DNA of 64,000 nucleotides, taken from the NCBI RefSeq assembly GCF_020923495.1, contig NZ_CP064048.1:1204501-1268500 (forward strand). Direction: 5' to 3'. The notes under the pieces were generated by a model. That model had not been told where the DNA came from and did not search any database. It saw nothing but the letters and a program-made list of their open reading frames with translations. Position numbers and translations under genes: made by a program. This document shows positions 1 through 64,000 of this stretch, piece by piece. The DNA comes from Brevibacillus sedimenti. Its GTDB lineage: Bacteria > Bacillota > Bacilli > Brevibacillales > Brevibacillaceae. Position 1 is the stretch's first letter, and every line of letters starts with the position of its first letter.

Positions 1-278
<278 letters not shown>

Positions 279-302
279 CAACGGGGGGTTTTTTTAACTA
301 TC

Positions 303-1253
303 ATGGCTAACTACCGCGATCCCAAACTGAAAGTCTTTACGTGCAACGCAAATCGCCAACTGGCAAAAGAGATTGCGGAGCACATCGGTGTACCGCTGGG
401 CAATGCGGAAGCAGTCCGCTTCAGCGACGGCGAGTGTCAAATCAAATTGAACGAAAGCGTTCGCGGTTGTGACGTGTTTGTGATTCAGCCAACATGTGCT
501 CCCGTTAACGAACACCTGATGGAACTGCTTGTGATGGTCGATGCGCTGAAACGCGCCTCTGCCAAGAGCATCAACGTCGTGATTCCGTATTACGGGTACG
601 CCCGTCAGGACCGGAAAGCCCGCGCGCGCGATCCGATTACGGCCAAACTGGTCGCCAATCTGATCGAGACCGCAGGGGCGCACCGCGTCATCACGATGGA
701 CCTGCACGCGACGCAAATCCAGGGCTTTTTCGACATCCCGGTCGACCACCTGTTGGGCGTACCGATTCTGGGGAAATACTTTGCCGAAAAAGGCCTGCAG
801 GACATCGTCGTCGTCTCGCCTGACCACGGTGGCGTAACCCGTGCCCGCAGGCTGGCGGAGCGCCTGGAAGCGCCGATTGCGATCATCGACAAGCGCCGTC
901 CGGAGCCAAATGTTGCAGAAGTGATGAACATCGTCGGGAACATCGAGGGTAAGACAGCAATCATCATTGACGACATCATCGATACGGCTGGCACGATTAC
1001 GCTGGCGGCCAACGCGCTGGTGGAAGCAGGTGCGCGTGACGTGTACGCGTGCTGCACGCATCCGGTGCTGTCCGGCCCGGCCATCCAGCGAATCAACGAT
1101 TCCAAGATTAGCGAATTGGTAGTGACCAACACCATCCCGTTGAGCCAGGATCGGATGATCGACAAGATCAAGGTGCTGTCTGTGGCACCGATTATCGGGG
1201 AAGCGATCATCCGCGTTCACGAAGAGCTGTCTGTCAGCAAGCTGTTTGATTAG
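303..1253 (+). CDS. prs: Ribose-phosphate pyrophosphokinase
   Basis: A 316-residue cytosolic enzyme that makes phosphoribosyl pyrophosphate from ribose-5-phosphate and ATP, feeding nucleotide, histidine, tryptophan and NAD synthesis. Full family length. The PRPP-binding loop DDIIDTAGT is at residues 223-231, and the conserved [13 protein letters not shown] segment starts at residue 132. The ATG at 303 follows a G-rich ribosome-binding site (GGGGGG) about 10 bases upstream. It lies 24 bases after glmU in the same direction, so the two are probably co-transcribed. PRPP made here would be used by Hpt and NadC encoded later in this window. Confidence 0.97.
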
Positions 1254-1342
1254 TACAACCCGGTCAGACGATTGAAATACGCCTCCGCTGGACAAGCTAG
1301 GGAGAAGGAAGAATCTGCTAGCTGTCCAGAGGAGGTTTTTTT

Positions 1343-1966
1343 GTGGAAACGATCAAGGCGATCATCCGCCGCAAGGGAGAACAGCCGACGAACAACGAAC
1401 TGCGACGCCAGGGCTGGGTCCCGGCTGTCGTCTACGGAAGCGACGTCCAGAATCTGGCGATCCAGGTGAATGGACGGGAACTGGATCAGGCCCTGCGCCA
1501 TCAGTCCACCAACAAGCCATTCAAGCTGGTGGTCAACGGCAACGAACACCCCGTGATGGTCTACGAACTGCAGCGTCATCCCGTGAAGGGCAACATTCTT
1601 CACGCTGACTTCAAAAAAATCAATATGAATGAAAAAGTGCACACCAGCGTCCCGGTGCTGCTGGAGGGTGACCCGGAACTGGGGGTGGCCACCTTGGTCC
1701 GCCACAGCGTGGAAATCTCCTGCCTGCCCGGCAGCATTCCCGAAGCGTTTACCGTCAATGTCGACGGCCTCAACATCGGGGACGTGGTGCTGGCCAAAGA
1801 TCTGGAGATTCCGCCCGACGTCGATCTCGGGATTGACGAGATGGAAGTGGTTGTAAGCATCCTGCCGGTGAAGGCCAAGTCGGACGAAGCAGTGGAGGCG
1901 GAACAGTCGGCCGAGGCTGTGGCCGAAGAGGCCGGATCGCCGCCAGAGAAAGCCAAAACCACATAG
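1343..1966 (+). CDS. rplY: Ribosomal protein L25 / general stress protein Ctc
   Basis: A 207-residue protein of the long (Ctc/TL5) L25 family, which binds 5S rRNA in the large ribosomal subunit. The N-terminal half, with ELRRQGWVPAVVYG, is the L25 beta-barrel. The second half (about residues 95-185, with VPVLLEGD and DLEIPPDVDLGI) is the Ctc-specific domain, and the tail is Ala/Glu-rich. The start is GTG at 1343, eight bases after GGAGG (1331-1335). It sits between prs and pth as in B. subtilis, where ctc is a sigma-B stress gene; I did not find a clear sigma-B promoter in the 89-base gap before it. Confidence 0.95.
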   Translation: METIKAIIRRKGEQPTNNELRRQGWVPAVVYGSDVQNLAIQVNGRELDQALRHQSTNKPFKLVVNGNEHPVMVYELQRHPVKGNILHADFKKINMNEKVHTSVPVLLEGDPELGVATLVRHSVEISCLPGSIPEAFTVNVDGLNIGDVVLAKDLEIPPDVDLGIDEMEVVVSILPVKAKSDEAVEAEQSAEAVAEEAGSPPEKAKTT

Positions 1967-2098
1967 AGTGGCTCCTGCCCCGGATGTTTGGGGCTCAGCG
2001 TGTAGACAAAGTCCGCGGCGCAGGGGAGATCGGGCCCGCTCGCTTGGCCCATCCCTCCATGCGATGCACATTGTCTTCCGCTTCGGTTGATGAATGGG

Positions 2099-2165
2099 CA
2101 GGCCTTTCGGCCTGGAAATCATTTTTTGTGGACGCTAACTCAATGAACCGTTTGTCTTCAGTCTG
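2099..2165 (+). repeat. Copy 1 of a small hairpin-plus-tag repeat (CAGGCC-N4-GGCCTG ... GTCTTCAGTCTG)
   Basis: A perfect 6-bp hairpin (CAGGCC 2099-2104 / GGCCTG 2109-2114) is followed by GGAAAT and, 39 bases on, by GTCTTCAGTCTG (2154-2165), directly abutting an intrinsic terminator. The same arrangement recurs at 7979-8016. A partial copy of the terminator stem (GCCCC ... GGGGC at 1977-1994, without a T-run) lies just after the ctc stop. The origin is unknown; it could be a short mobile repeat or conserved 3'-UTR structure. Confidence 0.55.
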
Positions 2166-2166
2166 T

Positions 2167-2190
2167 GCCCCGGATGTTCGGGGCTTTTTT
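2167..2190 (+). terminator. Intrinsic terminator after ctc
   Basis: Stem GCCCCG (2167-2172), loop GATGTT, stem CGGGGC (2179-2184), then six T (2185-2190). It separates the prs-ctc unit from pth. Confidence 0.85.
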
Positions 2191-2261
2191 ATGTAGGTGT
2201 CACCGCCTTGGCGGAGCTTGGTTTTCTATGTACAATGAGGGGAGGTTAGGAGGGAACAACC

Positions 2262-2828
2262 GTGAAAGTGATCATTGGGCTGGGCAACCCCGGCAAAAAA
2301 TATGAAGATACAAGACATAATGCAGGGTTTATGGCCATAGATAAAATTAGCGATAAGTGGAACATTCCCGTACAACAGCACAAGTTTCGCGCCATTGTTG
2401 GCGAGGGCCGGATCGAAGGGGAAAAGGTGCTGCTGGTCAAACCGCAGACTTACATGAATCTGTCCGGGGAGTCCGTTATCGAGGTGCTGTCGTTTTACAA
2501 GCTGACGCCGGATAATATTGTGGTAATTTACGACGATTTGGATCTGCCTTGCGGCCAGCTTCGCCTGCGGTTAAAGGGCAGCGCTGGCGGACACAACGGC
2601 ATCAAATCGCTGATCCAGCACATGGGTACCCAGGAGTTCAAGCGAATCAAGGTGGGCATCGGTCGCCCCGAACCGGGAAGGAGTGTAAGCGATTACGTTT
2701 TGCAGACTTTTTCTGCCGCCGAGCGCCCGGTGATCAACGCTGCCGTGGAGCAGGCAGCTGAGGCTGCCGCGATGTGGACGAGAGAACCGTTTGAGCTCGT
2801 GATGAACCGCTACAACAGTCGGAAGTAA
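2262..2828 (+). CDS. pth: Peptidyl-tRNA hydrolase
   Basis: A 188-residue enzyme that releases peptides from prematurely dropped peptidyl-tRNA in the cytosol. It begins with the family signature MKVIIGLGNPGKKYEDTRHN; the catalytic His is in TRHNAGF (about residue 20), the Asp in IYDDLDLP (about 93), and the substrate-contacting Asn in GGHNGIKS (about 114). Length is normal. The start is GTG 2262, preceded by AGGAGGG. It follows the terminator at 2167-2190, so a promoter probably lies in the 70 bases between, and it is followed by fin as in B. subtilis. Confidence 0.96.
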   Translation: MKVIIGLGNPGKKYEDTRHNAGFMAIDKISDKWNIPVQQHKFRAIVGEGRIEGEKVLLVKPQTYMNLSGESVIEVLSFYKLTPDNIVVIYDDLDLPCGQLRLRLKGSAGGHNGIKSLIQHMGTQEFKRIKVGIGRPEPGRSVSDYVLQTFSAAERPVINAAVEQAAEAAAMWTREPFELVMNRYNSRK

Positions 2829-2882
2829 CACGGTTAAGCGTCTGAACGTCAAAAAACCGCTCACGCCATGCGGCTTGATCAA

Positions 2883-2912
2883 GTATGTTTTTCCACCCCC
2901 TCGACCATACTA
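2883..2912 (+). promoter_or_regulatory. Forespore (sigma-G/sigma-F class) promoter of fin
   Basis: GTATG (2883-2887), an 18-base spacer, then CATACTA (2906-2912). This matches the published sigma-G consensus (GHATR, N18, CATnHTA) at every defined base and spacing. It lies 31 bases upstream of the chosen fin start. In B. subtilis fin is transcribed in the forespore from sigma-F and sigma-G dependent promoters. Confidence 0.75.
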
Positions 2913-2943
2913 AGCGGTAGATTCGCCTGGGGGTGTATTGCGA

Positions 2944-3174
2944 GTGAGCATTCGCTATGTCTGCCGCTGCTGCGGCATCAGGATTGCGGAATTTGACGAT
3001 GCGCGTGTGACGGAAGCACAGTTGGGGTTGGATTCCTTGACCCCGGAAGAACGTGCTCTTATAATAACCAAAGAACCTGAGGGAGACACGGTTGTCAGCA
3101 TCACGTGCGCCTACTGTCGTGAGGCGCTGGATCTGCATCCGGAGCTTTCCCTGATCGGTAATCCGCTCCAATAA
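2944..3174 (+). CDS. fin: Anti-sigma-F factor Fin (YabK)
   Basis: A small 76-residue zinc-ribbon protein that binds RNA polymerase and helps end sigma-F activity so that sigma-G can take over in the forespore. Two zinc-ligand pairs are visible: YVCRCCG at the N-terminus and CAYC in the middle. The middle SLTPEERALI resembles the MLTEEERLEM region I recall for B. subtilis Fin. I chose GTG 2944 rather than the in-frame TTG 2938 because it gives the same number of residues before the first Cys as I recall for the B. subtilis protein, and the same total length. GGGGG at 2929-2933 is the likely ribosome-binding site. It lies between pth and mfd as in B. subtilis. Confidence 0.88.
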   Translation: MSIRYVCRCCGIRIAEFDDARVTEAQLGLDSLTPEERALIITKEPEGDTVVSITCAYCREALDLHPELSLIGNPLQ

Positions 3175-3317
3175 CACTCCTACAGCTGCATCCTCTTATA
3201 AATAATATATGGAGGAAGCGAAATGCTTTCGGTGTAAGGCTTGCAAGGACAAGGCCTTGGCTTCTTGAGCTAAGGCTTCTTTTCGCATGACAGAAAATCC
3301 AGAGAGGGGACTAATGA

Positions 3318-6300
3318 ATGCAAGTCATCATTAACCCGATAAAACGGGACGCCAACATCGGGACAATTGTCGCCGGCCTGGAAAAGGGGCTGCACGAACA
3401 GCTCGTCTCCGGTCTGGCCGGTTCCGCCCGGCAAGCGCTGATGGTGGCGCTCAAACAGATGGCGGGCCGTCCGATGTGCGTCATCACCCATAACATGTTT
3501 CAAGCGCAAAAAGTGTACGAGGATCTGATCGAACTCCTCCCCGCCGACGAGGTGCTGCTCTTTCCCGGAAACGAATTGATAGGCTCCGAACTGGCGATCG
3601 CCAGTCCCGAGATGCTGGCGCAGCGCGTACACGTGTTCAACCGTTTAGCCCGAGGCTTTACGGGTATTTTGGTTGCGCCGTTCGCCGGCGTACGCCGTCT
3701 GGTCGTGCCGCCTCACATCTGGCGGGACGCGCAGATCGAACTGCGGGTCGGCGAAGAACTGGACATTGACGCGTTTTTGCTCCGCTGTGTGGAGTTGGGG
3801 TACGAGCGCGTCGACATGGTGGAGCGAAAAGGTGAATTCAGCGTGCGCGGCGGGATCATTGACCTGTACCCGATCGACTCGGAATGGCCGGTGCGGATCG
3901 AGCTGTTTGATGTGGAAATCGACTCGATCCGCACATTTGACATGGGAACGCAGCGCTCGCTTACGTCCGTCCAGTCGTTTACAATCGGGCCGGCCAAGGA
4001 GGTCTTTGCCACGACCGCACTCTTGCAGGAGGCAGCTGTCCGGCTGGAGCAAAAGCTGGGCGAAACCGTATCCAAACTGAAGGACGGGGCGGCTAAAGAA
4101 AAAGTGGTGCAAAAAATCGGCGCCGACGTGGAACGGATGATGCAGGGACAGCGGTTTTCCCATCTCTATTCCTACATCTCGGTCCTCTACCCGACGAACG
4201 ATACGCTGCTTTCCTATATGCCGGCTGACACGGTGCTGATCGTGGACGAACCGTCCCGCGTGCTGGATACGGCGGCGCAGCTTCAAAAAGAGGAGGCGGA
4301 GTGGCTGACCGGCCGGATCGCCGAAGGGGAGTACATGGCCAATTTGAGCTTGTCCCGCTCCTACGAGGAGACCGTGGGCGCGAAAAAGCGGCAGATCGTC
4401 TACCTGTCTTTGTTTTTGCGCCAATCGCCCAAAACGCAGCCGCAAAACATCGTCAATCTCACCTGCAGGACGATGCAAAACTTCCACGGCCAGATGAACG
4501 TGCTGAAGACGGAGCTGGCCCGTTGGAAAAAATCCCAGGACCAGATCGTTTTCGTTGCCGCCGATCTGGAGCGGGCCAAGCGTCTGGAACGGGTGCTGCA
4601 TGACTACGAGATGGAAGCCGACCTGCTGACCGAGTCGGTGGAATCGGTTCCACCCGGTCGTCCGACCATTATTATCGGCAACCTACAAACCGGGTTTGAA
4701 CTGCCGTTGAACAAGCTCGTCGTCATCACCGAGGGGGAAGTCTTTACCCCCAAACAGCGCAAGGCGCGCAAAGTCCAACAGACGATGACCAACACCGAGC
4801 GGATCAAAAACTACCTGGAGCTAAAACCGGGCGACTACGTCGTGCACGTCAACCACGGGATCGGCAAATACCTGGGGATCGAAACCAAAGAAATTCTCGG
4901 AATTCATAAAGATTACTTGCATATTCAGTACGCCGGCGGAGACAGCCTGTTTGTGCCGATCGACCAGATTGACCACGTGCAGAAATACGTGGGCAGCGAA
5001 GAGTCGGAGCCGAAAATCTACAGCCTCGGGGGCAGCGAGTGGAAGCGCGTCAAGAACAAGGTGAAGTCCTCCGTCAAAGACATTGCGGAAGACCTGATCA
5101 AGCTCTACGCGGCCCGGGAAGCGGCTGTGGGCCACGCCTTCTCGCCTGATACGGCGGAACAGCGGGAGTTTGAGGCGATGTTTCCCTACCAGGAGACGCC
5201 CGACCAGCTCCGGGCGATCGCTGAAGTCAAGCAGGACATGGAAAAGCGTCGACCGATGGACCGTCTCGTCTGCGGCGACGTGGGCTACGGCAAGACAGAG
5301 GTGGCCATCCGGGCGGCCTTCAAGGCGGTCATGGACGGCAAGCAGGTGGCCGTGCTTGTGCCCACCACCATTTTGGCGCAGCAGCATTACGAGACCTTCC
5401 GCGAGCGTTTTGCCGACTACCCGATCCGTGTCGAAGTGCTCAGCCGGTTCCGCTCGCGCAAAGAGCAGAACGCCGCGTTGAAAGGGCTGAAGGAAGGCAC
5501 GGTGGACGTCGTCATCGGGACGCACCGACTGCTGTCCAAAGACGTCCAGTTTCGCGACCTGGGACTATTGATCGTCGATGAAGAACAGCGTTTTGGTGTC
5601 ACCCACAAGGAAAAACTGAAACAGATGAAGACCAACGTGGATGTGCTGACCCTGACCGCGACGCCGATTCCACGGACACTGCACATGTCGATGATCGGCG
5701 TGCGCGACCTGTCCGTAATCGAGACGCCGCCGGAAAACCGCTTCCCGGTGCAAACCTATGTCATGGAGTACGGCCCGGCGCTGGTGCGGGAGGCGATCGA
5801 ACGGGAACTGGCCCGTGGTGGTCAGGTCTTTTTCCTCTACAACCAGGTGCAGGGGATCGAGCAGATGGCGGAGCAAATCGCTGCGCTCGTGCCGGACGCC
5901 CGCGTCGCCGTGGCGCACGGCCAGATGAACGAGAGCGAGCTGGAAGGCATCATCCTGGACTTTTTGGAAGGCAATTACGATGTGCTGGTCAGCACGACGA
6001 TCATTGAAACGGGCGTGGACATCCCCAACGTGAACACGCTGATCATCTACAATGCGGACAAAATGGGCTTGTCCCAACTGTACCAGCTCCGTGGACGGGT
6101 TGGCCGGTCCAACCGGATTGCCTATGCCTACTTTACCTACCAGCGGGACAAAGTGCTGACCGAAGTGGCGGAGAAGCGGCTGCAGGCGATCAAGGAGTTT
6201 ACCGAGCTCGGCTCTGGCTTTAAGATCGCGATGCGCGACCTCTCCATCCGCGGCGCCGGGAATCTGCTGGGCGCCGAGCAGCATGGATTCATCAACTCGG

Positions 6301-6866
6301 TCGGGTTTGACCTGTACAGCCAGATGCTGAAAGAGGCGATTGACGAGCTGAAAGGGGAAGTGAAGCAGGAGAGCGTCTCCCCGGTGGAGATCAACCTGCA
6401 GCTGGACGCCTACATCCCGTCGCTCTACATCACCGACAGCCGGCAGAAAATCGAGATGTACAAAAAATTTGTGGCCGTCTCCTCCCTGGAGGACGTGGAC
6501 GACCTGGCCGAGGAACTGCTGGACCGCTTCGGCCCCGTGCCGAAACCGGTGGAGAACCTGCTCACGATCTCACGCCTGCGGGTGTACGCGCTCAAGCACC
6601 ACATCACCGAGATCAGCCAGAAAAATCCGGACGAGATCAAACTGTATCTGCATCCCAGCCAGAACAACAACATCGACGGCGGCGCGTTGTTCGCACTGGC
6701 CAGCAATTGGAACAGGCGATTGGGGCTCTCGGGTGGACAACAGATCGTCATTACTGTTAAAGTAAAAGGGTTACGGGAAGATGAAGGCGTGCAGCTTGTC
6801 GAAAAGCTGCTGCGTCAATTTCACTTGGTGCGCAAGGACACCAGTACGGAAAGCACCGTCTCCTGA
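3318..6866 (+). CDS. mfd: Transcription-repair coupling factor Mfd
   Basis: A 1182-residue SF2 translocase that removes RNA polymerase stalled at DNA damage and recruits UvrA. The N-terminal third is the UvrB-like module. The RNA-polymerase-interacting (CarD-like) segment YVVHVNHGIGKYLG is near residue 508, Walker A GDVGYGKT near 655, the Walker B box VDEEQRFGV near 753, and the TRG translocation motif region near 900-940. The C-terminal TRCF domain is complete. ATG 3318 is preceded by GAGAGGGG. The 140 bases between fin and mfd hold an A+T-rich stretch (TATAAATAATATATGGAGG near 3197) but no gene. Full length, no sign of damage. Confidence 0.97.
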   Translation: MQVIINPIKRDANIGTIVAGLEKGLHEQLVSGLAGSARQALMVALKQMAGRPMCVITHNMFQAQKVYEDLIELLPADEVLLFPGNELIGSELAIASPEMLAQRVHVFNRLARGFTGILVAPFAGVRRLVVPPHIWRDAQIELRVGEELDIDAFLLRCVELGYERVDMVERKGEFSVRGGIIDLYPIDSEWPVRIELFDVEIDSIRTFDMGTQRSLTSVQSFTIGPAKEVFATTALLQEAAVRLEQKLGETVSKLKDGAAKEKVVQKIGADVERMMQGQRFSHLYSYISVLYPTNDTLLSYMPADTVLIVDEPSRVLDTAAQLQKEEAEWLTGRIAEGEYMANLSLSRSYEETVGAKKRQIVYLSLFLRQSPKTQPQNIVNLTCRTMQNFHGQMNVLKTELARWKKSQDQIVFVAADLERAKRLERVLHDYEMEADLLTESVESVPPGRPTIIIGNLQTGFELPLNKLVVITEGEVFTPKQRKARKVQQTMTNTERIKNYLELKPGDYVVHVNHGIGKYLGIETKEILGIHKDYLHIQYAGGDSLFVPIDQIDHVQKYVGSEESEPKIYSLGGSEWKRVKNKVKSSVKDIAEDLIKLYAAREAAVGHAFSPDTAEQREFEAMFPYQETPDQLRAIAEVKQDMEKRRPMDRLVCGDVGYGKTEVAIRAAFKAVMDGKQVAVLVPTTILAQQHYETFRERFADYPIRVEVLSRFRSRKEQNAALKGLKEGTVDVVIGTHRLLSKDVQFRDLGLLIVDEEQRFGVTHKEKLKQMKTNVDVLTLTATPIPRTLHMSMIGVRDLSVIETPPENRFPVQTYVMEYGPALVREAIERELARGGQVFFLYNQVQGIEQMAEQIAALVPDARVAVAHGQMNESELEGIILDFLEGNYDVLVSTTIIETGVDIPNVNTLIIYNADKMGLSQLYQLRGRVGRSNRIAYAYFTYQRDKVLTEVAEKRLQAIKEFTELGSGFKIAMRDLSIRGAGNLLGAEQHGFINSVGFDLYSQMLKEAIDELKGEVKQESVSPVEINLQLDAYIPSLYITDSRQKIEMYKKFVAVSSLEDVDDLAEELLDRFGPVPKPVENLLTISRLRVYALKHHITEISQKNPDEIKLYLHPSQNNNIDGGALFALASNWNRRLGLSGGQQIVITVKVKGLREDEGVQLVEKLLRQFHLVRKDTSTESTVS

Positions 6867-6902
6867 GGGAGAACGGGCTTTTCGGGAAGGGAGAGCCATT
6901 CC

Positions 6903-7961
6903 ATGAAACGATCTGTAGCCATTTTGTCTTCCGCCGTCCTGGTCGTGGCACTGCTGACCGGATGCGGAGGAGACAACAACACAGATGCTTCCAACCAGAC
7001 CAACCAGAACCAAGCAGCAGGTGACCAGGCAAACGATCCGCTGGCGCAGTTTCCCAAGCTGAACCTGCCGTTCAAAGTGGATCAAAATGCCGCTGTCGTC
7101 GAGTACCAGGGAGGCACGCTCAGCGGGAAGGAATTTGAGACGTTCCTGCGAGTGATTAACTTCCTCAATCCGATGCAGGGGCAAATGATCGAAGTGGCGG
7201 ATCAGGAGATGTTAAAAACGTTCGCCCGTGAATTCACGGCGACGAAAATCCTGGCCGCCAAAGCCGACGCTGCGATCGAGAAAGAGTCCAGGGAGACGGC
7301 TGAGAAGAGCTTCGACAAGATCAAAGAGCAGTATCTCAGCCTCCTGGGCAACGACAATGCCAAGTTTGACAAGCTGATGGAGAATCAGGGCGTCACCAAG
7401 AATCTCGTGATCGATCAGATGACGCTCATCAACAACTCGATCAACGTGCTGAAAAAGAACATTGATGACGCGGCGTTGAAAAAGATGTACGACGGCATGA
7501 GCAAGGAATCGCTGACCGTCGCCTCTGTCCGCCACATCCTGATCTCCACCGAAAATCGGAAACCGGAAGAAGCGCTCAAACTGGCCAACGATCTGGCGGC
7601 CCGCCTGAAAAAAGGGGAGGATTTCGCCAAACTGGCCAAAGAGCACAGCGACGACCCGGGCAGCAAGGACACGGGCGGTCTGTACGAAGACGCCGACGTG
7701 AGCCAATGGGTGCCGGAGTTCAAGGACGCGGCCCTGAAACTGCCAATCGGGCAAATCAGTGATCCGGTAAAAACTGATTACGGCTACCATGTAATGAAGG
7801 TGGAAAGCCGGAAACAAAAGAGCTTTGACGAGATGAAGGAACAGCTTCGCGCGCAGGCGTTGGAGCAGGAGTACGACAAATTCGGCAATACCGAGCTGGA
7901 CAAGCTGATTACCAAGTACAACCTTCCGGAAGTGAAACAGCCTGCGGAACAGGCCAAATAG
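6903..7961 (+). CDS. PrsA-like foldase lipoprotein (parvulin-type peptidyl-prolyl isomerase)
   Basis: A 352-residue exported lipoprotein: an N-terminal signal peptide with lipobox LLTGC (Cys at about residue 22), a Gln/Asn-rich linker, a SurA_N/PrsA-type helical chaperone region (about 60-195), and a parvulin (PpiC) domain (about 203-302, with VRHILIS, DDPGSKDTGGLY and GYHVMKV). It would help secreted proteins fold on the outer face of the membrane. It lies 36 bases after mfd, with a GGGAGAG ribosome-binding site, and ends at a strong terminator. B. subtilis lacks a gene at this position. Its PrsA role is inferred from architecture; SurA-like foldase is the alternative name. Confidence 0.88.
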   Translation: MKRSVAILSSAVLVVALLTGCGGDNNTDASNQTNQNQAAGDQANDPLAQFPKLNLPFKVDQNAAVVEYQGGTLSGKEFETFLRVINFLNPMQGQMIEVADQEMLKTFAREFTATKILAAKADAAIEKESRETAEKSFDKIKEQYLSLLGNDNAKFDKLMENQGVTKNLVIDQMTLINNSINVLKKNIDDAALKKMYDGMSKESLTVASVRHILISTENRKPEEALKLANDLAARLKKGEDFAKLAKEHSDDPGSKDTGGLYEDADVSQWVPEFKDAALKLPIGQISDPVKTDYGYHVMKVESRKQKSFDEMKEQLRAQALEQEYDKFGNTELDKLITKYNLPEVKQPAEQAK

Positions 7962-7978
7962 GACGGGTCTTTTGAGTG

Positions 7979-8016
7979 CAGGCCTTTTGGCCTGGAAATG
8001 CAACGTCTTCAGTCTG
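7979..8016 (+). repeat. Copy 2 of the hairpin-plus-tag repeat
   Basis: CAGGCC (7979-7984), TTTT, GGCCTG (7989-7994), GGAAAT, then GTCTTCAGTCTG (8005-8016), directly joined to a terminator. Same order as the copy at 2099-2165 but with a shorter middle. Confidence 0.55.
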
Positions 8017-8044
8017 ACAGGGAACTCAGGTTCCCTGTTTTTTC
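8017..8044 (+). terminator. Intrinsic terminator after the PrsA-like gene
   Basis: Stem ACAGGGAAC (8017-8025), loop TCAG, stem GTTCCCTGT (8030-8038), T-run to 8043. Confidence 0.9.
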
Positions 8045-8052
8045 GTTTTCTC

Positions 8053-8081
8053 GCATATTCTTGAAGCTCCGGCGAATACTA
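8053..8081 (+). promoter_or_regulatory. Candidate sigma-G promoter of spoVT
   Basis: GCATA (8053-8057), a 17-base spacer, AATACTA (8075-8081). This fits the sigma-G -35 pattern GHATR and differs from the -10 pattern CATnHTA only at its first base; the spacer is one base short. spoVT is a known sigma-G gene. The implied leader is long (about 150 bases), which lowers certainty. Confidence 0.5.
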
Positions 8082-8234
8082 TAGTCACTCGCTACCGCCC
8101 GGGGGAGAGTAACAAAATCAAACTGGAAAATGTTGCAGTCGTCACTCGTCGTTAAAATGAGAATCTGAGGAAAAAATACAGGTAACCACCAACTCTTTCA
8201 CAACCCACTTCTCACGAAAGCGAGGCAACATGAC

Positions 8235-8777
8235 ATGAAAGCAACTGGTATTGTTCGTCGCATCGACGACCTCGGCCGGGTCGTGATACCAAAGGAGATT
8301 CGTCGCACCCTGCGCATTCGCGAAGGCGATCCGCTGGAGATCTTCGTGGACCGCGACGGGGAGGTTATCCTGAAGAAGTATTCGCCCATCGGAGAACTGG
8401 GTGATTTCGCCAAGGAATACGCTGACTCGCTGTACGAAAGCCTGAACCATATCATCCTGATTTCCGACCGCGACAGCGTCATCGCCGTGTCCGGCGCATC
8501 CAAGAAGGAGTACCTGGAGAAGCCGATCGGCAGCATCGTGGAAAAATGCCTGGAAGAGCGGAAGACGCGCGTCGAAAAGAATTCGGGCACGTATGAAATT
8601 TGCCGCGACCTGCAAGAAACGTACGGGTCCTTTGTGATCGCGCCGATCGTGGCCGGCGGCGACCCGATTGGTGCGGTGATTCTCCTCACGAAAAACGAGG
8701 GGACCAAGATGGGCGATCTGGAAATGAAAATGGCAGAGACAGCGGCCGGTTTCCTGGCCAAGCAGATGGAGCAGTAA
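8235..8777 (+). CDS. spoVT: Stage V sporulation transcription factor SpoVT
   Basis: A 180-residue DNA-binding regulator that tunes sigma-G-dependent genes in the forespore. Residues 1-50 form the AbrB-type swapped-hairpin DNA-binding domain (MKATGIVRRIDDLGRVVIPK, then RTLRIREGDPLEIFV). Residues 55-178 form the GAF-like domain. Length is close to the B. subtilis protein (178 residues). ATG 8235 is in a GACATGAAAG context after GCGAGG. It is monocistronic: a sigma-G-like promoter lies upstream and a strong terminator downstream. Confidence 0.97.
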   Translation: MKATGIVRRIDDLGRVVIPKEIRRTLRIREGDPLEIFVDRDGEVILKKYSPIGELGDFAKEYADSLYESLNHIILISDRDSVIAVSGASKKEYLEKPIGSIVEKCLEERKTRVEKNSGTYEICRDLQETYGSFVIAPIVAGGDPIGAVILLTKNEGTKMGDLEMKMAETAAGFLAKQMEQ

Positions 8778-8784
8778 CACGTCA

Positions 8785-8818
8785 AACAGCCTCGTGCGGC
8801 GGGGCTGTTTTTTTTTTT
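8785..8818 (+). terminator. Intrinsic terminator after spoVT
   Basis: AACAGCC (8785-8791) pairs with GGCTGTT (8803-8809), followed by an unbroken T-run to 8818. Confidence 0.9.
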
Positions 8819-8921
8819 ACGTCCGGAGGTGGAGGACGCGTCAATCCCCCGCTTTTCTTCCCGTTGATCGGTTGTGATATAATGGACGCAGTTTGTGTTT
8901 TGAGAGGAGAACATCACGCGC

Positions 8922-10559
8922 ATGGCTCAGGAAAAGGCATCCGTCCAATTTGTAAAAGGAGCGGCCATATTGGGGGCAGCCGGGCTGGTCTCCAAACTGC
9001 TGGGTGCAGTGTACCGCATCCCGTACCAAAATATTGCCGGCGACATCGGCTTGTACGTCTACATGCAGGTGTATCCGCTGTATACCACGCTGTTGATCCT
9101 GGCGACGGCCGGGTTTCCCATCGCCATCTCCAAGATTGTCTCCGAACGCATCGCGGTCGGGGATGTGCTTGGCGCGCGCAAGGCGTTTCGCGTTGCCAGC
9201 GTCACACTTGTGGTGCTGGGGTTCTTTTTCTTTGCGCTGCTGTACGGCGGAGCACCGCTGATCGCCAGCTTCATGGGGGATGAACACCTGGTCACCCCAC
9301 TACGGGCGGTCGCCTGGTCGCTGCCGATCGTGCCGATGGCAGCCATTTTGCGAGGGTACTTTCAAGGACATCAAAACATGATGCCGACCGGGGTATCGCA
9401 GGTGATTGAACAGCTGATCCGGGTTGTTTTCATTCTGTTGGCCGCTTTCTGGGCCATGAGCGTCTACCAGGACGCCTATTTGGCAGGAACGGGCGCAGTT
9501 TTCGCCGCATTTCCCGGGGCGGTGGCGGCGGTGCTTGTCCTGTTGTGGTACTGGAAAAGGGACAAGCAGTCCGGACCGATCGGGGAGGGCGTGACCCAAT
9601 CGGCCGACGTGGCTGTCTGGGGCAACCGGCAGGTGCTGAAAAGCCTGTTGTTTTACGCCCTGCCAATCTGCATGGGGGCGCTGGTGCTGCCCCTGATCCC
9701 GCTGGTGGACTCGCTGACCGTCGTCAACATGCTGCAGTGGAGCGGCATGGAGGAAGAATTGGCGAAAGTGGCAAAGGGCGCCTATGACCGGGGGCAGCCG
9801 TTGATTCAGTTTGGCACGTTTTTCGCCACTTCCCTCTCGCTGGCGCTGGTTCCGGCGATCAGCGAGGCGGCGGCACAGCGGCAGTACCGGCTGATTGCCG
9901 GCCGTTCGGAAGTGGCGATCCGGCTCACCTTTTTGCTGGGACTGCCGGCTTCGGTCGGACTGGCGCTGCTGGCAGAGCCGGTCAACATCATGCTCTACGG
10001 CGACGACAAAGGGACGGAAGCGCTGGCCATCCAGGCCTTTACCATCCTGTTTGCCACGCTGAGCATCGCCAGTGCCGGCATCCTGCAGGGAATGGGACGG
10101 GTGATGCGCCCGGCCCGCAACCTGCTGATCGGAGTCGTCTTCAAACTGGTGCTGAACCTGGCGCTGGTGCCGTTCTGGGGCATTGCCGGGGCGGCGTTTG
10201 CCACTGTGATGGCGTATCTGGTCGCCATGGGGCTCAACGTGTTGGGAGTCGTCAAGTACACCAAGGCGCGCATCGGTTTGCGGCAGATTGCCAAGAAGCC
10301 GTTTTTGTCGGTGCTGATCATGTCCGTCGTCGTGCTTGTGGTGGAATGGGGATGCATGATGCTGGCGCCCGGCGCGCTTTCGTCCAGCCGGCTTGCCTAC
10401 ACGCTTACGGCCCTGTTAGCGGTCGGGTGTGGCGCAGTGGTCTATTTGCTGGCGCTGTTGAAAACGGGCGGATTGACGCGGGACGATCTCCGCTTCCTGC
10501 CGAAGGGGGCACGGATCGTTGCGCTGCTGGAACGGATTGGTCTGCTGCGCGGACAATGA
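8922..10559 (+). CDS. SpoVB/YabM-like polysaccharide (lipid II-type) flippase
   Basis: A 545-residue polytopic membrane protein with roughly 14 hydrophobic segments, belonging to the MOP/MATE superfamily branch of SpoVB, YabM and YtgP. These move lipid-linked sugars across the membrane. The N-terminal FVKGAAILGAAGLVSKLLG and the RGYFQGHQNMMPT motif are typical of the family. It stands at the yabM position between spoVT and yabN. ATG 8922 follows GAGAGGAGA. Whether it serves cortex, cell wall or another glycan cannot be told from the sequence. Confidence 0.88.
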   Translation: MAQEKASVQFVKGAAILGAAGLVSKLLGAVYRIPYQNIAGDIGLYVYMQVYPLYTTLLILATAGFPIAISKIVSERIAVGDVLGARKAFRVASVTLVVLGFFFFALLYGGAPLIASFMGDEHLVTPLRAVAWSLPIVPMAAILRGYFQGHQNMMPTGVSQVIEQLIRVVFILLAAFWAMSVYQDAYLAGTGAVFAAFPGAVAAVLVLLWYWKRDKQSGPIGEGVTQSADVAVWGNRQVLKSLLFYALPICMGALVLPLIPLVDSLTVVNMLQWSGMEEELAKVAKGAYDRGQPLIQFGTFFATSLSLALVPAISEAAAQRQYRLIAGRSEVAIRLTFLLGLPASVGLALLAEPVNIMLYGDDKGTEALAIQAFTILFATLSIASAGILQGMGRVMRPARNLLIGVVFKLVLNLALVPFWGIAGAAFATVMAYLVAMGLNVLGVVKYTKARIGLRQIAKKPFLSVLIMSVVVLVVEWGCMMLAPGALSSSRLAYTLTALLAVGCGAVVYLLALLKTGGLTRDDLRFLPKGARIVALLERIGLLRGQ

Positions 10560-10589
10560 GTTGAGAAGGAAAACAAGGAGGGACGGCGC

Positions 10590-12065
10590 ATGAGTGATGC
10601 GGCGGGCACGATTACGGTCGTCGGACTCGGCGCGGGCGATTTGGAACAACTGCCGTACGGGGTCTACCGTACATTGAAGCAGGCTAAAAAGCTCTACCTC
10701 AGAACCCGGGAGCACCCGGTGGTGGCCAGTCTGGCCGCGGAGGGTGTCGCCTACGAGTCGTTCGACGAGATTTACGAACAGCACGGGACATTTGCAGAGG
10801 TGTACGAACGGATTGTCGAGACGCTTCTGGCAAAAACGGCAGAGGAGGGCAGCATTGTCTACGCTGTGCCCGGTCATCCGCTGGTGGCGGAGCGAACTGT
10901 CCAACTGCTGCTGGAGCGGGAGGCGAACGGAGAGGTCCGTGTTGTGATCGGAGGCGGACAAAGTTTTCTCGATCCGCTGTTTGCCCGCCTGCAGATCGAT
11001 CCGATCGAGGGGTTTGCCCTGCTGGACGGCACGGACATGCGGGCTGATCAGGTAAATCCGATGCTGCACACCATTATCGCTCAGGTGTATGACAGGTTTG
11101 TGGCCTCCGACGTCAAGCTGACGCTGATGGAGGTACTGCCGGACGAGCATCCAGTCACGGTGGCGACCGCAGTCGGCGTAGCCGGACAGGAGCGGATCGA
11201 AACGGTGCCGCTGTACGAGCTGGACCGGCTGGATCACTTCGGCAACCTGACACTGGTCTACGTGGCGCCGACGCAGGACGAGCGGGTGCGTTACCGGCAG
11301 TTTGCCTATTTGAAAGAGATTGTCGCCATCCTGCGCAGCCCGGATGGCTGTCCATGGGATCGGGAGCAGACCCATCAGAGCATCCGCAAGAATCTGATCG
11401 AAGAGACGTACGAGGTGCTGGAGACCATCGACGACGACGATCCCGACGCGATGTGCGAAGAGTTGGGAGACCTCCTGATGCAGATCATGCTGCATGCCCA
11501 GATGGCGGCGGAGGACGGCTACTTCACTGTAGACGACGTCGTCGCCGGGCTAAACGAAAAGCTGATTCGCCGTCACCCGCACGTGTTTGGCGACAAAAGC
11601 GCAGGCAACGCGGAGGAAGCGTTGGCCAACTGGCAGGAAATCAAGGCCCGGGAAAAGGCGGCCAAAGGCATCGAGCCTGGCTCCCGGTCGCAGTTGGACG
11701 GCATTCCGCGCGACCTGCCGGCGTTGATGTACGCCTACAAGCTGCAGAAAAAGGCGGCAGAAGTCGGGTTTGACTGGGACGACATCGCCGACGTTTTCGG
11801 GAAAGTGGAGGAAGAGTTCCGGGAGCTGCGGGAAGCTGCGCCGGAAGAGCGCGCCGGTGAACTGGGCGATCTGCTGTTTGCGGTCGTCAATCTCGCCCGC
11901 TTCCTCAAGCTGGACCCGGAGGAAGCATTGGCGAAGACCAACCGCAAATTCAAGCGCCGCTTTGCCTACATCGAGGAGAAACTGCGCCAGGCAGGCCGTA
12001 CCTTTGAAGAGACCAATCTGCAGGAGATGGACGCCTGGTGGGAGGAAGCAAAACACCGCGAATAA
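10590..12065 (+). CDS. yabN: YabN: tetrapyrrole methylase-like domain fused to MazG nucleotide pyrophosphohydrolase
   Basis: A 491-residue fusion. Residues 1-225 are a SAM-dependent tetrapyrrole-methylase fold (GLGAGDLEQLPYGVY, then VIGGGQSFLDP). Residues 245-485 are a MazG NTP pyrophosphohydrolase (GCPWDREQTH, EETYEV, then EELGDLLMQIMLH and a second GELGDLLFAVVN). MazG domains clear abnormal nucleoside triphosphates; the methylase half has no known substrate in this family. ATG 10590 follows AAGGAGGG 30 bases after the flippase stop. The fusion and its place before rqcP are conserved in Bacillales. Confidence 0.94.
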   Translation: MSDAAGTITVVGLGAGDLEQLPYGVYRTLKQAKKLYLRTREHPVVASLAAEGVAYESFDEIYEQHGTFAEVYERIVETLLAKTAEEGSIVYAVPGHPLVAERTVQLLLEREANGEVRVVIGGGQSFLDPLFARLQIDPIEGFALLDGTDMRADQVNPMLHTIIAQVYDRFVASDVKLTLMEVLPDEHPVTVATAVGVAGQERIETVPLYELDRLDHFGNLTLVYVAPTQDERVRYRQFAYLKEIVAILRSPDGCPWDREQTHQSIRKNLIEETYEVLETIDDDDPDAMCEELGDLLMQIMLHAQMAAEDGYFTVDDVVAGLNEKLIRRHPHVFGDKSAGNAEEALANWQEIKAREKAAKGIEPGSRSQLDGIPRDLPALMYAYKLQKKAAEVGFDWDDIADVFGKVEEEFRELREAAPEERAGELGDLLFAVVNLARFLKLDPEEALAKTNRKFKRRFAYIEEKLRQAGRTFEETNLQEMDAWWEEAKHRE

Positions 12066-12086
12066 AAGAAGGGGGGAACCGTGTCC

Positions 12087-12380
12087 ATGAGGTTGGACAA
12101 ATACCTGAAAGTGTCGCGGCTGATCAAACGGCGCACCCTGGCCAAGGAAGTGTGCGATCAGGGGCGCGTGGAAATCAACGACCGGCCTGCGAAAGCCTCC
12201 AGCACTGTCAAGATCGGCGACAAACTGGCAATTCGCTTCGGCCAGAAGATCGTCGTGGTCAAAGTGGAGGACATCAAGGAGAACCCGCGCAAGGAGGAGG
12301 CCGCTTCCCTGTACACCGTAGTAGGCGAAGTGCCGGTGCCGCGCGACGAAAAGGAAGAAGAGGACTACCTCAGAGGGTAG
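12087..12380 (+). CDS. rqcP: RqcP (YabO), S4-domain ribosome-associated quality-control factor
   Basis: A 97-residue S4-type RNA-binding protein. It begins MRLDKYLKVSRLIKRRTLAK, which is near-identical to the start I recall for B. subtilis RqcP. RqcP works with RqcH on obstructed 50S subunits to add alanine tails to stalled nascent chains. I chose ATG 12087 over the in-frame GTG 12081 on that similarity and on spacing from GGGGGG (12071-12076). The stop codon lies inside the downstream terminator stem. It is co-oriented with and 21 bases after yabN. Confidence 0.94.
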   Translation: MRLDKYLKVSRLIKRRTLAKEVCDQGRVEINDRPAKASSTVKIGDKLAIRFGQKIVVVKVEDIKENPRKEEAASLYTVVGEVPVPRDEKEEEDYLRG

Positions 12381-12392
12381 TCTTTTCTTTTT
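12363..12392 (+). terminator. Terminator overlapping the rqcP stop codon
   Basis: GACTACC (12363-12369), loop TCAGAG, GGTAGTC (12376-12382), then T-rich TTTTCTTTTT. The rqcP TAG (12378-12380) is part of the descending stem. Confidence 0.8.
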
Positions 12393-12402
12393 CTAACAAA
12401 AA

Positions 12403-12431
12403 TTGACAATGACCAGGGAGCCTCTTATAGT
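12403..12431 (+). promoter_or_regulatory. Sigma-A promoter of the TPR gene
   Basis: TTGACA (12403-12408), 17-base spacer, TATAGT (12426-12431). Near-consensus vegetative promoter 40 bases upstream of the GTG start of the next gene. Confidence 0.85.
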
Positions 12432-12470
12432 AATAGCGAACAACTTACGCGAAGAATAGAGGGAGAAACT

Positions 12471-13139
12471 GTGGGGAAAGTCTTCTTGTTTTCAATCTTG
12501 TGGTGGCTGACCGGCAACCCGTTTGCCGCCCTGATTATCATTTTGCTTCTTTTGTATCTGCTTGATCTTCGCTTTGTCCGGCTGCTGCCCGACATTACCA
12601 AACCGTTTCGCCAAAACCGGCGTCTGGCTGCGCTCAAGCGTCAGGTAGCGCTCAATCCGCACGACACCTCGGCAAAGCTGGAGGCCGCCCGGCTGCTCAT
12701 GGAGAGGCGGCGGTACCAGGAGGCATTGGCCTACCTGGAAGAGATAGCGCCGTCGATGGGAGAATCGGCCGAGTATCTGAGCGATCGCGGCATCTGCTGC
12801 CTCAAATTGGGCCGGGTGGAGGAGGGAGAGCGGCTGCTTCAGCAAGCTCTGACGATCAATCCGCGCGTCAAATACGGGGAACCGTACCTCCGGCTGGGCG
12901 AAGCCTATGCCGCCCACAACCAGCGCGAAAAGGCGCTGGGGTTCCTGGAAGAGCTGGCGTCCATGCACACGTCGTCGTGCGAGGTCTACTACAAGCTGGG
13001 GAAGCTGTACGCGGAGCTTACGCAGAAGGAACGGGCCAAGCAGGCGTTTCGCGAGGCGGTTGAGGTCTATCGCGGACTGCCGGCCTACAAGCGGCGCATG
13101 GAACGGCGGTGGGCGCTGCTGGCGTGGCTGAATCGATGA
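12471..13139 (+). CDS. Membrane-anchored tetratricopeptide-repeat protein
   Basis: A 222-residue protein with an N-terminal transmembrane segment (about residues 8-27, NPFAALIIILLLLYLLDL) followed by a soluble helical region. Helix pairs such as AKLEAARLLMERRRYQEALAYL, GRVEEGERLLQQALTINPR and NQREKALGFLEELA are TPR repeats, which serve as protein-binding scaffolds. GTG 12471 follows AGAGGGAGA. It has its own strong promoter and does not belong to the yabN-rqcP unit. The binding partner is unknown. It is not part of the B. subtilis gene order as I know it. Confidence 0.8.
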   Translation: MGKVFLFSILWWLTGNPFAALIIILLLLYLLDLRFVRLLPDITKPFRQNRRLAALKRQVALNPHDTSAKLEAARLLMERRRYQEALAYLEEIAPSMGESAEYLSDRGICCLKLGRVEEGERLLQQALTINPRVKYGEPYLRLGEAYAAHNQREKALGFLEELASMHTSSCEVYYKLGKLYAELTQKERAKQAFREAVEVYRGLPAYKRRMERRWALLAWLNR

Positions 13140-13301
13140 AGATCGACGCGTGAATGCGGCCTCCTGGCCATCAGGGTGCAGCGAACACGGCTGCGGGAAA
13201 CACCGGAGAAAGCGGTTCGCAGGGATTTGTTACCTGTTTGTAACGACTTCTTTCCCACTCATTTCCTATGATGGAGGGAGTTGCAGGAAAAGGAGGCGTT
13301 A

Positions 13302-15341
13302 ATGGTGAACAAAAGCGCGAAAACAGGCTTGTCCGCGCTGTTGGCCGTCACGGTGTTGACCGGGCCGTTCGCGGCAGTTCCGCAGACCGTTTATGCCTTG
13401 ACCGTGGAAGATGTTTCAGCAGACGATCCGGACACGGATGAGGAGACCGAATACACGATCGAGATTGAAATCGACAAGGACCTGAAGGCCGGAGACGAGA
13501 TCATCGTCAAGTTTCCCAGCGATTACAAGGTGTACAAAAGTCTGAAACGGTCGGACGTCAGCTTGGAGGATGACCGTGGCCGCTCGATCGACATCAAGAG
13601 CGTGTCAGTGAGCAAGACCACCGTCAAAGTAAAAGTGGACGAACGGGTGAAGGCGGACACGACGCTGACCCTGACGATCGACAAGATCACCAATCCGAAA
13701 AGCAAGGGCGACTACACCATCAAAGTGGAGACCTCAAACGAGTCGTCAAAAAGCTACAAGGTGTCCGTCGGCAAATCCTCAAGCAGCAACAAAACAAGCA
13801 GCAAATCGTTCGAAGTCAGCCAAAGCAGTCAAGATGCGGGAGCTTCCACCTCGCTGACGCTGGGCAAAATCAGCCTGTCCAAGTCGGACAAGTTGAAAAA
13901 GGGCAAGTACATCTACGTCGATTTCCCGGCAAAGGACATGCTGCCGAAAAGCATCGACAAATCCGATGTCAAGGTTAACAGCTACAAAGCCCAGAACGTC
14001 TCCGTCACGGACAGTGACACCGTGCGAATCGAGGTGCCCAGCGGCGCGGACGGGGACAACTACATCAAGCTGGAGTTTGCCACATCGGCGGATATTCAAA
14101 ACCCGTCCGAGGCCGGAACCAGCTACGTGTACAAGGTGTCGTACAACAATCGTACGTACGAGTCGGAGAAAGTCGAGATCAAGGATTCCAAAAAGGCGTC
14201 CTTTGACGTAGCCCTCTCCGACAAGGCTCCGGGGGCCCGCAGCAGTTACCGGATGGATCTGAATTTGTCCGCCAAAGTGAGCGGCGGCACCGACATCACG
14301 GTGGAGTTTCCCAGTGTGGACATGGTCCCGCCCTTCATCTCCGAGTCCGCGATCAAGGTGAACGGCGAACAGGTGACCAACGTCGGCGTCAGCGGCGGAA
14401 AGGTTTCTTTTCGCACGCCCAGCCGGTTTAGCAGCAGCAGCAAGCTGAGCATTGAGTTTGGCCTGGATGCCTTTGTGACCAACCCGAAAACAGCGGGATC
14501 GTACGAGCTGGTCGTCACGGTGGACAAGAAAAAGTACTGGTCCAAACCGTTCGACATCACCGGTAATGCAGTTCCCGCCGCGCCGGTGGCTGTGGACAAC
14601 AGCACGGCCACAGTGGGGCTGACCAAAACGGCGGCGCAGGCAGTCACCGGCCTGCAGGTCGGAATCAAGGCACTGGGCATGCCGCTGGAGAAAAACAAGG
14701 GCTTTGTCGAAATCGTACTGCCGCTCGAATTCCGCGTACCGGCGTACATCCAGCCGAACAGCGTGACCGTCAACGGGGTTGCGGCCGCGTACGTCGGCGT
14801 TCGCGGCAAGAACGTGCTCGTCTACCCGGCGCAAGACCTCCCGGTTAACGTGCCGGTCCAAATCAACGTGCTGGAGTCGGCAGGCATCGCCGCACCGGCT
14901 GCGCCGGGCACCTACAGCATCGGGGTTTATACGTCCGAACAGCAGGGAGTGCTGTTCTCCCGCCCGGTTACCATCGTGTCGCCAAACGCAGTCAGCTTCA
15001 AGGCAAACGTGGCGTCGTTTACCAAACAGGGCAAGACGCAAGCCCTGGCAGCAGCGCCGTTCACCGTAAACGGCCACACGCTGATGCCCGCGTCTTTCTT
15101 CCGCGACGCGCTCGGCATGTCCGTGACCTGGACCAAGTCCTCCGCGCGGATCGTCAGCGGGGGCACTACCATCCAGTTCACGGTCGGGTCCAAGACCGCG
15201 ACCGTCAACGGCAAGGCGGTGACGCTGCCGGTCGCCGTACAGGCGCGCAACAACATGCCGGTCGTGCCGCTCCGATTCGTCGCCGAGCGGACGCAGTACA
15301 AGATCACCTACTACAACGGCAACTACACCGTGTACAAGTAA
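13302..15341 (+). CDS. Secreted multi-repeat surface protein with C-terminal copper-amine-oxidase-N-like domain
   Basis: A 679-residue exported protein with a signal peptide ending near residue 32 (VPQTVYA). It carries three or four repeats of about 130 residues, each with an invasin/Ig-like strand pattern (ITVEFPS, KVNGEQVTNVGV). A C-terminal domain (about 570-679, with NGHTLMPASFFRDALGM and MPVVPLRFVAE) resembles the copper amine oxidase N-terminal domain, widespread on Paenibacillaceae/Brevibacillaceae surface proteins and probably wall-associating. ATG 13302 is five bases after AGGAGG; an upstream in-frame TTG (13281) lacks this. It is Lys/Ser-rich in the first 180 residues. Flanked by terminators and inserted between rqcP and yabP; function unknown. 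Confidence 0.8.
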   Translation: MVNKSAKTGLSALLAVTVLTGPFAAVPQTVYALTVEDVSADDPDTDEETEYTIEIEIDKDLKAGDEIIVKFPSDYKVYKSLKRSDVSLEDDRGRSIDIKSVSVSKTTVKVKVDERVKADTTLTLTIDKITNPKSKGDYTIKVETSNESSKSYKVSVGKSSSSNKTSSKSFEVSQSSQDAGASTSLTLGKISLSKSDKLKKGKYIYVDFPAKDMLPKSIDKSDVKVNSYKAQNVSVTDSDTVRIEVPSGADGDNYIKLEFATSADIQNPSEAGTSYVYKVSYNNRTYESEKVEIKDSKKASFDVALSDKAPGARSSYRMDLNLSAKVSGGTDITVEFPSVDMVPPFISESAIKVNGEQVTNVGVSGGKVSFRTPSRFSSSSKLSIEFGLDAFVTNPKTAGSYELVVTVDKKKYWSKPFDITGNAVPAAPVAVDNSTATVGLTKTAAQAVTGLQVGIKALGMPLEKNKGFVEIVLPLEFRVPAYIQPNSVTVNGVAAAYVGVRGKNVLVYPAQDLPVNVPVQINVLESAGIAAPAAPGTYSIGVYTSEQQGVLFSRPVTIVSPNAVSFKANVASFTKQGKTQALAAAPFTVNGHTLMPASFFRDALGMSVTWTKSSARIVSGGTTIQFTVGSKTATVNGKAVTLPVAVQARNNMPVVPLRFVAERTQYKITYYNGNYTVYK

Positions 15342-15358
15342 ACACACGAAAGCACGCT

Positions 15359-15382
15359 GCCCCGTTTCCGCGGAAACGGGGC
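15359..15382. repeat. 24-bp perfect palindrome
   Basis: GCCCCGTTTCCG (15359-15370) is followed at once by its exact reverse complement (15371-15382). There is no T-run, so it is either the first stem of a double terminator or a protein-binding site. Confidence 0.7.
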
Positions 15383-15394
15383 TTAGTGTTGGGG

Positions 15395-15429
15395 CAGCCT
15401 CACCGTCATCTTCGGTGGGGCTGTTTTTT
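15395..15429 (+). terminator. Intrinsic terminator after the surface protein
   Basis: CAGCCTCACCG (15395-15405) pairs with CGGTGGGGCTG (15413-15423) with one wobble, followed by a run of six T. Confidence 0.9.
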
Positions 15430-15430
15430 G

Positions 15431-15459
15431 GTCTAAAAGGACATCCCCCTCCATACGAT
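15431..15459 (+). promoter_or_regulatory. Candidate sigma-E promoter of yabPQ
   Basis: GTCTAAA (15431-15437), 14-base spacer, CATACGAT (15452-15459), 33 bases before yabP. The -10 is close to the sigma-E pattern CATACAnT; the -35 is weaker. yabP and yabQ are mother-cell (sigma-E) genes in B. subtilis. Confidence 0.5.
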
Positions 15460-15492
15460 GGTACAAGAAGCGGTACGTTAGGAGGGAGCAGG

Positions 15493-15777
15493 ATGAACGA
15501 CCAGATGAAGCGGCCTCGCCACGAAGTCGTGATGATCAACCGCCGCAGCCTGGCGATTTCCGGAGTGAAAAACGTCGAAAGCTTTGACAGCGAGGAGTTC
15601 TTGCTGGAGACGGAAGGCGGCTATTTAACCATACGCGGCCAGAACCTGCATATGAAAAACCTCAGTCTGGAGACCGGAGAAGTGGCGATTGACGGCCTGG
15701 TTCACGAAATGGTCTATCTGGAACAAGGGCACGCCAGCGACCGGTCCAGAGGATTCTTCGGGAAGTTGTTCAAGTGA
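15493..15777 (+). CDS. yabP: Sporulation protein YabP
   Basis: A 94-residue protein of the YabP/YqfC family, made in the mother cell during sporulation. HEVVMINRRSLAISGVKNVESFDSEEF-type text, followed by TEGGYLTIRGQNLHMKNL, is the family core of short beta strands. ATG 15493 follows AGGAGGGAG; longer in-frame versions reach back through the terminator and are not credible. It overlaps yabQ by four bases (GTGA), indicating translational coupling. The related YqfC works with YqfD; a similar pairing of YabP with the membrane protein YabQ is an inference. Confidence 0.93.
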   Translation: MNDQMKRPRHEVVMINRRSLAISGVKNVESFDSEEFLLETEGGYLTIRGQNLHMKNLSLETGEVAIDGLVHEMVYLEQGHASDRSRGFFGKLFK

Positions 15778-16346
15778 GCATTGCCGTTCAGATTCAAACG
15801 GTTCTGGTCATGTCGGCGTGCGGGGCGCTAATGGGGATGGGGTACGATACCTACCACGTCTTGACAGGAAGAAGCAGACTGCCGGCGTGGCTGTTGTTTG
15901 TTTGCGACGTGTTGTTCTGGCTGGGCAGCATGGGGCTTGTGTTTTTCATCCTGGTCAAGGTGAATGACGGCATTGTACGGTTTCCCATCTTTCTCGGCAT
16001 GTTGTTTGGGGCATGGGTGTATTTTGTCATAGGAAGTAAGAAGTATATCCAATTCCTGATGGCCGTGATAAAATTTTGTAAGTGGTTATATCGAACCATT
16101 TTGCGGGTGATTGACCTGCTCATCATCCGTCCCATCCTGTTTGTCTACCGCCTGGTCTTCATGTTGCTTGCGTCTTTGTACGCGGCCGTGATGACCGTGT
16201 TCGGGTTTGGGTGGAAGCTGGCGCGTTACACCGCGTCTCCTTTTGCCAGATGGGGTCGGCATTTGGGGAAAAAAATGTACCGAAACACAACAGGATTTTG
16301 GACCAATTGGAAGAATTGGTTTCACTCTAAGAAGAAGCAGGAGTAA
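15774..16346 (+). CDS. yabQ: Spore cortex biosynthesis membrane protein YabQ
   Basis: A 190-residue membrane protein with about four hydrophobic segments in the first 125 residues and a basic C-terminus. The YabQ family is needed for spore cortex formation and sits in the outer forespore membrane. GALMGMGYDTYHVL near the N-terminus is the recognisable family segment. It begins at GTG 15774 overlapping the yabP stop. It lies upstream of divIC as in B. subtilis. The tail (from about residue 150) is shorter on conserved features than the membrane part. Confidence 0.9.
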   Translation: MSIAVQIQTVLVMSACGALMGMGYDTYHVLTGRSRLPAWLLFVCDVLFWLGSMGLVFFILVKVNDGIVRFPIFLGMLFGAWVYFVIGSKKYIQFLMAVIKFCKWLYRTILRVIDLLIIRPILFVYRLVFMLLASLYAAVMTVFGFGWKLARYTASPFARWGRHLGKKMYRNTTGFWTNWKNWFHSKKKQE

Positions 16347-16367
16347 CGACATTAGAGGTGGCCTGAC

Positions 16368-16676
16368 ATGACTACACCATCCCCCTCTCACGTCAACAGA
16401 AAAGGGCAAAAGCGCAGGATACGTCTCTTTCTGTTCTTCGTCCTCTGCCTGTTTGTCTGGATCGGCTACACACTCTACCTCCAGAGTGGAATGCTGTCTG
16501 AGAAGGAAGCGGAGCTGGAAACCCTGAAGAAGGAAGCGGCCGAGGTACAGCAGCAGCAAGCGGAGCTGTCTTACAAGGCAAGCCGTCTGTACGACCAGGA
16601 GTACATCGCCGAACTGGCGCGAAAAGAGTGGTTTCTCACCAAGCCTGGGGAGAGCATATACGTGATTCCGGAATAG
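16368..16676 (+). CDS. divIC: Cell-division protein DivIC (FtsB-like)
   Basis: A 102-residue bitopic protein with a short basic cytosolic tail, one transmembrane helix (about 21-39, LFLFFVLCLFVWIGYTLYL), a coiled coil (about 42-75, EKEAELETLKKEAAEVQQQQ), and an extracellular end with YIAELARKEWFLTKPGE, the conserved FtsB/DivIC motif. It joins DivIB and FtsL at the division septum and in sporulation. ATG 16368 follows AGAGGTGG. It lies between yabQ and yabR, 21 bases after yabQ. Confidence 0.95.
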   Translation: MTTPSPSHVNRKGQKRRIRLFLFFVLCLFVWIGYTLYLQSGMLSEKEAELETLKKEAAEVQQQQAELSYKASRLYDQEYIAELARKEWFLTKPGESIYVIPE

Positions 16677-16718
16677 TCGCTCAGGTTATCTACGAGCAGA
16701 GGGAGGCTTTCCACTTTC

Positions 16719-17084
16719 ATGGGAGTCGAGGTAGGGAGCAAGCTTGAAGGAAAAGTGACTGGCATCACGAAATTCGGCGCGTTTGTGGAGCTGCCCGGCG
16801 GCGTGACCGGTCTCGTGCACATCAGCGAAATTGCGGACACGTATGTGAGGGATATTCACCAGCACCTGAAAGTGGGCGATGTCGTGACGGTAAAGGTATT
16901 GCACGTCCGTGACGGCAAGATTGGCCTGTCCATTAAAAAAGCCCGGGACAAGGAGCGGGGGCCGCGTCCCCAGCGGGAGCGAGGAGACGGGTTTGAAGAA
17001 AAGCTGAGCCGGTTCCTCAAGGACAGCGAAGACCGCCAGATGTCTCTGCGGAAAAAACGGGACAAGCGAGGACGAGGTCGTTAG
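16719..17084 (+). CDS. yabR: S1 RNA-binding domain protein YabR
   Basis: A 121-residue protein with one S1 OB-fold domain at residues 4-74 (GSKLEGKVTGITKFGAFVEL, TGLVHISEIAD, VKVLHVRDGKIGLSIKKA) and a highly basic tail. In this family (YabR/YugI, general stress protein 13-like) the domain binds RNA and associates with ribosomes. The C-terminal Arg/Lys-rich stretch ends KKRDKRGRGR. ATG 16719 follows AGAGGGAGG. It closes the yabP-yabQ-divIC-yabR group. The exact role is not established. Confidence 0.9.
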   Translation: MGVEVGSKLEGKVTGITKFGAFVELPGGVTGLVHISEIADTYVRDIHQHLKVGDVVTVKVLHVRDGKIGLSIKKARDKERGPRPQRERGDGFEEKLSRFLKDSEDRQMSLRKKRDKRGRGR

Positions 17085-17220
17085 CGAAAGGTTTTGACTT
17101 TTTTCACTTTTCTTTCTAACAAAAATGCGCAATTTGACGATAAATTGAGGAAGGGCATTTTAAAAACGTGACGAATGGTAATTATTAAGCCCGTTTCGCT
17201 AAGCGCGAATCACCTGTCAG

Positions 17221-17253
17221 CCGACGTTGACCGCCAAAACGTCGGTTTTTTTT
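17221..17253 (+). terminator. Intrinsic terminator after yabR
   Basis: CCGACGTT (17221-17228), nine-base loop, AACGTCGG (17238-17245), eight T. It isolates spoIIE from the preceding operon. The 254-base yabR-spoIIE gap holds this terminator and the spoIIE control region; no tRNA gene is visible there. Confidence 0.9.
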
Positions 17254-17307
17254 GTCCCTTTGCGTCAATGAATTTGTCGCACGATTCTGAGAATGCTTCA
17301 AGGTATT

Positions 17308-17340
17308 TTGACAAAATTTACAAAACCTCCTCCGTATAAT
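17308..17340 (+). promoter_or_regulatory. Spo0A-dependent spoIIE promoter with a 21-base spacer
   Basis: TTGACA (17308-17313) and TATAAT (17335-17340) are both perfect sigma-A hexamers but stand 21 bases apart. The B. subtilis spoIIE promoter is known for the same abnormal spacing and for Spo0A~P activation. Near-matches to the 0A box (TTGTCGAA) occur as TTGTCGCA at about 17274 and, on the reverse strand, as TTGTCAAA overlapping the -35 hexamer. Confidence 0.85.
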
Positions 17341-17377
17341 GGTAACCACATTGATGCCAGAACGGGGTGGTGTAACG

Positions 17378-19852
17378 ATGATCGCAAACAAAAACATATC
17401 CGACACGGGCCATGTATGGGCGCGCCGTGTCTCACAACAATGGGAAGCGGCGACAGGCAGCTGGGGGCAAAAGGTCGCAGATACCGCACAAAAATGGCAT
17501 GTCCTTCCGATGTTGATGGGCTTTTTGCTCGGACGAGCCCTGATCCTGGAGGAGCTGTCGCCGTTTGTTGTGCCGTATCTCATGGTGATGTACTACCTGC
17601 GTCGGGATTGCGTAATCATTTCGGCTGCGGCGCTGATCCTCGGGGCGTTTTCGCAGGCGATTCCGCTGGGCCTGCAGGCGACCATCAGTGTCGCACTTGG
17701 TCTGTTCGTATGCAAATGGAGCGAGCGGTTCCGGCGGAAGGATTTTTCCCGGACGCCTCTTTTGGTGTTCGTGACGGTGTTCGTCAGCCATCTGCTGTTT
17801 GCTGTCATTACCAATCAGGTAACTACGTACAAACTGGTAATGGTGGCGGTGGAGGGCGTGCTCAGCTTTGTGCTGACGCTGATCTTCATCCAGTCGCTGT
17901 CGATCGTCCATTTGGCGAAACCGTACGAACCGCTGAAAAATGAAGAAGTGGTGTCGCTCGTCATCCTGCTGGCGTCGCTGATGACGGGGACGGTGGACTG
18001 GGTTGTCGAAGGCGTCTCCATGGAACACGTGCTCTCCCGTTACCTGCTGCTGCTATTTGCCTTTACCGGCGGCGGGACGATCGGGGCAGCGGTGGGGGTC
18101 GTCACCGGTCTTATCCTCAGTCTGGCCAACGTCAGCGCGCTGCTGCAAATCAATCTGCTCGCTTTTTCCGGATTGCTGGCCGGACTGCTCAAGGAGGCGG
18201 GCAAGGCAGGGGTCTCCGCCGGGCTTTTGATCGGCACGGCGATTCTGGCGATCTACGGCGGGGCGGAGGACACCCTGTACCTGTCGTTGACCGAATCGGG
18301 ACTGGCCATCCTCCTGTTCGTCCTGACGCCGGCGGCTTTGTGGAAAAAAGTCGCCCGATTCATCCCCGGCACGCCGGAAAACCTGCAATCCCACCAGGAG
18401 TACATGCGGCGCGTGCGGGATGTGACGGCGGGGAAAATCCAGCAGTTCGCCGAGCTGTTCACGCAGCTTTCCAAAAGCTTTGCCCAGACGTCCGACGCCG
18501 AGGAGCGGGAAGAACAGGCAGACGTCTTCCTGAGCCGGGTGACCTCGTTTACCTGCCAGAAGTGCTGGAAAAAAGAACAGTGTTGGGAAAAGGATACGCA
18601 GGCCACGTATCAAGGGATGCGCTGGCTGGCGGAAAAACTGTACGAAACCGGCACGCTGGCCGGCGTTACTCCGCCGCGCGACTGGGAGCGCAAATGTGTC
18701 AAGGTGGACAAGGTGTTTACCGTAATGGAGCAGGAATTCGAACGGGAGCAGTCATTTGAGCAGTTGAAGCGGCAGGTGCGGGAAAGCCGCAAGCTGGTGG
18801 CCGACCAACTGTCAGGTGTCTCCCGGGTGATGAGCGATTTTGCCCGCGAGATTCAGCGGGAGGGCATGGAGCTGACCCTGCAGGAAAAGCAGGTGTCGCA
18901 GGCCCTGGAAGGACTGGGGCTGTCTGTGCGTCGTGTGGAGATCCATAACCTGGAGGAAGGCAAGGTAGACATCGAGATCAGCCAGCCGACCTGTTACGGA
19001 CGGGACGAGTGTGCCAAAATCGTCGCTCCGATGCTGACCGAAATCCTGGGCGAGAACATCGTGGTGAGGGAGCGGCACTGCGAGCCGCAAAAGGATGGGG
19101 CGTGCCGGATGTGCCTTGCTTCCGCCAAAGCGTTCGACGTCGACATCGGAGTGGCCGGCGCCGCCAAGGACGGCAAGCTGTTGTCCGGCGACAGTTTCCG
19201 CACGATGGATCTGGGCAACGGCAAGATGGCCTTGGCGATCAGCGACGGTATGGGTAACGGCGAGCGGGCGTATCTGGAGAGCCAGTCGGCGTTGGACATG
19301 CTGCAGCAGCTGCTCCGGTCGGGTATCGACGAAAAACTGTCGATCAAGACCGTCAATTCCGTACTGGCGCTGCGCTCCACCGACGAGATGTTTGCCACGG
19401 TCGATCTCGCGCTGATCGACCTGCAGACCGCCCATGTCAGGTTTGTCAAAATCGGCTCTACCCCCAGCTTCATCAAACGGGGGGATGACGTCATCACTGT
19501 AACCGCCAGCAACCTGCCCGCCGGCATATTGGAGGATATCGAGGTGGATGTGGTTACGCGGACATTGAAGCCAGGCGACCTGCTAATCATGATGTCCGAC
19601 GGCATTTACGAGGCGCCCCGACACATCGAAAACAGGCAGGTCTGGATGAAGCGGATGATTTCCGAACTGCAGACGGACGACCCGCAGGAAGTGGCCGACC
19701 TGCTTTTGGAGCGGGTGATCCGGCAGCACTCCGGCAGCATTGTCGACGATATGACCGTGCTGGTGGCTCGCCTCGACCGTTTTGTGCCGCAGTGGTCGGC
19801 CATCCAGGTGCACGGGATGCCCAAGCTGGAACGGCCGCGGGTCGTGAGCTGA
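17378..19852 (+). CDS. spoIIE: Stage II sporulation protein SpoIIE (membrane PP2C phosphatase)
   Basis: An 824-residue protein, almost the B. subtilis length. About ten transmembrane segments fill residues 40-330, a central FtsZ-interacting/oligomerisation region follows with cysteines (FTCQKCWKKEQCWEK), and the C-terminal PP2C phosphatase domain (about 590-810) contains ISDGMGNGE near 620 and MSDGIYEAP near 740, the metal-binding aspartates. It dephosphorylates SpoIIAA to release sigma-F and helps place the polar septum. I start at ATG 17378 (GGGGTGG seven bases upstream); the longer frame from 17339 would begin inside the -10 hexamer. Confidence 0.97.
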   Translation: MIANKNISDTGHVWARRVSQQWEAATGSWGQKVADTAQKWHVLPMLMGFLLGRALILEELSPFVVPYLMVMYYLRRDCVIISAAALILGAFSQAIPLGLQATISVALGLFVCKWSERFRRKDFSRTPLLVFVTVFVSHLLFAVITNQVTTYKLVMVAVEGVLSFVLTLIFIQSLSIVHLAKPYEPLKNEEVVSLVILLASLMTGTVDWVVEGVSMEHVLSRYLLLLFAFTGGGTIGAAVGVVTGLILSLANVSALLQINLLAFSGLLAGLLKEAGKAGVSAGLLIGTAILAIYGGAEDTLYLSLTESGLAILLFVLTPAALWKKVARFIPGTPENLQSHQEYMRRVRDVTAGKIQQFAELFTQLSKSFAQTSDAEEREEQADVFLSRVTSFTCQKCWKKEQCWEKDTQATYQGMRWLAEKLYETGTLAGVTPPRDWERKCVKVDKVFTVMEQEFEREQSFEQLKRQVRESRKLVADQLSGVSRVMSDFAREIQREGMELTLQEKQVSQALEGLGLSVRRVEIHNLEEGKVDIEISQPTCYGRDECAKIVAPMLTEILGENIVVRERHCEPQKDGACRMCLASAKAFDVDIGVAGAAKDGKLLSGDSFRTMDLGNGKMALAISDGMGNGERAYLESQSALDMLQQLLRSGIDEKLSIKTVNSVLALRSTDEMFATVDLALIDLQTAHVRFVKIGSTPSFIKRGDDVITVTASNLPAGILEDIEVDVVTRTLKPGDLLIMMSDGIYEAPRHIENRQVWMKRMISELQTDDPQEVADLLLERVIRQHSGSIVDDMTVLVARLDRFVPQWSAIQVHGMPKLERPRVVS

Positions 19853-19924
19853 AAGGTATGATTCCCTTCCCCTCTGTCGATACTGGTAGCGAAATACAAA
19901 TATAGGCAGAATGGGGAGATTTTT

Positions 19925-20680
19925 GTGAAAGAAGCTACACTGCGGCAAATTCTGGTCGTTACAGACGGCTGCTCCAATGCCGGCATAAGCCCGGTGGCAG
20001 CAGCGACACTGGCCAGGGAACAAGGCATAACGGTAAACGTCATCGGCGTGATTGAAAAGGGCGATATGGGCGAGCAGGGGGAAAAGGAAATCCGCGAGAT
20101 CGCAAATGCGGGCGGAGGTCTGTACGACATCGTTTACCCGCAGCAGTTGGCGCAAACGGTGCAGATGCTGACGCGAAAAGCCATGACTCGAACGATCCAC
20201 CATGTCGTCAACAAGGAATTGAAGGAGATTTTAGGCGATTCCGCCATCGACGTGCTGTCTCCGGAAAAGCGGGTCCAGGTAGCAGGCATGGTGGACGAGC
20301 TGGGGGAACGGAGCCGTCTGGACGTGGTCATGCTTGTCGATACGTCCGGCAGCATGAAATCGAAGCTCAGCGCTGTTCAGCAGGCGATCCACGATTTCAG
20401 CATCAGCTTGCGCTCACGCAGCGGGCAGAGCCGCATGGCCGTTTGTTCATTTCCTGGGAAACAAAAGCATCTGGATGTGCGCATTCCGTGGACAGATCAG
20501 GTAGAACAGGCGCATCAGCTGACGTCCGGGCTGACCATGAGCGGAATCACGCCTACCGGACCGGCGATCGTAGAAGCGATTGCGCTCTTTGAGCACGTAC
20601 AGCTCCCGGCTTCGCTGTCCGAACGCTTCCGTAACGAACAGGAAGAAGACGACGGCAGTCTGCGCGACCATGTCTTCTAA
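19925..20680 (+). CDS. yabS: YabS-like von Willebrand factor A domain protein
   Basis: A 251-residue soluble protein. The second half carries a VWA domain with MIDAS metal site DTSGSMKSKLS near residue 139. The first half (LVVTDGCSNAGISPV, GITVNVIGVIEKGD) reads like the second part of another VWA fold, so this is a double-VWA arrangement. It occupies the yabS position between spoIIE and yabT. In B. subtilis yabS and yabT are sporulation-expressed. Starts at GTG 19925 after GGGGAGA and overlaps yabT by 11 bases. Ligand unknown; partnership with the adjacent kinase is an inference. Confidence 0.88.
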   Translation: MKEATLRQILVVTDGCSNAGISPVAAATLAREQGITVNVIGVIEKGDMGEQGEKEIREIANAGGGLYDIVYPQQLAQTVQMLTRKAMTRTIHHVVNKELKEILGDSAIDVLSPEKRVQVAGMVDELGERSRLDVVMLVDTSGSMKSKLSAVQQAIHDFSISLRSRSGQSRMAVCSFPGKQKHLDVRIPWTDQVEQAHQLTSGLTMSGITPTGPAIVEAIALFEHVQLPASLSERFRNEQEEDDGSLRDHVF

Positions 20681-21593
20681 CAAACCGACGATACCCGACC
20701 TGCCCCTGCAGTTTTGCGGCAAATGGAACCAAAAGTCGTACCGCGTCCTGCGGGAGCTGGGACGCGGGGCGAATGGCGCCGTGTATCTGGCCGCCCAGGG
20801 AGGCGTGCGGCGGGCCGTCAAAGTCGGGGCGGAGGGCATGGACCTTTTAATGGAAGTGAACGTGCTGAAAAGCGTGCAGCAGGGGCGGGATGCTCGCGTG
20901 GCGCCGCTGGTCAGCGACGTGGATGATCTGGTCATCAACGGCAAGACCTTTACCTTTTACGCTATGGAATACCTGGAGGGGGAGCAGTTGGATCGCTATG
21001 TCAAACGGATGGGGACCGATTGGGTGCCTATCCTGATGATCCAACTGCTGGCCCGGTTGGAGATACTGCACCGACACGGCTGGGTGTTCGGCGACCTGAA
21101 ACCGGAAAACGTGATGGTCACCCATGCGGACAAGCAGGTTCGGCTCATTGATTTCGGAGGCGTCACCAAAATGGGGAACGCAGTCCGCCAGTTCACGGAG
21201 GAGTACGACCGCGCCGCATGGCAGGCGGGTGACCGGCGGGCCGACATCGCGTACGACCTGTTTTCCCTGGCGGTCATGGCCGTGCGTCTGTCGGCAGATC
21301 CGGAAATGTGGAAAAGCAGGCGCCAGGAACCGCGTCAAACCAGTCTGCTCTGTGATATAATACGGAACAGTGACAGCCTGTACCCGTATCGGGTTTCCCT
21401 TGTAAAAGCGCTTCACGGCAAGTACGCATCTGCAGGGGAGATGCGGTCGGAGATGCTCGCCATCGTGCGCGAGCGTACGATCGGCCATCGGGGCAAACAG
21501 GCGTCCGACTCTGCGGGTAAGCTGGTGGGAGGGCTGTTTGTCGCCTCCTTGCTGCTGCTTGCGGGGACTCTGTATTACGCATGGATGATGTGA
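20670..21593 (+). CDS. yabT: YabT-like Hanks-type serine/threonine protein kinase
   Basis: A 307-residue kinase with a glycine-rich loop (LGRGANGAVYLA), ATP-binding Lys in RRAVKVG, catalytic loop FGDLKPENVMV and metal-binding DFG in LIDFGGV. The usual His-Arg before the catalytic Asp is Phe-Gly here. A single C-terminal transmembrane helix (GLFVASLLLLAGTLYYAWM) anchors it. In B. subtilis YabT is a membrane kinase activated by DNA that phosphorylates RecA at the onset of sporulation. ATG 20670 lies inside the end of yabS; an upstream reading from 20580 is overlap only. Confidence 0.9.
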   Translation: MSSNKPTIPDLPLQFCGKWNQKSYRVLRELGRGANGAVYLAAQGGVRRAVKVGAEGMDLLMEVNVLKSVQQGRDARVAPLVSDVDDLVINGKTFTFYAMEYLEGEQLDRYVKRMGTDWVPILMIQLLARLEILHRHGWVFGDLKPENVMVTHADKQVRLIDFGGVTKMGNAVRQFTEEYDRAAWQAGDRRADIAYDLFSLAVMAVRLSADPEMWKSRRQEPRQTSLLCDIIRNSDSLYPYRVSLVKALHGKYASAGEMRSEMLAIVRERTIGHRGKQASDSAGKLVGGLFVASLLLLAGTLYYAWMM

Positions 21594-21603
21594 AGGGTGT
21601 GAC

Positions 21604-22359
21604 TTGTCGGTGTCCCCAGACTTGGTTATGGATACGTGCCTGTTGGCAGGCGAAATCATGTTGAAGAACGGCGGCGAGACGTACCGCTCAGAGGAAACAA
21701 TGACGTTGATCGCGCGGGCGGCCGGTATGGATTCGGTCAACAGCTCGGCGACGCCGACCAGCATTATTCTTTCGTTTCGCATCAATGGGGAGGACCATAC
21801 GCGTATGATTCGCACCCCCCACCGAACCATTGATCTGAACAAGGTCACGCTTGCCAACGACGTGTCCCGCCGCTTTGTCTCCGGGCAAATCACCTTGCAG
21901 CAGGCGTATCGGATGCTTTGTGAAATCGATCAGAAAACAACCATTTATCCGAAGTGGTTGCAGCTTGTGGCGGCTGGCATGGCCAGCGGCTCTTTTGCCA
22001 TGCTTTCCGGCGGATATTGGTACGAACTGCTGCCGGCTGCGTTGGCGGCCGTAACGGTCAGATTAAGCTCCGATTTTTTTGAACAGTTATTCCGGGTGAA
22101 ATTTTTCTTTGAGTTTGTCTCCGCGCTGTTGGGCGGAATGCTGGCACTGCTTATCGTTACGCTGTTTCCCGAACTGCGCATCAGCGTCCTCATCATCGGG
22201 GCGATGCTGCCGCTGTTTCCAGGTATTGCCATTACCAACTCGCTGCGGGACCTGATGGCCGGCGATCTGGTGGCCGGCGTGTCCAGAGGAGCGGAAGCGC
22301 TGCTCACGGCACTGTCCGTGGCAGCGGCGACAGCGGTTACCCTGTGGTTCACGAGGTGA
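21604..22359 (+). CDS. Threonine/serine exporter family protein, large (ThrE N-terminal/YjjP-like) subunit
   Basis: A 251-residue protein. About 110 soluble N-terminal residues (MKNGGETYRSEETM-like start, VNSSATPTSIILSF, HRTIDLNKV) are followed by about five transmembrane segments. This is the ThrE/YjjP domain layout, usually encoded as two proteins that together export small amino acids or related acids. TTG 21604 is chosen after GAAGGGTG; GTG 21610 is possible. It lies 10 bases after yabT and 6 before the small subunit. Substrate cannot be told; similarity to YjjPB (succinate export) is an alternative. Confidence 0.82.
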   Translation: MSVSPDLVMDTCLLAGEIMLKNGGETYRSEETMTLIARAAGMDSVNSSATPTSIILSFRINGEDHTRMIRTPHRTIDLNKVTLANDVSRRFVSGQITLQQAYRMLCEIDQKTTIYPKWLQLVAAGMASGSFAMLSGGYWYELLPAALAAVTVRLSSDFFEQLFRVKFFFEFVSALLGGMLALLIVTLFPELRISVLIIGAMLPLFPGIAITNSLRDLMAGDLVAGVSRGAEALLTALSVAAATAVTLWFTR

Positions 22360-22365
22360 GGTGCG

Positions 22366-22833
22366 ATGATTCTGTTGAAAGGTTTGGGATTGAGTTTGTG
22401 TTCTTCGATCGCGTGGGGAATGCTGTTTAACGTGCCCGTCCGTACACTGCTGGCCTGTGGTTTGGCCGGCATGACGGGATGGCTGGTCTTTTCCCTGCTG
22501 CCGCTGTGGGGGGCGGAAGTGATGCTCTCCACGTTTGCCGCGGCGACGGCTGTCTCGCTGTTGAGCCAACTGCTTTCCATCTTTCTGCGCGTCCCGTCGA
22601 CCAACTTTAGCGTAGCCGGCATTATTCCCCTGGTGCCCGGTTCGCTGGCCTACAAGGCGATGCTTGCCTTCGTCAACGGTCAGAACATGGAGGGAATATC
22701 GCTGGCTACGCAGACGGCGATGGTGGCCGGTGCGATTGCCTTCGGGCTGATTTTTGGCGTGTCGCTCGTGACCATCTGGAAAGGAGTCCGCCATGCGAAA
22801 AAACGTGCTGGAAAACGTGCGCAGCCACATTGA
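22366..22833 (+). CDS. Threonine/serine exporter family protein, small (YjjB-like) subunit
   Basis: A 155-residue membrane protein with four to five hydrophobic segments and the motif PSTNFSVAGIIPLVPGSLAY, typical of the ThrE C-terminal/YjjB domain. It completes the transporter with the preceding gene. ATG 22366 follows GAGGTG. The last 41 bases overlap tilS, whose start and ribosome-binding site (AAGGAG) are inside it, so expression of tilS is tied to this transcript. This transporter pair is an addition to the B. subtilis yabT-tilS order. Confidence 0.82.
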   Translation: MILLKGLGLSLCSSIAWGMLFNVPVRTLLACGLAGMTGWLVFSLLPLWGAEVMLSTFAAATAVSLLSQLLSIFLRVPSTNFSVAGIIPLVPGSLAYKAMLAFVNGQNMEGISLATQTAMVAGAIAFGLIFGVSLVTIWKGVRHAKKRAGKRAQPH

Positions 22834-24232
22834 GCGGGAGGGGCTGTTGACGTCGGGCGACACCATCGTGGTCGGCCTGTCCGGCGGAAACGACTCGACG
22901 GCGCTTCTGCATATCTTGTGGTCGCTAAATCAACACTATCCCTATGGCTGGACACTGCACGCGGTGCACCTCAACCACGGCTTTCGCGGAGAAGAAGCGA
23001 GTGAGGACGCCCGCTGCGCGGAGGCTCTCTGTCGGCGGCTCGGGGTCGCGTTTCACCTGTTTGAACGGAATGTCCCCGCTTATATGGAAGAAACGGGGAT
23101 GGGGGCACAGGAAGCCAGCCGGGCGATTCGCTACGAGCTGTACAGGCAAGTGGCTCAACGTCACGGCGCGGGCAAAGTGGCGCTGGGGCACCATGCCGAC
23201 GATCAGGTGGAGACGATCCTGTTTCGGTTGCTGCGCGGAACGAGGCTGCACGGCCTGACTGGCATGCCGCAGCGCCGCTGGCTGGAGGAGGGCAAAATCG
23301 AGCTGGTGCGCCCGCTGCTGTCGACCAGCCGGTCCGATCTGGAGCGCTACTGCCGCGAGAACGGCCTTGCGCCGCGTGAGGACAGCAGCAACCGCTCGCG
23401 AAAGTACAAGCGCAATCTGCTCAGGCTGGACGTCATGCCGCTGTTGGAGCAGGTGAACGAACGCTACCGCGAACACATCCTGTCGCTTTCGGATGCGGTG
23501 CGGCAGGATGAGGCGTATCTGCAGCGGGAAAGCGAACGGCGCCTGGAACAGGTGGTAACCCGGAGGAAACCGGACGCTGTAACGGTTGATATTGACAAAT
23601 TTCAAACTTGTGACGTTGCTTTACAAAGGAGAATGATTACTCTAATATTAAGTTATCTCTCAAGGCAAACCGAATGGTCTTCGCAGCATGTGGAGGCCGT
23701 TTTGCACATGATAGAGGGTAACCGTCCATCAGCCGAGCTGCATTTGCCCGAACAGGTGACCGTACAGCGAATGTACGGGCAGGTTTGTTTCCGGCGTGAT
23801 GGACGTCATCGCCAGATACACGGTTTTCGATACCCGCTTGTTGTCCCAGGGACGACTTTGATCGCGGAGAGCGGAACCAGGATACATACGGTTATTCGTG
23901 AAAGCCCGGTCGATTGGGCACAACTGCCGGACAATGCGGTCGTTTTTGATGCGGATCGGCTTCCCGGACCGCTGTTCGTACGCAGCCGAACCCCGGGTGA
24001 CCGGTTCACCCCGTTTGGTGCAGAACATGCCAAAAAGCTGAAAGAGCTCCTGATCGACGCCAAGGTGCCGCTGGCGTGGCGGGACAAACTGCCGCTTGTG
24101 GTGTCGGGAGAGGAGTTGATCTGGGTGCCCGGCGTCCGCCGTTCCGCCACAGCGCCTGTCGATGATCAGACCAGGCGGGTTTTGTACATGGAAGTTGAGT
24201 TTGGAGAAGATTGGCGGGAGGTTTTATTATGA
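22793..24232 (+). CDS. tilS: tRNA(Ile)-lysidine synthase
   Basis: A 479-residue ATP-dependent enzyme that converts cytidine-34 of the CAU-anticodon tRNA(Ile) to lysidine, so that AUA is read as isoleucine. The N-terminal PP-loop is [14 protein letters not shown] (about residues 22-35). DEAxEDARC-like and [17 protein letters not shown] segments belong to the catalytic domain, and the C-terminal part ([21 protein letters not shown]) is the tRNA-binding TilS_C domain. ATG 22793 lies in the end of the exporter gene and the stop overlaps hpt (ATGA). Bases around 23600-23700 are locally A+T-rich. Confidence 0.95.
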
Positions 24233-24768
24233 ATGACGACATCAAGAAGATCTTGCTGACACAGGAAGAAATCGCTGCAAAAGTAAAAGAGCTGGGTGAC
24301 ATTCTCAGCGAGGAATACCGGGACAAAAACCCGCTGGTCATTTGCGTGCTGAAAGGGGCCGTTTTGTTCATGGCTGACCTGATCCGGCAGATGAACATCC
24401 CCTGCGAAATGGACTTTATGGCCGTCTCCAGCTACGGCAGCGGCACGGAGTCGAGCGGCATGGTCAAAATCTTGAAGGACCTGGACACCTCCGTACAGAA
24501 CCGGCACGTGTTGGTCGTTGAGGACATCATGGACAGCGGTCTCACCTTGAGCCGTCTGGTGGAACTGCTTCGCCACCGGGAGGCAGCTTCGGTCAAAGTG
24601 GTGACGCTTCTGAACAAGCCGGAACGGCGCAAAGTGGACATTTCGCCGGACTACAGCGGCTTTACCATTCCGGACGAATTCGTGGTCGGCTACGGGCTGG
24701 ATTATGCCGAGCGGTACCGCAACTTGCCGTACATCGGCGTGTTGAAACCGGAAGTGTACACCAAGTAG
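24229..24768 (+). CDS. hpt: Hypoxanthine phosphoribosyltransferase
   Basis: A 179-residue purine-salvage enzyme joining hypoxanthine or guanine to PRPP. The PRPP loop [17 protein letters not shown] and the base-binding region [21 protein letters not shown] are intact. ATG 24229 overlaps the tilS stop and follows GGGAGG; the in-frame start at 24211 would overlap more with no better site. The tilS-hpt-ftsH order is conserved through Bacillales. Confidence 0.97.
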
Positions 24769-24773
24769 CTTTG

Positions 24774-24803
24774 TTGTGAAGACCCTGCTTCCTATGGTAA
24801 AAT
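24774..24803 (+). promoter_or_regulatory. Candidate sigma-A promoter of ftsH
   Basis: TTGTGA (24774-24779), 18-base spacer, TAAAAT (24798-24803), 34 bases before the ftsH ATG. Moderate match. Confidence 0.4.
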
Positions 24804-24837
24804 GTGAAAAGTGTCTGTTCGTGAGAGGAGGTAAGGA

Positions 24838-26763
24838 ATGAATCGCTTTTTTCGTAACACCGGGTTCTACCTACTAATATTTCTTGTCACGGTCGGGATC
24901 GTGAATTTTATCCTCTCCGGTTCTGATAAGGTTGCGAAACTTACATATCAGGAATTCCGGGTACAACTGCAAGCTAACAACATTAGTGAGCTTTCCCTTC
25001 GTCCCGAGGGCAGCACCTATCGCGTGGAAGGTACGTTGCTGAAATCTCAGGGACAGGAAAACGAAAAGTTTATCACGTACGTGCCGTTGTACGATTCGGA
25101 TATGATCGCGCTGCTGAACGAAAAGATTGATGCACAAAAAGTGAAACGGGTCGAATTTGGCCCGCAGGAAGGGAACAGCATCTGGCTGACGTTCCTGACC
25201 TCGATCATTCCTTTTGTCATCATCTTCATCCTGTTCTTCTTCCTCTTGAATCAGGCCCAGGGCGGCGGCAGCCGGGTGATGAACTTCGGCAAAAGCCGCG
25301 CGAAGCTGTACAACGAAGAGAAGAAACGCGTTACATTTGACGATGTGGCAGGGGCAGACGAAGAGAAGGCGGAGTTGGAGGAAGTCGTCGATTTCCTCAA
25401 GGACCCGCGCAAATTCAACGCAGTCGGTGCCCGCATCCCCAAAGGCGTGCTGCTGGTCGGCCCTCCGGGTACGGGTAAAACCCTGCTGGCGCGAGCCGTA
25501 GCAGGCGAGGCAGGTGTGCCGTTTTTCAGCATTTCCGGTTCTGACTTCGTGGAGATGTTTGTCGGCGTGGGTGCATCCCGCGTGCGCGACCTGTTTGAAA
25601 ACGCAAAGAAAAACGCGCCATGTATTATTTTTATCGACGAGATTGACGCCGTCGGCCGCCAGCGCGGTGCGGGGTTGGGCGGCGGCCATGATGAACGCGA
25701 GCAGACGCTGAACCAATTGCTCGTGGAAATGGACGGGTTCGCCGGCAACGAAGGCATTATCATCATCGCTGCCACCAACCGTCCGGACATTCTGGACCCG
25801 GCCCTGCTGCGTCCGGGACGTTTTGACCGACAAATTACCGTAGACCGCCCGGACATCAAAGGACGGGAAGCGGTGCTGAAAGTCCACGCCCGCAACAAGC
25901 CGCTCGGCGACGATGTGAAGCTGGACGTCATCGCCCGCGGGACCTCGGGCTTTACCGGCGCCGATCTGGAGAACCTGCTGAACGAAGCGGCACTCCTGAC
26001 CGCCCGGAAAAACAAGAAGCAGATCAGCATGGAAGAGGTAGACGAGGCGATCGACCGCGTCATCGCCGGACCGGCCAAGAAATCCCGCGTCATCAGCGAG
26101 GAAGAACGCCGTCTCGTGGCATATCACGAAGCGGGTCACACCATCGTCGGCTATCATTTGAAAAATGCGGAAATGGTGCACAAGGTGACCATCATTCCGC
26201 GCGGTCAGGCAGGCGGTTACACCGTCATGCTGCCAAAAGAAGACCGCTTTTTTGCCACCAAGTCCGATCTGCTTGACAAGATCACCGGTCTGCTGGGCGG
26301 ACGGGTTGCAGAAGAGCTGGTGCTGGGCGACATCAGTACCGGTGCGCACAATGACTTCCAGCGCGCGACAGCAATTGCTCGCAGCATGATCACCGAGTAC
26401 GGCATGAGCCGTCTGGGCCCGATGCAGTTCGGCCGCAACCAGGGACAGGTGTTTCTCGGCCGCGACATCGGCCACGAGCGCAACTACTCCGACCAGATCG
26501 CCTACGAGATCGACCAGGAGATGCAGCGCATCATCAACGAGTGCTACGAGCGATGCAAAGAGCTGCTCATCAAGCACCGCGACCAGCTCGAGCTGGTGGC
26601 GACCACGCTCCTGCGCGTCGAAACGCTGGATGCGGAGCAGATCAAGCGGCTGATCGAAACGGGCAAACTGGAAGAAGACGACACGGCAGCGGACAACAGC
26701 GATGTCGTAGTCAATATCCAGCCCAAAAAGGACGAAGAGACAAACGAAGAACCGAAGGCATAA
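24838..26763 (+). CDS. ftsH: ATP-dependent zinc metalloprotease FtsH
   Basis: A 641-residue membrane AAA+ protease that degrades misassembled membrane proteins and regulatory proteins. Transmembrane helices are at about 9-27 and 117-140. Walker A GPPGTGKT is at 208-215, Walker [16 protein letters not shown] follows, the second region of homology [19 protein letters not shown] is present, and the zinc site HEAGH is near 430. The C-terminal tail is acidic. ATG 24838 follows GAGAGGAGG. Own promoter-like sequence upstream, terminator just after. Confidence 0.98.
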
Positions 26764-26792
26764 GGAGCGCCGAGAGCGCTCCTTTCCTTTTC
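26764..26792 (+). terminator. Intrinsic terminator after ftsH
   Basis: GGAGCGC (26764-26770), CGAGA loop, GCGCTCC (26776-26782), then TTTCCTTTT. Confidence 0.8.
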
Positions 26793-26926
26793 CATACATT
26801 TCCCTTTTCTGTATAAAGAAAATATGTTCTCTTGGTTGTTTTTGCCTTGGGTTTTTTGCCTAGATAGGTGAAGGCGACATTATGACCGGTCAAAGTCGCT
26901 CAGAGAACAGAAAGGGGAAATGTCTT

Positions 26927-27655
26927 ATGGCTAAATATTTTGATTATATGAAAAAATTTGGCCGTCCGCTAAACAATCATTCACTTGGCCCTGAGATGAT
27001 CATTATCAAAACCAAACTTGATAACATTCGTACCGAAACCATTTTGCGCCCGCTGTCCAAAACTGATTACACGGGAATCAATGGTGGGTTCTTTGCAGCA
27101 GACAGCTATGACGAACCACCGACAGAAGGTCGTTCCATTGCGTATAACGAGTTTGACGAAGGAGATAAGGTAACCTATAAAGGACGGACGCTTCCGGAGA
27201 TCTACGAGTATAACGGTACAGCCAAGAATCAGAAATCCAGAAAAACAGCCGTTCTTTATGAAAAGAAAGGAACCATCAAGGCTGACTACATGTATGCTCG
27301 AAACTTGGATGACGTCAAAGCTCGTTATGACAATATTACCAATGTAATTGGGGGAACCAGCTTTGCGGAATCGGATTGGTCTCCTTTGGCATACCAGTTA
27401 CCTACCTATCGAACGATTTTCGCTTGGGACGATACAAATGCATATCTGATCGCATTCACGGACCCTGTCACTGTTCCTCATGCGAAACAGTCTATTGAGT
27501 TTATTGGTTTGGATCCTAAGAATGCCATCGTATTGGATGGATCAGGTTCTACTTCCATTCAGGTATACGATGACGGTAATCGGAAGAAAAACTATTGCTT
27601 TTACGGAGAAGATCGTTATCTGTTTAACATCGTCAGGGTGAAAAAGGATTATTAA
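26927..27655 (+). CDS. Phosphodiester glycosidase (NAGPA-domain)-like protein
   Basis: A 242-residue protein with the two hallmark segments of the phosphodiester-glycosidase family: GINGGFFA near residue 50 and VLDGSGSTSIQV near 202. Family members cleave or bind sugar phosphodiesters in wall or exopolysaccharide metabolism. Unlike most, this one has no signal peptide, so it is either cytosolic or released by lysis. ATG 26927 follows AAAGGGG; the in-frame start at 26882 has no such site. Composition is visibly richer in A+T than ftsH or the HAD gene, suggesting acquisition. The exact activity is uncertain. Confidence 0.6.
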   Translation: MAKYFDYMKKFGRPLNNHSLGPEMIIIKTKLDNIRTETILRPLSKTDYTGINGGFFAADSYDEPPTEGRSIAYNEFDEGDKVTYKGRTLPEIYEYNGTAKNQKSRKTAVLYEKKGTIKADYMYARNLDDVKARYDNITNVIGGTSFAESDWSPLAYQLPTYRTIFAWDDTNAYLIAFTDPVTVPHAKQSIEFIGLDPKNAIVLDGSGSTSIQVYDDGNRKKNYCFYGEDRYLFNIVRVKKDY

Positions 27656-27680
27656 ATCTGTAAGTGAATATATTATATTG

Positions 27681-27710
27681 GACCAATTCCTATGGGAGTT
27701 GGTCTTTTTT
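27681..27710 (+). terminator. Intrinsic terminator after the NAGPA-like gene
   Basis: GACCAATTCC (27681-27690), TATG loop, GGAGTTGGTC (27695-27704) with one wobble, six T. Confidence 0.85.
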
Positions 27711-27856
27711 CCTGATGAAATCTCGCTTGAGAAACTCGATAAGAAATGGGTAATGCATGATACGTATCTACTTGAAATTCCATAAAAATGAATTCTTAAT
27801 AAATTTTGTTATTTGTCGCTTTCTTATGGTACTATATATAGAGGGGGAATCTGAAA

Positions 27857-28270
27857 ATGATGAAAAACAAGCAGATATGGGTGTTATTGTTGGGTATTAA
27901 CCTTATCATGGGTGCTTACATGGCTGCCCTTGAGTTAATTATCAATTACTATGACCCTGGTTTGGACAGTTTCGAGAAGGTTTCCAAACAAATGCCCTTT
28001 TTTGCTTTTTTCTACTTGTGGGGTTTGTTTTCAATTGCTACTCTAATCAAAAATGGTTTGAGTGTATGGTTCAAGCGGTGGTTGACCCAAAAAATAAGCG
28101 TGAACAGCTTTATTTACTACTCATTGCTGGCGATCATGTTTACCCTTTGGTACATGTATGAGATACACCCTGTTTCTGCCTTTTTGTATCCACTCATTCC
28201 CGTATCAGAAACATTACTGTTTGCTCTTGTATTTGAAAGAAATGTACAATTGACAAAAAGAAATGGGTGA
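27857..28270 (+). CDS. Hypothetical four-span membrane protein
   Basis: A 137-residue protein with four hydrophobic stretches at about residues 7-30, 45-64, 83-103 and 108-130. I do not recognise the family. ATG 27857 or 27860 follows GAGGGGG. It is preceded by an A+T-rich promoter-like region around 27805-27840 and lies in the same A+T-rich segment as the glycosidase-like gene. Membrane location is clear; function is not. Confidence 0.6.
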   Translation: MMKNKQIWVLLLGINLIMGAYMAALELIINYYDPGLDSFEKVSKQMPFFAFFYLWGLFSIATLIKNGLSVWFKRWLTQKISVNSFIYYSLLAIMFTLWYMYEIHPVSAFLYPLIPVSETLLFALVFERNVQLTKRNG

Positions 28271-28449
28271 GTATAACGAGATTATCTGGATGGACCATTC
28301 GGGAACAGCCCCCGGCTTACCGGCACGTGGGCGGGGAGCACTACGTCGCTTGTCATCTGGTGTGATCGGGATTTATGCGTACCTCCTATTGAAACTCGGG
28401 ACAGAATCGGGTACAGTGAAGGTGGATCAACGGAACACGAACGGAATGA

Positions 28450-28481
28450 AAAAGTGCAGGAGCGGCAGCCTGCGCTTTTCT
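28450..28481 (+). terminator. Terminator- or attenuator-like hairpin just before the HAD gene
   Basis: AAAAGTGCAGG (28450-28460) pairs along its length with CCTGCGCTTTT (28469-28479, one wobble), ending in T-rich sequence nine bases before the ribosome-binding site of the next gene. It may end transcripts of the upstream gene or attenuate the HAD gene. The rest of 28271-28449 holds no feature I can support. Confidence 0.55.
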
Positions 28482-28497
28482 ATTAGCAAAGGAGGAG

Positions 28498-29367
28498 ATG
28501 GCGTTGTTTTCCCAACTGCGCTTGGCGGCTTTTGACATGGACGGTACGTTGTTGAACGAGGACGCACGGATGACGGAGGCGACTCGGGAGGCGTGCCGTC
28601 TGCTCCAGGCCAGCGGCTGCAAGCTGGTGCTGTCGACGGGCAGAACGTACCCGTCGGCCCGACTTCCGATTGACGGCTTTCCCTTTGACGGCTACGTCTG
28701 CAGCAACGGGGCGGCCGTGTACGAAGCGGACGGACGGCTGGTGCAGCGCACCTTTTTGCCGGCGGACATGGTGCGGGAAGTGGTGGATACACTTCGGCAG
28801 GAACTGCTGTATTACGAACTGCACGACACGGCCGGCAACCGCTGGATGGTGCAGGAAGACCGGGAGCGCATCGAAACGCTGATCGGGGAGGATGCTTCGG
28901 TGGAAGGCCTGGAGCTGCGCCGCCATGCGTTTTACGAGTGGGCCCGCGTCGCACCGCTGGAGGAGATGATGCGGCTGGTATCGACAGGCGAAGCGGAGAT
29001 CGTCAAGCTGTTTATCTGGCACCCTGTACCGGAGCAGCTGGAACCGGTGCGTCAGCGCCTGGAACAGTGGGGCGAGTCAGCGGCGATCACTACCTCGGGT
29101 CCGTACAACATCGAGGTGATTCCCAAACACGCGTCCAAGTGGGAGGGACTTCTTTATTTTATCCGCAAGTGGGGCTTTACCCCGGAACAGGTCATGGCGT
29201 TTGGCGACGCGGACAACGACCGCGAAGCGCTGACCCATGCCGGCTACTCCGTGGCGATGGAGAATGCGGACCCGGCGATCAAAAAAATCGCCCGGTTTAT
29301 TGCCCCGCACCACAATGAAGACGGGGTCGCCCGGTTTATCCGGGAACGTGTGCTCGGGCGCGGGTAA
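28498..29367 (+). CDS. Cof-type HAD-IIB sugar-phosphate/FMN-type phosphatase
   Basis: A 289-residue hydrolase of the HAD superfamily, subclass IIB (Cof). Motif I is AFDMDGTLLNED (residues about 10-21), motif II LVLSTGRTYPSA, motif III around HASKWEGLLYF, and motif IV GDADNDREALTHAGYSVAM. The large cap domain between motifs II and III is present. Such enzymes dephosphorylate small metabolites such as flavin or sugar phosphates. ATG 28498 follows AAAGGAGGAG. It is 94 bases upstream of nadA in the same direction, but a functional link is not evident. Confidence 0.88.
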   Translation: MALFSQLRLAAFDMDGTLLNEDARMTEATREACRLLQASGCKLVLSTGRTYPSARLPIDGFPFDGYVCSNGAAVYEADGRLVQRTFLPADMVREVVDTLRQELLYYELHDTAGNRWMVQEDRERIETLIGEDASVEGLELRRHAFYEWARVAPLEEMMRLVSTGEAEIVKLFIWHPVPEQLEPVRQRLEQWGESAAITTSGPYNIEVIPKHASKWEGLLYFIRKWGFTPEQVMAFGDADNDREALTHAGYSVAMENADPAIKKIARFIAPHHNEDGVARFIRERVLGRG

Positions 29368-29461
29368 AAACCAGCAGTTCCCCCAAGGACAATACATTGA
29401 CAAGGGGGAGCATTGGGATTACAATGGCCCTAAGTTACGACACCATGTAGGGGGATATTCC

Positions 29462-30406
29462 ATGGAAGCCTTGGCGTTAGAGAAGAAAGCGCAGCGAAAT
29501 GCTGAGTTACGCGAACGGCTGATGCAGTTGAAAAAAGAACGCAATGCCATTATCTTGGCTCACTACTACCAACGGCCGGAGATTCAGGAAGTGGCTGACT
29601 ATATTGGCGATTCGTTTGGTTTGGCCCAAAAGGCGAAAGAGACCGATGCGGACGTGATACTGTTCTGCGGCGTTCACTTCATGGGAGAAAGTGCAAAAAT
29701 TCTCAATCCCAACAAGAAGGTGATCATTCCCGACGAGCGGGCCGGCTGTCCGATGGCGGACATGGTCAACGTGGAAGGCCTGCGCCGCCTCAAAGCTCAG
29801 CACCCCAACGCCAAAGTCGTGGCGTACATTAATACTTCGGCAGACGTGAAAGCGGAAACATACATCTGCTGTACGTCTTCCAACGCCAAACGCGTGATCG
29901 AGTCCATCGACAGTGACGAGATCATCTGGGTGCCGGACAAAAACCTGGGCCACTACGTCTCCCAGTTTACCGACAAGAAAATGATCATCTGGGAAGGGTA
30001 CTGCAACACCCACGACCAGCTTTCCGTCGAAGACATCATGACGTTGAAACGGCAGCATCCCAACGCGCTGGTCGTCGTCCATCCGGAGTGCCGTCCGGAA
30101 GTGGTCGCCCTGGCAGACTACGTCGGTTCCACGACGGGAATTTTGAAGTTCTGCCGCGAGTCCTCCCACAAGGAGTTCATCATCGGGACCGAAGACGGCA
30201 CGCGCTACATGCTGGAGAAGGACAGTCCGGACAAAACCTTTATCTTTGCGTCGAAGTACCTGGTCTGCCCGAACATGAAGGTAAACAACCTGAAAAAATG
30301 CGTGGAAGCCTTGGAAAACATGAAGCCGGAAATTTACGTGCCGGAGGATATCGCCAACCGTGCTCGCGCTTCGTTGGAGCGCATGCTGGAAGTGGCGCCG
30401 GCGTAA
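29462..30406 (+). CDS. nadA: Quinolinate synthase A
   Basis: A 314-residue iron-sulfur enzyme that condenses iminoaspartate (made by NadB) with dihydroxyacetone phosphate to quinolinate, the second step of NAD synthesis. Recognisable segments are AHYYQRPEIQEVADYIGDS, CGVHFMGESAKILNP, ERAGCPMADMV, VYINTSADVKAE-like text, GTEDGTRYML and KYLVCPNMKVNNL, which include the conserved cysteines of the 4Fe-4S cluster. ATG 29462 follows GGGGG; the frame is open farther upstream but overlaps the HAD gene. Unusually, its partners nadB and nadC lie 4 kb downstream, beyond the zinc-uptake genes. Confidence 0.95.
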   Translation: MEALALEKKAQRNAELRERLMQLKKERNAIILAHYYQRPEIQEVADYIGDSFGLAQKAKETDADVILFCGVHFMGESAKILNPNKKVIIPDERAGCPMADMVNVEGLRRLKAQHPNAKVVAYINTSADVKAETYICCTSSNAKRVIESIDSDEIIWVPDKNLGHYVSQFTDKKMIIWEGYCNTHDQLSVEDIMTLKRQHPNALVVVHPECRPEVVALADYVGSTTGILKFCRESSHKEFIIGTEDGTRYMLEKDSPDKTFIFASKYLVCPNMKVNNLKKCVEALENMKPEIYVPEDIANRARASLERMLEVAPA

Positions 30407-30428
30407 CGACACAGGCGAGCAAACAGGA

Positions 30429-30473
30429 AAAAACCTGCACCCGTGTGCACGATGCGCGAGGGTGCAGGTTTTT
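30429..30473. terminator. Bidirectional terminator between nadA and the PCYCGC lipoprotein gene
   Basis: AAAAACCTGCACCC (30429-30442) and its exact complement GGGTGCAGGTTTTT (30460-30473) flank a 17-base loop. Poly-A on one side and poly-T on the other serve both convergent genes. Confidence 0.9.
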
Positions 30474-30527
30474 GCTTGTGGGGGCACATGCAGCGGGCGC
30501 GTCCCCGGCAAGACAGGGCCCGCATAA

Positions 30528-31019
30528 TTACGATGGCATCGGGGTAGGCGTCGGTTCGGCGTAGCCTTCCTTGTAGGTGTCGTCGATAAACTGGCGGATT
30601 TCCTTGACCGATTTGCCCTCCTGCTTCAGTTTGGACGAGACGATGGCGATTTCCATGCAGACGCCGCAGCGTGTGCCGTGATCGTCCCAGACGATGGAGC
30701 CGTCTTCCCGTTCTTCCTTGATAAAGCAGTTGCCGTTGTGCTGATGGCCGGCGCTTTCCCCGCAGCCGCAGTAGCATGGAATGGATTTCAACAGGTCGCG
30801 GTTGGCGGCGGCGATTTTATAGGCCGCTGCGATCTGGGGGTCCAGATCGTTCAAAAAGCTGGGCAGTTGGTCCGCCGAGGCGGTCAATTCCTGCAGGTCT
30901 CCATTGGGGGCGTGCTGTTGGTGACCGGAGTGGTCGCCCTGGGCATTATCCTGCCCGTCGCAGCCGGCAATCAGGGCCGCCGCCAGGAGACTGATGGCGA
31001 GCAACGGTTTCCGTTTCAT
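30528..31019 (-). CDS. PCYCGC-motif lipoprotein
   Basis: A 163-residue exported lipoprotein on the minus strand. The signal peptide ends in lipobox LIAGC (Cys about residue 19). A His-rich patch follows, then IPCYCGCGESAGHQHNGNCF and later RCGVCMEIA, so seven Cys and several His could bind metal. The PCYCGC family has no established function. I start at the ATG at 31019 (AAGGAGG ten bases before) rather than the longer frame to 31043. It is divergent from znuA and shares a 169-base intergenic region with two Zur-like boxes, suggesting a zinc link (inference). Confidence 0.8.
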   Translation of the reverse strand: MKRKPLLAISLLAAALIAGCDGQDNAQGDHSGHQQHAPNGDLQELTASADQLPSFLNDLDPQIAAAYKIAAANRDLLKSIPCYCGCGESAGHQHNGNCFIKEEREDGSIVWDDHGTRCGVCMEIAIVSSKLKQEGKSVKEIRQFIDDTYKEGYAEPTPTPMPS

Positions 31020-31085
31020 GCGGGACATACCTCCTTGCGACAATCATATCATATCCTTGTGCAGAAAGTGTGAAAGCCAGCAGGT

Positions 31086-31106
31086 AAATCGGAATAAATC
31101 CTATTT
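31086..31106. promoter_or_regulatory. Zur-like operator overlapping the znuA -35 region
   Basis: A 21-base imperfect palindrome: left half AAATCGGAAT, right half (reverse strand) AAATAGGATT. It is almost the same sequence as the box before znuC at 32305 (two differences) and resembles the B. subtilis Zur half-site AAATCGTAAT. It overlaps the -35 hexamer of znuA. Confidence 0.6.
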
Positions 31107-31132
31107 ACATCCCGGTCATCTGTCTGTATAAT
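31104..31132 (+). promoter_or_regulatory. Sigma-A promoter of znuA
   Basis: TTTACA (31104-31109), 17-base spacer, TATAAT (31127-31132). Confidence 0.8.
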
Positions 31133-31149
31133 TAAGAACGACATCTTGT

Positions 31150-31170
31150 AAATCGTAATGATTATGAATT
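31150..31170. promoter_or_regulatory. Zur operator downstream of the znuA -10
   Basis: AAATCGTAAT-G-ATTATGAATT. The left half is exactly the B. subtilis Zur half-site and TCGTAATGATTATGA differs from the 7-1-7 consensus at one base. It is between the transcription start and the ribosome-binding site of znuA. Confidence 0.75.
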
Positions 31171-31188
31171 TGGAGAGGACGAGTAAGG

Positions 31189-32202
31189 ATGAAAAAGAGC
31201 CTGTTAACTATACTGAGTGTCATCACGGCGGCAGCGCTTGCCGGCTGCGGAGCGCAGGACGCCTCCCAAAACGGGCCCCAGACAGATGCGGGCGCGTCAA
31301 AACTGAAAGTATACACCTCCATCTATCCGCTGGAGTTCGCGGCCAAGCGGATCGCCGGCGATCACGCCGAGGTAACCAACATCGTGCCGACCGGCGTTGA
31401 ACCCCACGATTTTGAACCGACGGCACAGGACATGGTCGGCCTGTCGGGAGCCGATCTGTTCATCTACAACGGCAATGGCTTTGAGGCGTGGGTGGACAAG
31501 GCGGTCGAGGGTCTCGACAAAAATAAAACGGTTGTGATCAACGCCACGGAAGGATTGGAACTGCTCAAGGCCGCGGAGGGTCACCAGCACGGTGACGAAC
31601 ATCAGGAAGGGAGCGCGGAACACGGACACGAGGAGCATGAGGAAGGAGGCTCGACAAAGGCCCACGAGCACGAGCACGGGCAGTTTGACCCGCACGTATG
31701 GCTCGACCCGACCATGCTGAAGGAGCAGGCCGAAAAGATCAAGGCGGCGCTGGCGCAAAAAGACCAGGCGCACGCGGCCGATTACGAAGCGAACTTCAAG
31801 CAGCTGGCCAGCGACTTGGACCAGCTTGACCAGGAGTTTCAGGAGATGGTGGCAAAGGCGCCGAAAAAAGAATTTATGGTCTCTCACAGCGCATTTGCTT
31901 ACCTGGCGAACCGTTATGGTTTGAAACAGGTGGCCATCTCCGGACTTAACCCGGCGGATGAACCGTCCCCTTCCGACATGAAGGAACTGGTGGAGCACAT
32001 CAAGGAGCACAACATCTCCTACGTTCTGTTTGAAACGCTGGTCTCTCCGAAAGTGGCGGAGGTCATCGCCAAAGAGGCAGGCGTGAAAACGGGCACGCTC
32101 AACCCCTTGGAAGGACTGACGGAACAAGAAGCTCAGTCCGGCAAGGATTATCTCTCCATCATGCGCGACAATCTGAACATGCTGCGCACAGCGCTGCAGT
32201 AA
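31189..32202 (+). CDS. znuA: Zinc ABC transporter substrate-binding lipoprotein ZnuA
   Basis: A 337-residue cluster A-I metal-binding lipoprotein. The signal peptide has lipobox LAGC (about residue 20). The fold begins VYTSIYPLEFAAKRIAGDHAEV, then the first metal His in GVEPHDFEPTAQD. A long His/Glu-rich loop spans about residues 127-165 and precedes FDPHVWLDP, and VSHSAFAYLANRYGL carries another His. The loop is typical of zinc rather than manganese binders. It captures zinc outside the membrane for ZnuBC. ATG 31189 follows GGAGAGGA. Two Zur-like boxes lie upstream. Confidence 0.95.
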   Translation: MKKSLLTILSVITAAALAGCGAQDASQNGPQTDAGASKLKVYTSIYPLEFAAKRIAGDHAEVTNIVPTGVEPHDFEPTAQDMVGLSGADLFIYNGNGFEAWVDKAVEGLDKNKTVVINATEGLELLKAAEGHQHGDEHQEGSAEHGHEEHEEGGSTKAHEHEHGQFDPHVWLDPTMLKEQAEKIKAALAQKDQAHAADYEANFKQLASDLDQLDQEFQEMVAKAPKKEFMVSHSAFAYLANRYGLKQVAISGLNPADEPSPSDMKELVEHIKEHNISYVLFETLVSPKVAEVIAKEAGVKTGTLNPLEGLTEQEAQSGKDYLSIMRDNLNMLRTALQ

Positions 32203-32304
32203 GAAGACGAGATTGTCCTCCGAGTGTGCTTGCCCGTGCCGGTGAATGCGAAGGATATGTGTATACTTGAGGATTTTGGCTAATCGTAGTAGGATGAAGG
32301 GAGC

Positions 32305-32325
32305 AAATCTGAATAAATCCGATTT
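32305..32325. promoter_or_regulatory. Zur-like operator before znuC
   Basis: A 21-base imperfect palindrome with left half AAATCTGAAT and right half (reverse strand) AAATCGGATT, 17 bases before the znuC start. A TATACT hexamer lies upstream at 32262-32267, so znuC may have its own zinc-regulated transcript. Confidence 0.6.
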
Positions 32326-32341
32326 GAGAAGGGATTGTCTT

Positions 32342-33112
32342 ATGGAACGGACGCATCACAAAGAGGCCGTGGTACAGCTCACTTCGGTCAGCTTTCAATA
32401 CGAAGATAAAGTGGTGCTGGACGACGTCACCTTTACGCTGGAGCGGGGGGATTTTGTCGGCATCGTCGGTCCCAACGGGTCGGGCAAATCGACATTGATG
32501 AAGCTGATCCTCGGTCTGCTGCCGGCGACCAAAGGGAAGGTGGAGCTGTTCGGTCAGCCGCTCTCCCGGTTCCGCGACTGGACCAAGATCGGTTACGTCG
32601 CCCAGCAGGCTGCCCACGGCGCGGGCGGTTTTCCGGCTACCGTGCGGGAAGTGGTCTCCTCCGGCCTGGTGGGCAAGGTCGGGCTGTTCCGCCGCCTGAA
32701 GCCGCACCATCACGAGAAGGTGCGGGACGTGGTGGAACGCGTCGGCTTGGCGGAAAAGCTGGATCAGCGGATCGGCAGCCTGTCTGGCGGTCAGCTCCAG
32801 CGGGTGTTTATCGCCCGGGCGCTGGTGGCGGAGCCGGAACTGCTGATCCTCGACGAACCAACGGTGGGCGTGGATCAGGAATCGATCGAGCAGTTTTACG
32901 AGCTGCTGCGCTCGCTCAAGGAAGAGAACGGCATGACGATGATGATCGTCAGCCACGATGTGGGCGTGATGACCCAGTGGGTGAACAAGGTGGCCTGCCT
33001 GCAGCGGCGGCTGCACTTCCACGGGACGGCGGACGAGTTTGCCCACAGTCACGAGCGCATCTTGCAGCAGATGTACGGCGATACGGTGAAGCTGCTCGCT
33101 CATCATCATTGA
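32342..33112 (+). CDS. znuC: Zinc ABC transporter ATP-binding protein ZnuC
   Basis: A 256-residue ABC ATPase with Walker A GPNGSGKST near residue 43, Q-loop YVAQQAA, signature LSGGQLQRVFIARAL, Walker B LLILDEPTVGVD and H-loop IVSHDVG. It powers zinc import with ZnuB. ATG 32342 after AAGGGA is chosen; the frame is open to 32246 but that segment crosses the Zur-like box. The 139-base gap after znuA is larger than usual for this operon and holds the operator described above. Confidence 0.93.
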   Translation: MERTHHKEAVVQLTSVSFQYEDKVVLDDVTFTLERGDFVGIVGPNGSGKSTLMKLILGLLPATKGKVELFGQPLSRFRDWTKIGYVAQQAAHGAGGFPATVREVVSSGLVGKVGLFRRLKPHHHEKVRDVVERVGLAEKLDQRIGSLSGGQLQRVFIARALVAEPELLILDEPTVGVDQESIEQFYELLRSLKEENGMTMMIVSHDVGVMTQWVNKVACLQRRLHFHGTADEFAHSHERILQQMYGDTVKLLAHHH

Positions 33113-33143
33113 CAATCGGGGAACGGAAAGAAGGAGCATGACC

Positions 33144-33983
33144 ATGCTGGCTGACTGGTGGCAGTATGACTTTTTGCGTTACACCCTGCTGTCCGGGGTG
33201 CTGATCGGACTGATTTGTCCCATATTGGGGACGTTTTTGATTGTGCGCCGCCTGTCGATGATGGCGGACGGACTGTCCCACGTGACGCTTTCCGGCGTCG
33301 CGGCGGGGATGCTGCTGTCCAAAAAGGTGGCGCTGTTTCAAGCGGTCAATCCGCTGTTTTTCGGCATGTTGTTTTCGGTGGCAGGATCGCTGTTTATCGA
33401 GCGGTTGAGAAAGGTATACAAATCGTATCAGGATTTGGCGATACCGATCATCATCTCCGGCGGGCTGGGGCTGTTTACGGTATTGATCAGCATCGCCAAA
33501 GGATTTAACGCCGACCTGTACTCGTACTTGTTCGGGAAGATCGTCGCCGTGACCAAGGACGACTTGTATGCGCTGATTGGCGTGGCGGCGGTGGTGCTGG
33601 TCACCGTGTTTTTGCTGTACAAGGAGCTGTTTGCCGTCTCGTTCGACGAGGAATTTGCCCGCGTCTCCGGGGTGGCTCGCCGGTCGATCAACCTCTGGTT
33701 CATGGTGCTGGTCGCGCTGACGATCGCGGCGTCGATGCGGATTGTCGGCGTGCTCTTGATCTCGGCGCTGATCACCATACCGGTGGCGGCCAGCCTGCAG
33801 ATTGCCGGCAGCTTCCGCCAGACGATCCTGTACGCGATCGTCTTCGCGGAGATGTCCGTGCTGGTCGGCCTCTACCTTGCTTATCTGCTGGACTGGGCTT
33901 CAGGTGGTACCATTGTATTGATGGCTGTTCTCATCTTGGTTGCGGTATTGGGAGTGAAACGGCTGAGGGCCGCTCTGCGGTAA
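33144..33983 (+). CDS. znuB: Zinc ABC transporter permease ZnuB
   Basis: A 279-residue membrane protein of the ABC-3 metal permease family with about eight to nine hydrophobic segments. The family text MADGLSHVTLSGVAAGM follows the second helix and GVLLISALITIPVAASLQ is near the C-terminus. ATG 33144 is seven bases after AAGGAG; ATG 33138 is too close. It lies 31 bases after znuC and 30 before the zur-like gene, forming the znuCB-zur unit. Confidence 0.93.
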   Translation: MLADWWQYDFLRYTLLSGVLIGLICPILGTFLIVRRLSMMADGLSHVTLSGVAAGMLLSKKVALFQAVNPLFFGMLFSVAGSLFIERLRKVYKSYQDLAIPIIISGGLGLFTVLISIAKGFNADLYSYLFGKIVAVTKDDLYALIGVAAVVLVTVFLLYKELFAVSFDEEFARVSGVARRSINLWFMVLVALTIAASMRIVGVLLISALITIPVAASLQIAGSFRQTILYAIVFAEMSVLVGLYLAYLLDWASGGTIVLMAVLILVAVLGVKRLRAALR

Positions 33984-34013
33984 GACCATAGTAAGCGGGA
34001 AGGAGCGTTGGCG

Positions 34014-34436
34014 ATGACGGTAGAAGAAGCGCTGCAGATATTGAAAGAAAACGGATACAAATACACCGGCAAACGGGAAGAGATGATCCGCATCTGCGCG
34101 GAAGAGAAACGGTACCTGTCGGCCAAGGAAATCATGGAGCGAATCAGGGACCACTACCCCTCCCTCAGCTTTGACACAGTCTATCGCAACATCTCCACAT
34201 TTGTGAAACTGGGCATCCTGGAAGAGACGGAGCTGGACGGGGAAGGAAAGTACCGGCTGGCCTGCTCGGTTGACGGCCACCACCATCATCACGTGATTTG
34301 CACGGTATGCGGCAAGACGTCGGCACTGCCCGGCTGTCCGATGAGCGTGCTGCAATCGATCCCGGAGGAATTCCAGGTGACCGGCCACAAATTTGAGGTA
34401 TACGGTACGTGCAAGGAGTGCCGGCCGGCACAGTGA
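34014..34436 (+). CDS. zur: Fur-family regulator, probably Zur
   Basis: A 140-residue Fur-family repressor with a winged helix in residues 1-80 (YTGKREEMIRIC, LSFDTVYRNISTFVKLGIL) and a dimer domain with HHHHHVICTVCGKT and YGTCKECRP, the two CxxC pairs of the structural zinc site. The cluster with znuA, znuC and znuB, plus three Zur-like boxes, makes zinc the most likely signal. Fur or PerR are the alternatives by family alone. ATG 34014 (AGGAG eight bases before) is preferred to TTG 34008. Confidence 0.85.
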   Translation: MTVEEALQILKENGYKYTGKREEMIRICAEEKRYLSAKEIMERIRDHYPSLSFDTVYRNISTFVKLGILEETELDGEGKYRLACSVDGHHHHHVICTVCGKTSALPGCPMSVLQSIPEEFQVTGHKFEVYGTCKECRPAQ

Positions 34437-34516
34437 GCGGCCGTCTGTACAGGAAAAAAGGCGCGCTCTCTGTAAATGGGACGTAATGGATTGGACGCAA
34501 GCGAACGCATGAGCGA

Positions 34517-34556
34517 AACATGCTGCCTGAAAATGGGCGGCATGTTTTCTTTTTTG
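34517..34556 (+). terminator. Intrinsic terminator after zur
   Basis: AACATGCTGCC (34517-34527) pairs with GGCGGCATGTT (34536-34546, one wobble), followed by TTCTTTTTT. The 306-base zur-nadB gap holds this and the nadB promoter, and no gene. Confidence 0.85.
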
Positions 34557-34659
34557 CCGCTCCCGTTTTTGGGGGAGCCGGGTAGTGACAAATGTTTTCC
34601 GCTGGCTGTAACGAGCGGCGATCGGCCATCTGCTTGTTTATCGGGCGGCATACCGGCTT

Positions 34660-34687
34660 TTGGCGGCAAACGGGTATTTGCTATAAT
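34660..34687 (+). promoter_or_regulatory. Extended -10 promoter of nadB
   Basis: TATAAT (34682-34687) preceded by TGC (34679-34681) gives an extended -10; a weak TTGGCG lies 16 bases farther upstream. The nadB ATG is 55 bases downstream. Confidence 0.65.
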
Positions 34688-34742
34688 GAGTGGGACAAGA
34701 TGTGCCATTTGATCACACGGAAGAGAGAAGGGACACAGCGGC

Positions 34743-36365
34743 ATGATTCCCCGTTATATCGTTGACTTTGACCTGCATACGCTGCCTCGTGTAAAAACGG
34801 ACGTGGCGGTGATCGGCGCCGGGATTGCCGGGTTGTACACGGCACTTCAGGCGAGCGAGTACGCCGACGTGGTACTGATCAGCAAAAAGGGGCTGGACGA
34901 CAGCAATACCCGCTGGGCCCAGGGAGGGATCGCCGCTGTGACGGCCAAATCGGACTCCCCCGCGCTGCACCGGCAGGATACGTTGATCGCCGGAGCGGGC
35001 CTCTGCTCGTACGCAGCGGTGGAGGTGCTGGTGCACGAAGGACCGGAGCGGTTGAAAGAGCTGATCGCGTACGGTACGAAATTTGACAAGGACGCCCAGG
35101 GGCGCTATGAGCTGACCAAAGAGGGAGCGCACAGCAAGCGGCGGATCCTGCACGCCCACGGCGACGCGACCGGGGCGGAGATCGTCCGCGCCTTGTCCGC
35201 CCGTGTGCGCGATCAAGCCAACATCACCGTGCTGGAAAACCACTTCGCGATCGATGTGGTGACACAGGACGGCGAGTGCGTCGGAGTCATCGTGCAGAAC
35301 CAGGAAGGCGGCCTGTTTTTCCTCGAATCAAACGCAACCGTGCTGGCGACGGGGGGAGCGGGACAGCTCTACCGCTACACGACCAACCCCGACATCGCCA
35401 CGGCGGACGGGATCGCGATGGCGTACCGCGCCGGGGCACGGATCAAGGACGTGGAGTTTATTCAATTTCATCCCACCGCGCTTTACTACCCGGGAGCGCC
35501 CCGTTTTCTCATCTCGGAGGCGGTGCGCGGGGAAGGAGCCATTTTGCGCAACACCAGCGGCGAGAGGTTCATGGAAAAATACCACCCGCAAAAAGAACTG
35601 GCTCCCCGCGACGTCGTGGCCCGGGCGATCGTGTCGGAGATGGAAAAGACCCATTCGTCCTACGTATACCTGGATATTACTCATGAGTCGGAAGAGCTGA
35701 TCAAGCACCGGTTTCCGACCATCTACCGGTTCTGCCTGCAGTACGGGCTGGACATGGTGACGGACTGGATTCCGGTGGCGCCCGCCTGCCACTACATCAT
35801 GGGCGGGGTGCAGACGGATCTGAATGGCGAGACCTCCACCAGGCGGCTGTTTGCCTGCGGCGAGGTGTCCTGCACGGGGGTGCACGGTGCCAACCGGCTG
35901 GCGAGCAACTCGCTGTCGGAGGCGGTGGTGTTCGGTCACCGCATCGTTCGCCGCATCCGCGAGCTGACGCCGCTGCCCGAGGTGCGTCCGTTTGCCGCGG
36001 TGGAGCCAAAGCGGACATCCCGCAGCGTGGACACGCGGGAACAGCGGGTCCGCTTGCAAAAACTGATGCTGCGCCACGTGGGCTTGAAACGGCATGAGAA
36101 AGGACTGCGAAAAGCGCTGGACGAGCTGGAGCGCATGCAGCAGTTTTGTTACGGAACGTACAGTGACCGGGAATCGTTTGAGTTTCTCAACCTGCTGAAT
36201 ACCGCCGTGCTGACGACGCGCGCGGCACTGCTGCGGGAGGAAAGCCGGGGCGGTCACTATCGCATTGATTTCCCCAACAAGGACGACCTGATTTGGCGCA
36301 AGCACATCATCCAATCGATCGGCGAAGGCGTGCGCGAGGAGAGTGAACAGTACGATGTGGAGTAA
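34743..36365 (+). CDS. nadB: L-aspartate oxidase
   Basis: A 540-residue FAD enzyme oxidising L-aspartate to iminoaspartate for NadA. The FAD dinucleotide fold is DVAVIGAGIAGLYTALQA near residue 20. NTRWAQGGIAAV, GGAGQLYRYTTNPDIATADGIAMAYRAGA, FHPTALYYPGAPRFLISEAVRGEGA and GEVSCTGVHGANRLASNSL are family text, and the helical C-terminal domain is complete. ATG 34743. It overlaps nadC by 11 bases, so the two are translationally coupled. Confidence 0.96.
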   Translation: MIPRYIVDFDLHTLPRVKTDVAVIGAGIAGLYTALQASEYADVVLISKKGLDDSNTRWAQGGIAAVTAKSDSPALHRQDTLIAGAGLCSYAAVEVLVHEGPERLKELIAYGTKFDKDAQGRYELTKEGAHSKRRILHAHGDATGAEIVRALSARVRDQANITVLENHFAIDVVTQDGECVGVIVQNQEGGLFFLESNATVLATGGAGQLYRYTTNPDIATADGIAMAYRAGARIKDVEFIQFHPTALYYPGAPRFLISEAVRGEGAILRNTSGERFMEKYHPQKELAPRDVVARAIVSEMEKTHSSYVYLDITHESEELIKHRFPTIYRFCLQYGLDMVTDWIPVAPACHYIMGGVQTDLNGETSTRRLFACGEVSCTGVHGANRLASNSLSEAVVFGHRIVRRIRELTPLPEVRPFAAVEPKRTSRSVDTREQRVRLQKLMLRHVGLKRHEKGLRKALDELERMQQFCYGTYSDRESFEFLNLLNTAVLTTRAALLREESRGGHYRIDFPNKDDLIWRKHIIQSIGEGVREESEQYDVE

Positions 36366-37200
36366 ACGGGAATTGCAGCGCAAAATCGAAGAGTGGCTGC
36401 AGGAAGATATCGGATTTGGCGACGTGACTACAATGAGCACCATCCCGGAAACGGCGCAGGGCGTCGGGATTCTGTACGCAAAGGAAGCGGGCGTCATCGC
36501 CGGTCTGCCGGTGGCGCAGTTGGTGTTTGAAACAGTGGACCCGACGCTGTCCTTTACCGCGCTGGTGAAGGAAGGGGCCCGCGTCGAAAAGGGGGAGCAG
36601 ATCGCCGAAGTGAGCGGTTCGGTCCGCTCCATTCTCAGCGGAGAGCGGCTGGCGCTCAACCTGCTGCAGCGCCTCTCCGGCATCGCCACCCGGACCAGCG
36701 AGTACGCCCAAGCGGTCTCCGGCACCAAGGCGCGGGTGGTGGATACGCGCAAAACCACACCGGGGCTGCGCATGCTGGAGAAGTACGCGGTCCGCGTCGG
36801 CGGCGGTCACAACCACCGCTACGCCTTGTATGACGCGGTGATGATCAAGGACAACCACATCAAGGGCGCCGGCGGCATTGCCCAGGCGGTGGCTTCGGCC
36901 CGGGCGGCGGTTCCGCACACGATGACGATTGAGGTGGAGACGGAGACGCTCGACCAGGTGCAGGAGGCGCTGGACGCAGGGGCGGACATCATCATGTTGG
37001 ACAACATGCCGCTGGACGTAATGAAACAGGCGGTGACGCTGATTGGCGGCCGCGCCGTGGTGGAAGCCTCCGGCGGCGTCACGCTGGACACAATCCGTTC
37101 CATCGCGGAGACGGGTGTGGACGTCATCTCCGTCGGGGCGCTGACGCATTCGGTCAAGGCGCTGGATATCAGTCTCGATCTCAATACACGTAAACGGTAA
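36355..37200 (+). CDS. nadC: Nicotinate-nucleotide pyrophosphorylase (carboxylating)
   Basis: A 281-residue quinolinate phosphoribosyltransferase that joins quinolinate with PRPP and releases CO2 to give nicotinate mononucleotide. Motifs include [10 protein letters not shown] near the N-terminus, [46 protein letters not shown] and [15 protein letters not shown] 36355 lies in the end of nadB; a GTG at 36343 is in frame but sits on the ribosome-binding site. Followed 11 bases later by coaX, so one transcript makes NAD and CoA precursors. Confidence 0.97.
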
Positions 37201-37211
37201 GGGGAACCCGC

Positions 37212-37976
37212 ATGCTACTGGTGATGGATGTCGGCAACTCCAATATTGTCATGGGACTGTATACGGGCGAAGAGCTGCGGCACCATTGGCGGATCGCCAC
37301 CGACCGCAACAAGACCGAGGATGAGTACGGCATGCTGGTCCGCAGTTTGTTTGACAGCGTCGGCCTGACGCTGGATCAGGTGGACGGGGTGATCATCTCT
37401 TCGGTGGTGCCGCCGCTGAATCTGACGATCGAGCGGATGTGCGACAAATACTTCCGCATCAAGCCGCTGATCGTCGGACCGGGGATCAAGACCGGCCTCA
37501 ACATCAAGTACGAGTATCCCCGCGAGGTGGGCTCGGACCGGATCGTCAACGCGGTGGCGGCCATCCATCATTACGGCGCGCCGCTGATCGTCGTCGACTT
37601 CGGGACGGCCACCACGTTTTGCTACGTGGACGAACGGGGACAGTACTGGGGTGGCGCGATCGCTCCGGGGATCAGCGTCTCCACGGAAGCGCTGGTGAGC
37701 CGCGCTGCCAAGCTGCCGCGCTTCGAGATGACCAAACCGCCCAGCGTGGTGGGGCGCAACACGATTACTGCCATGCAGGCCGGAATCTACTACGGGTTTG
37801 TGGGCCTGGTGGAAGGCATCGTACGGCGGATTATCGCCGAGAACAAGACCCGCCCCACCGTGGTGGCGACCGGCGGCCTGGCCTCGTTGGTCGCAGATGA
37901 GGCATCGTGCATCGACGTGGTCGATCCCTACCTGACCTTGAAGGGACTTCGCCTGATCTACGAACGAAATCAATAA
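37212..37976 (+). CDS. coaX: Type III pantothenate kinase
   Basis: A 254-residue ASKHA-fold kinase that phosphorylates pantothenate in the first step of CoA synthesis; type III enzymes need a monovalent cation and are not inhibited by CoA. The phosphate loop is [12 protein letters not shown] at the N-terminus, the second motif [13 protein letters not shown] near residue 130, and [15 protein letters not shown] near 155. ATG 37212 follows AGGGGAA. In B. subtilis coaX is followed by hslO and cysK; here an accessory island follows. Confidence 0.96.
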
Positions 37977-38012
37977 GGGGCGTACGCGCAAAGAAACGCG
38001 TGCGCAGTGGAA

Positions 38013-38060
38013 AGAGAAAGCCGCAGCTTCTTCAGGAATGCTGCGGCTTTTCTCTTTCTA
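38013..38060 (+). terminator. Intrinsic terminator after coaX
   Basis: AGAGAAAGCCGCAGC (38013-38027) pairs with GCTGCGGCTTTTCTCT (38040-38055), T-rich tail. A second hairpin, GCGTACGCG / CGCGTGCGC, lies just upstream near 37980-38005. I see nothing else I can support in 38061-38268. Confidence 0.9.
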
Positions 38061-38268
38061 GTAAAATAGCTTCCTGTTTACATTTGCGACAAGAAATGGT
38101 AATGTTTGGTTGGTGAAACGTGTTGGATTTCATATGCGGACGGGATTGACGAGCATGACAAGTGCAGGAGAATGGCGCTGCTCCAGGAGAAGGAGTGTAC
38201 GTGTCCAGGGATTCAACAGGGGCGATGAGGAGAAGTTTTTGAGATTAACATTTAGGAGGTTATCTTTC

Positions 38269-38487
38269 ATGGAGAAAATTAAATCTGCCAGTTTTATAGT
38301 CATGAGAACGATTGCATTTGGAATTGGCCTTACGTTTCCATTTGTATCCGCGATTTGGAAGACTGTCATATTGATTCTGTTCTTTATTTTCAGGTTGATA
38401 GATATCGAGAGGGAGCGAAAGCCGATTGGCGTCACTTCCTTGTTCTTCTTCGGTATGTTACTTGCCTACGTATACAGACTGTTCTAG
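38269..38487 (+). CDS. Small two-span membrane protein at the island edge
   Basis: A 72-residue protein with hydrophobic segments at about 12-37 and 55-71 separated by a charged loop (RLIDIERERKPIG). ATG 38269 is eight bases after AGGAGG; the frame runs back to 38110 but upstream text is not protein-like. I do not recognise the family. It precedes the secreted-peptide gene by 218 bases. By position and size it could be an immunity protein, like SdpI or small bacteriocin-immunity proteins, but that is a guess. Confidence 0.6.
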   Translation: MEKIKSASFIVMRTIAFGIGLTFPFVSAIWKTVILILFFIFRLIDIERERKPIGVTSLFFFGMLLAYVYRLF

Positions 38488-38667
38488 CCGCAGCGAGATT
38501 TGATTGTTTACGAAAGGACAATTGCAGAGCGGAGCAGTGAGAAGGACGACAGAGAACAGCTCATATAATGTGTATGGTTTACGAGGACTAGTAATCTATT
38601 ATACAACGTCAAAAAGAATAGATGAAGATATTGAAATTCCAAATAAAGTAATATATGTTATTAAATG

Positions 38668-38679
38668 TGGTATATACCA
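38668..38679. promoter_or_regulatory. Palindrome before the secreted-peptide gene
   Basis: TGGTATATACCA is a perfect 12-bp palindrome ending 26 bases before the ATG at 38706, in a very A+T-rich leader with a weak upstream promoter (TTGAAA 38631-38636, 17 bases, TATGTT). It could be an operator. Confidence 0.4.
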
Positions 38680-38705
38680 TATATTTTATAATGGAGGTGA
38701 ATTTC

Positions 38706-39047
38706 ATGAAAAGAAAAGTTGTAGCAGTTTTCCTTTCCCTAGCAATGGTAGCTGCAACCGGCTTTACCTTGAACGCTTCATTGTCTGCCAATAATGCAGT
38801 GGCTTCTAGAGCGTCTGAGGTTGGCAATACGGCTCTTCTAGCTGATGATTCCGGTGAGACCCCGACAGCAGTTGCAGCTGCTGTGGCGAGGGCGGCAGTC
38901 AAAGCGGCAGTTTATGCAAAAGAGGCTTTTAAACACTATGCTGACGACCTTGATCGTGTCGCGCGCGAAGGATCGTTGTATGTCTTCGGAACCGAACTAG
39001 CTTCCAGCGACGCAAAGATTACTGAGGAAATTTTCGACTTAGACTAA
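38706..39047 (+). CDS. Secreted alanine-rich peptide precursor (candidate SDP-like toxin substrate)
   Basis: A 113-residue precursor with a good signal peptide (residues 1-32: basic MKRK, hydrophobic core, cleavage near NNAVAS). The exported part has an Ala/Val/Lys-rich stretch near 56-75 (AVAAAVARAAVKAAVYAKEA) that would form an amphipathic or membrane-seeking helix, followed by a charged segment ending EEIFDLD. There is no Cys in it. ATG 38706 follows GGAGGTG. It lies 70 bases upstream of the SdpA-like and SdpB-like genes, the place of a toxin substrate (in B. subtilis SdpC is processed with SdpA and SdpB). Sequence likeness to SdpC is not evident to me; the role is inferred from context. 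Confidence 0.6.
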   Translation: MKRKVVAVFLSLAMVAATGFTLNASLSANNAVASRASEVGNTALLADDSGETPTAVAAAVARAAVKAAVYAKEAFKHYADDLDRVAREGSLYVFGTELASSDAKITEEIFDLD

Positions 39048-39117
39048 ATTTTTGGGGAGGCTGTGATGAGCGCGCGTACAGCTTTCCCCTTTTCCTTTAG
39101 GAAGGGGGGCCCTTTCA

Positions 39118-39810
39118 ATGGGGAGCAAGTTAGTATTCTTGAAAAACGGAATATTTAATTTTGTTTTAGTTTTGTTATCAGTTTATACAATCGTACATTT
39201 TTCAATTATAGTACTTCATGCCGGTCCAATTAACCCCATTTCAGCAAAGTTGCAACCATTCATAAATGTCTACGTTAAACCTTTTTTCTACCAAAACTGG
39301 CATTTATTTGCTCCAGACCCTATAACCACAAATTTCCGTCTTTATGTTCAAGTACGGTACACAGAAATGGGAATGACCAAACCTGTCGAAAGCCCCTGGA
39401 TCGATGTGATGACACCCTTATTAGAGAAAAATGAAAAAACTATATTTTCTCCTCACAATCGTATGATACGTTTGGGGTTGGGATATGTTCACGCGTTACA
39501 ATTAGGTGGGTTTGACGAACTTACCTATAAGGTTTTAAATAAGGCAACTAAGAAGGAGCAGCTAAACACGCACATCGAGGAAAGTTTGCAGCAACAGGCC
39601 GAATTTCAGGCAGATAATCTGTACCGTTATGTATCAGCCTTTGCCAAAGCGGCTTACCCAGATAAGAAGATTTTAGAGATTAGAATAATGACAGGGCGTC
39701 AAGAAGCAGTACCATATTCAAAACGAAATGACGATAGTTACAAAGTTGAGGAACATTACACCATTCATGAATGGAGGAAGTTGGTAGAAGATGTTCTCCC
39801 GTTTCCGTAA
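39118..39810 (+). CDS. SdpA-like (DUF5819-type) protein
   Basis: A 230-residue protein with one N-terminal transmembrane segment (about 8-32) and an extracellular-type domain opening with FFYQNWHLFAPDPITTNFRLYVQVRY. QNWxLFAPxP is the hallmark of SdpA and DUF5819 proteins, which accompany HTTM proteins. In B. subtilis SdpA works with SdpB to convert SdpC into the SDP toxin. ATG 39118 follows GAAGGGGGG-type sequence. It overlaps the SdpB-like gene by 20 bases, showing a coupled pair. Base composition is low in G+C, like the rest of the island. Confidence 0.75.
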   Translation: MGSKLVFLKNGIFNFVLVLLSVYTIVHFSIIVLHAGPINPISAKLQPFINVYVKPFFYQNWHLFAPDPITTNFRLYVQVRYTEMGMTKPVESPWIDVMTPLLEKNEKTIFSPHNRMIRLGLGYVHALQLGGFDELTYKVLNKATKKEQLNTHIEESLQQQAEFQADNLYRYVSAFAKAAYPDKKILEIRIMTGRQEAVPYSKRNDDSYKVEEHYTIHEWRKLVEDVLPFP

Positions 39811-41143
39811 TTTTATAACCCAAGATCGTTTTCTGATTGGGGTATCGTTATTACGTATCTGTATCGGTCTGATCATCCTGTACCAGTATTTAATCCATTA
39901 TGGCCAAAGATATTTTTTGTTCAGTGCTGAAGGCGTTATGCCATTTTATGAAGGTCAACATGATTGGTCTCTTTATCACTTGAGTCCTTCATTGACCTAT
40001 TTCGATATAATTTATCATTTGGGGATTGTCGTAAGCTTCATTTATTTATTGGGTTTTAAAGGTCGTATTTTCACAGTATTAAATTTTGTATTTTACTATT
40101 CGCTTTATCAACGGTACGGTCATATCAGTGATGGAGGTGACAACATTCTTATCATCTGCATGTTCTATCTGATGTTCGCTAATAATACAGCCTATTTCTC
40201 TTTGGATCATGCTCGTTTTAAACGGTACCGTGAAGCGAATAAAGGTACACTCTGTTACCAGTTTTCCGCGATGCTGCACAACTTTGCAGTCTTGTTTTGT
40301 ATTGTACAACTGTGCATTCTCTATTTCTTTTCTGGCATGTATCAGCTAATGGGTGAATTGTGGCACAATGGGACGGCCATTTACTATATTTCACAAGTGA
40401 AAGAATTTAGCAGACCTTTGCTGCGCTATTTGGTTGAAGAACACTTATGGCTGACGATTATCATCACTTATTTTACTATGTGGATCAAGATTGCCTTCCC
40501 TTTTACCATATTAAACAAGAAGCTTAAGCCGTTTATTGTAGCTGCAATGGTTACTTTTCATCTCGGAATTTGTATAGGTATGGGGCTATTAACGTTTTCG
40601 GTGATCATGATTATATTGGAATTCCTAGTATTCACGGATAAAGAATATCGTAATGGCTGGATACGCATGAACCGGTTTGCGAGAAAATTGCAATACTTCC
40701 TAATGCGAACAGGAAGGGTTTGGGGAAAAAGGCGGTTGGCTCCGTACCAAATCATCGTCTTTTATGACGGTTGGTGTCCGATGTGTCGAAGGATTATGCG
40801 CAGCTTTCGCCGTTTGGATTACTTTGGTCTTCTTAAGTTTGCGAGTTTTCGTAATCCGCAAATTATCGTACGTTACGGTTTGGTTCCACAAGAAGTGGAA
40901 AAGCGGATGCACAGCATGAAAGTGGCCAGTGTAGACAAAAAGAAAGTAGGCATTCATTCAATTGTGCAAATCTGCACCCGGCTAGTTCCGCTGTGGCCGT
41001 TAGTTCCTTTCCTTTATCTTTCCGAGAAAATCGGGATCGGCTCTGTGGTTTACGATTACATTGCTTCGAAACGAAATCTGATTCCGGTCAACCATTGCGG
41101 CAATGATTTTTGTGACTTACCACAAGCAACAATTGGTCGGTAA
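39791..41143 (+). CDS. SdpB-like HTTM membrane protein fused to a DCC thiol-disulfide oxidoreductase-like domain
   Basis: A 450-residue fusion. Residues 1-300 form the HTTM (vitamin-K carboxylase-like, SdpB-type) membrane domain with about eight helices; LLRICIGLIILYQYL, MPFYEGQHDWSLYHL and HISDGGDNILI are characteristic. Residues about 320-440 form a DCC/DUF393 domain with DGWCPMC at 326-332, the DxxCxxC motif. In B. subtilis SdpB has only the membrane domain and a disulfide is made in the toxin; a built-in oxidoreductase would supply redox chemistry on one side of the membrane. The precursor here lacks Cys, so the DCC target is unclear. ATG 39791 lies within the SdpA-like gene. Confidence 0.78.
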   Translation: MFSRFRNFITQDRFLIGVSLLRICIGLIILYQYLIHYGQRYFLFSAEGVMPFYEGQHDWSLYHLSPSLTYFDIIYHLGIVVSFIYLLGFKGRIFTVLNFVFYYSLYQRYGHISDGGDNILIICMFYLMFANNTAYFSLDHARFKRYREANKGTLCYQFSAMLHNFAVLFCIVQLCILYFFSGMYQLMGELWHNGTAIYYISQVKEFSRPLLRYLVEEHLWLTIIITYFTMWIKIAFPFTILNKKLKPFIVAAMVTFHLGICIGMGLLTFSVIMIILEFLVFTDKEYRNGWIRMNRFARKLQYFLMRTGRVWGKRRLAPYQIIVFYDGWCPMCRRIMRSFRRLDYFGLLKFASFRNPQIIVRYGLVPQEVEKRMHSMKVASVDKKKVGIHSIVQICTRLVPLWPLVPFLYLSEKIGIGSVVYDYIASKRNLIPVNHCGNDFCDLPQATIGR

Positions 41144-41160
41144 AGAAAGGGTGTTTCTTC

Positions 41161-42270
41161 GTGGGAGAATGGATCGTTCCTGTAGTTGCTGTTTTGCTCG
41201 TGCTGTTACTTCTGGGTATTATTGCTGCGACTAAGAAAGGTAAGAATAAAAAAAATGAGTTTGATGTTCTGGAATATTTTAAAAAGCATCCGGACAGTGT
41301 GTCTTGCTGTTTTACCGAAAATGGTCGTCCGATCATCTCATATCGGACCGACCAAAAGATGCCGCTTGCAAGCGTGCTAAAAATTATGATCGCGATTGAG
41401 TTTATCAGACAAACCAAATCAGGACAAATTTCACCCGATCAGACTGTCGCGCTGGACCAACTGGATCGTTACTACATCCCGCTCAGTGATGGCGGCGCCC
41501 ATCAGGATTGGTTAAAGGAAATCCAGCGAGGGCAGTCGGAGCAGCGGCAGACCGTCACCTTGTTGGAAGTTGCAGAAGGAATGATAAAATACAGTTCCAA
41601 CGCCAACACCGAGTATTTGATCAGCGTGCTTGGAATGGAGGCAATTAATTACACCGTGGCCCAGATTTGTGGCACCGAACACGATCCGATATTCCCCATT
41701 TCTTCGGCAGGCTTGGTCGGTACTTATCTGATGGATAAAGAACGGAGTACCTTACGTGAACTGCAACAAAGACTGGCGAAGATGGATTTCAATGAATATC
41801 AAGCCATTTCAAATGAAATTCTCCACAAACTTTCAGAAGATAAGCAAAAGTCGTTTATCAAACGTTACAACAATCGGATCAGTTTCAACAGAGAGCTTCA
41901 GATCATCGCGTCTCGCAAGATGCCTGCAAGCACAACGCGGCTATACGCCACGCTGTTTGAGCGGCTGAAGCAATTGGACTGGTTTGATGACGACGCTTGG
42001 CAGCAGTTTGAGCACTTGATGAGACGTACGGTGAGAAAAGGCTCGCCGTTTGTCCAGATATTGAGTAAAGGAGGTTCAAGCATATCTATTTCCAATCATG
42101 TGCTGTATGTGAAGGATCGAGAAGGAAATTGGTTATCGCTGGCCTTATTCATCCATGACACGTCCCGCAAAGAGTTCAGATGGCTGAAGAAAAACATAAG
42201 TTTGTTTGTCCAGCGGCTTTTCATTGACCAGTCCTTCCGCGCCAGGGTAGCCCAGGAACTAAAAGGATAA
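41161..42270 (+). CDS. Membrane-anchored class A beta-lactamase-like serine hydrolase
   Basis: A 369-residue protein with an N-terminal transmembrane anchor (about 4-22) and an external penicillin-recognising fold. The three catalytic motifs are present in altered form: S71-V-L-K74 (SxxK), SSN at 145-147 in place of SDN (YSSNANTEYLI), and KGG at 303-305 in place of KTG. It may hydrolyse a beta-lactam, a wall peptide or another amide or ester; the variant motifs argue against an ordinary beta-lactamase. GTG 41161 follows AAAGGG, 17 bases after the SdpB-like gene, so it is part of that operon. Confidence 0.72.
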   Translation: MGEWIVPVVAVLLVLLLLGIIAATKKGKNKKNEFDVLEYFKKHPDSVSCCFTENGRPIISYRTDQKMPLASVLKIMIAIEFIRQTKSGQISPDQTVALDQLDRYYIPLSDGGAHQDWLKEIQRGQSEQRQTVTLLEVAEGMIKYSSNANTEYLISVLGMEAINYTVAQICGTEHDPIFPISSAGLVGTYLMDKERSTLRELQQRLAKMDFNEYQAISNEILHKLSEDKQKSFIKRYNNRISFNRELQIIASRKMPASTTRLYATLFERLKQLDWFDDDAWQQFEHLMRRTVRKGSPFVQILSKGGSSISISNHVLYVKDREGNWLSLALFIHDTSRKEFRWLKKNISLFVQRLFIDQSFRARVAQELKG

Positions 42271-42293
42271 CGGGAGACGTGGAAGGAAGTGTT

Positions 42294-43241
42294 ATGTTGC
42301 TGGTATTCAAAGCATTCTTGGCCCCTCTTTTGTTAAATATATTTCTGCTGGTGCTACGTCTGAAAAGTTGGAAAACCTGGATACTTCTCAGCTCCGTTAC
42401 TTTTGCATGGACAATGTCTATGCTGATGTTTGTAGATTGGGCGCTGATCAGTCATTATTTGCGGATCGGTCTGTCATTGTTAATGCCAACAGCAATTGTA
42501 TACTCAGCCTGGAAAAATCGAGGGATGCCATGGTCACGTAAGGATTCTTCCTTGTTTGCAGCCTTTGGACAATCGTTGTTATTAGTCCTTGGTGTTCTGA
42601 GTGTATTGGCGGTGTTGTTTAGAATTCCTGCGATTTATTGGAATAAACCTCCCACTGAGGCGGCAGTCCAAATTGATTTTCCTTTAAAGGGCGGCATATA
42701 CAGTGTATCACATGGAGGCTATTCAACGACTATAAATTATCACTATGCATATCCGTACCAAACTTATGCGATTGACATAGTTAAGCTAAATGCGTGGGGT
42801 ATGCGTAATAAACCATTCTCTAAACCGCAGAAACCAGAGGATTATAAAATATACGGTGAACCCGTATACAGTCCCGTCGACGGCAAAGTGGTCAAAACCG
42901 TTGACAGTATGAACGACGATCTTAAAGATCTGTTATCCCTGAAAAAATCCGGCACCTCCAATATGGTGGTCATCGCACATCAGGATGTTTATATCCTATT
43001 GTTGCATTTACAAAAAGGGAGCATCCGGGTCAAGGAGGGTGACACAGTGAAAAAAGGACAGTGGATTGCAAATGTGGGGAATTCGGGGTACAGCAGTGAG
43101 CCTCACTTACATATGCACGCTGTTAAAATATTGAATGAATCGAATGAAGTATTTTCCGGTTCACCGGTTCCTCTATTAGTTAATGGAGTTTCCTTAAAAC
43201 GTAACGATTTGATTTTAAACGGCAAAATCATATTTAGATAG
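42294..43241 (+). CDS. Multi-span membrane protein with external M23 (LytM-like) domain
   Basis: A 315-residue protein. Four hydrophobic segments fill residues 1-115, then an M23 peptidase-like domain (about 135-300) with GEPVYSPVDGKVVKTVDS, IAHQDVYILLLHL, VKKGQWIANVGNSGYSSEPHLHMH. The HxH zinc pair (HLHMH) is present. At the position of the first zinc ligand the sequence reads TYAIDIVK, so the usual His is missing and activity is uncertain. M23 enzymes cut peptidoglycan cross-bridges or act as non-catalytic scaffolds. ATG 42294 follows GGAAGGAAG; GTG 42279 is the longer option. In operon with its neighbours. Confidence 0.72.
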   Translation: MLLVFKAFLAPLLLNIFLLVLRLKSWKTWILLSSVTFAWTMSMLMFVDWALISHYLRIGLSLLMPTAIVYSAWKNRGMPWSRKDSSLFAAFGQSLLLVLGVLSVLAVLFRIPAIYWNKPPTEAAVQIDFPLKGGIYSVSHGGYSTTINYHYAYPYQTYAIDIVKLNAWGMRNKPFSKPQKPEDYKIYGEPVYSPVDGKVVKTVDSMNDDLKDLLSLKKSGTSNMVVIAHQDVYILLLHLQKGSIRVKEGDTVKKGQWIANVGNSGYSSEPHLHMHAVKILNESNEVFSGSPVPLLVNGVSLKRNDLILNGKIIFR

Positions 43242-43264
43242 ATAGGGATATTGGTGGGATCGAT

Positions 43265-44179
43265 GTGAAAAAACTTATAGTTGCGGTAAGCACACTTATT
43301 GTTTTTTTTATTGTAGCAGGTATTTTACATGTAACGCATGGTAACATAACAACAACTTCCGATTGGCAGGAGAAGAGGGTCGAAGGAACGGGACCGTATA
43401 AAATATCCCAAATCCATGTAGAAGGTCAGATTGTGTCTGGCGCTTTTGGTGATCAAATCATTTCCCAACTAAATGCGGCGTTGGAAGATGACCTTGTCAA
43501 AGGGGTTGTACTTTATATCGACAGCCCGGGCGGGGATGTGGTAACTTCCGATAATATTTACCGAAAATTAGTCGAGATAAAAAAATCCGGAAAGAAAATA
43601 GTGGTCAGCATGGGGGCAATTGCTGCATCCGGGGGCTATTATATTGCTACAGCGGCAGATCAAATTTTTGCCAATCCCTCTACCGTGACCGGCAGTATTG
43701 GAGTAGTTATAAGTTTTCCCAATTATCAAGGATTGGGAGAGAAGTTAGGAATCAGTAGCATTCATATTACTAGCGGGGAGAACAAAGTATTAAGTGATCC
43801 CTGGTCAAATTTTAGTGATCGTGCAGAACAAATTTATCGTAACATCGTGGAAGACAGTTTTGAACAATTTGTGCAAGTTGTTATGGATGGAAGAAAAATG
43901 AGAAGAGATAAGGTATTAAGTTTAGCGGATGGTCGTGTCTATTCAGGCAAACAGGCGAAAAACCTCGGTTTGGTCGATCAATTCGGCAGCTTGGAAGACG
44001 CGACGGAATATTTGAAGAACAAGTTGAAATTGTCTGATGTAAAAGTAATCCGTTATACAAGAAAAACGTCATTGTTAGACGGGATAACAAACACTCAATC
44101 TGCGCTGGATCAACCTTTGACTAACATAATTGAAGAAATGATTACGGCTACACCCAAAATCATGTATATATTGCGGTAG
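43265..44179 (+). CDS. sppA: Signal peptide peptidase SppA (S49 family)
   Basis: A 304-residue membrane-anchored serine protease with an N-terminal helix (about 3-22) and an external S49 domain: VVLYIDSPGGDVVTSDNIY, VSMGAIAASGGYYIATAADQIFANPSTVTGSIGVV. The likely nucleophile is Ser122 in AASGG and the base Lys174 in ENKVL, 52 residues apart, the same separation I recall for B. subtilis SppA (S147/K199). It clears remnant signal peptides. In B. subtilis SppA with the RDD protein YteJ adds resistance to some antimicrobial peptides. GTG 43265 follows GGTGGG. The RDD gene follows directly. Confidence 0.9.
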   Translation: MKKLIVAVSTLIVFFIVAGILHVTHGNITTTSDWQEKRVEGTGPYKISQIHVEGQIVSGAFGDQIISQLNAALEDDLVKGVVLYIDSPGGDVVTSDNIYRKLVEIKKSGKKIVVSMGAIAASGGYYIATAADQIFANPSTVTGSIGVVISFPNYQGLGEKLGISSIHITSGENKVLSDPWSNFSDRAEQIYRNIVEDSFEQFVQVVMDGRKMRRDKVLSLADGRVYSGKQAKNLGLVDQFGSLEDATEYLKNKLKLSDVKVIRYTRKTSLLDGITNTQSALDQPLTNIIEEMITATPKIMYILR

Positions 44180-44213
44180 TTAAGTATACAAGAAAAAGCG
44201 AGGTTTAACTTAC

Positions 44214-44621
44214 ATGGAAAGGCAAGTTCAGTATGCCGGATTTTGGGCGAGGGGTCTGGCATTTTTGTTAGATGCATTATTTCTATGGTCGTTGAAAGTC
44301 ATCCTTTTTGATTACATGTTTGACTTCCACAGTCTAGTGGCTCAGTTAGGTTTTGTGTTGATAATTTCCCTTTATTTTTTTCTTTTTACATTATTATTAG
44401 GTCAAACTATTGGAAAAATAATCCTGGGAATTAAGGTGGTACATGTCCATTCTGACAAACTAGCCTGGGAAGATGTACTGTTACGAGAGGTGATTGGTAA
44501 AATCTCTTCAGTCCTTGTTTTTGTTGTCGGTCTGTTGATGATGATGGTACATCCCAACAAGCAGGCGCTGCATGATAAGCTGTCCGGTTTATGTGTGGTT
44601 TGGGAAAAGGACAGTCATTAA
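44214..44621 (+). CDS. RDD-family membrane protein (YteJ-like SppA partner)
   Basis: A 135-residue protein with three to four transmembrane segments and the RDD pattern: AGFWARGLAFLLDALFLW at the start, LLLGQTIGKIILGIKVVH in the middle, HDKLSGLCVV near the end. In B. subtilis the RDD protein YteJ is encoded next to sppA and restrains SppA. The adjacent placement here copies that pair. ATG 44214 follows GCGAGG, 34 bases after sppA. It ends the coherent part of the island; no terminator is obvious after it. Confidence 0.85.
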   Translation: MERQVQYAGFWARGLAFLLDALFLWSLKVILFDYMFDFHSLVAQLGFVLIISLYFFLFTLLLGQTIGKIILGIKVVHVHSDKLAWEDVLLREVIGKISSVLVFVVGLLMMMVHPNKQALHDKLSGLCVVWEKDSH

Positions 44622-44712
44622 CTCCATCAAGGAATGCTAAGGTTTGTACCGGCCTCTTCTTTAACGGTCCGTTTCCACTCGCTTATGTTCGAGTGTCTCT
44701 TTTGCATGCAGG

Positions 44713-45484
44713 ATGTCAGCAATACCCGAATTGAAGAAGTTCATGCAAGAAAAAAGCTTCATGGGCCCTGGCTTCAGCCGGGGCAGTCTCGATCTGTTTG
44801 CTTGCGTACACAACTGCAAATTCACCTGTTGTGGATCAAAAGCCAGGCAATCAGAACGGGAATTCGCCGGCAAGCAATTAGGAAGTAAATCATGCTATTG
44901 CTAACGGGAAGCCGAAAATTGAACATATCAAAGTGATAAATAAAGACGGAAGCTACATGGAGACGTGCAAAAATCTCGTTACTGGCGAAACACGGGTTGA
45001 TACTGTTGATGCAGCCAATCAGCTGCAAAACAGAACAATCGTAACGGAAAACGGAAGTCGTGTTTATGAGATCAGCAATGTTAACGGAAAACTGGTAGGA
45101 ACAACGTGGAAGCTGCCAGAAGCCATTGCCAAAGAAAATCAAAAAATAAATCATGTTTCGTTGATTGAGAATCAAAAAACGCAGTTTACGAATGCAGAGA
45201 AAGTGGGAAAAGAACAGGTTAACGGTAGGGAAGCTGTCAAACTGAAGCACACGGGTCAACACCCGAGGTTCGGTGAAGTGACAAGGTTTATTTATGTGGA
45301 TGAAAGCATCGGGCTTCCAATCAAAATTGCAACCTATCACAAAAAAGATGTATTGGTAAATGAAACGACGGAAGAGTACCACGTGCTTACGGATGTTCCC
45401 GAAAATCTGTTTACAGATTTTGCAGGGGTTGAAATTGAAGAGGTAATCGAGAAGATGAACGAAAAACCGGCACCAACCGGATAA
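44713..45484 (+). pseudogene. Broken exported/lipoprotein-like gene (frameshift plus in-frame stop)
   Basis: An uninterrupted 183-residue frame (44933-45484: YMETCKNLVTGETRVDT, KLKHTGQHPRFGEVTRFIYVDE, DVPENLFTDF) resembles the beta-rich part of a lipoprotein-sorting-like or anti-sigma-type domain. Reading its frame backward gives EVNHAIANGKPKIEHIKVIN, a TAG at 44879-44881, then DQKPGNQNGNSPASN and a hydrophobic ALASAGAVSICLLAY, that is, a signal sequence in the same frame. A start with MSAIPELKKFMQEKSFM (44713) is one frame away, switching near 44760. One shift and one stop therefore separate an export signal from its domain. A truncated protein from 44933 could still be made but would not be exported. 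Confidence 0.6.
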
Positions 45485-45523
45485 TGAAATCGGTCAGTCC
45501 CAGACGTTTTGTCCCCCGTCTGT

Positions 45524-45552
45524 GCCGCTCCACACCTGGAGCGGCTTTTTTT
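45524..45552 (+). terminator. Intrinsic terminator before the first Tad operon
   Basis: GCCGCTCCA (45524-45532), CACC loop, TGGAGCGGC (45537-45545), seven T. Confidence 0.9.
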
Positions 45553-45606
45553 GTCCCGTTATCCCTTTGTACGCTGATGGCAGCATACAGGAGAGGAGGT
45601 TGCGGG

Positions 45607-46335
45607 ATGTCGATACATCCGCTGCGGCTGGTGGCGATCCTGCTGTTGGCGGCCTGCGTGGCGGCCGGTGCGTATCACGTGCTGAAGCCGCACACGATCG
45701 CCTACGTCAAACTGCGGCAGGGAGTGGTCAAAGAAAGCGGACAGCGGTTGGAAGCGTCCGACCTGGAGCGGGCGGAGCTTTCGCTGGGCGGCCTGTTTCG
45801 CATGCAGTCGTCTCCGGTGCCGGGGCTGATCGCGTGGGAGGAGGCGCCGCGCTTCGTCGGCCTGCCCCTGGCCCGCCGGGTAGAGGGAGGCCGGCCGCTG
45901 TTGGCCGAGGATGTGGAACGGCCGGGTGCAGCAGGGCAGGAGCAGGCACTGGGTGCATCCATGACCGGCATCAGCATCCCCGTCGACAACGTATCGGGTG
46001 TGACTCCCTACGTCGCTGTCGGGGAGCGGGTACACGTGTATGCATCGTTTGAAGACGACGCCGGCGCCCACACGGGGTTGCTTTTAAAAAACATGCCGAT
46101 CATCGGTGTCCAGCGGGAGATGGAGGGGGATCATCCCCGGCTGAAGGCGGTGACCCTGTCGCTCAGGATGGACGAGGCCGTTCTGCTTACCCATGCGCTA
46201 CACTACGGCAAAATCCGCCTGGGCCAGGCGTCACCGGCAGACGGGCAAACAGCAGGTATTGGTGACGCGGCGTTTGCCGCCGCCTTGATCAAGACCAAAA
46301 AACGATGGATCGACGGAGAGGAGGAACGTTCGTGA
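45607..46335 (+). CDS. Tad cluster 1: CpaB/RcpC-like SAF-domain protein
   Basis: A 242-residue protein with one N-terminal membrane segment (about 7-23) and a SAF domain (about 30-120: TIAYVKLRQGVVKESGQRLEASDLE, GLPLARRVEGGRPLLAEDV), followed by SIPVDNVSGVTPYVAVGERVHV, the CpaB/RcpC second domain. In Gram-negative Tad systems it works near the outer-membrane secretin; no secretin is expected here, so it may line an external chamber or wall passage. ATG 45607 follows GGAGAGGAGG. It overlaps the next gene (GTGA). Codon use returns to G+C-rich here. Confidence 0.82.
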   Translation: MSIHPLRLVAILLLAACVAAGAYHVLKPHTIAYVKLRQGVVKESGQRLEASDLERAELSLGGLFRMQSSPVPGLIAWEEAPRFVGLPLARRVEGGRPLLAEDVERPGAAGQEQALGASMTGISIPVDNVSGVTPYVAVGERVHVYASFEDDAGAHTGLLLKNMPIIGVQREMEGDHPRLKAVTLSLRMDEAVLLTHALHYGKIRLGQASPADGQTAGIGDAAFAAALIKTKKRWIDGEEERS

Positions 46336-47735
46336 GAAAACGACTGCTGATCGTGGATGACGATCCCGCCGTGGGCAGCGCGCTTGGGGAGCAGTTGGCT
46401 GGCAGCCAGTGGCTGGAGCCGTGCGGCCAGGCGGAAAATGTGGAAACCGCCTGGCGGATGCTGCGTGACGTCCGGCCAGATCTGGTGCTGCTGGGCGGGA
46501 TCAGGGAGGCCGAACGAGGCGTGCTGTGCCAGCAATTTCGGCTGGCGTTTCCCCATTTGGCGTATATCGCCGCATGCGAGCCCCGGGAGCTGGCGTGGGA
46601 ACCGTTTTTTCGCAACCTGGGCATATGGGTAATCGCCAAGCCGATCCAGCCCGGACAGTTGGAGGCGCTGGCGATGCAGCACGCTTCCCTGCAGGTGCTG
46701 CCGATGGGAGGAGTGCAAGCGGGAGGAGCCCCAGCGTTTGCCGCAGAGAGTGGATCTGCGCCCGGTCTTCATGCCGTCGCCGAGGCGAAACCGGTCCAGC
46801 CTTACCGGGAAAGCCGCTCGTCGAGCAAGCACCTGATTACCGTCTACGGCCCCAAGGGAGGGGTAGGTAAGACCTTTCTGTCGCGGGAGCTGGCGGTCTA
46901 TTTTTCCCTGCAAAAGCGGGACGGGCGGCCGCTCAGGGTGCTGGCAGTCGACTTTAACCTGGATTTGGGCACGTTTGCCACGTCGCTCAATCTGCCGCGT
47001 TCGCCCAACCTGTTCACCTGGGTGCAGGACATCGATGCCCGGCTGCAGGAACTGGTTCGCCGTCACGGCAAAGATCCGCTGGACGTACGCCCCGAGGAGT
47101 GGCAGGAGTATGTCGCGGCCGTGAAGATGCAGCCCGAAGAGGTGGACAAGTACGTCGTTACCTATGAGGAAACGGGCCTTCACGTGCTCACGTCGCCGCG
47201 GGACATCCGGCACAGTTTTGAGATTCGCGACTACCACCTGTACCTGATGCTGGAAACGCTCAAACACAGCGCGTACGACGTGATCCTGATCGACACGGCA
47301 CCCGATACGACGGACGCGACGATCCAGGCGTTGTTTTTTGCCGATCGCGTGGTGATGGTCGGAAATCCCATCGTAGATTCCATTGAAAATATTCAACGGA
47401 TGTTAAAACTGCTGCGGGAGGCGGAATATCCGGAGGAGCGGATTCAATTGTGCATGAACCGGATGCAGAAGCGGGAGATGTTTACACTGGACGAGATTCG
47501 GGCGTATTTTCACCTGCATCCGAGCCAAAAGATCCACCCGATCCCGGATGACGCGGAAGTGAAAAAGTCGATCAACACCGGGACGCCCATGGTGCTTCAT
47601 CCCGGCAGAAGCGCGGCAAAAGAGGCGATCGAAGCGCTCGGCAGCATCCTGCTGCCGCTGGATTCAGCCAAAAACGACAGCGTCAAGGGAAAAGCGAAAG
47701 AGCGGCCCGCCTTGTTGAAATGGCTGTGGCGGTAA
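46332..47735 (+). CDS. Tad cluster 1: CpaE-like ParA ATPase with receiver-like N-domain
   Basis: A 467-residue protein. Residues 1-125 resemble a response-regulator receiver (KRLLIVDDDPAVGSALGEQL, PDLVLLGG), the usual CpaE N-terminus. Residues about 170-440 form a ParA/MinD ATPase with intact deviant Walker A PKGGVGKTFLSREL, AVDFNLDLGTFATSL and IDTAPDTTDATIQAL. CpaE/TadZ localises pilus assembly. GTG 46332 after GGAGAGGAGG overlaps the previous stop. Compare with the two ParA-like proteins of cluster 2, which have lost this Walker A. Confidence 0.88.
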   Translation: MRKRLLIVDDDPAVGSALGEQLAGSQWLEPCGQAENVETAWRMLRDVRPDLVLLGGIREAERGVLCQQFRLAFPHLAYIAACEPRELAWEPFFRNLGIWVIAKPIQPGQLEALAMQHASLQVLPMGGVQAGGAPAFAAESGSAPGLHAVAEAKPVQPYRESRSSSKHLITVYGPKGGVGKTFLSRELAVYFSLQKRDGRPLRVLAVDFNLDLGTFATSLNLPRSPNLFTWVQDIDARLQELVRRHGKDPLDVRPEEWQEYVAAVKMQPEEVDKYVVTYEETGLHVLTSPRDIRHSFEIRDYHLYLMLETLKHSAYDVILIDTAPDTTDATIQALFFADRVVMVGNPIVDSIENIQRMLKLLREAEYPEERIQLCMNRMQKREMFTLDEIRAYFHLHPSQKIHPIPDDAEVKKSINTGTPMVLHPGRSAAKEAIEALGSILLPLDSAKNDSVKGKAKERPALLKWLWR

Positions 47736-47748
47736 GGAGGGAAACGTG

Positions 47749-49233
47749 ATGAATTTTGACCGAAAAACGCTGCTGGGGATTCAAACGGCAGGACGAGAGC
47801 GGTTTGACCTGCGATCCCATGTGCGGGAAACGTCGCGCGCGCCGCAAACGCTAAACGAGCGGATGCACATGCCGCAGCCGGTCGGCGACAAGCGGATACC
47901 GGCGGAGACAGAGGCGGCCGTCCGGACGCAAATTGTGGAGAAACACGGAAAGCGGCTGTGGGAGGAAAAGCATCAGCCGGCGTATCTGGAGGAACTGTCC
48001 CGCGATATCCGCCTGCTGCTGGAGACCAGCACGTCGCTTGCCTCCGCGCATTTGGAAGTCGAGGTGGAGCGGCTGCTGCGCTCGCTGATTGGCTGGGGCC
48101 CCTTGGACCCGTTGCTGGAGGACCCGGACATCACGGAAATCCTGTTTCACCGCTACGACCGCCTGGTGGTGGAGCGCAAGAGCACGGGAAGGTTGGAAGT
48201 GCCGGATGTTCCCGTGTTCCGGGACGAGGAGGAGATGCTCCGCCTGCTGGAGCAGATCGCCGCCTCGATGGGTCGGGAGTTTAACGAAACCAGGGCGGAA
48301 TTAAATACCCAGCTTCCAGACGGCTCACGCATCGCGGCAGCCCACCGCTCCATTTCGCCGGACGGCCACATGCTGACGATCCGCAAACACCGCGATTTGC
48401 TGACAGAGGCGGACTATTTGGCCTACGGTTCGATCTGCGAGCCGATGCTTCGCTTTTTGCAGTGGGCGGTCGGCTTGTCCCGCGCATCCGGGCTGGTCAG
48501 TGGCGGGACGGGGTCGGGCAAGACCCATCTGCTCAATCTGATCTCGCAATACGTGCCGCACCACTTGAGCATCATCACGATCGAGGACGTGCTGGAACTG
48601 AAACTGCAGCATCCGTTCGTCCGCCGCTTTCTGGCCAAACCGCCCAACCATGAGGGAAAAGGCGGGTTTTCCATCCGGGATTGTGTCCGTCTTTCGCTGC
48701 GCAAACGGCCGGACGTGATTATCGTCGGCGAGGTGCGTGGAGGGGAGATTGTCGACATGCTGTGGGCGATGAATACCGACCACCCGGGAAGCTGGAGCAC
48801 GGCCCACGCCAATTCGCCGCGTGCGCTGGTTGATTCCACCCTGCCCATCCTGTTCGGCAAAGCGGATGAGACGTACAGTTCGTTGGAGCGCAACTTGATG
48901 ATCGGTTCGGCGCTCGACCTGATTGTGCAGGTCAAGCGGTTCGAGGAGGACGGCAGCCGCAAAGTGGTGGCGATCACCGAAGTGGTGGGAACCGGTCAGT
49001 CGCACGAGGAGCTGATCCGGCGGGCCTGCAACGTTCGGCAGGTCATTGCCGAACGCGTATATTTGCAGGACATCTATGTGTACGAACCGACAGGGATACG
49101 GGACGGCAAAGTGGTGGGACAGTTCAGATGGACCGGCTACAAGCCGGAGAAACTGGTGCGGCGCTGGCTGGAAAAGGGATTGCGGCCGGAAGAGGCGGAA
49201 CAAGTCTTTTTTCCGACGCCCATCCCAATGTAG
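47749..49233 (+). CDS. Tad cluster 1: CpaF/TadA secretion ATPase
   Basis: A 494-residue type II/IV secretion ATPase. The N-terminal part (about 40-160) is the CpaF-specific domain, followed by the RecA-like core with Walker A SGGTGSGKTHLLNLI near residue 255, KRPDVIIVGEVRGGEIVDMLWAMNTDHPGSWSTAHANS containing Walker B and the His box. It powers pilus polymerisation at the inner face of the membrane. ATG 47749 follows AAGGAGGG; GTG 47746 is an alternative. Catalytic residues are all present. Confidence 0.93.
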   Translation: MNFDRKTLLGIQTAGRERFDLRSHVRETSRAPQTLNERMHMPQPVGDKRIPAETEAAVRTQIVEKHGKRLWEEKHQPAYLEELSRDIRLLLETSTSLASAHLEVEVERLLRSLIGWGPLDPLLEDPDITEILFHRYDRLVVERKSTGRLEVPDVPVFRDEEEMLRLLEQIAASMGREFNETRAELNTQLPDGSRIAAAHRSISPDGHMLTIRKHRDLLTEADYLAYGSICEPMLRFLQWAVGLSRASGLVSGGTGSGKTHLLNLISQYVPHHLSIITIEDVLELKLQHPFVRRFLAKPPNHEGKGGFSIRDCVRLSLRKRPDVIIVGEVRGGEIVDMLWAMNTDHPGSWSTAHANSPRALVDSTLPILFGKADETYSSLERNLMIGSALDLIVQVKRFEEDGSRKVVAITEVVGTGQSHEELIRRACNVRQVIAERVYLQDIYVYEPTGIRDGKVVGQFRWTGYKPEKLVRRWLEKGLRPEEAEQVFFPTPIPM

Positions 49234-49245
49234 GAGGGACAAATC

Positions 49246-50145
49246 ATGGTCGATATCGGGATGGTGATTGCCGCCGGGGCAGGCACGGGAATCGTCCTGC
49301 TGCTGCTTCCCCGCCGTTTCTGGCAGGGGGGATCGGCAGGCAGGCACGCAATCGTCGAACAGCTTCAAAAGGAGCGAAAGAGCGTGTGGGACCGGTTGGA
49401 TGAGCGGCTGCAGCGGTCGGGTTCAGGAATGGAGGTCCATCAGTACGTGGCGCTGGTCTGCCTGTTCGGACTGGCTGCATACGGAGTGAGCGGGCAGATT
49501 TTGCGTTCCTGGTGGCTGGCGCTGCCCGCCCTGCCTGCCGGCATTCTGTTTGCGGAGCGGCTGGTCAGCGTATTGGGAGCGAGGCGCAAAGACCGGTTTG
49601 AAGAGGATAACGTAAAGGCGATTCGCCTGATGGCCAGCTCGCTTCGCACCTCTCCGTCCTACCTGCACGCATTTGAAGAAGTGGCGGCCAGTCCGTACGT
49701 GAACAAGACCGTCACGGACGAATACCGCCGGGTGGTGGAGCTGCTGCGGGCGCAGGTGCCGCTGGAACAGGTGATGGCTGCCTTTTACCGGCGGACGGGC
49801 TCGCCAGATGTCCGTTACTTGTCGACCATCGTGCAGATTCAGCGGGAAATGGGCGGAGACATGGCCAGAACGCTTGATCTGGCGGCGGCCACCATCCTCA
49901 GGCGCCGCCAATCGCTGCGCAGGCAGAGGGCGGCGACGGCGCAGATCGTGGCACAGGTCAACGTGCTGAGCGTCATGCCGTTTGTCTTTGTCACCGCCTT
50001 GTACGTAAATAATCCGCACCATTTTGATCCGCTGACGGCAACGATTCAAGGACGCCTGTCCATTCTGGGCGCGCTGCTCTCCATTCTGATTGGCGGGGAA
50101 GTGATTCGCCACCTCGCCCGCAAAGGCATTCACAAAGGAGGATGA
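49246..50145 (+). CDS. Tad cluster 1: TadB-like membrane platform protein
   Basis: A 299-residue protein with two N-terminal helices (about 66-105), a cytosolic T2SSF domain (about 120-240: DNVKAIRLMASSLRTSPSYLHAFEEVA, LSTIVQIQREMGGDMARTLDLAA), and two C-terminal helices. TadB and TadC form the membrane platform moved by CpaF. ATG 49246 follows AGGAGGG. It lies 12 bases after cpaF and 4 before tadC. Confidence 0.88.
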   Translation: MVDIGMVIAAGAGTGIVLLLLPRRFWQGGSAGRHAIVEQLQKERKSVWDRLDERLQRSGSGMEVHQYVALVCLFGLAAYGVSGQILRSWWLALPALPAGILFAERLVSVLGARRKDRFEEDNVKAIRLMASSLRTSPSYLHAFEEVAASPYVNKTVTDEYRRVVELLRAQVPLEQVMAAFYRRTGSPDVRYLSTIVQIQREMGGDMARTLDLAAATILRRRQSLRRQRAATAQIVAQVNVLSVMPFVFVTALYVNNPHHFDPLTATIQGRLSILGALLSILIGGEVIRHLARKGIHKGG

Positions 50146-50149
50146 CCAT

Positions 50150-51058
50150 GTGTTGTTGATCAGCGCGCTGGCCGGGGTGGCCGTGCTCTTGTTTGGGCTG
50201 CCGGCCTGCCTGGAAAAGACGGCTGCGGATGAGGGAGATTTGTTTGGGCGGCTGGAGCGGGAGCGGCAGGCCCATTTGGCGGAATCGTTTCGCCGTCGGC
50301 GGTCCTCCTGGACGATCGTACGCCTGTTGGAGCGGCGCGAGCGGTGGCTGGATTGTTTATGCCGATGGACGGGCGTGGACCGAAAGAAAACGGCGGACAT
50401 GCTCTACCGGCTGCGCTCCCCGATCACGGTGACGGAAGTGGCCCTGGCCAAGGCAGTGGGCGGTGCCGTCTTGCTGGGAGCGGCCTTGCAGCTGGCTGCC
50501 CGGCTGTACAGCGGGCGGGAGTGGAGTATGCTGGCTGCCTGGCCGATGCTGGGGGCCGTCCTGGCGTTTTTGCTGCCCACCCTGCTCCTGGAATGGGCGG
50601 ACAAGCGGGCGAAGGCGGAAATGGCGGAACAGGTGCCGGTCTTTTTTAGCATTGTGCAGGCGCTTGTCGAGGCGGGCATGCCGATACAGGCAGCGGTCAA
50701 ACAGGCGGCCCGCCGCTTTGACGGGAGGCTGGGACGCGAACTTGCCAGGCTGGAAGTGGAAGAGAAGCGCTGCGGCAGTTGGCGCAAGGCCCTGGAGGAA
50801 CTGGCCTTTCGCTGGGAGGTGGATACGCTGACGGCCATCGCCTTGGAGATCAACGAGGCGATCAGCAAAGGCGTCAGCGTGGCTCCCATGCTGGCCGTCC
50901 TGGTGGAGGAGCAGGTCCGCCAGCAGGAAGATGCGGTTTCCGCCCACATGAATCGGCTGAGCGTCCGGCTGCTGCCGTTTGTAATCGTGATGATGGGCGT
51001 CCCTTTGCTGTACCTGGTCATGGGGCCAGCATTCATGGGCATTGGCGCGCGGCTGTAA
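50150..51058 (+). CDS. Tad cluster 1: TadC-like membrane platform protein
   Basis: A 302-residue protein with membrane segments near 1-20, 105-150 and the C-terminus, and a T2SSF domain in between (FFSIVQALVEAGMPIQAAVKQAARRF, LAVLVEEQVRQQEDAVSAHMNRLSVRLL). It is the second platform subunit. GTG 50150 is seven bases after AAAGGAGGA; the ATG two bases earlier is out of frame and stops at once. Followed by the pilin gene after 65 bases. Confidence 0.88.
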   Translation: MLLISALAGVAVLLFGLPACLEKTAADEGDLFGRLERERQAHLAESFRRRRSSWTIVRLLERRERWLDCLCRWTGVDRKKTADMLYRLRSPITVTEVALAKAVGGAVLLGAALQLAARLYSGREWSMLAAWPMLGAVLAFLLPTLLLEWADKRAKAEMAEQVPVFFSIVQALVEAGMPIQAAVKQAARRFDGRLGRELARLEVEEKRCGSWRKALEELAFRWEVDTLTAIALEINEAISKGVSVAPMLAVLVEEQVRQQEDAVSAHMNRLSVRLLPFVIVMMGVPLLYLVMGPAFMGIGARL

Positions 51059-51123
51059 TTTTTTTTTGCGGTGCCCGCTGTCTTTTGTCAGAGTGATAAT
51101 ACACACCGCAAAGGAGGGATTGT

Positions 51124-51300
51124 ATGTCGTTCGTTCGCGAATACGTGCGCAGATTTGCCCGGGAGGAGGATGGCGTCACGATTGTGGAGATGGTCATTAT
51201 CATCGCCGTCATCCTGATCCTGATCATCCCCACGCTGGCTACCCTGGGGGAAGCGGAGGACGCCAAGTTGAAGGAACTGGAGGAAAAGCTCAGCAAATGA
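51124..51300 (+). CDS. Tad cluster 1: Flp-type pilin
   Basis: A 58-residue prepilin. A short charged leader ends in Gly17; the mature part begins VTIVEMVIIIAVILILIIP, so the cleavage site is G/V with Glu at mature position 5, the Flp/type IVb rule. A hydrophobic helix of about 20 residues is followed by a charged helix (EDAKLKELEEKLSK). ATG 51124 follows AAAGGAGGG; the stop overlaps the prepilin-peptidase start (ATGA). This is the only canonical prepilin in the two clusters and is likely the major pilin. Confidence 0.88.
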   Translation: MSFVREYVRRFAREEDGVTIVEMVIIIAVILILIIPTLATLGEAEDAKLKELEEKLSK

Positions 51301-51776
51301 AAGAGGCGGTCTTGTTCGCCCTGCTGGCGGCCGCTGCGTGGACTGACTGGCGCTGCCGCAAGGTGCCGAACAGGTTGACCATGCCCGCAATGGCCGCTGG
51401 TCTGCTTTATCAGTGGCAGAGCGGAGCGGGATGGCTGGCGTTGGGCGGATTGCTGGGGGCGTTTTTGCTGACGGTCGGGCCGGTCGCGGTGCGAGGCATG
51501 GGGATGGGCGACCAGAAGCTGCTGATGGCAGTCGGCGCCTGGACCAGTTGGGCGGAGGTGTATCCGCTGTTTTTGCACTCGCTGCTGCTGTGCCTGGCAG
51601 TAGTCTGCTGCCGTCCGAAGACGTGGCGGCGGCTGCGCTTCAATCTGCACGGACTGGCGGCGGGCTGGACCGCGCATCGGCAGTTGTGGCTGCCTGGTCG
51701 TGCAGAATCCGCCCTTGTTTTTCCCTATGCGGTTTTCCTGCTGGCCGCTTATTTGCTGCAGCCGGCCTGGAGGTAA
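51297..51776 (+). CDS. Tad cluster 1: A24 prepilin peptidase (TadV/CpaA-like)
   Basis: A 159-residue membrane aspartic peptidase with about six hydrophobic segments. The two catalytic aspartates are visible: D17 in AAWTDWRCRKVPN and the GxGD motif GMGMGDQKLL near residue 67. It would cleave the Flp leader and probably TadE. ATG 51297 overlaps the pilin stop, so pilin and peptidase are translated together. No such gene is present in cluster 2. Confidence 0.9.
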   Translation: MKEAVLFALLAAAAWTDWRCRKVPNRLTMPAMAAGLLYQWQSGAGWLALGGLLGAFLLTVGPVAVRGMGMGDQKLLMAVGAWTSWAEVYPLFLHSLLLCLAVVCCRPKTWRRLRFNLHGLAAGWTAHRQLWLPGRAESALVFPYAVFLLAAYLLQPAWR

Positions 51777-51780
51777 GCAG

Positions 51781-52200
51781 ATGAAAAAACGTTGGAGCCG
51801 TTTCGTATGGGACGAGCGTGGCAGCCAGCTCCTGGAGTTTGTACTGGTGTTTCCGCTCGTCTGGATACTGTTTGTATTTACGTTTGACCAGTTTACCATT
51901 CTCTACAACCGGCAAAAAGCGCTGGAGGCCGCCTATGAGGCCGGGCGGATCGCCGCCGTGCAGCCCAATTACGGATTGGCGCAGTACCACGCCAGGGAAC
52001 GGGGCGAGGCGGAGCTGGAGCAGGGCATTGGCATGACGTGGGGGGAGGTGCGGCTGTCGCTTACGGGCGGGACGTGGAAAAAAGGAAATCACGTCGAGGC
52101 GAAGGCGACGATCGCATTTCGCCTGCTGGCATCCGGCACGCCGCAAGAAGTGACGGAAAGCTACCACGTAATGATCGAAAACGCGGAGGAAGGAAGTTGA
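51781..52200 (+). CDS. Tad cluster 1: TadE-like minor pilin
   Basis: A 139-residue single-span protein. The N-terminal DERGSQLLEFVLVFPLVWILF fits the TadE rule: Gly14 followed by SQLLE places Glu at mature position 5. A C-terminal beta-rich region follows (EVRLSLTGGTW, HVEAKATIAFRLL). TadE-type pseudopilins sit at the pilus tip or prime assembly. ATG 51781; the stop overlaps the next start (TGATG). Confidence 0.85.
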   Translation: MKKRWSRFVWDERGSQLLEFVLVFPLVWILFVFTFDQFTILYNRQKALEAAYEAGRIAAVQPNYGLAQYHARERGEAELEQGIGMTWGEVRLSLTGGTWKKGNHVEAKATIAFRLLASGTPQEVTESYHVMIENAEEGS

Positions 52201-52706
52201 TGCGCTTGCGCGGGATAAGCGAGCGATTGGTTGATGAGCGCGGGTCCATCACGTTGACCGCGCTCTTTTTTCTCCTCTGTCTGGGCGGACTGGTATCGCT
52301 GCTGCTACTCACAGGCCAGGCGGGATTGTTGAGCATGCAGGCGCAGCAGACGGCTGACATCGTGTCCAAAGGGGCGCGGGCTGCAGGAAAGTGGGTGTAC
52401 ATCGACGATGAGGGCAGCAAGCGGACGTATCTGTTTGCCACGACGAGGGAAGCGAGGCGGAACAAGGCCGACATCGTTCGCGGCGCGAGGGAGGAGGCGG
52501 AGATTCTGTGGCGCCTGAACAGTCCGGCCATCAAACGGCGGGCGGATGAAGCAGTGATCATTCATCAAAAGGGAGAGCAAAAACATTTGTACCGGCAGGG
52601 CATTTATCACGTACGCGTGGAGGTTTTCAGCCAACTTCCCCTCCTGTGGCAGGAGGTCGAAGCCGGGATGGACAGAACGTCCCAGTCGGGCATCTATGAT
52701 TTTTGA
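52200..52706 (+). CDS. Tad cluster 1: TadF/TadG-like minor pseudopilin
   Basis: A 168-residue protein opening VDERGSITLTALFFLLCLGG, a single membrane helix preceded by a Gly as in pseudopilins but with Thr instead of Glu at mature position 5. A soluble, basic C-terminal region follows. It occupies the TadF/TadG slot at the end of the first Tad operon. ATG 52200 overlaps tadE. The exact family is uncertain; placement and N-terminus are the evidence. Confidence 0.7.
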   Translation: MRLRGISERLVDERGSITLTALFFLLCLGGLVSLLLLTGQAGLLSMQAQQTADIVSKGARAAGKWVYIDDEGSKRTYLFATTREARRNKADIVRGAREEAEILWRLNSPAIKRRADEAVIIHQKGEQKHLYRQGIYHVRVEVFSQLPLLWQEVEAGMDRTSQSGIYDF

Positions 52707-52798
52707 ACCAGATAAGCGCGGGTGAACTGTTATTTTTGTCCTATTTCTGCATGGTAACGTAACAATATATTCCAGAAATGGGACAGGAGTGAGGAGCA

Positions 52799-53416
52799 GT
52801 GCCGTCAAGAATTGTCGAACGGTACAAGCGTATTCTCAACGGAGAACAGAAGCGCTTTTCGCCGTACGAATTTGAAGATGCACAATACCGCAAGCAAAAA
52901 GTGCAGCTTGTCTTGCGGTACGCGATCGAACAGGTAAAAAAATGGACACCGGAGCAGGCGCGGAAGGAGATGAGCATCAAGGACGTCAAGGAACTGAAAC
53001 TGCATCTGGTCCGCGAGTACATTGAGCCGCCGATCGAGGCGAAGCCGCAGGACGTCTACTACATGGTCGAATACGCGTATCCGTACCTTCCGCGAATGAC
53101 GGAAAAACAAAAGGTGCTGTGGGTGTACCGGGAAGTGCTGGCGGGCGTCCGCCGCCACTTTCCACCGCTGTACTTTCAGAGTGTCAAGGGGGAGGAACGG
53201 GCCAAAATCTGCTTTGACTACATGTGCCGCGAACTGATGAAGCTGCAGGACCTGCGGCAGCTTCCCCGCATCTTCGGAAAGACGGAGCAGGCATACAGCC
53301 TGCTGAGAAAGTACAAGCTGAAAATCCTGGTCGATACCCTGTATTTCTCCCCTTTCGACATGATCACCGACATGTATCCCGAACTGGCCGATCCTGAATT
53401 GTGGAACGAACCGTAA
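52799..53416 (+). CDS. Hypothetical soluble protein between the two Tad operons
   Basis: A 205-residue mostly helical, basic protein with no signal peptide or membrane segment. Segments such as RIVERYKRILNGEQKRFSPYEF, VEYAYPYLPRMTEKQKVLWVYREVL and ICFDYMCRELMKL suggest a conserved Bacillota DUF (DUF4046-like is my best guess, unverified). GTG 52799 follows AGGAGTGAGGAG. It is preceded by a 92-base gap after cluster 1. Function unknown; I cannot tell whether it belongs with either Tad system. Confidence 0.65.
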   Translation: MPSRIVERYKRILNGEQKRFSPYEFEDAQYRKQKVQLVLRYAIEQVKKWTPEQARKEMSIKDVKELKLHLVREYIEPPIEAKPQDVYYMVEYAYPYLPRMTEKQKVLWVYREVLAGVRRHFPPLYFQSVKGEERAKICFDYMCRELMKLQDLRQLPRIFGKTEQAYSLLRKYKLKILVDTLYFSPFDMITDMYPELADPELWNEP

Positions 53417-53445
53417 AATTTATTTGCGTCCATGCGCTGTCTTTT

Positions 53446-53497
53446 CATACGGTAAAGGTAGTTTCATAGGCTTATAAGCACATGAAACGGCCGTATG
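53446..53497. repeat. Nested inverted repeats (candidate operator)
   Basis: Inner arms GTTTCAT (53461-53467) and ATGAAAC (53482-53488) are centred exactly on the palindrome CTTATAAG (53471-53478). Outer arms CATACGG (53446-53452) and CCGTATG (53491-53497) enclose them, three bases off centre. It lies 26 bases upstream of the next gene start. Confidence 0.65.
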
Positions 53498-53522
53498 TTG
53501 GTGAGAAAAGGAGGCGTTGCGC

Positions 53523-53873
53523 ATGGCAACAGTAGAAGCTCACCACAAATGCTCCGCAAACGTGGAGCTGCTTTTGGGCAGGCGAGTCCGCTACCAAAAG
53601 CACAAACCCGGCAGGCATCTGTCGCTGGACCGCATGCCGCAGGGTTTCTTCCAGATCGAGTCTGTGCACCGATTTGGAAGCAGAGTTGTACTCAATGACG
53701 GGGCAGTGACGATGGAGAGTGCTCCAACCGTCATGGAGCGCGGGGAAGAATCGCTCTTCTGCTCGCGACGGGAGAGGAACTCTACTTTTACGTGGAGTAG
53801 ACCTCTCGGGATTCGCCTTGCACGGGTGCGTGCGAGGCGGATCATCCCCCATTTTTCCGATATGGAAAAATAA
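53523..53873 (+). CDS. Small hypothetical protein, probably frameshifted at a GGGG run
   Basis: ATG 53523 follows AAAGGAGG and opens a convincing frame (MATVEAHHKCSANVELLLG, RMPQGFFQIESVHRFGS, VVLNDGAVTMESAP). After about residue 75 the open frame turns into Arg-rich text that crosses a hairpin. If one base were added at GGGG (53742-53745), the protein would instead end GRIALLLATGEELYFYVE at TAG 53798-53800, a much more natural end before the hairpin. So either an assembly error or a recent mutation is likely. The family is unknown; about 92 residues if restored. Confidence 0.5.
   Translation: MATVEAHHKCSANVELLLGRRVRYQKHKPGRHLSLDRMPQGFFQIESVHRFGSRVVLNDGAVTMESAPTVMERGEESLFCSRRERNSTFTWSRPLGIRLARVRARRIIPHFSDMEK
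53810..53843 (+). terminator. Probable terminator hairpin after the small gene
   Basis: GATTCGCCTTGCAC (53810-53823) pairs with GTGCGAGGCGGATC (53830-53843) over 14 bp with two wobbles; the tail ATCCCCCATTTTT is a poor T-tract. Confidence 0.5.
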
Positions 53874-53874
53874 T

Positions 53875-53903
53875 TTGACGAAGCGCGAGAGATGTAGCAA
53901 AAT
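53875..53903 (+). promoter_or_regulatory. Candidate promoter of the second Tad-like operon
   Basis: TTGACG (53875-53880), 17-base spacer, CAAAAT (53898-53903), in an A+T-rich leader 44 bases before the first gene. The -35 is good, the -10 is moderate. Confidence 0.4.
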
Positions 53904-53946
53904 GTCTATAAATGTATAAATTTGTAAATATTGGGGGTAATTTGAA

Positions 53947-54705
53947 GTGATTGTGAATAGCGCAATCGAATTGGTCGAACGCTGCTACGAACAAACGAAT
54001 TGCCTGATTTCACTGGAAGAGTTGAAAGAAGTGTTCATCGCGTACGTGTTCGGCAGTTACCAGGAAGAGTTCGTTGCCCGCTACGGACTGGATCGCTTTT
54101 ACGAACACCTAGACCAGCTCCGGTTAACCACATGCCGCAAAGACTTTGACCAGGCGGTGGAAGACTGGTATCTGCTCCAGTACGGCAGCCGATCAGATGA
54201 TGCCAACTACCACGACATTTTGTTCTCGCTCGTCAAGGAGGCGATTGTGCAATACAAGTCGGAAAATCGCAGCGCACTGATTCGGGACGTGACCAAACTG
54301 TTGACGACGCCGACGGGATTTATCAAGCGCTGGCAGATGGGACAGGCCCGCGAACGGACGCTGCCCGCCTACTTCAAATACCTGATGAAGCTCGGGATTC
54401 GCACGTACGATGACATCGAATCATTGGTGGACATGTGGCTGGTGGAGTATCCCAATGCGTTTGACAAGAAGCAGCAGCAGCTTTTTGCCAACCCTCCGCG
54501 AAAAGGCAGGCCCAACAACGTGGAACTGGCCCTGCTGCAGGACATGGTCAGCCAGGTAAAGCAGGAGCTCACCCCGCAGGAGCGCGAACGGCTCCGAAAA
54601 ATCTACTACTATCACCGCAAGTCGCTGACCATGAAGGAAATGGTGGAAAAATTTAAAAAGTACCTGCTGACGAAAGAGAATCAGAAGGGTTCGCAGGCGG
54701 GGTAA
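53947..54705 (+). CDS. Tad-like cluster 2: first gene, hypothetical soluble protein
   Basis: A 252-residue, helix-rich soluble protein without signal or membrane segment. The C-terminal 60 residues (VSQVKQELTPQERERLRKIYYYHRKSLTMKEMVEKFKKYL) are strongly charged and read like an assembly or DNA-binding tail. I do not recognise the family. GTG 53947 lies nine bases after GGGGG. Only three bases separate it from the next gene, so it opens the cluster 2 operon and is likely a dedicated component, perhaps an adaptor or regulator (inference). Confidence 0.65.
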   Translation: MIVNSAIELVERCYEQTNCLISLEELKEVFIAYVFGSYQEEFVARYGLDRFYEHLDQLRLTTCRKDFDQAVEDWYLLQYGSRSDDANYHDILFSLVKEAIVQYKSENRSALIRDVTKLLTTPTGFIKRWQMGQARERTLPAYFKYLMKLGIRTYDDIESLVDMWLVEYPNAFDKKQQQLFANPPRKGRPNNVELALLQDMVSQVKQELTPQERERLRKIYYYHRKSLTMKEMVEKFKKYLLTKENQKGSQAG

Positions 54706-54708
54706 GCG

Positions 54709-55581
54709 ATGTTTCAGCAGGTAAACCGCTTCGTCACCCAGTTCCGCGAACTGGAGAAGAGGGAATACGCCCGATCCCGGGAAGAAGAGCGATTGTGGCA
54801 GTCATTAAAGGACAAACTGTCAGCCTCTTTGACGGAAGAACAACCTGCAGCGGTGCGCCGCTGTATCGCCGTAACCGGGTTGTACGCCCAGGCCGGCGCC
54901 AGTTTCCTGGCGGCCAACGCGTCGTTTTTGCTGGCCGGCAGCGGAGTTTCCGTCACGCTGTGCGAACTGCCCGGTACCGCTTCCTATTATTACTTCGCGC
55001 TCGACTGCGAACGCAGAGCGCATCATCGCTTCAAGAACTCATCCGCATCCGTGCTCCTCATGCAATCCAATCACTTGCGCATCTTGGTGGATACCCCTTT
55101 GTCGAATGAATCATCAACTCCGACCGACACGGCGGACTGGCTGCTGAGAATGACCAAAGAGAGCGCCACGGTCGTCATCGATTTGTCTTCGCGCTGGAAA
55201 GAAGAACAGGCCGTCCGGGTAATGGATCTGGCTGACGAAATCTGGGTCGTGTTCGATTCCGACCTGGCCAGGTTTACCCGATTGTTTCTGACAGAAGAAA
55301 CGCCCTCGTGGTGGGAGAAACACGGCGAAAAAATCAGGCTGATCGCAAACAAATGGAACGAATATCTGAGCCGCTCCGCCATCATGAAAAAGGTGGAAGG
55401 AACCATCTCGCTCTGGAACAGCGAACGTTTTGCTCCAGGCATTGACGCGGTCATTCCCCTGATCGACAGCGAGAAAACGGCGGCTGCCCAAGCAAAAGCC
55501 AGCCTCTTGCTGGAGCTGTACACGGAGGAGGAACATCGGTTCCTACCGCTGCTACACTCGGAAAAGGGAAGGATGTTATGA
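54709..55581 (+). CDS. Tad-like cluster 2: TadZ/ParA-fold protein lacking Walker A
   Basis: A 290-residue protein with the ParA-like order of elements: a first strand and loop CIAVTGLYAQAGASFLAANASFLLA, then VSVTLCELPGTASYYYF, a switch-like ILVDTPLSNES and VVIDLSSRWKEEQ, DEIWVVFDSD. The P-loop position reads YAQAGASF with no lysine, so ATP binding by the usual mode is unlikely. TadZ proteins are known atypical ParA relatives that mark the pilus assembly site. ATG 54709; stop overlaps the next start (ATGA). Confidence 0.65.
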   Translation: MFQQVNRFVTQFRELEKREYARSREEERLWQSLKDKLSASLTEEQPAAVRRCIAVTGLYAQAGASFLAANASFLLAGSGVSVTLCELPGTASYYYFALDCERRAHHRFKNSSASVLLMQSNHLRILVDTPLSNESSTPTDTADWLLRMTKESATVVIDLSSRWKEEQAVRVMDLADEIWVVFDSDLARFTRLFLTEETPSWWEKHGEKIRLIANKWNEYLSRSAIMKKVEGTISLWNSERFAPGIDAVIPLIDSEKTAAAQAKASLLLELYTEEEHRFLPLLHSEKGRML

Positions 55582-56366
55582 AAAAGCAGACGCTGCTGCT
55601 CATCAGTTTGCTCTCGTTTCTCTTGGCCGGTTCCTGCTTTTACGCGGCGACCCGGTATATCGACGCGCTGGCCATTGAACGGCTGTTTGCGCCGGTGGTA
55701 AAGGTGGCCGAAGGAAAACAGATCGACCCCTTTGAACCGATCACGCGAGAGGACGTGGTGCTGGTTCAGGAAGAAGTGGACGAGATTTTGCCCGGGTCTT
55801 TTCAATCGCTGGAGAGCGTATTGGGAAAACGCAGTTCCCAGACGATCTACGCCGGGGAACAAGTGCTGAAACAGAAGCTGACCGATACGCAACTGCTGCC
55901 GGAAAAGGGGGAGGCTCGCTACGAATTTCCGCTGACGTCTATCGAACCCATCACCGAGCTGCGAAAAGGGGACCGCGTCAAGATTTGGGTAAAGTACAAG
56001 CCGCCGACGGAGCTGGAGCATTTGCCCGAACCGACGCATTTTCGCAAGACGAACGCGACGGCCGACCTGCTGTTTGAAAGCCGGTTGGCAACGGTGAAGG
56101 ACAGCAACGGTACGGAGATATACACGCTGAAGCCAAGCATGCTTCCAGGCCCCGATCACATGGATGCTGTGTTTAACGGCTCCCGGGAAAAACCGCTCTT
56201 GAACGGGGAAAAGCGTTACCGCGACTACCGTGCGCAGCCGACCGCCTTGACGGCTTATATCGGCTTCAACCTTTCCGATCAGCAGTATGTCGCATTGAGC
56301 GAAGCCATGATGTACGGGACCATTCAGATTGGTCAAATTTCCGATGCGGAGGATCGGACCCCATGA
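55578..56366 (+). CDS. Tad-like cluster 2: CpaB/SAF-like membrane-anchored protein
   Basis: A 262-residue protein with an N-terminal membrane helix (about 5-24) and SAF/CpaB-like text: VVKVAEGKQIDPFEPITREDVVLVQ, IYAGEQVLKQKL, then FPLTSIEPITELRKGDRVKIWVKY. It matches the role of the first gene of cluster 1 (45607-46335) but is diverged in sequence. The SAF domain faces outside. Both its start and its stop overlap neighbours by four bases. Confidence 0.72.
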   Translation: MKKQTLLLISLLSFLLAGSCFYAATRYIDALAIERLFAPVVKVAEGKQIDPFEPITREDVVLVQEEVDEILPGSFQSLESVLGKRSSQTIYAGEQVLKQKLTDTQLLPEKGEARYEFPLTSIEPITELRKGDRVKIWVKYKPPTELEHLPEPTHFRKTNATADLLFESRLATVKDSNGTEIYTLKPSMLPGPDHMDAVFNGSREKPLLNGEKRYRDYRAQPTALTAYIGFNLSDQQYVALSEAMMYGTIQIGQISDAEDRTP

Positions 56367-57484
56367 GAACCCTTGTATGTTTTCCGATGAAATCACTGGT
56401 CAAAACCTACCTGCCGACGGAATGCGAGTCGCTGGTTGCAGAGTCGGCCGAAGAGTATTTTCGCCTCGCCAAACTGTACCGACCGGAAGCAGCGGTGCTG
56501 TTTTCCGAAATGTTTGACGAACCGGTCTGGGAGTGGCTGCCGCGTGTGCAGGAGGTTCTCCCGGAGGGTGTGCCCGTCATCATCGTGCCTTTGTACAAGG
56601 ATGAATCCCTGATCGCAACAGTCATGGAGAAAATCGATCCAGCCGGATTGTACATCCTTCCGGCCACTCTCAACCAGGAGGAGATCCGGGAAAAAATCGC
56701 GCTGATACTGGGCGTTACGCAGCAAATCGAGGAACTGCCCGCCGCAAAGGGCGACGGCATTGTCTACACTTTGATGAGCTACGGTTCCTCAGGCATCACC
56801 ACGTTTTGCATCAATTATCCGATTCTGCTGGCAAAGCGCAATCCCGACAAGCGCATCGTCGTTCTTGACATGAACGCGCAAAAGCCGGATTTGACCCGTT
56901 TTTTCAAGCTGCAGCTGCATCATCTGGCGTTGTTTCGGCCAGACCTGCTGGAAATGCGCACAGCGCTGGCCCGCAAGTGGGAGCGAGGCTGCAAACAGAT
57001 CAGCCACTTGCCCAACCTCTACTATGCCAGCGCCACATGCAACTGGAAAAGCGGAGAGATCTCCAATTTGCTCACGGCCCTGCGCCAGCAGTTCGATTAC
57101 ATCTACATCGACTGGGGATACTGCTTTCCGGAGACGGAGGCCTTGCACCGGTTGATTTACGAGTCCGACCGCAATCTGTTTTTTGTGCGGGCTGATCCGT
57201 TTGGCATCGAGAACGCAAAGGCGTGGATTCATGCCTGGGCAGAGCGGGGGGTGAAGTATCAGGTGATGCTCAGTCATCTGGACAAGGGGCAGACGTACCG
57301 CATCGGTGAAGGAATCTCCGTATATGGAGTGGTGCCGCGCATTTCCAATGCCCGGCTGATTCAATCGCACCGCAGTCACAGCGTGCTGGTGGAAGAAATC
57401 TTTCCGCCCAAGCCGTACGTCACCAGCCTGCAGGCGATGGTGGATGCGGTACATGCGGACGAAGGAGCTGTGGTTTGCCGATGA
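56363..57484 (+). CDS. Tad-like cluster 2: CpaE-like ParA-fold protein with degenerate P-loop
   Basis: A 373-residue protein. Residues 1-115 are receiver-like (CFPMKSLVKTYLP, VPVIIVPLYKDESLI), as in CpaE. The ParA core begins IVYTLMSYGSSGITTFCINYPILLA: the P-loop SYGSSGITT (139-147) keeps Gly and Thr-Thr but has lost both lysines. VVLDMNAQKPDLTRFF and YIYIDWGYCFP follow at the switch positions. It is a second ParA-type protein in one operon, also without a standard Walker A. ATG 56363 and stop both overlap neighbours (ATGA). Confidence 0.72.
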   Translation: MRTLVCFPMKSLVKTYLPTECESLVAESAEEYFRLAKLYRPEAAVLFSEMFDEPVWEWLPRVQEVLPEGVPVIIVPLYKDESLIATVMEKIDPAGLYILPATLNQEEIREKIALILGVTQQIEELPAAKGDGIVYTLMSYGSSGITTFCINYPILLAKRNPDKRIVVLDMNAQKPDLTRFFKLQLHHLALFRPDLLEMRTALARKWERGCKQISHLPNLYYASATCNWKSGEISNLLTALRQQFDYIYIDWGYCFPETEALHRLIYESDRNLFFVRADPFGIENAKAWIHAWAERGVKYQVMLSHLDKGQTYRIGEGISVYGVVPRISNARLIQSHRSHSVLVEEIFPPKPYVTSLQAMVDAVHADEGAVVCR

Positions 57485-58830
57485 AAACCGCTATCCGACA
57501 ATGGAACGCATCGCAGCTCAAGGATGTGGAAGACCTCAAGCAAGCAGCCCGCGACTACCTGAACCACTTTGGCACCACTCCCGAGGAGAAGATGGAGATG
57601 CAGCGGATATTGACCCTCGCGGAGATGGGCGACCGGAACAGCCACAACCATGTCATCCTGCGTTTGCAGCATTACTTTGAAGAAGTGCTGAAGCGGCCGG
57701 TAACCGAGGAAATTCTGCCGCATGTCAACGGATACGAAGGGCTGTTGTTTGCCACGTACGGGTGGGGAATTCTGGATGCCGTCCTGCATTTGTCGCCATG
57801 GGTGGAGGAGGTACGGGTGTCAGCAGGTCGACCGGTGGCGTACATCGAGCAGGGGCAAAAAAAGAGCCTGCCGTACACACCCACTTGGACGGAGGTGGAG
57901 ACGCTTCAGCAAAAGCTGACCAATGCCGCCGGCCTGACCTTTCACGAAAAAAAGCCGCGCTTGAGCGGGTATCTCGATTCGTTGAAAGCCAGGCTGACCA
58001 TGTTCACCTTTCCCTATTCCCGGGTGCCGACCATCATTGTGCGCCGCTTTACCACGCCTTCGTTTTCGCTGGACCAATTGCGAATGCAGCCGCTGCCCAC
58101 GTTTGACGAAAGGGTGCAGCTTTTGCTGGAGCAGCAGGTGTACGGCAGAAGCAACGTCCTGGTGATCGGACCGATGGCAGCAGGCAAGACAACGCTGATG
58201 CTCTGCATGTTAAAACTGAAAGACCCTCAAACCGAGTACGTCACGCTTTTTGAAAGTGAACATGAAATGAGATTTGGTGATGTTTGGCCGGGCGAGGTGA
58301 TCGAACTGCAAAACGTGGAAGAGATCGGCATCGAATTGGAAAGCTGCTTCAAGGACATGTACCGGACCACCGCCAACACGATTCTGATCGGGGAGATACG
58401 GGAGCCGATCGAAGCGTATCACTTTGTCAACGCCGGCGTGCGGGGAACAGACGCTACGATCGCCGCCATGCATGAACGATTTCCACACAAGGCACTGCAA
58501 GACTTGACCGACCTCGTTTATCAATATGGCGGACGGAGCATTGAACTGACCCAGGAGAGGATCAGTCGGGCAGTCAATTTCGTCAATTCACTGACCTATC
58601 GGAATAATGGACACCGCTATATCGACGCCATACATGTCAGCGAATGGAACGACGTGATGAACCGGGTTGAGTCCGTGCCGCTTGTCTTTCGCAACAGGCA
58701 GACAGGTGCTTATGAATGGACCGGGAAGAAGCTGGACGAACATTTGGTGGAATACATGTGCCACGTGGGCAGGGCTGATCTGGCTGTCTTAAAGGAGTTA
58801 CGTCTCATCGATATGGGAAGGATGCTATGA
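57481..58830 (+). CDS. Tad-like cluster 2: CpaF/TadA-like secretion ATPase
   Basis: A 450-residue ATPase with the type II/IV secretion fold. Walker A GPMAAGKTTLM is at 230-240, Walker B with catalytic Glu in TILIGEIREPIEAYHFVNAG, and a His-box-like TIAAMHERFPHKALQDLTDLVYQYGG. It is much diverged from the cluster 1 enzyme (which has SGGTGSGKT and VIIVGEVRGGE) and lacks its long N-terminal arm, but all nucleotide-handling residues are present, so it is the likely sole motor of cluster 2. ATG 57481 overlaps the previous stop. Confidence 0.82.
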   Translation: MKTAIRQWNASQLKDVEDLKQAARDYLNHFGTTPEEKMEMQRILTLAEMGDRNSHNHVILRLQHYFEEVLKRPVTEEILPHVNGYEGLLFATYGWGILDAVLHLSPWVEEVRVSAGRPVAYIEQGQKKSLPYTPTWTEVETLQQKLTNAAGLTFHEKKPRLSGYLDSLKARLTMFTFPYSRVPTIIVRRFTTPSFSLDQLRMQPLPTFDERVQLLLEQQVYGRSNVLVIGPMAAGKTTLMLCMLKLKDPQTEYVTLFESEHEMRFGDVWPGEVIELQNVEEIGIELESCFKDMYRTTANTILIGEIREPIEAYHFVNAGVRGTDATIAAMHERFPHKALQDLTDLVYQYGGRSIELTQERISRAVNFVNSLTYRNNGHRYIDAIHVSEWNDVMNRVESVPLVFRNRQTGAYEWTGKKLDEHLVEYMCHVGRADLAVLKELRLIDMGRML

Positions 58831-59726
58831 AACACCTGCTGTTTATTCCCATGTCTGTCTGCCTGTTTGCCGGGTTCTGGCTGCTCGGACTTCATTTGTA
58901 CCGTACCTGGTCCGCTCCCAACGTCTTCTTTCCCAAGACGGTGGCCGTGTGGCGAGAGAGGATGCTGCGCCACAAAACAAACCGCATCATATACGAGAGG
59001 TACGAAAAATGGTGCGGGATCGCTGGCGGTACGCCGGAAGCCCATATTCTGCTGTCGCTGATTGGGGGAGCTGCAGGGTTTGTTTCCGGCATCCTGCTTG
59101 GCAATATCGTCGTATCCCTGTCCCTGTTTGTGCTCTTGGTATTGCTGCCGACTCTGCTGCTGTACGCCCGCTATACAGTGCGCATCAACAAGAAAATTGG
59201 CGCGTTTTGCCGCTTTGTCGACCTGTTTGCACGTTATTACAGCAGCCGGAAAAACATTATCCTGACGTTTCGAGATATGGTGGAAGAATGTCCGAAAGAG
59301 CTGCTGCCCGATTTGCTGCTGCTCAACAACCATCTGTCGGACGGAGGAAATCCCGTCCGGGCGGTGGAGATCTTCGCCGAGCGGATTAATCACCCGTGGG
59401 CCCACGATTTTGCCATGTATGCGGCCAGCGGTCTGGAAGGCGAGACGGAGGACATTCAGAGCGCACTGAATCGATTGACCAACGAAATGTTTATTCAACA
59501 AGACGAAAAAGAGGAAAGGAACTCTGAGATTTACGCGATCTGGGTCAGCTTGATTCTGGTCATCCTGATCTGCATCTGTCTGATTCCTTACAACCAGAGC
59601 CTGCTGAAAGATTCATACCGCCTGTATTTCTTTACCGCTGACGGACAGGCCATACTGTCGCTCGCGGTAACGGTCTGGGCTCTTTCCATTTTATTAGCGT
59701 TCATCTGGGGACGGAGGTATCGCTGA
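58827..59726 (+). CDS. Tad-like cluster 2: TadB-like membrane platform protein
   Basis: A 299-residue protein with membrane segments at about 5-25, 75-118, 233-255 and 272-290 and a T2SSF-like cytosolic region (IGAFCRFVDLFARYYSSRKNIILTFRDMVEECP, NPVRAVEIFAERI). The layout copies TadB. Sequence identity to the cluster 1 TadB is low by eye. Start and stop overlap neighbours (ATGA, TGATG). Confidence 0.72.
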   Translation: MKHLLFIPMSVCLFAGFWLLGLHLYRTWSAPNVFFPKTVAVWRERMLRHKTNRIIYERYEKWCGIAGGTPEAHILLSLIGGAAGFVSGILLGNIVVSLSLFVLLVLLPTLLLYARYTVRINKKIGAFCRFVDLFARYYSSRKNIILTFRDMVEECPKELLPDLLLLNNHLSDGGNPVRAVEIFAERINHPWAHDFAMYAASGLEGETEDIQSALNRLTNEMFIQQDEKEERNSEIYAIWVSLILVILICICLIPYNQSLLKDSYRLYFFTADGQAILSLAVTVWALSILLAFIWGRRYR

Positions 59727-60565
59727 TGCGCTTGTTGCTCATGTATGTCTGCCTGACGCTGGGGTCCCTGTTCGTGTTTGTGGCCGTGTTTGCCATCGGC
59801 AAGCAGGTGGCGTCGATGCGCCGCCCCAGGCTGTTTGTCACCGGGCAGTGGCGCCGCTTGTGGGAAAAGGCGGTCAACGCCGAGGAAGACGGCGCGTGGG
59901 AAAAACTGCTGGCGCGAGCAGGCCGGCCGTTTGGTTGGGGAAAACCGGAGTGGGTGTTCCTGCAGCTTGCCAGCGGGAGTGCCGTTTGTGTGCTGATTCT
60001 GTTGTGGGGGATGCTGAGCGCAGGCGAGTCTTTTCCGCTGTTTTCCCTGATTGTGGCGTCTGCGATCAGTTTTATGCTGCCGTACGTCGGCTTAAAGATG
60101 TGGGCGGGGTACCGCGAGGAAGTGCTCAGCACCGATATCGCCCGCTTCGTCAACCGATACGTAAATCTGCTGGAAAACCAGGTGCCCATATACAATGCGA
60201 TGGTCAAGGCAGCACGGCCTACGCGCAAGCTGAAGGAGTACCTGCCAACGTTGTCAGAGTGGAACAAGGACCGCGAGGAAGCACTGGAGACGTTTAAGCG
60301 CAGGCTTGGTGTGGACGACGCGGTCATGCTCGTGTCCAGCATGAGGACGGTCGAGCACCTAAGCGAGGGGCAGATGGCTGTCACCATGCAGCGGTTGGAG
60401 TGGGCGGTCGATCATCGACGCATGTATCGTCACCGCAAGCAGATCAAATCGCTGGGGATTGGCTACAGCGTGATCGTTTACCCGGCTTTCTACATTGGAT
60501 TGTTGGTAGCCATGTTTCCCTGGTACAAGTTGCTTACCGAGATTCTCGACAAATACTTGACGTAA
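59726..60565 (+). CDS. Tad-like cluster 2: TadC-like membrane platform protein
   Basis: A 279-residue protein with N-terminal helices (about 3-25, 84-122), a cytosolic region (DIARFVNRYVNLLENQVPIYNAMVKAARPTRKLKEYL, EHLSEGQMAVTMQRLEWAVDHR) and a C-terminal helix pair. It pairs with the TadB-like protein. ATG 59726 overlaps the previous stop. It is followed after 15 bases by the first of the short membrane proteins. Confidence 0.7.
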   Translation: MRLLLMYVCLTLGSLFVFVAVFAIGKQVASMRRPRLFVTGQWRRLWEKAVNAEEDGAWEKLLARAGRPFGWGKPEWVFLQLASGSAVCVLILLWGMLSAGESFPLFSLIVASAISFMLPYVGLKMWAGYREEVLSTDIARFVNRYVNLLENQVPIYNAMVKAARPTRKLKEYLPTLSEWNKDREEALETFKRRLGVDDAVMLVSSMRTVEHLSEGQMAVTMQRLEWAVDHRRMYRHRKQIKSLGIGYSVIVYPAFYIGLLVAMFPWYKLLTEILDKYLT

Positions 60566-60580
60566 GGTAGGGGCAGCAAC

Positions 60581-60727
60581 ATGACTAAGCTCTTTTCCAT
60601 TCTCATCTGCATTGTATTGACACTGGGCATTATCGTATCCAGTCTGTCAAAGGTAAACGGCTCGATTGTACATGAGGGCGGTTTGCGCGACAGGGCGGTT
60701 CATTGGATAAACCAGGCCATCCCTTAG
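60581..60727 (+). CDS. Tad-like cluster 2: short membrane protein A (candidate subunit)
   Basis: A 48-residue protein: a hydrophobic N-terminal helix (MTKLFSILICIVLTLGII) and a short polar tail. ATG 60581 follows TAGGGGCAG. The N-terminal 21 residues match the next protein closely in pattern (M-[TS]-K-[LM]-F, then LGI-x-VSS). There is no Gly/Glu prepilin site. It occupies the place of the pilin gene after TadC in cluster 1, so it may be a structural subunit (inference). Confidence 0.55.
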   Translation: MTKLFSILICIVLTLGIIVSSLSKVNGSIVHEGGLRDRAVHWINQAIP

Positions 60728-60801
60728 GACAAACCGGTTCCCCCGCTCATGTTTTCGGCAGTTTGTCAACCTGATCAAATCATGTAAGGAGAGTGTTTCG
60801 T

Positions 60802-61002
60802 ATGTCCAAAATGTTTTTTATCTTCCTGGCGTGTGTCATGGTGCTTGGCATCGGCGTCAGTTCCTACGGAAACGAGCTCAGCCCATCAGCCAACCAATCG
60901 GCGGAACGCATCAACAATTCGGTCCGCTCGCTCAAATACGACACCAGAAGCGAACGGGTGCAGTTCGAAATGCAGGACGGCACTCCGTACTCCAGCAACT
61001 GA
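60802..61002 (+). CDS. Tad-like cluster 2: short membrane/exported protein B, paralogue of A
   Basis: A 66-residue protein beginning MSKMFFIFLACVMVLGIG, similar to the preceding protein over the first 21 residues, then a soluble tail with NQSAERINNSVRSLKYDTR and ending DGTPYSSN. The N-terminus could act as a signal peptide or an anchor. ATG 60802 follows AAGGAGAG; its stop overlaps the next ATG (TGATG). The pair A/B looks like a duplicated subunit. Confidence 0.6.
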   Translation: MSKMFFIFLACVMVLGIGVSSYGNELSPSANQSAERINNSVRSLKYDTRSERVQFEMQDGTPYSSN

Positions 61003-61145
61003 TGCTCAATCTGCAGGCGTTTCTCATCATCCTGGTCATGGTTGGCAGTCTATGCGCGTTTATATGGGGGAGCGATCCCTCAAAACAGTTGTATCAAACC
61101 CAACAGGAAAGGGTGTACAGGTCAGCGACGTTCAGCTTTCATTGA
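61002..61145 (+). CDS. Tad-like cluster 2: short membrane protein C
   Basis: A 47-residue protein, ATG 61002 overlapping the previous stop: one hydrophobic helix (AFLIILVMVGSLCAFIW) and a polar tail (DPSKQLYQTQQERVYRS). Translational coupling is the main support. A competing frame over the same bases is noted under rejected items. Function unknown. Confidence 0.5.
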   Translation: MLNLQAFLIILVMVGSLCAFIWGSDPSKQLYQTQQERVYRSATFSFH

Positions 61146-61165
61146 ACGATCGCTGACCGGCTTAG

Positions 61166-61573
61166 ATGGTCAAGACAAAGGTATTTCTCATCTGCCTGTC
61201 TGTCATGATTGTGCTGTTTTCCGCCGTTGCGGCCAGCCACATGTACACCATGGAACGAGCGATCGCACGCAGCATTTTCGCTGATGTGCTGGATGACATG
61301 CAGGATATCGGCTATCTCGATCCGGCCCTTGCCGATTACTACCGGCAAAAGATGGCGGAGCTGGGCTGGGACGTGACGGGAGACGTGTTTGCGGGGAGCT
61401 GGCCTCAAACGGAGCAGCAGCGGGCCTTGAAGGAGCGAAACGAAATGGTCACGCTTACCCTCACCGTCCGGCCGTCCCGTGTCGCCCAATGGCTGAATCA
61501 GTTTGCGGAAGGCAATGCCGCGTTCTTGTTTACGGGCAGTCGTCCCTCCGAATACTTTGATCCGGGGTGGTAG
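61166..61573 (+). CDS. Tad-like cluster 2: single-span membrane protein D
   Basis: A 135-residue protein with an N-terminal helix (about 5-23, VFLICLSVMIVLFSAVAA) and an external domain of mixed helix and strand: ERAIARSIFADVLDDMQDIGYLD, MAELGWDVTGDVFAGSWP, VTLTLTVRPSRVAQWLNQF. TadE/minor-pilin-like proteins of other Bacillota have this outline, but no prepilin Gly/Glu signal is present. ATG 61166. It precedes protein E by one base. Confidence 0.6.
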   Translation: MVKTKVFLICLSVMIVLFSAVAASHMYTMERAIARSIFADVLDDMQDIGYLDPALADYYRQKMAELGWDVTGDVFAGSWPQTEQQRALKERNEMVTLTLTVRPSRVAQWLNQFAEGNAAFLFTGSRPSEYFDPGW

Positions 61574-61574
61574 T

Positions 61575-61727
61575 GTGAACAAACTCATTGCTGTGCTTGC
61601 CTTGATGGTGATCGTCCTGCCTATAACTGTTCACCTGCTGTTGAGCGGCCCCGACAACCTCCTTTCGGTCTGCACGCGGTTTTTCGGGGACCTGTTGGAA
61701 AACGTGACGCGGTTTGGGACGGGCTGA
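61575..61727 (+). CDS. Tad-like cluster 2: short membrane protein E
   Basis: A 50-residue protein from GTG 61575 (GGGGTGG just upstream): helix LIAVLALMVIVLPITVHLLL, then a short tail with one Cys. Its stop overlaps the next ATG (TGATGG). It is similar in size and form to proteins A-C. Function unknown. Confidence 0.55.
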   Translation: MNKLIAVLALMVIVLPITVHLLLSGPDNLLSVCTRFFGDLLENVTRFGTG

Positions 61728-62143
61728 TGGGACAGGTTGTGGCCGTTCTTCTCAATGTGATGGTGCTTCTTTTGGTCCCGCTGGGTATCCTGCAGGTTCA
61801 TACCGTGGTGCAGACGCATAACGAATTGCTGGAGGTGAGCGCTGCCGCCGCCAAATACGTCAGCAATCACGGGGGCGGCAGCGATGCAGAAGTATTGGCT
61901 GACGTCCGTTCCTTTGTCTCGCGGGAACTGTCGGAAAAATCGTTTTTCCTGCATGACTCAGAGCTGTCCGTCAGCATCGTCAGAACGCGGGCGGCCGATC
62001 CAGTATTGTGGAGTCACGAAGATGAATTTTTACTGCAGGTGGAAATCCCCTATCCGCGCCTGACTCAACTGCTTCCTGTAGGCAGCGAAACGATGCGGGT
62101 GGAGCGGTACGGGACGATCAATATCATGGATTACGATTTATAA
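61727..62143 (+). CDS. Tad-like cluster 2: TadE-like pseudopilin F
   Basis: A 138-residue protein whose membrane helix starts at residue 3 (VVAVLLNVMVLLLVPLGILQV), followed by HNELLEVSAAAAKYVSNHGGG and a beta-rich C-terminus (DEFLLQVEIPYPRLTQLLP). This is the shape of TadE, but with no leader and no Glu-5, as though already in mature form. ATG 61727 is coupled to the previous stop. Probably a minor subunit of the cluster 2 machine. Confidence 0.62.
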   Translation: MGQVVAVLLNVMVLLLVPLGILQVHTVVQTHNELLEVSAAAAKYVSNHGGGSDAEVLADVRSFVSRELSEKSFFLHDSELSVSIVRTRAADPVLWSHEDEFLLQVEIPYPRLTQLLPVGSETMRVERYGTINIMDYDL

Positions 62144-62214
62144 ACCAGGTTGCGAATAAAGCTGTTTGCCCAATCGAATGGCGGCCCCCATGGGAAATTA
62201 GCTGCCCGAACGGT

Positions 62215-62829
62215 TTGAAAAGGGAGGGGAGGCTTACGGGCATCAATGTACTGTCCATTTCGGCTCTGCTGTTATTTCTGCTGGTGGGGTTGTTTGTCGT
62301 CGACGCCGACATTGCCATGCAGAAAAAGACAGAAGTGAAAACCTTGCTGGAACTGGCCAACCATCACGCTACCTTTGCAGTCGAGCCAGTGTTGAAGACA
62401 GAGGGCGTCATTGATCTGGTCGAGGAAGAGGCGCTGCTCCGCTTTGACCAGCGCATGCGGGAGAATGGCGGCTATCGCCGGGAAGGCAGCAGCTACCTGC
62501 CGGCCGCCGACAGCGTCACTACCGATCCGCTGCGGTTTGTGCGCCATTACGTCGACTTTCGTTCCTGGCGTAAGGATCTGCAGCTCCGGCTGCGGTACGA
62601 CGGAGCTGCTCTGCACCTGGAGCAGGCAATAACCGGCGCAGAGCGTCCGTCTGGCGGTCATCTGCAGATTGTGGTGGTGACCCAGCGCGGGGAGGAACTC
62701 CGGCTTGCTCCGAAGACAATGGTAGGCCCCTCTCATGTGGTCGTTGCGTACGTGGACGAGCGTCCGTTTCTGCCGTTACTGCCCGCTCACGCCTTTCCCG
62801 TCGTCAGCGTCGAGGAGCTAAAGCGGTAA
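62215..62829 (+). CDS. Tad-like cluster 2: TadF/TadG-like pseudopilin G
   Basis: A 204-residue protein. A short basic N-terminus with Gly before the helix (RLTGINVLSISALLLFLLVGLFVV) mirrors the cluster 1 protein at 52200, again without Glu-5. The external region has HYVDFRSWRKDLQLRLRYDG and IVVVTQRGEELRLAP. The start is a problem: TTG 62215 is the only standard codon, while the best ribosome-binding sequence (GGGAGGGGAGG, about 62222-62232) lies inside the frame. It ends the operon. Confidence 0.6.
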   Translation: MKREGRLTGINVLSISALLLFLLVGLFVVDADIAMQKKTEVKTLLELANHHATFAVEPVLKTEGVIDLVEEEALLRFDQRMRENGGYRREGSSYLPAADSVTTDPLRFVRHYVDFRSWRKDLQLRLRYDGAALHLEQAITGAERPSGGHLQIVVVTQRGEELRLAPKTMVGPSHVVVAYVDERPFLPLLPAHAFPVVSVEELKR

Positions 62830-62869
62830 TGCCGGCTGGAGATATCGCGAATTTTCGACGTTTTTCTCC

Positions 62870-62898
62870 AAGCATCCCGTCGTTTCGGGATGCTTTTT
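62870..62898 (+). terminator. Terminator at the end of Tad-like cluster 2
   Basis: AAGCATCCCG (62870-62879), loop TCGTTT, CGGGATGCTT (62886-62895), T-run. No other strong terminator occurs between 53947 and here. Confidence 0.9.
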
Positions 62899-62994
62899 GT
62901 GTAAAGCAAAATACCTAAAAATGCAAGCGATTCCATCAACTATTTGCTAATACTAACATTAATATTCTGTAAACAGGGAGGAATTACCCAGGCT

Positions 62995-63087
62995 TTGTCG
63001 AAATACGCATACAATAACGCATCCGAGAACAACTGGCTTGTACCTCAACGTGAATATCCATTCCAGAGAAGTGAGGGTTGCATATGA
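62995..63087 (+). CDS. Possible 30-residue leader peptide before the sigma gene
   Basis: TTG 62995 opens a frame (MSKYAYNNASENNWLVPQRE...) that ends at TGA 63085-63087, overlapping the sigma-factor ATG as ATGA. GGGAGG lies 14 bases upstream, farther than usual. The same TTG and following bases read TTGTCGAA, a perfect Spo0A-box sequence. It could be a coupled leader peptide or chance. Confidence 0.3.
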   Translation: MSKYAYNNASENNWLVPQREYPFQRSEGCI

Positions 63088-64000
63088 CTGTGAGTACCTC
63101 CACTTTCCAGTCTACTCCCCGTCGCTGGCGGGAAGTCGAAAAGCAGTTGGGTATTACCGTGCCCCGCTCGTTGCGGTCCGACACGTCAACCCTGCTGTTT
63201 CTGGAAAGCGTCGCTGCAACACCCATGTTGGACAAAGAGGAAGAGCTGGACTGCCTGGTTCGCTATCAGCGTGACGGGGATTTGAGCGCCCGGGAGACGC
63301 TGGTGCGGGCCTATTTGCGCTATGTGGTCAGCACAGCCCTGCGCCATTTACAAAAGGGCATGCCGTTTATGGACTTGATCCAGGAAGGAACTATCGGCCT
63401 GTTTACTGCCATTGACAAGTTTGATGTGAACCGAGGTGTCCGTCTCTACCATTATTCCCACTGGTGGATTTCACAGGCGATCACCCGCGCGATTAACGAT
63501 AAAGGTGCGCTCATCCGCATTCCCGTCCACATGCATGAGCAGATTCGGCACTATCAAAAGCAGGTGACTCACCTGGCCCACCTGCTGAACCGCACGCCGG
63601 ATCGGCAGGAGATTGCCGACTGGTTGGACATTCCCGTAGAAAAAGTAGAAGCAATTGAGTATGCGCTGATGCTCAAAATGGAATCGATTGATGCTGAACT
63701 GGACGACGAACCCAACTCATTTGAACATGATGACGAATGCCTGAGCTATGCGGAGATCGTAGATGACGGAGAAGCGTCGTTGGAAGACTGGATTGAGAAG
63801 ATCGATCTGCGCGTTCAAATGCGAGCCGCGCTGGAACGTCTTAGCCCGCGCGCCCAGGAGATTATCGCCATGCGCTACGGCCTGTACGACGACCATGTTT
63901 ACACGCTGGAGGAAGTGGGCAGGATGTTTGGCCTCACTCGAGAGCGCATCCGTCAGATCGAGGCGACCACCATTGATCGGCTGCGCAAGCAAAAGTGTTC
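63084..64000 (+). CDS. SigA-like sigma-70 family RNA polymerase sigma factor (3' end beyond window)
   Basis: At least 305 residues, running off the window without a stop. Region 1.2/2 is MLDKEEELDCLVRYQRDGDLSARETLV, then LIQEGTIGLFTAIDKFD and YSHWWISQAITRAI (core binding and -10 recognition). Region 3 is IRIPVHMHEQIRHYQKQ, and region 4 is LSPRAQEIIAMRYGL, YTLEEVGRMFGLTRERIRQIEA with the -35 helix-turn-helix. It resembles SigA/RpoD but lacks the long N-terminal 1.1 extension, so it is a second, alternative group 2-like factor. ATG 63084 follows GTGAGGG. Its place directly after Tad-like cluster 2 suggests, but does not prove, a regulatory link. Confidence 0.85.
   Translation, partial: MTVSTSTFQSTPRRWREVEKQLGITVPRSLRSDTSTLLFLESVAATPMLDKEEELDCLVRYQRDGDLSARETLVRAYLRYVVSTALRHLQKGMPFMDLIQEGTIGLFTAIDKFDVNRGVRLYHYSHWWISQAITRAINDKGALIRIPVHMHEQIRHYQKQVTHLAHLLNRTPDRQEIADWLDIPVEKVEAIEYALMLKMESIDAELDDEPNSFEHDDECLSYAEIVDDGEASLEDWIEKIDLRVQMRAALERLSPRAQEIIAMRYGLYDDHVYTLEEVGRMFGLTRERIRQIEATTIDRLRKQKC

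What the first reader, a model, noticed from the sequence alone, without database searches (positions are those of the whole stretch)
53947..62829. A second, divergent Tad-like operon with no prepilin peptidase and a set of novel short membrane proteins
Next to a canonical Tad/Flp operon sits a compact operon of about 14 genes, nearly all overlapping by 1-4 bases. It keeps a SAF/CpaB-like protein, a CpaF-like motor with intact Walker A and B, and TadB/TadC-like platform proteins. In place of a Flp pilin and peptidase it has seven membrane proteins of 47-204 residues, plus an unknown opening gene. It may build a different fibre or act as a secretion device, and could be a spore- or wall-specific relative of the Tad machine.
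Basis: partly seen in the sequence, partly recalled or inferred. Interest (0 to 1): 0.85.

Follow-up and report, generated by a model that had tools for sequence, protein, structure and literature searches.

The report
Tad-like pilus operon lacking prepilin peptidase
Brevibacillus bacteria carry a second, very different version of a pilus-building machine that lacks its usual protein-trimming enzyme and appears to make one of its parts from a very unusual ACG start codon, which makes peptidase-free pilus assembly and weak-start-codon control directly testable.

Summary
The operon is real and is a core chromosomal locus of Brevibacillaceae, not a decayed copy of the Tad operon next to it. Its short membrane proteins go with the motor: g8 and g13 match in the same 36 of 39 genomes, and all 14 genes are under purifying selection. 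Motor, g10 and g13 belong to a branch shared with VirD4-linked plasmid and element clusters, apart from Tad1/Tad3; the window's genome has no VirD4. No small protein has a conserved prepilin-cleavage motif, and g13 is predicted pilin-shaped. I read it as a peptidase-independent Tad-type short fibre or pseudopilus. Two surprises: g13 appears to start with ACG in 33 of 36 genomes (ATG in 3), and none of 50 other conserved Thr columns is all-ACG; integrase-bearing elements sit inside g8 in 3 genomes, with a matching junction in a fourth. Opening gene g0 survives without the machine in 2 genomes, so is probably a linked regulator. A spore role is unsupported.

The parts
53947..54705 (+). g0: 252 aa all-helical protein with an invariant GRP (AT-hook-like RRGRPNN) segment; candidate DNA-binding regulator, linked to but separable from the machine
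   Evidence: ORF; 20-ortholog alignment with G187 R188 P189 invariant; all-helical model, pLDDT 85.6; no clear fold match; kept without g1-g13 in L130 and L131. Naming the segment an AT-hook is recalled, not a database hit.
54709..55581 (+). g1: 290 aa protein in the position of a first TadZ/CpaE-like gene; no family match
   Evidence: orthologs 33-94%
55578..56366 (+). g2: CpaB/RcpC-like SAF protein
   Evidence: SAF 24.7 bits over cut-off 21; pilus_cpaB below cut-off; hhalign to Tad1 CpaB (3 sequences) only 13%
56363..57484 (+). g3: TadZ/CpaE-like protein whose P-loop region (YGSSGITTF) lacks the Walker lysine
   Evidence: AAA_31 E=0.006, below cut-off; alignment of 12 orthologs
57481..58830 (+). 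g4: CpaF/TadA-type secretion ATPase (motor)
   Evidence: T2SSE E=7e-11; TrbB/TadA models, below their cut-offs; Walker A and catalytic columns invariant in 9 rows
58827..59726 (+). g5: TadB-like platform protein
   Evidence: T2SSF E=0.0016, below cut-off; hhalign to g6 76%
59726..60565 (+). g6: TadC-like platform protein
   Evidence: no relevant Pfam match; hhalign to g5 76%, to Tad1 TadC 16.5%; position and orthologs
60581..60727 (+). g7: 48 aa leaderless hydrophobic protein, related to g8; candidate pilin
   Evidence: hhalign g7-g8 95% over the N-terminal 24 residues; prepilin motif in 0 of 24
60802..61002 (+). g8: 66 aa, the most conserved short protein; candidate major subunit; insertion site of integrase-bearing elements in relatives
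   Evidence: 36 of 39 genomes, 69-85% in uninterrupted copies outside the nearest relative; junctions
61002..61145 (+). g9: 47 aa single-pass protein
   Evidence: orthologs and dN/dS
61166..61573 (+). g10: 135 aa pilin-like protein; a plasmid relative carries the name DUF4320
61575..61727 (+). g11: 50 aa single-pass protein
61727..62143 (+). g12: 138 aa protein with N-terminal hydrophobic helix
62236..62238 (+). ACG, the probable start codon of g13, after a GGGAGG/GGAGG Shine-Dalgarno run
62236..62829 (+). g13: 197-codon pilin-shaped protein (44-residue N-terminal helix plus beta domain)
   Evidence: model pLDDT 90.2, pTM 0.82; 36 of 39 genomes
52799..53416 (+). c52799: highly conserved unknown gene between Tad1 and the operon; linked neighbour, not part of the machine
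   Evidence: 37 of 39 genomes, 68-96% outside the own genome
51124..51300 (+). Tad1 Flp pilin with canonical EEDG-VTIVE cleavage site (neighbouring operon, for contrast)
51231..51776 (+). Tad1 TadV-type A24 prepilin peptidase (neighbouring operon)
   Evidence: PF01478 at G000:1255809-1256105, i.e. window 51309-51605

Best explanation
Operon g1-g13 encodes a Tad-type (type IVc-like) filament machine that has become independent of prepilin peptidase. The CpaF-like ATPase g4 would drive the g5/g6 platform, g1/g3 would position it, and g2 would form the extracytoplasmic guide. The subunits g7-g13 would be inserted directly as membrane proteins with very short N-terminal tails and assembled without leader cleavage: g7/g8 as abundant short subunits, g10, g12 and g13 as minor subunits. 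The result would be a short fibre or pseudopilus through the wall, most likely for attachment. g13 would be kept scarce by its ACG start codon, as expected for a tip or initiator subunit. Shown: gene content, family-wide conservation, purifying selection, lack of a conserved cleavage motif and of a local peptidase, and the start codon pattern. Predicted: the g13 fold. Inferred: assembly, roles of the individual subunits, low dose of g13, and surface function.
Confidence: 0.5

Rival explanations
1. An ordinary Tad pilus variant that borrows the prepilin peptidase of Tad1, Tad3 or a third locus; its subunits are cleaved at atypical sites.
For: Three A24 peptidases in G000, one about 2 kb upstream of g0 in the conserved neighbour operon; g13 keeps a Gly at the start of its helix (TG-INVLSIS), resembling the ETG-SVNVLIL of its plasmid relative.
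Against: No conserved G-x4-E motif in any of the seven proteins; g7-g12 start within a few residues of the hydrophobic helix, leaving no leader; with the ACG start g13 would have a two-residue leader.
Confidence: 0.25
2. A domesticated mating or DNA-handling device: the operon descends from the VirD4-linked modules and still moves DNA or holds mating cells together.
For: Related clusters lie beside VirD4 on pBbsI and within about 10 kb of it on a Paenibacillus rhizovicinus plasmid, on the same contig as VirD4, MobL, MobA/MobL and TrbL in G026 and near a weaker VirD4 and a Replic_Relax protein in G033; the motor clades together with them.
Against: 4 of 12 genomes searched, the window's own among them, have no PF02534 match while keeping the operon. 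The tree is unrooted, so the direction of descent is open. In G010 and G027 the VirD4 matches are on other contigs, so linkage is not shown there.
Confidence: 0.15
3. A sporulation- or wall-specific secretion device comparable to SpoIIIA.
Against: SpoIIIAA model matches at 18 bits, cut-off 281; upstream of g0 many of the 21 sequences aligned share a TTGAC box that looks like an ordinary -35 (reading of the box recalled, no promoter tool was run).
Confidence: 0.05
4. A decaying duplicate of Tad1.
For: Single genomes show broken copies: CpaF of G018 has a 50-nt duplication, g13 of G016 an insertion, and G023 a truncated extra g12-g13 piece.
Against: Motor lies on another branch than Tad1/Tad3, 100/100 support; purifying selection and family-wide retention.
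Confidence: 0.02

Closest known systems
Tad / type IVc pilus (Flp pilus)
   Same: CpaB-like SAF protein, CpaF-type ATPase, two TadB/C-like platform proteins, TadZ-position proteins, several small pilin-like proteins
   Different: No Flp with a G-x4-E site, no TadV peptidase in the operon, no recognisable TadE/TadF, P-loop of g3 without its lysine, motor on a separate branch
Plasmid Tad-like clusters near a VirD4-like protein (Brevibacillus brevis pBbsI; Paenibacillus rhizovicinus plasmid, whose g10 relative is named DUF4320)
   Same: Same order from CpaB to the two subunit genes related to g10 and g13; motor on the same side of the tree
   Different: Plasmid subunits carry ERG/ETG-type leaders and there is a VirD4 neighbour (an A24 peptidase lies about 11 kb away on the Paenibacillus plasmid); the chromosomal operon has none of these. 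Relatives of g7-g9, g11 and g12 were not found on the two plasmids in the one comparison made, which covered pBbsI only (L047)
Conserved non-canonical start codons of Bacillota (infC AUA/AUU, ccpN AUA, cvfC1 AUU)
   Same: Weak start codon with strong Shine-Dalgarno, conserved across species (PMC13009471 and PMC13068326, passages seen)
   Different: Those vary the third base of AUG; here the middle base is changed (ACG), in 33 of 36 genomes of a family

Membership tests
Tad / type IVc pilus system | CpaF/TadA-type ATPase | tested here: met
   T2SSE E=7e-11; active-site columns invariant; hhalign to Tad1 CpaF 96.6%
Tad / type IVc pilus system | Two T2SSF-type platform proteins TadB and TadC | tested here: inconclusive
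   g5 T2SSF below cut-off, g6 no relevant match; g5-g6 hhalign 76%, each to Tad1 TadB/TadC at most 16.5%
Tad / type IVc pilus system | CpaB/RcpC protein | tested here: met
   SAF over cut-off; but pilus_cpaB model below cut-off and hhalign to Tad1 CpaB 13%
Tad / type IVc pilus system | Flp pilin with prepilin cleavage site | tested here: not met
   motif absent in the g7, g8, g9, g11, g12, g13 rows tested and in 34 of 36 g10 rows
Tad / type IVc pilus system | TadV-type A24 prepilin peptidase in the locus | tested here: not met
   none among the 14 operon proteins (Pfam); nearest is in Tad1
Tad / type IVc pilus system | TadE/TadF minor pilins | tested here: inconclusive
   no Pfam TadE/TadF match for g10-g13; hhalign at most 8.5%; g13 predicted pilin-shaped
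Tad / type IVc pilus system | Assembles an extracellular filament | not testable with these tools
   needs microscopy
Conjugative T4SS | VirD4 coupling protein | tested here: not met
   0 matches of PF02534 in G000; 4 of 12 genomes without any
Conjugative T4SS | Relaxase with the operon | tested here: not met
   none among the 14 operon proteins (Pfam); relaxases elsewhere in G000 were not searched
SpoIIIA channel | SpoIIIAA-AH gene set | tested here: not met
   SpoIIIAA model 18 bits, cut-off 281; no other SpoIIIA match, NCBIfam on 10 of 14 proteins and Pfam on all 14
Gene with non-canonical start codon | No standard start in frame, correct SD spacing, codon conserved beyond synonymous expectation | tested here: met
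   27 of 32 distinct ACG contexts lack ATG/GTG/TTG/CTG before the upstream stop; SD-like run 6-8 nt away in 30 of 32; 1 of 51 Thr columns is all ACG, this one
Gene with non-canonical start codon | Ribosome initiation observed at the codon | not testable with these tools
   needs ribosome profiling or reporters

The most novel reading that the evidence does not exclude
A Tad-derived machine, fixed in the chromosome of a whole bacterial family, assembles 'born-mature' leaderless pilins without any prepilin peptidase, and sets the dose of its tip subunit g13 by an ACG initiation codon held through most of the history of the family; temperate phages repeatedly use the candidate major subunit g8 as their attachment gene, switching the machine off in lysogens.
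Probability: 0.3. Interest if true: 0.85.

Novelty: new variant of a known kind. Interest (0 to 1): 0.63.

Why it matters
Prepilin peptidase cleavage is treated as essential for type IV-family filaments; TadV is described as essential for maturation of Flp, TadE and TadF (PMC12307814, passages seen). A conserved machine with an intact motor but no conserved cleavage site would show that this step can be dropped. The ACG start codon is a clean natural experiment: a bacterial gene in which the middle base of the start codon is changed in almost every species sampled of a family. Two library searches gave nothing comparable: 'ACG start codon' with 'bacteria' found 22 papers, of which I saw 15 titles and abstract openings, and 'ACG initiation codon' with 'Bacillus' found none. 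The operon also links chromosomal Tad-like machines to plasmid modules that PLSDB types as non-mobilizable despite a VirD4-type gene.
Full report
What is there. The window lies in a one-contig 3.93 Mb genome whose closest named relative among the loci found is Brevibacillus thermoruber 423 (96% in the motor). Upstream is an ordinary Tad operon (Tad1) with a canonical Flp pilin at 51124-51300, an A24 peptidase, a TadE gene over the Pfam cut-off and a TadF/G-like gene below it. Then come an unknown conserved gene, c52799, and the operon g0-g13 at 53947-62829. A sigma-70 type gene follows.

Gene assignments. g2 is CpaB/SAF-like, g4 CpaF-like, g5 weakly T2SSF-like, and g3 weakly ParA-like without the Walker lysine. 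g1, g6 and the small proteins have no clear family. g7-g13 are seven short membrane proteins. g7 and g8 share their first 24 residues (hhalign 95%).

Conservation. The motor was found at 73-100% in 34 of the 36 family genomes (in two pieces in G018). Of the other two, G029 has no match and G027 only the distant paralog; G027's contig ends 424 nt beyond g8. In the full set of 39 family genomes, g8 and g13 match in the same 36 (g8 counted also where it is interrupted). The order Tad1 - c52799 - g0 - ... - g13 is kept across the species read. The three exceptions are G029, G061 and G062. G029 and G061 keep Tad1, c52799 and g0 but have no g1-g13 at the locus, and G062 has no match to g8, g13 or c52799. 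So g0 does not serve this machine alone; its AT-hook-like GRP segment and helical model suggest a regulator, which is inference. Against the B. thermoruber locus all 14 genes have dN/dS of 0.07-0.23; more distant pairs are mostly saturated at synonymous sites.

Wider relatives. Five of the 36 family genomes carry a second, distant motor (30-40% identity). In three of them (L044, L045, L046) g2-g6 and g10, g12, g13 run in the same order; in G033 the g10/g13 relatives lie about 10.6 kb beyond g6, and L047 is plasmid pBbsI. VirD4 lies beside the cluster on pBbsI and about 10 kb away on a Paenibacillus rhizovicinus plasmid. G026 contig 23 has, about 16 kb from its cluster, VirD4, MobL, MobA/MobL and TrbL matches, and G033 contig 20 a weaker VirD4 and a Replic_Relax protein. 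In G010 and G027 the VirD4 matches lie on other contigs, so linkage is not shown. g10 and g13 align with two adjacent subunit genes at the end of the Tad-like stretch on both plasmids, which have charged leaders ending in Gly. A UniRef entry names the Paenibacillus plasmid g10 relative 'DUF4320 family'. A 24-row motor tree puts the operon and the four element-borne copies together (100/98), with the plasmid pair alongside (100/99) and Tad1/Tad3 on a separate branch (100/100); it is unrooted. The window's own genome has no PF02534 match.

Leaderless subunits. A scan for [GAS]-x4-E followed by a hydrophobic stretch gave 0 of 24 (g7), 0 of 27 (g8), 0 of 28 (g9), 2 of 36 (g10), 0 of 29 (g11), 0 of 36 (g12) and 0 of 36 (g13), against 25 of 25 for Tad1 TadE but only 4 of 23 for Tad1 TadF. 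The sequences came from tblastn matches covering at least 80% of the window protein and without stops, so a leader outside the match would be missed. g13 is predicted with good confidence (pLDDT 90.2, pTM 0.82) as a 44-residue N-terminal helix followed by a beta domain, a pilin-like layout. A Thermus type IV-like pilin is a weak structural match among unrelated ones.

ACG start codon. The frame of g13 has no usable ATG, GTG or TTG in most species. At the homologous place stands ACG, mostly 6-8 nt after a Shine-Dalgarno-like run. Mapping the loci to their genomes, 33 of 36 genomes have ACG and 3 (G011, G025, G031) have ATG; the three clade-2 relatives read there (L044, L045, L046) also have ATG. 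Of 38 distinct contexts, 32 are ACG; in 27 of these no ATG/GTG/TTG/CTG lies between ACG and the upstream in-frame stop, and in one (L076) the stop is the codon just before. The five others, including the window (TTG 62215), have an upstream candidate. Spacing is 6-8 nt in 30 of 32 and 3 nt in the window and its nearest relative, where a second GGGAGG lies 8 nt upstream (and sequence). Control: of 51 columns that are Thr in at least 85% of rows across ten genes, only this one is ACG in every row (41 of 41 rows whose match reaches it; rows of the ATG genomes do not reach it); overall ACG is 33% of Thr codons. Rows are related and some genomes enter through more than one locus, so this is not a formal probability. 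Of 85 database matches I read 13: 6 begin MG(I/V/M)N at exactly this place, one (B. borstelensis) two codons later, and the other 6 further inside the helix, five of them ten codons later (MLFFLL or similar). The late ones include ACG species such as B. reuszeri and B. ruminantium, but also G031's strain SYP-B805, which has ATG at the site, so late gene calls are not by themselves evidence for ACG. Weak start codons are known to lower yield in Bacillota: AUA/AUU gave roughly 10% of AUG in S. aureus, up to 30% for ccpN (PMC13009471, passages). I found no ACG example in the passages read, and the all-codon E. coli study was not held.

Elements in g8. In B. borstelensis (L032/L086 = G024) and B. 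reuszeri NIT02 (L034/L087 = G010) a phage-type tyrosine integrase with repressor-like genes lies on one side, and g8 is joined within codons 3-8. In G023 (L035/L088) an element with a serine-type recombinase joins it near codons 19-22. Far-side contigs of G024 and G023 carry endolysin-like genes. G027 shows a right-hand junction like the first two at a contig end. That is 4 of 36 genomes. The two halves lie on different contigs, or only one was seen, so no complete element was read; that they are prophages is inference.

Mechanism. The best reading is a Tad-derived short-fibre machine that inserts leaderless subunits directly and uses the CpaF-like motor to assemble them, with g13 kept scarce. 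The gene set, selection and start codon pattern are shown; the g13 fold is a prediction; assembly, absence of processing, and function are inferred. It works like a Tad system but fails two defining features tested (Flp cleavage site, local peptidase), so I file it as a new variant and not as a standard Tad pilus.

Noticed in passing
L032/L086, L034/L087, L035/L088, L075 (g8 of relatives; window 60802-61002): Phage-type elements with tyrosine or serine integrases sit inside g8 in 3 genomes, and a matching junction occurs in a fourth, at two different cores; g8 looks like an integration hotspot.
   Followed up: partly
window 62215-62238: First-stage start TTG 62215 is probably wrong; g13 most likely starts at ACG 62236, in 33 of 36 family genomes.
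   Followed up: yes
L050 about 7440-7640 (G018): CpaF of one species carries a 50-nt tandem duplication that breaks the frame; could be a reversible off-state or an assembly error.
   Followed up: partly
L085 about 4240-7030 (G016): g13 is interrupted by about 2.3 kb holding a Rep-like gene and a methyltransferase-like gene (my reading of the sequence, no database search).
   Followed up: partly
L089 4321-5052 (G023): A truncated extra g12-g13 piece lies just upstream of Tad1, probably a remnant of a duplication of the locus.
   Followed up: partly
G024:C46:7937-8290 and G024:C29:32667-32948: In B. borstelensis c52799 is split between two contigs although the C46 piece is not at a contig end, so a second insertion may interrupt that gene too.
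   Followed up: no
window 52799-53416: c52799, an unknown 205 aa protein, is 68-96% conserved in 37 of 39 genomes and stays with Tad1 in the two genomes (G029, G061) that have lost the second operon.
   Followed up: partly
L125 (G026:C23), L126 (G033:C20), L093, L094: Mobile or plasmid Tad-like clusters with VirD4 nearby, and in some cases relaxase-type proteins; the two plasmids are typed non-mobilizable by PLSDB, so this may be an unrecognised transfer-linked module.
   Followed up: partly
window 63078-63998: A sigma-70 family gene follows the operon in many species and remains downstream of g0 where g1-g13 are lost.
   Followed up: no
G000:1590814-1594562 (L054): A third Tad-type ATPase and A24 peptidase lie elsewhere in the same genome.
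   Followed up: no
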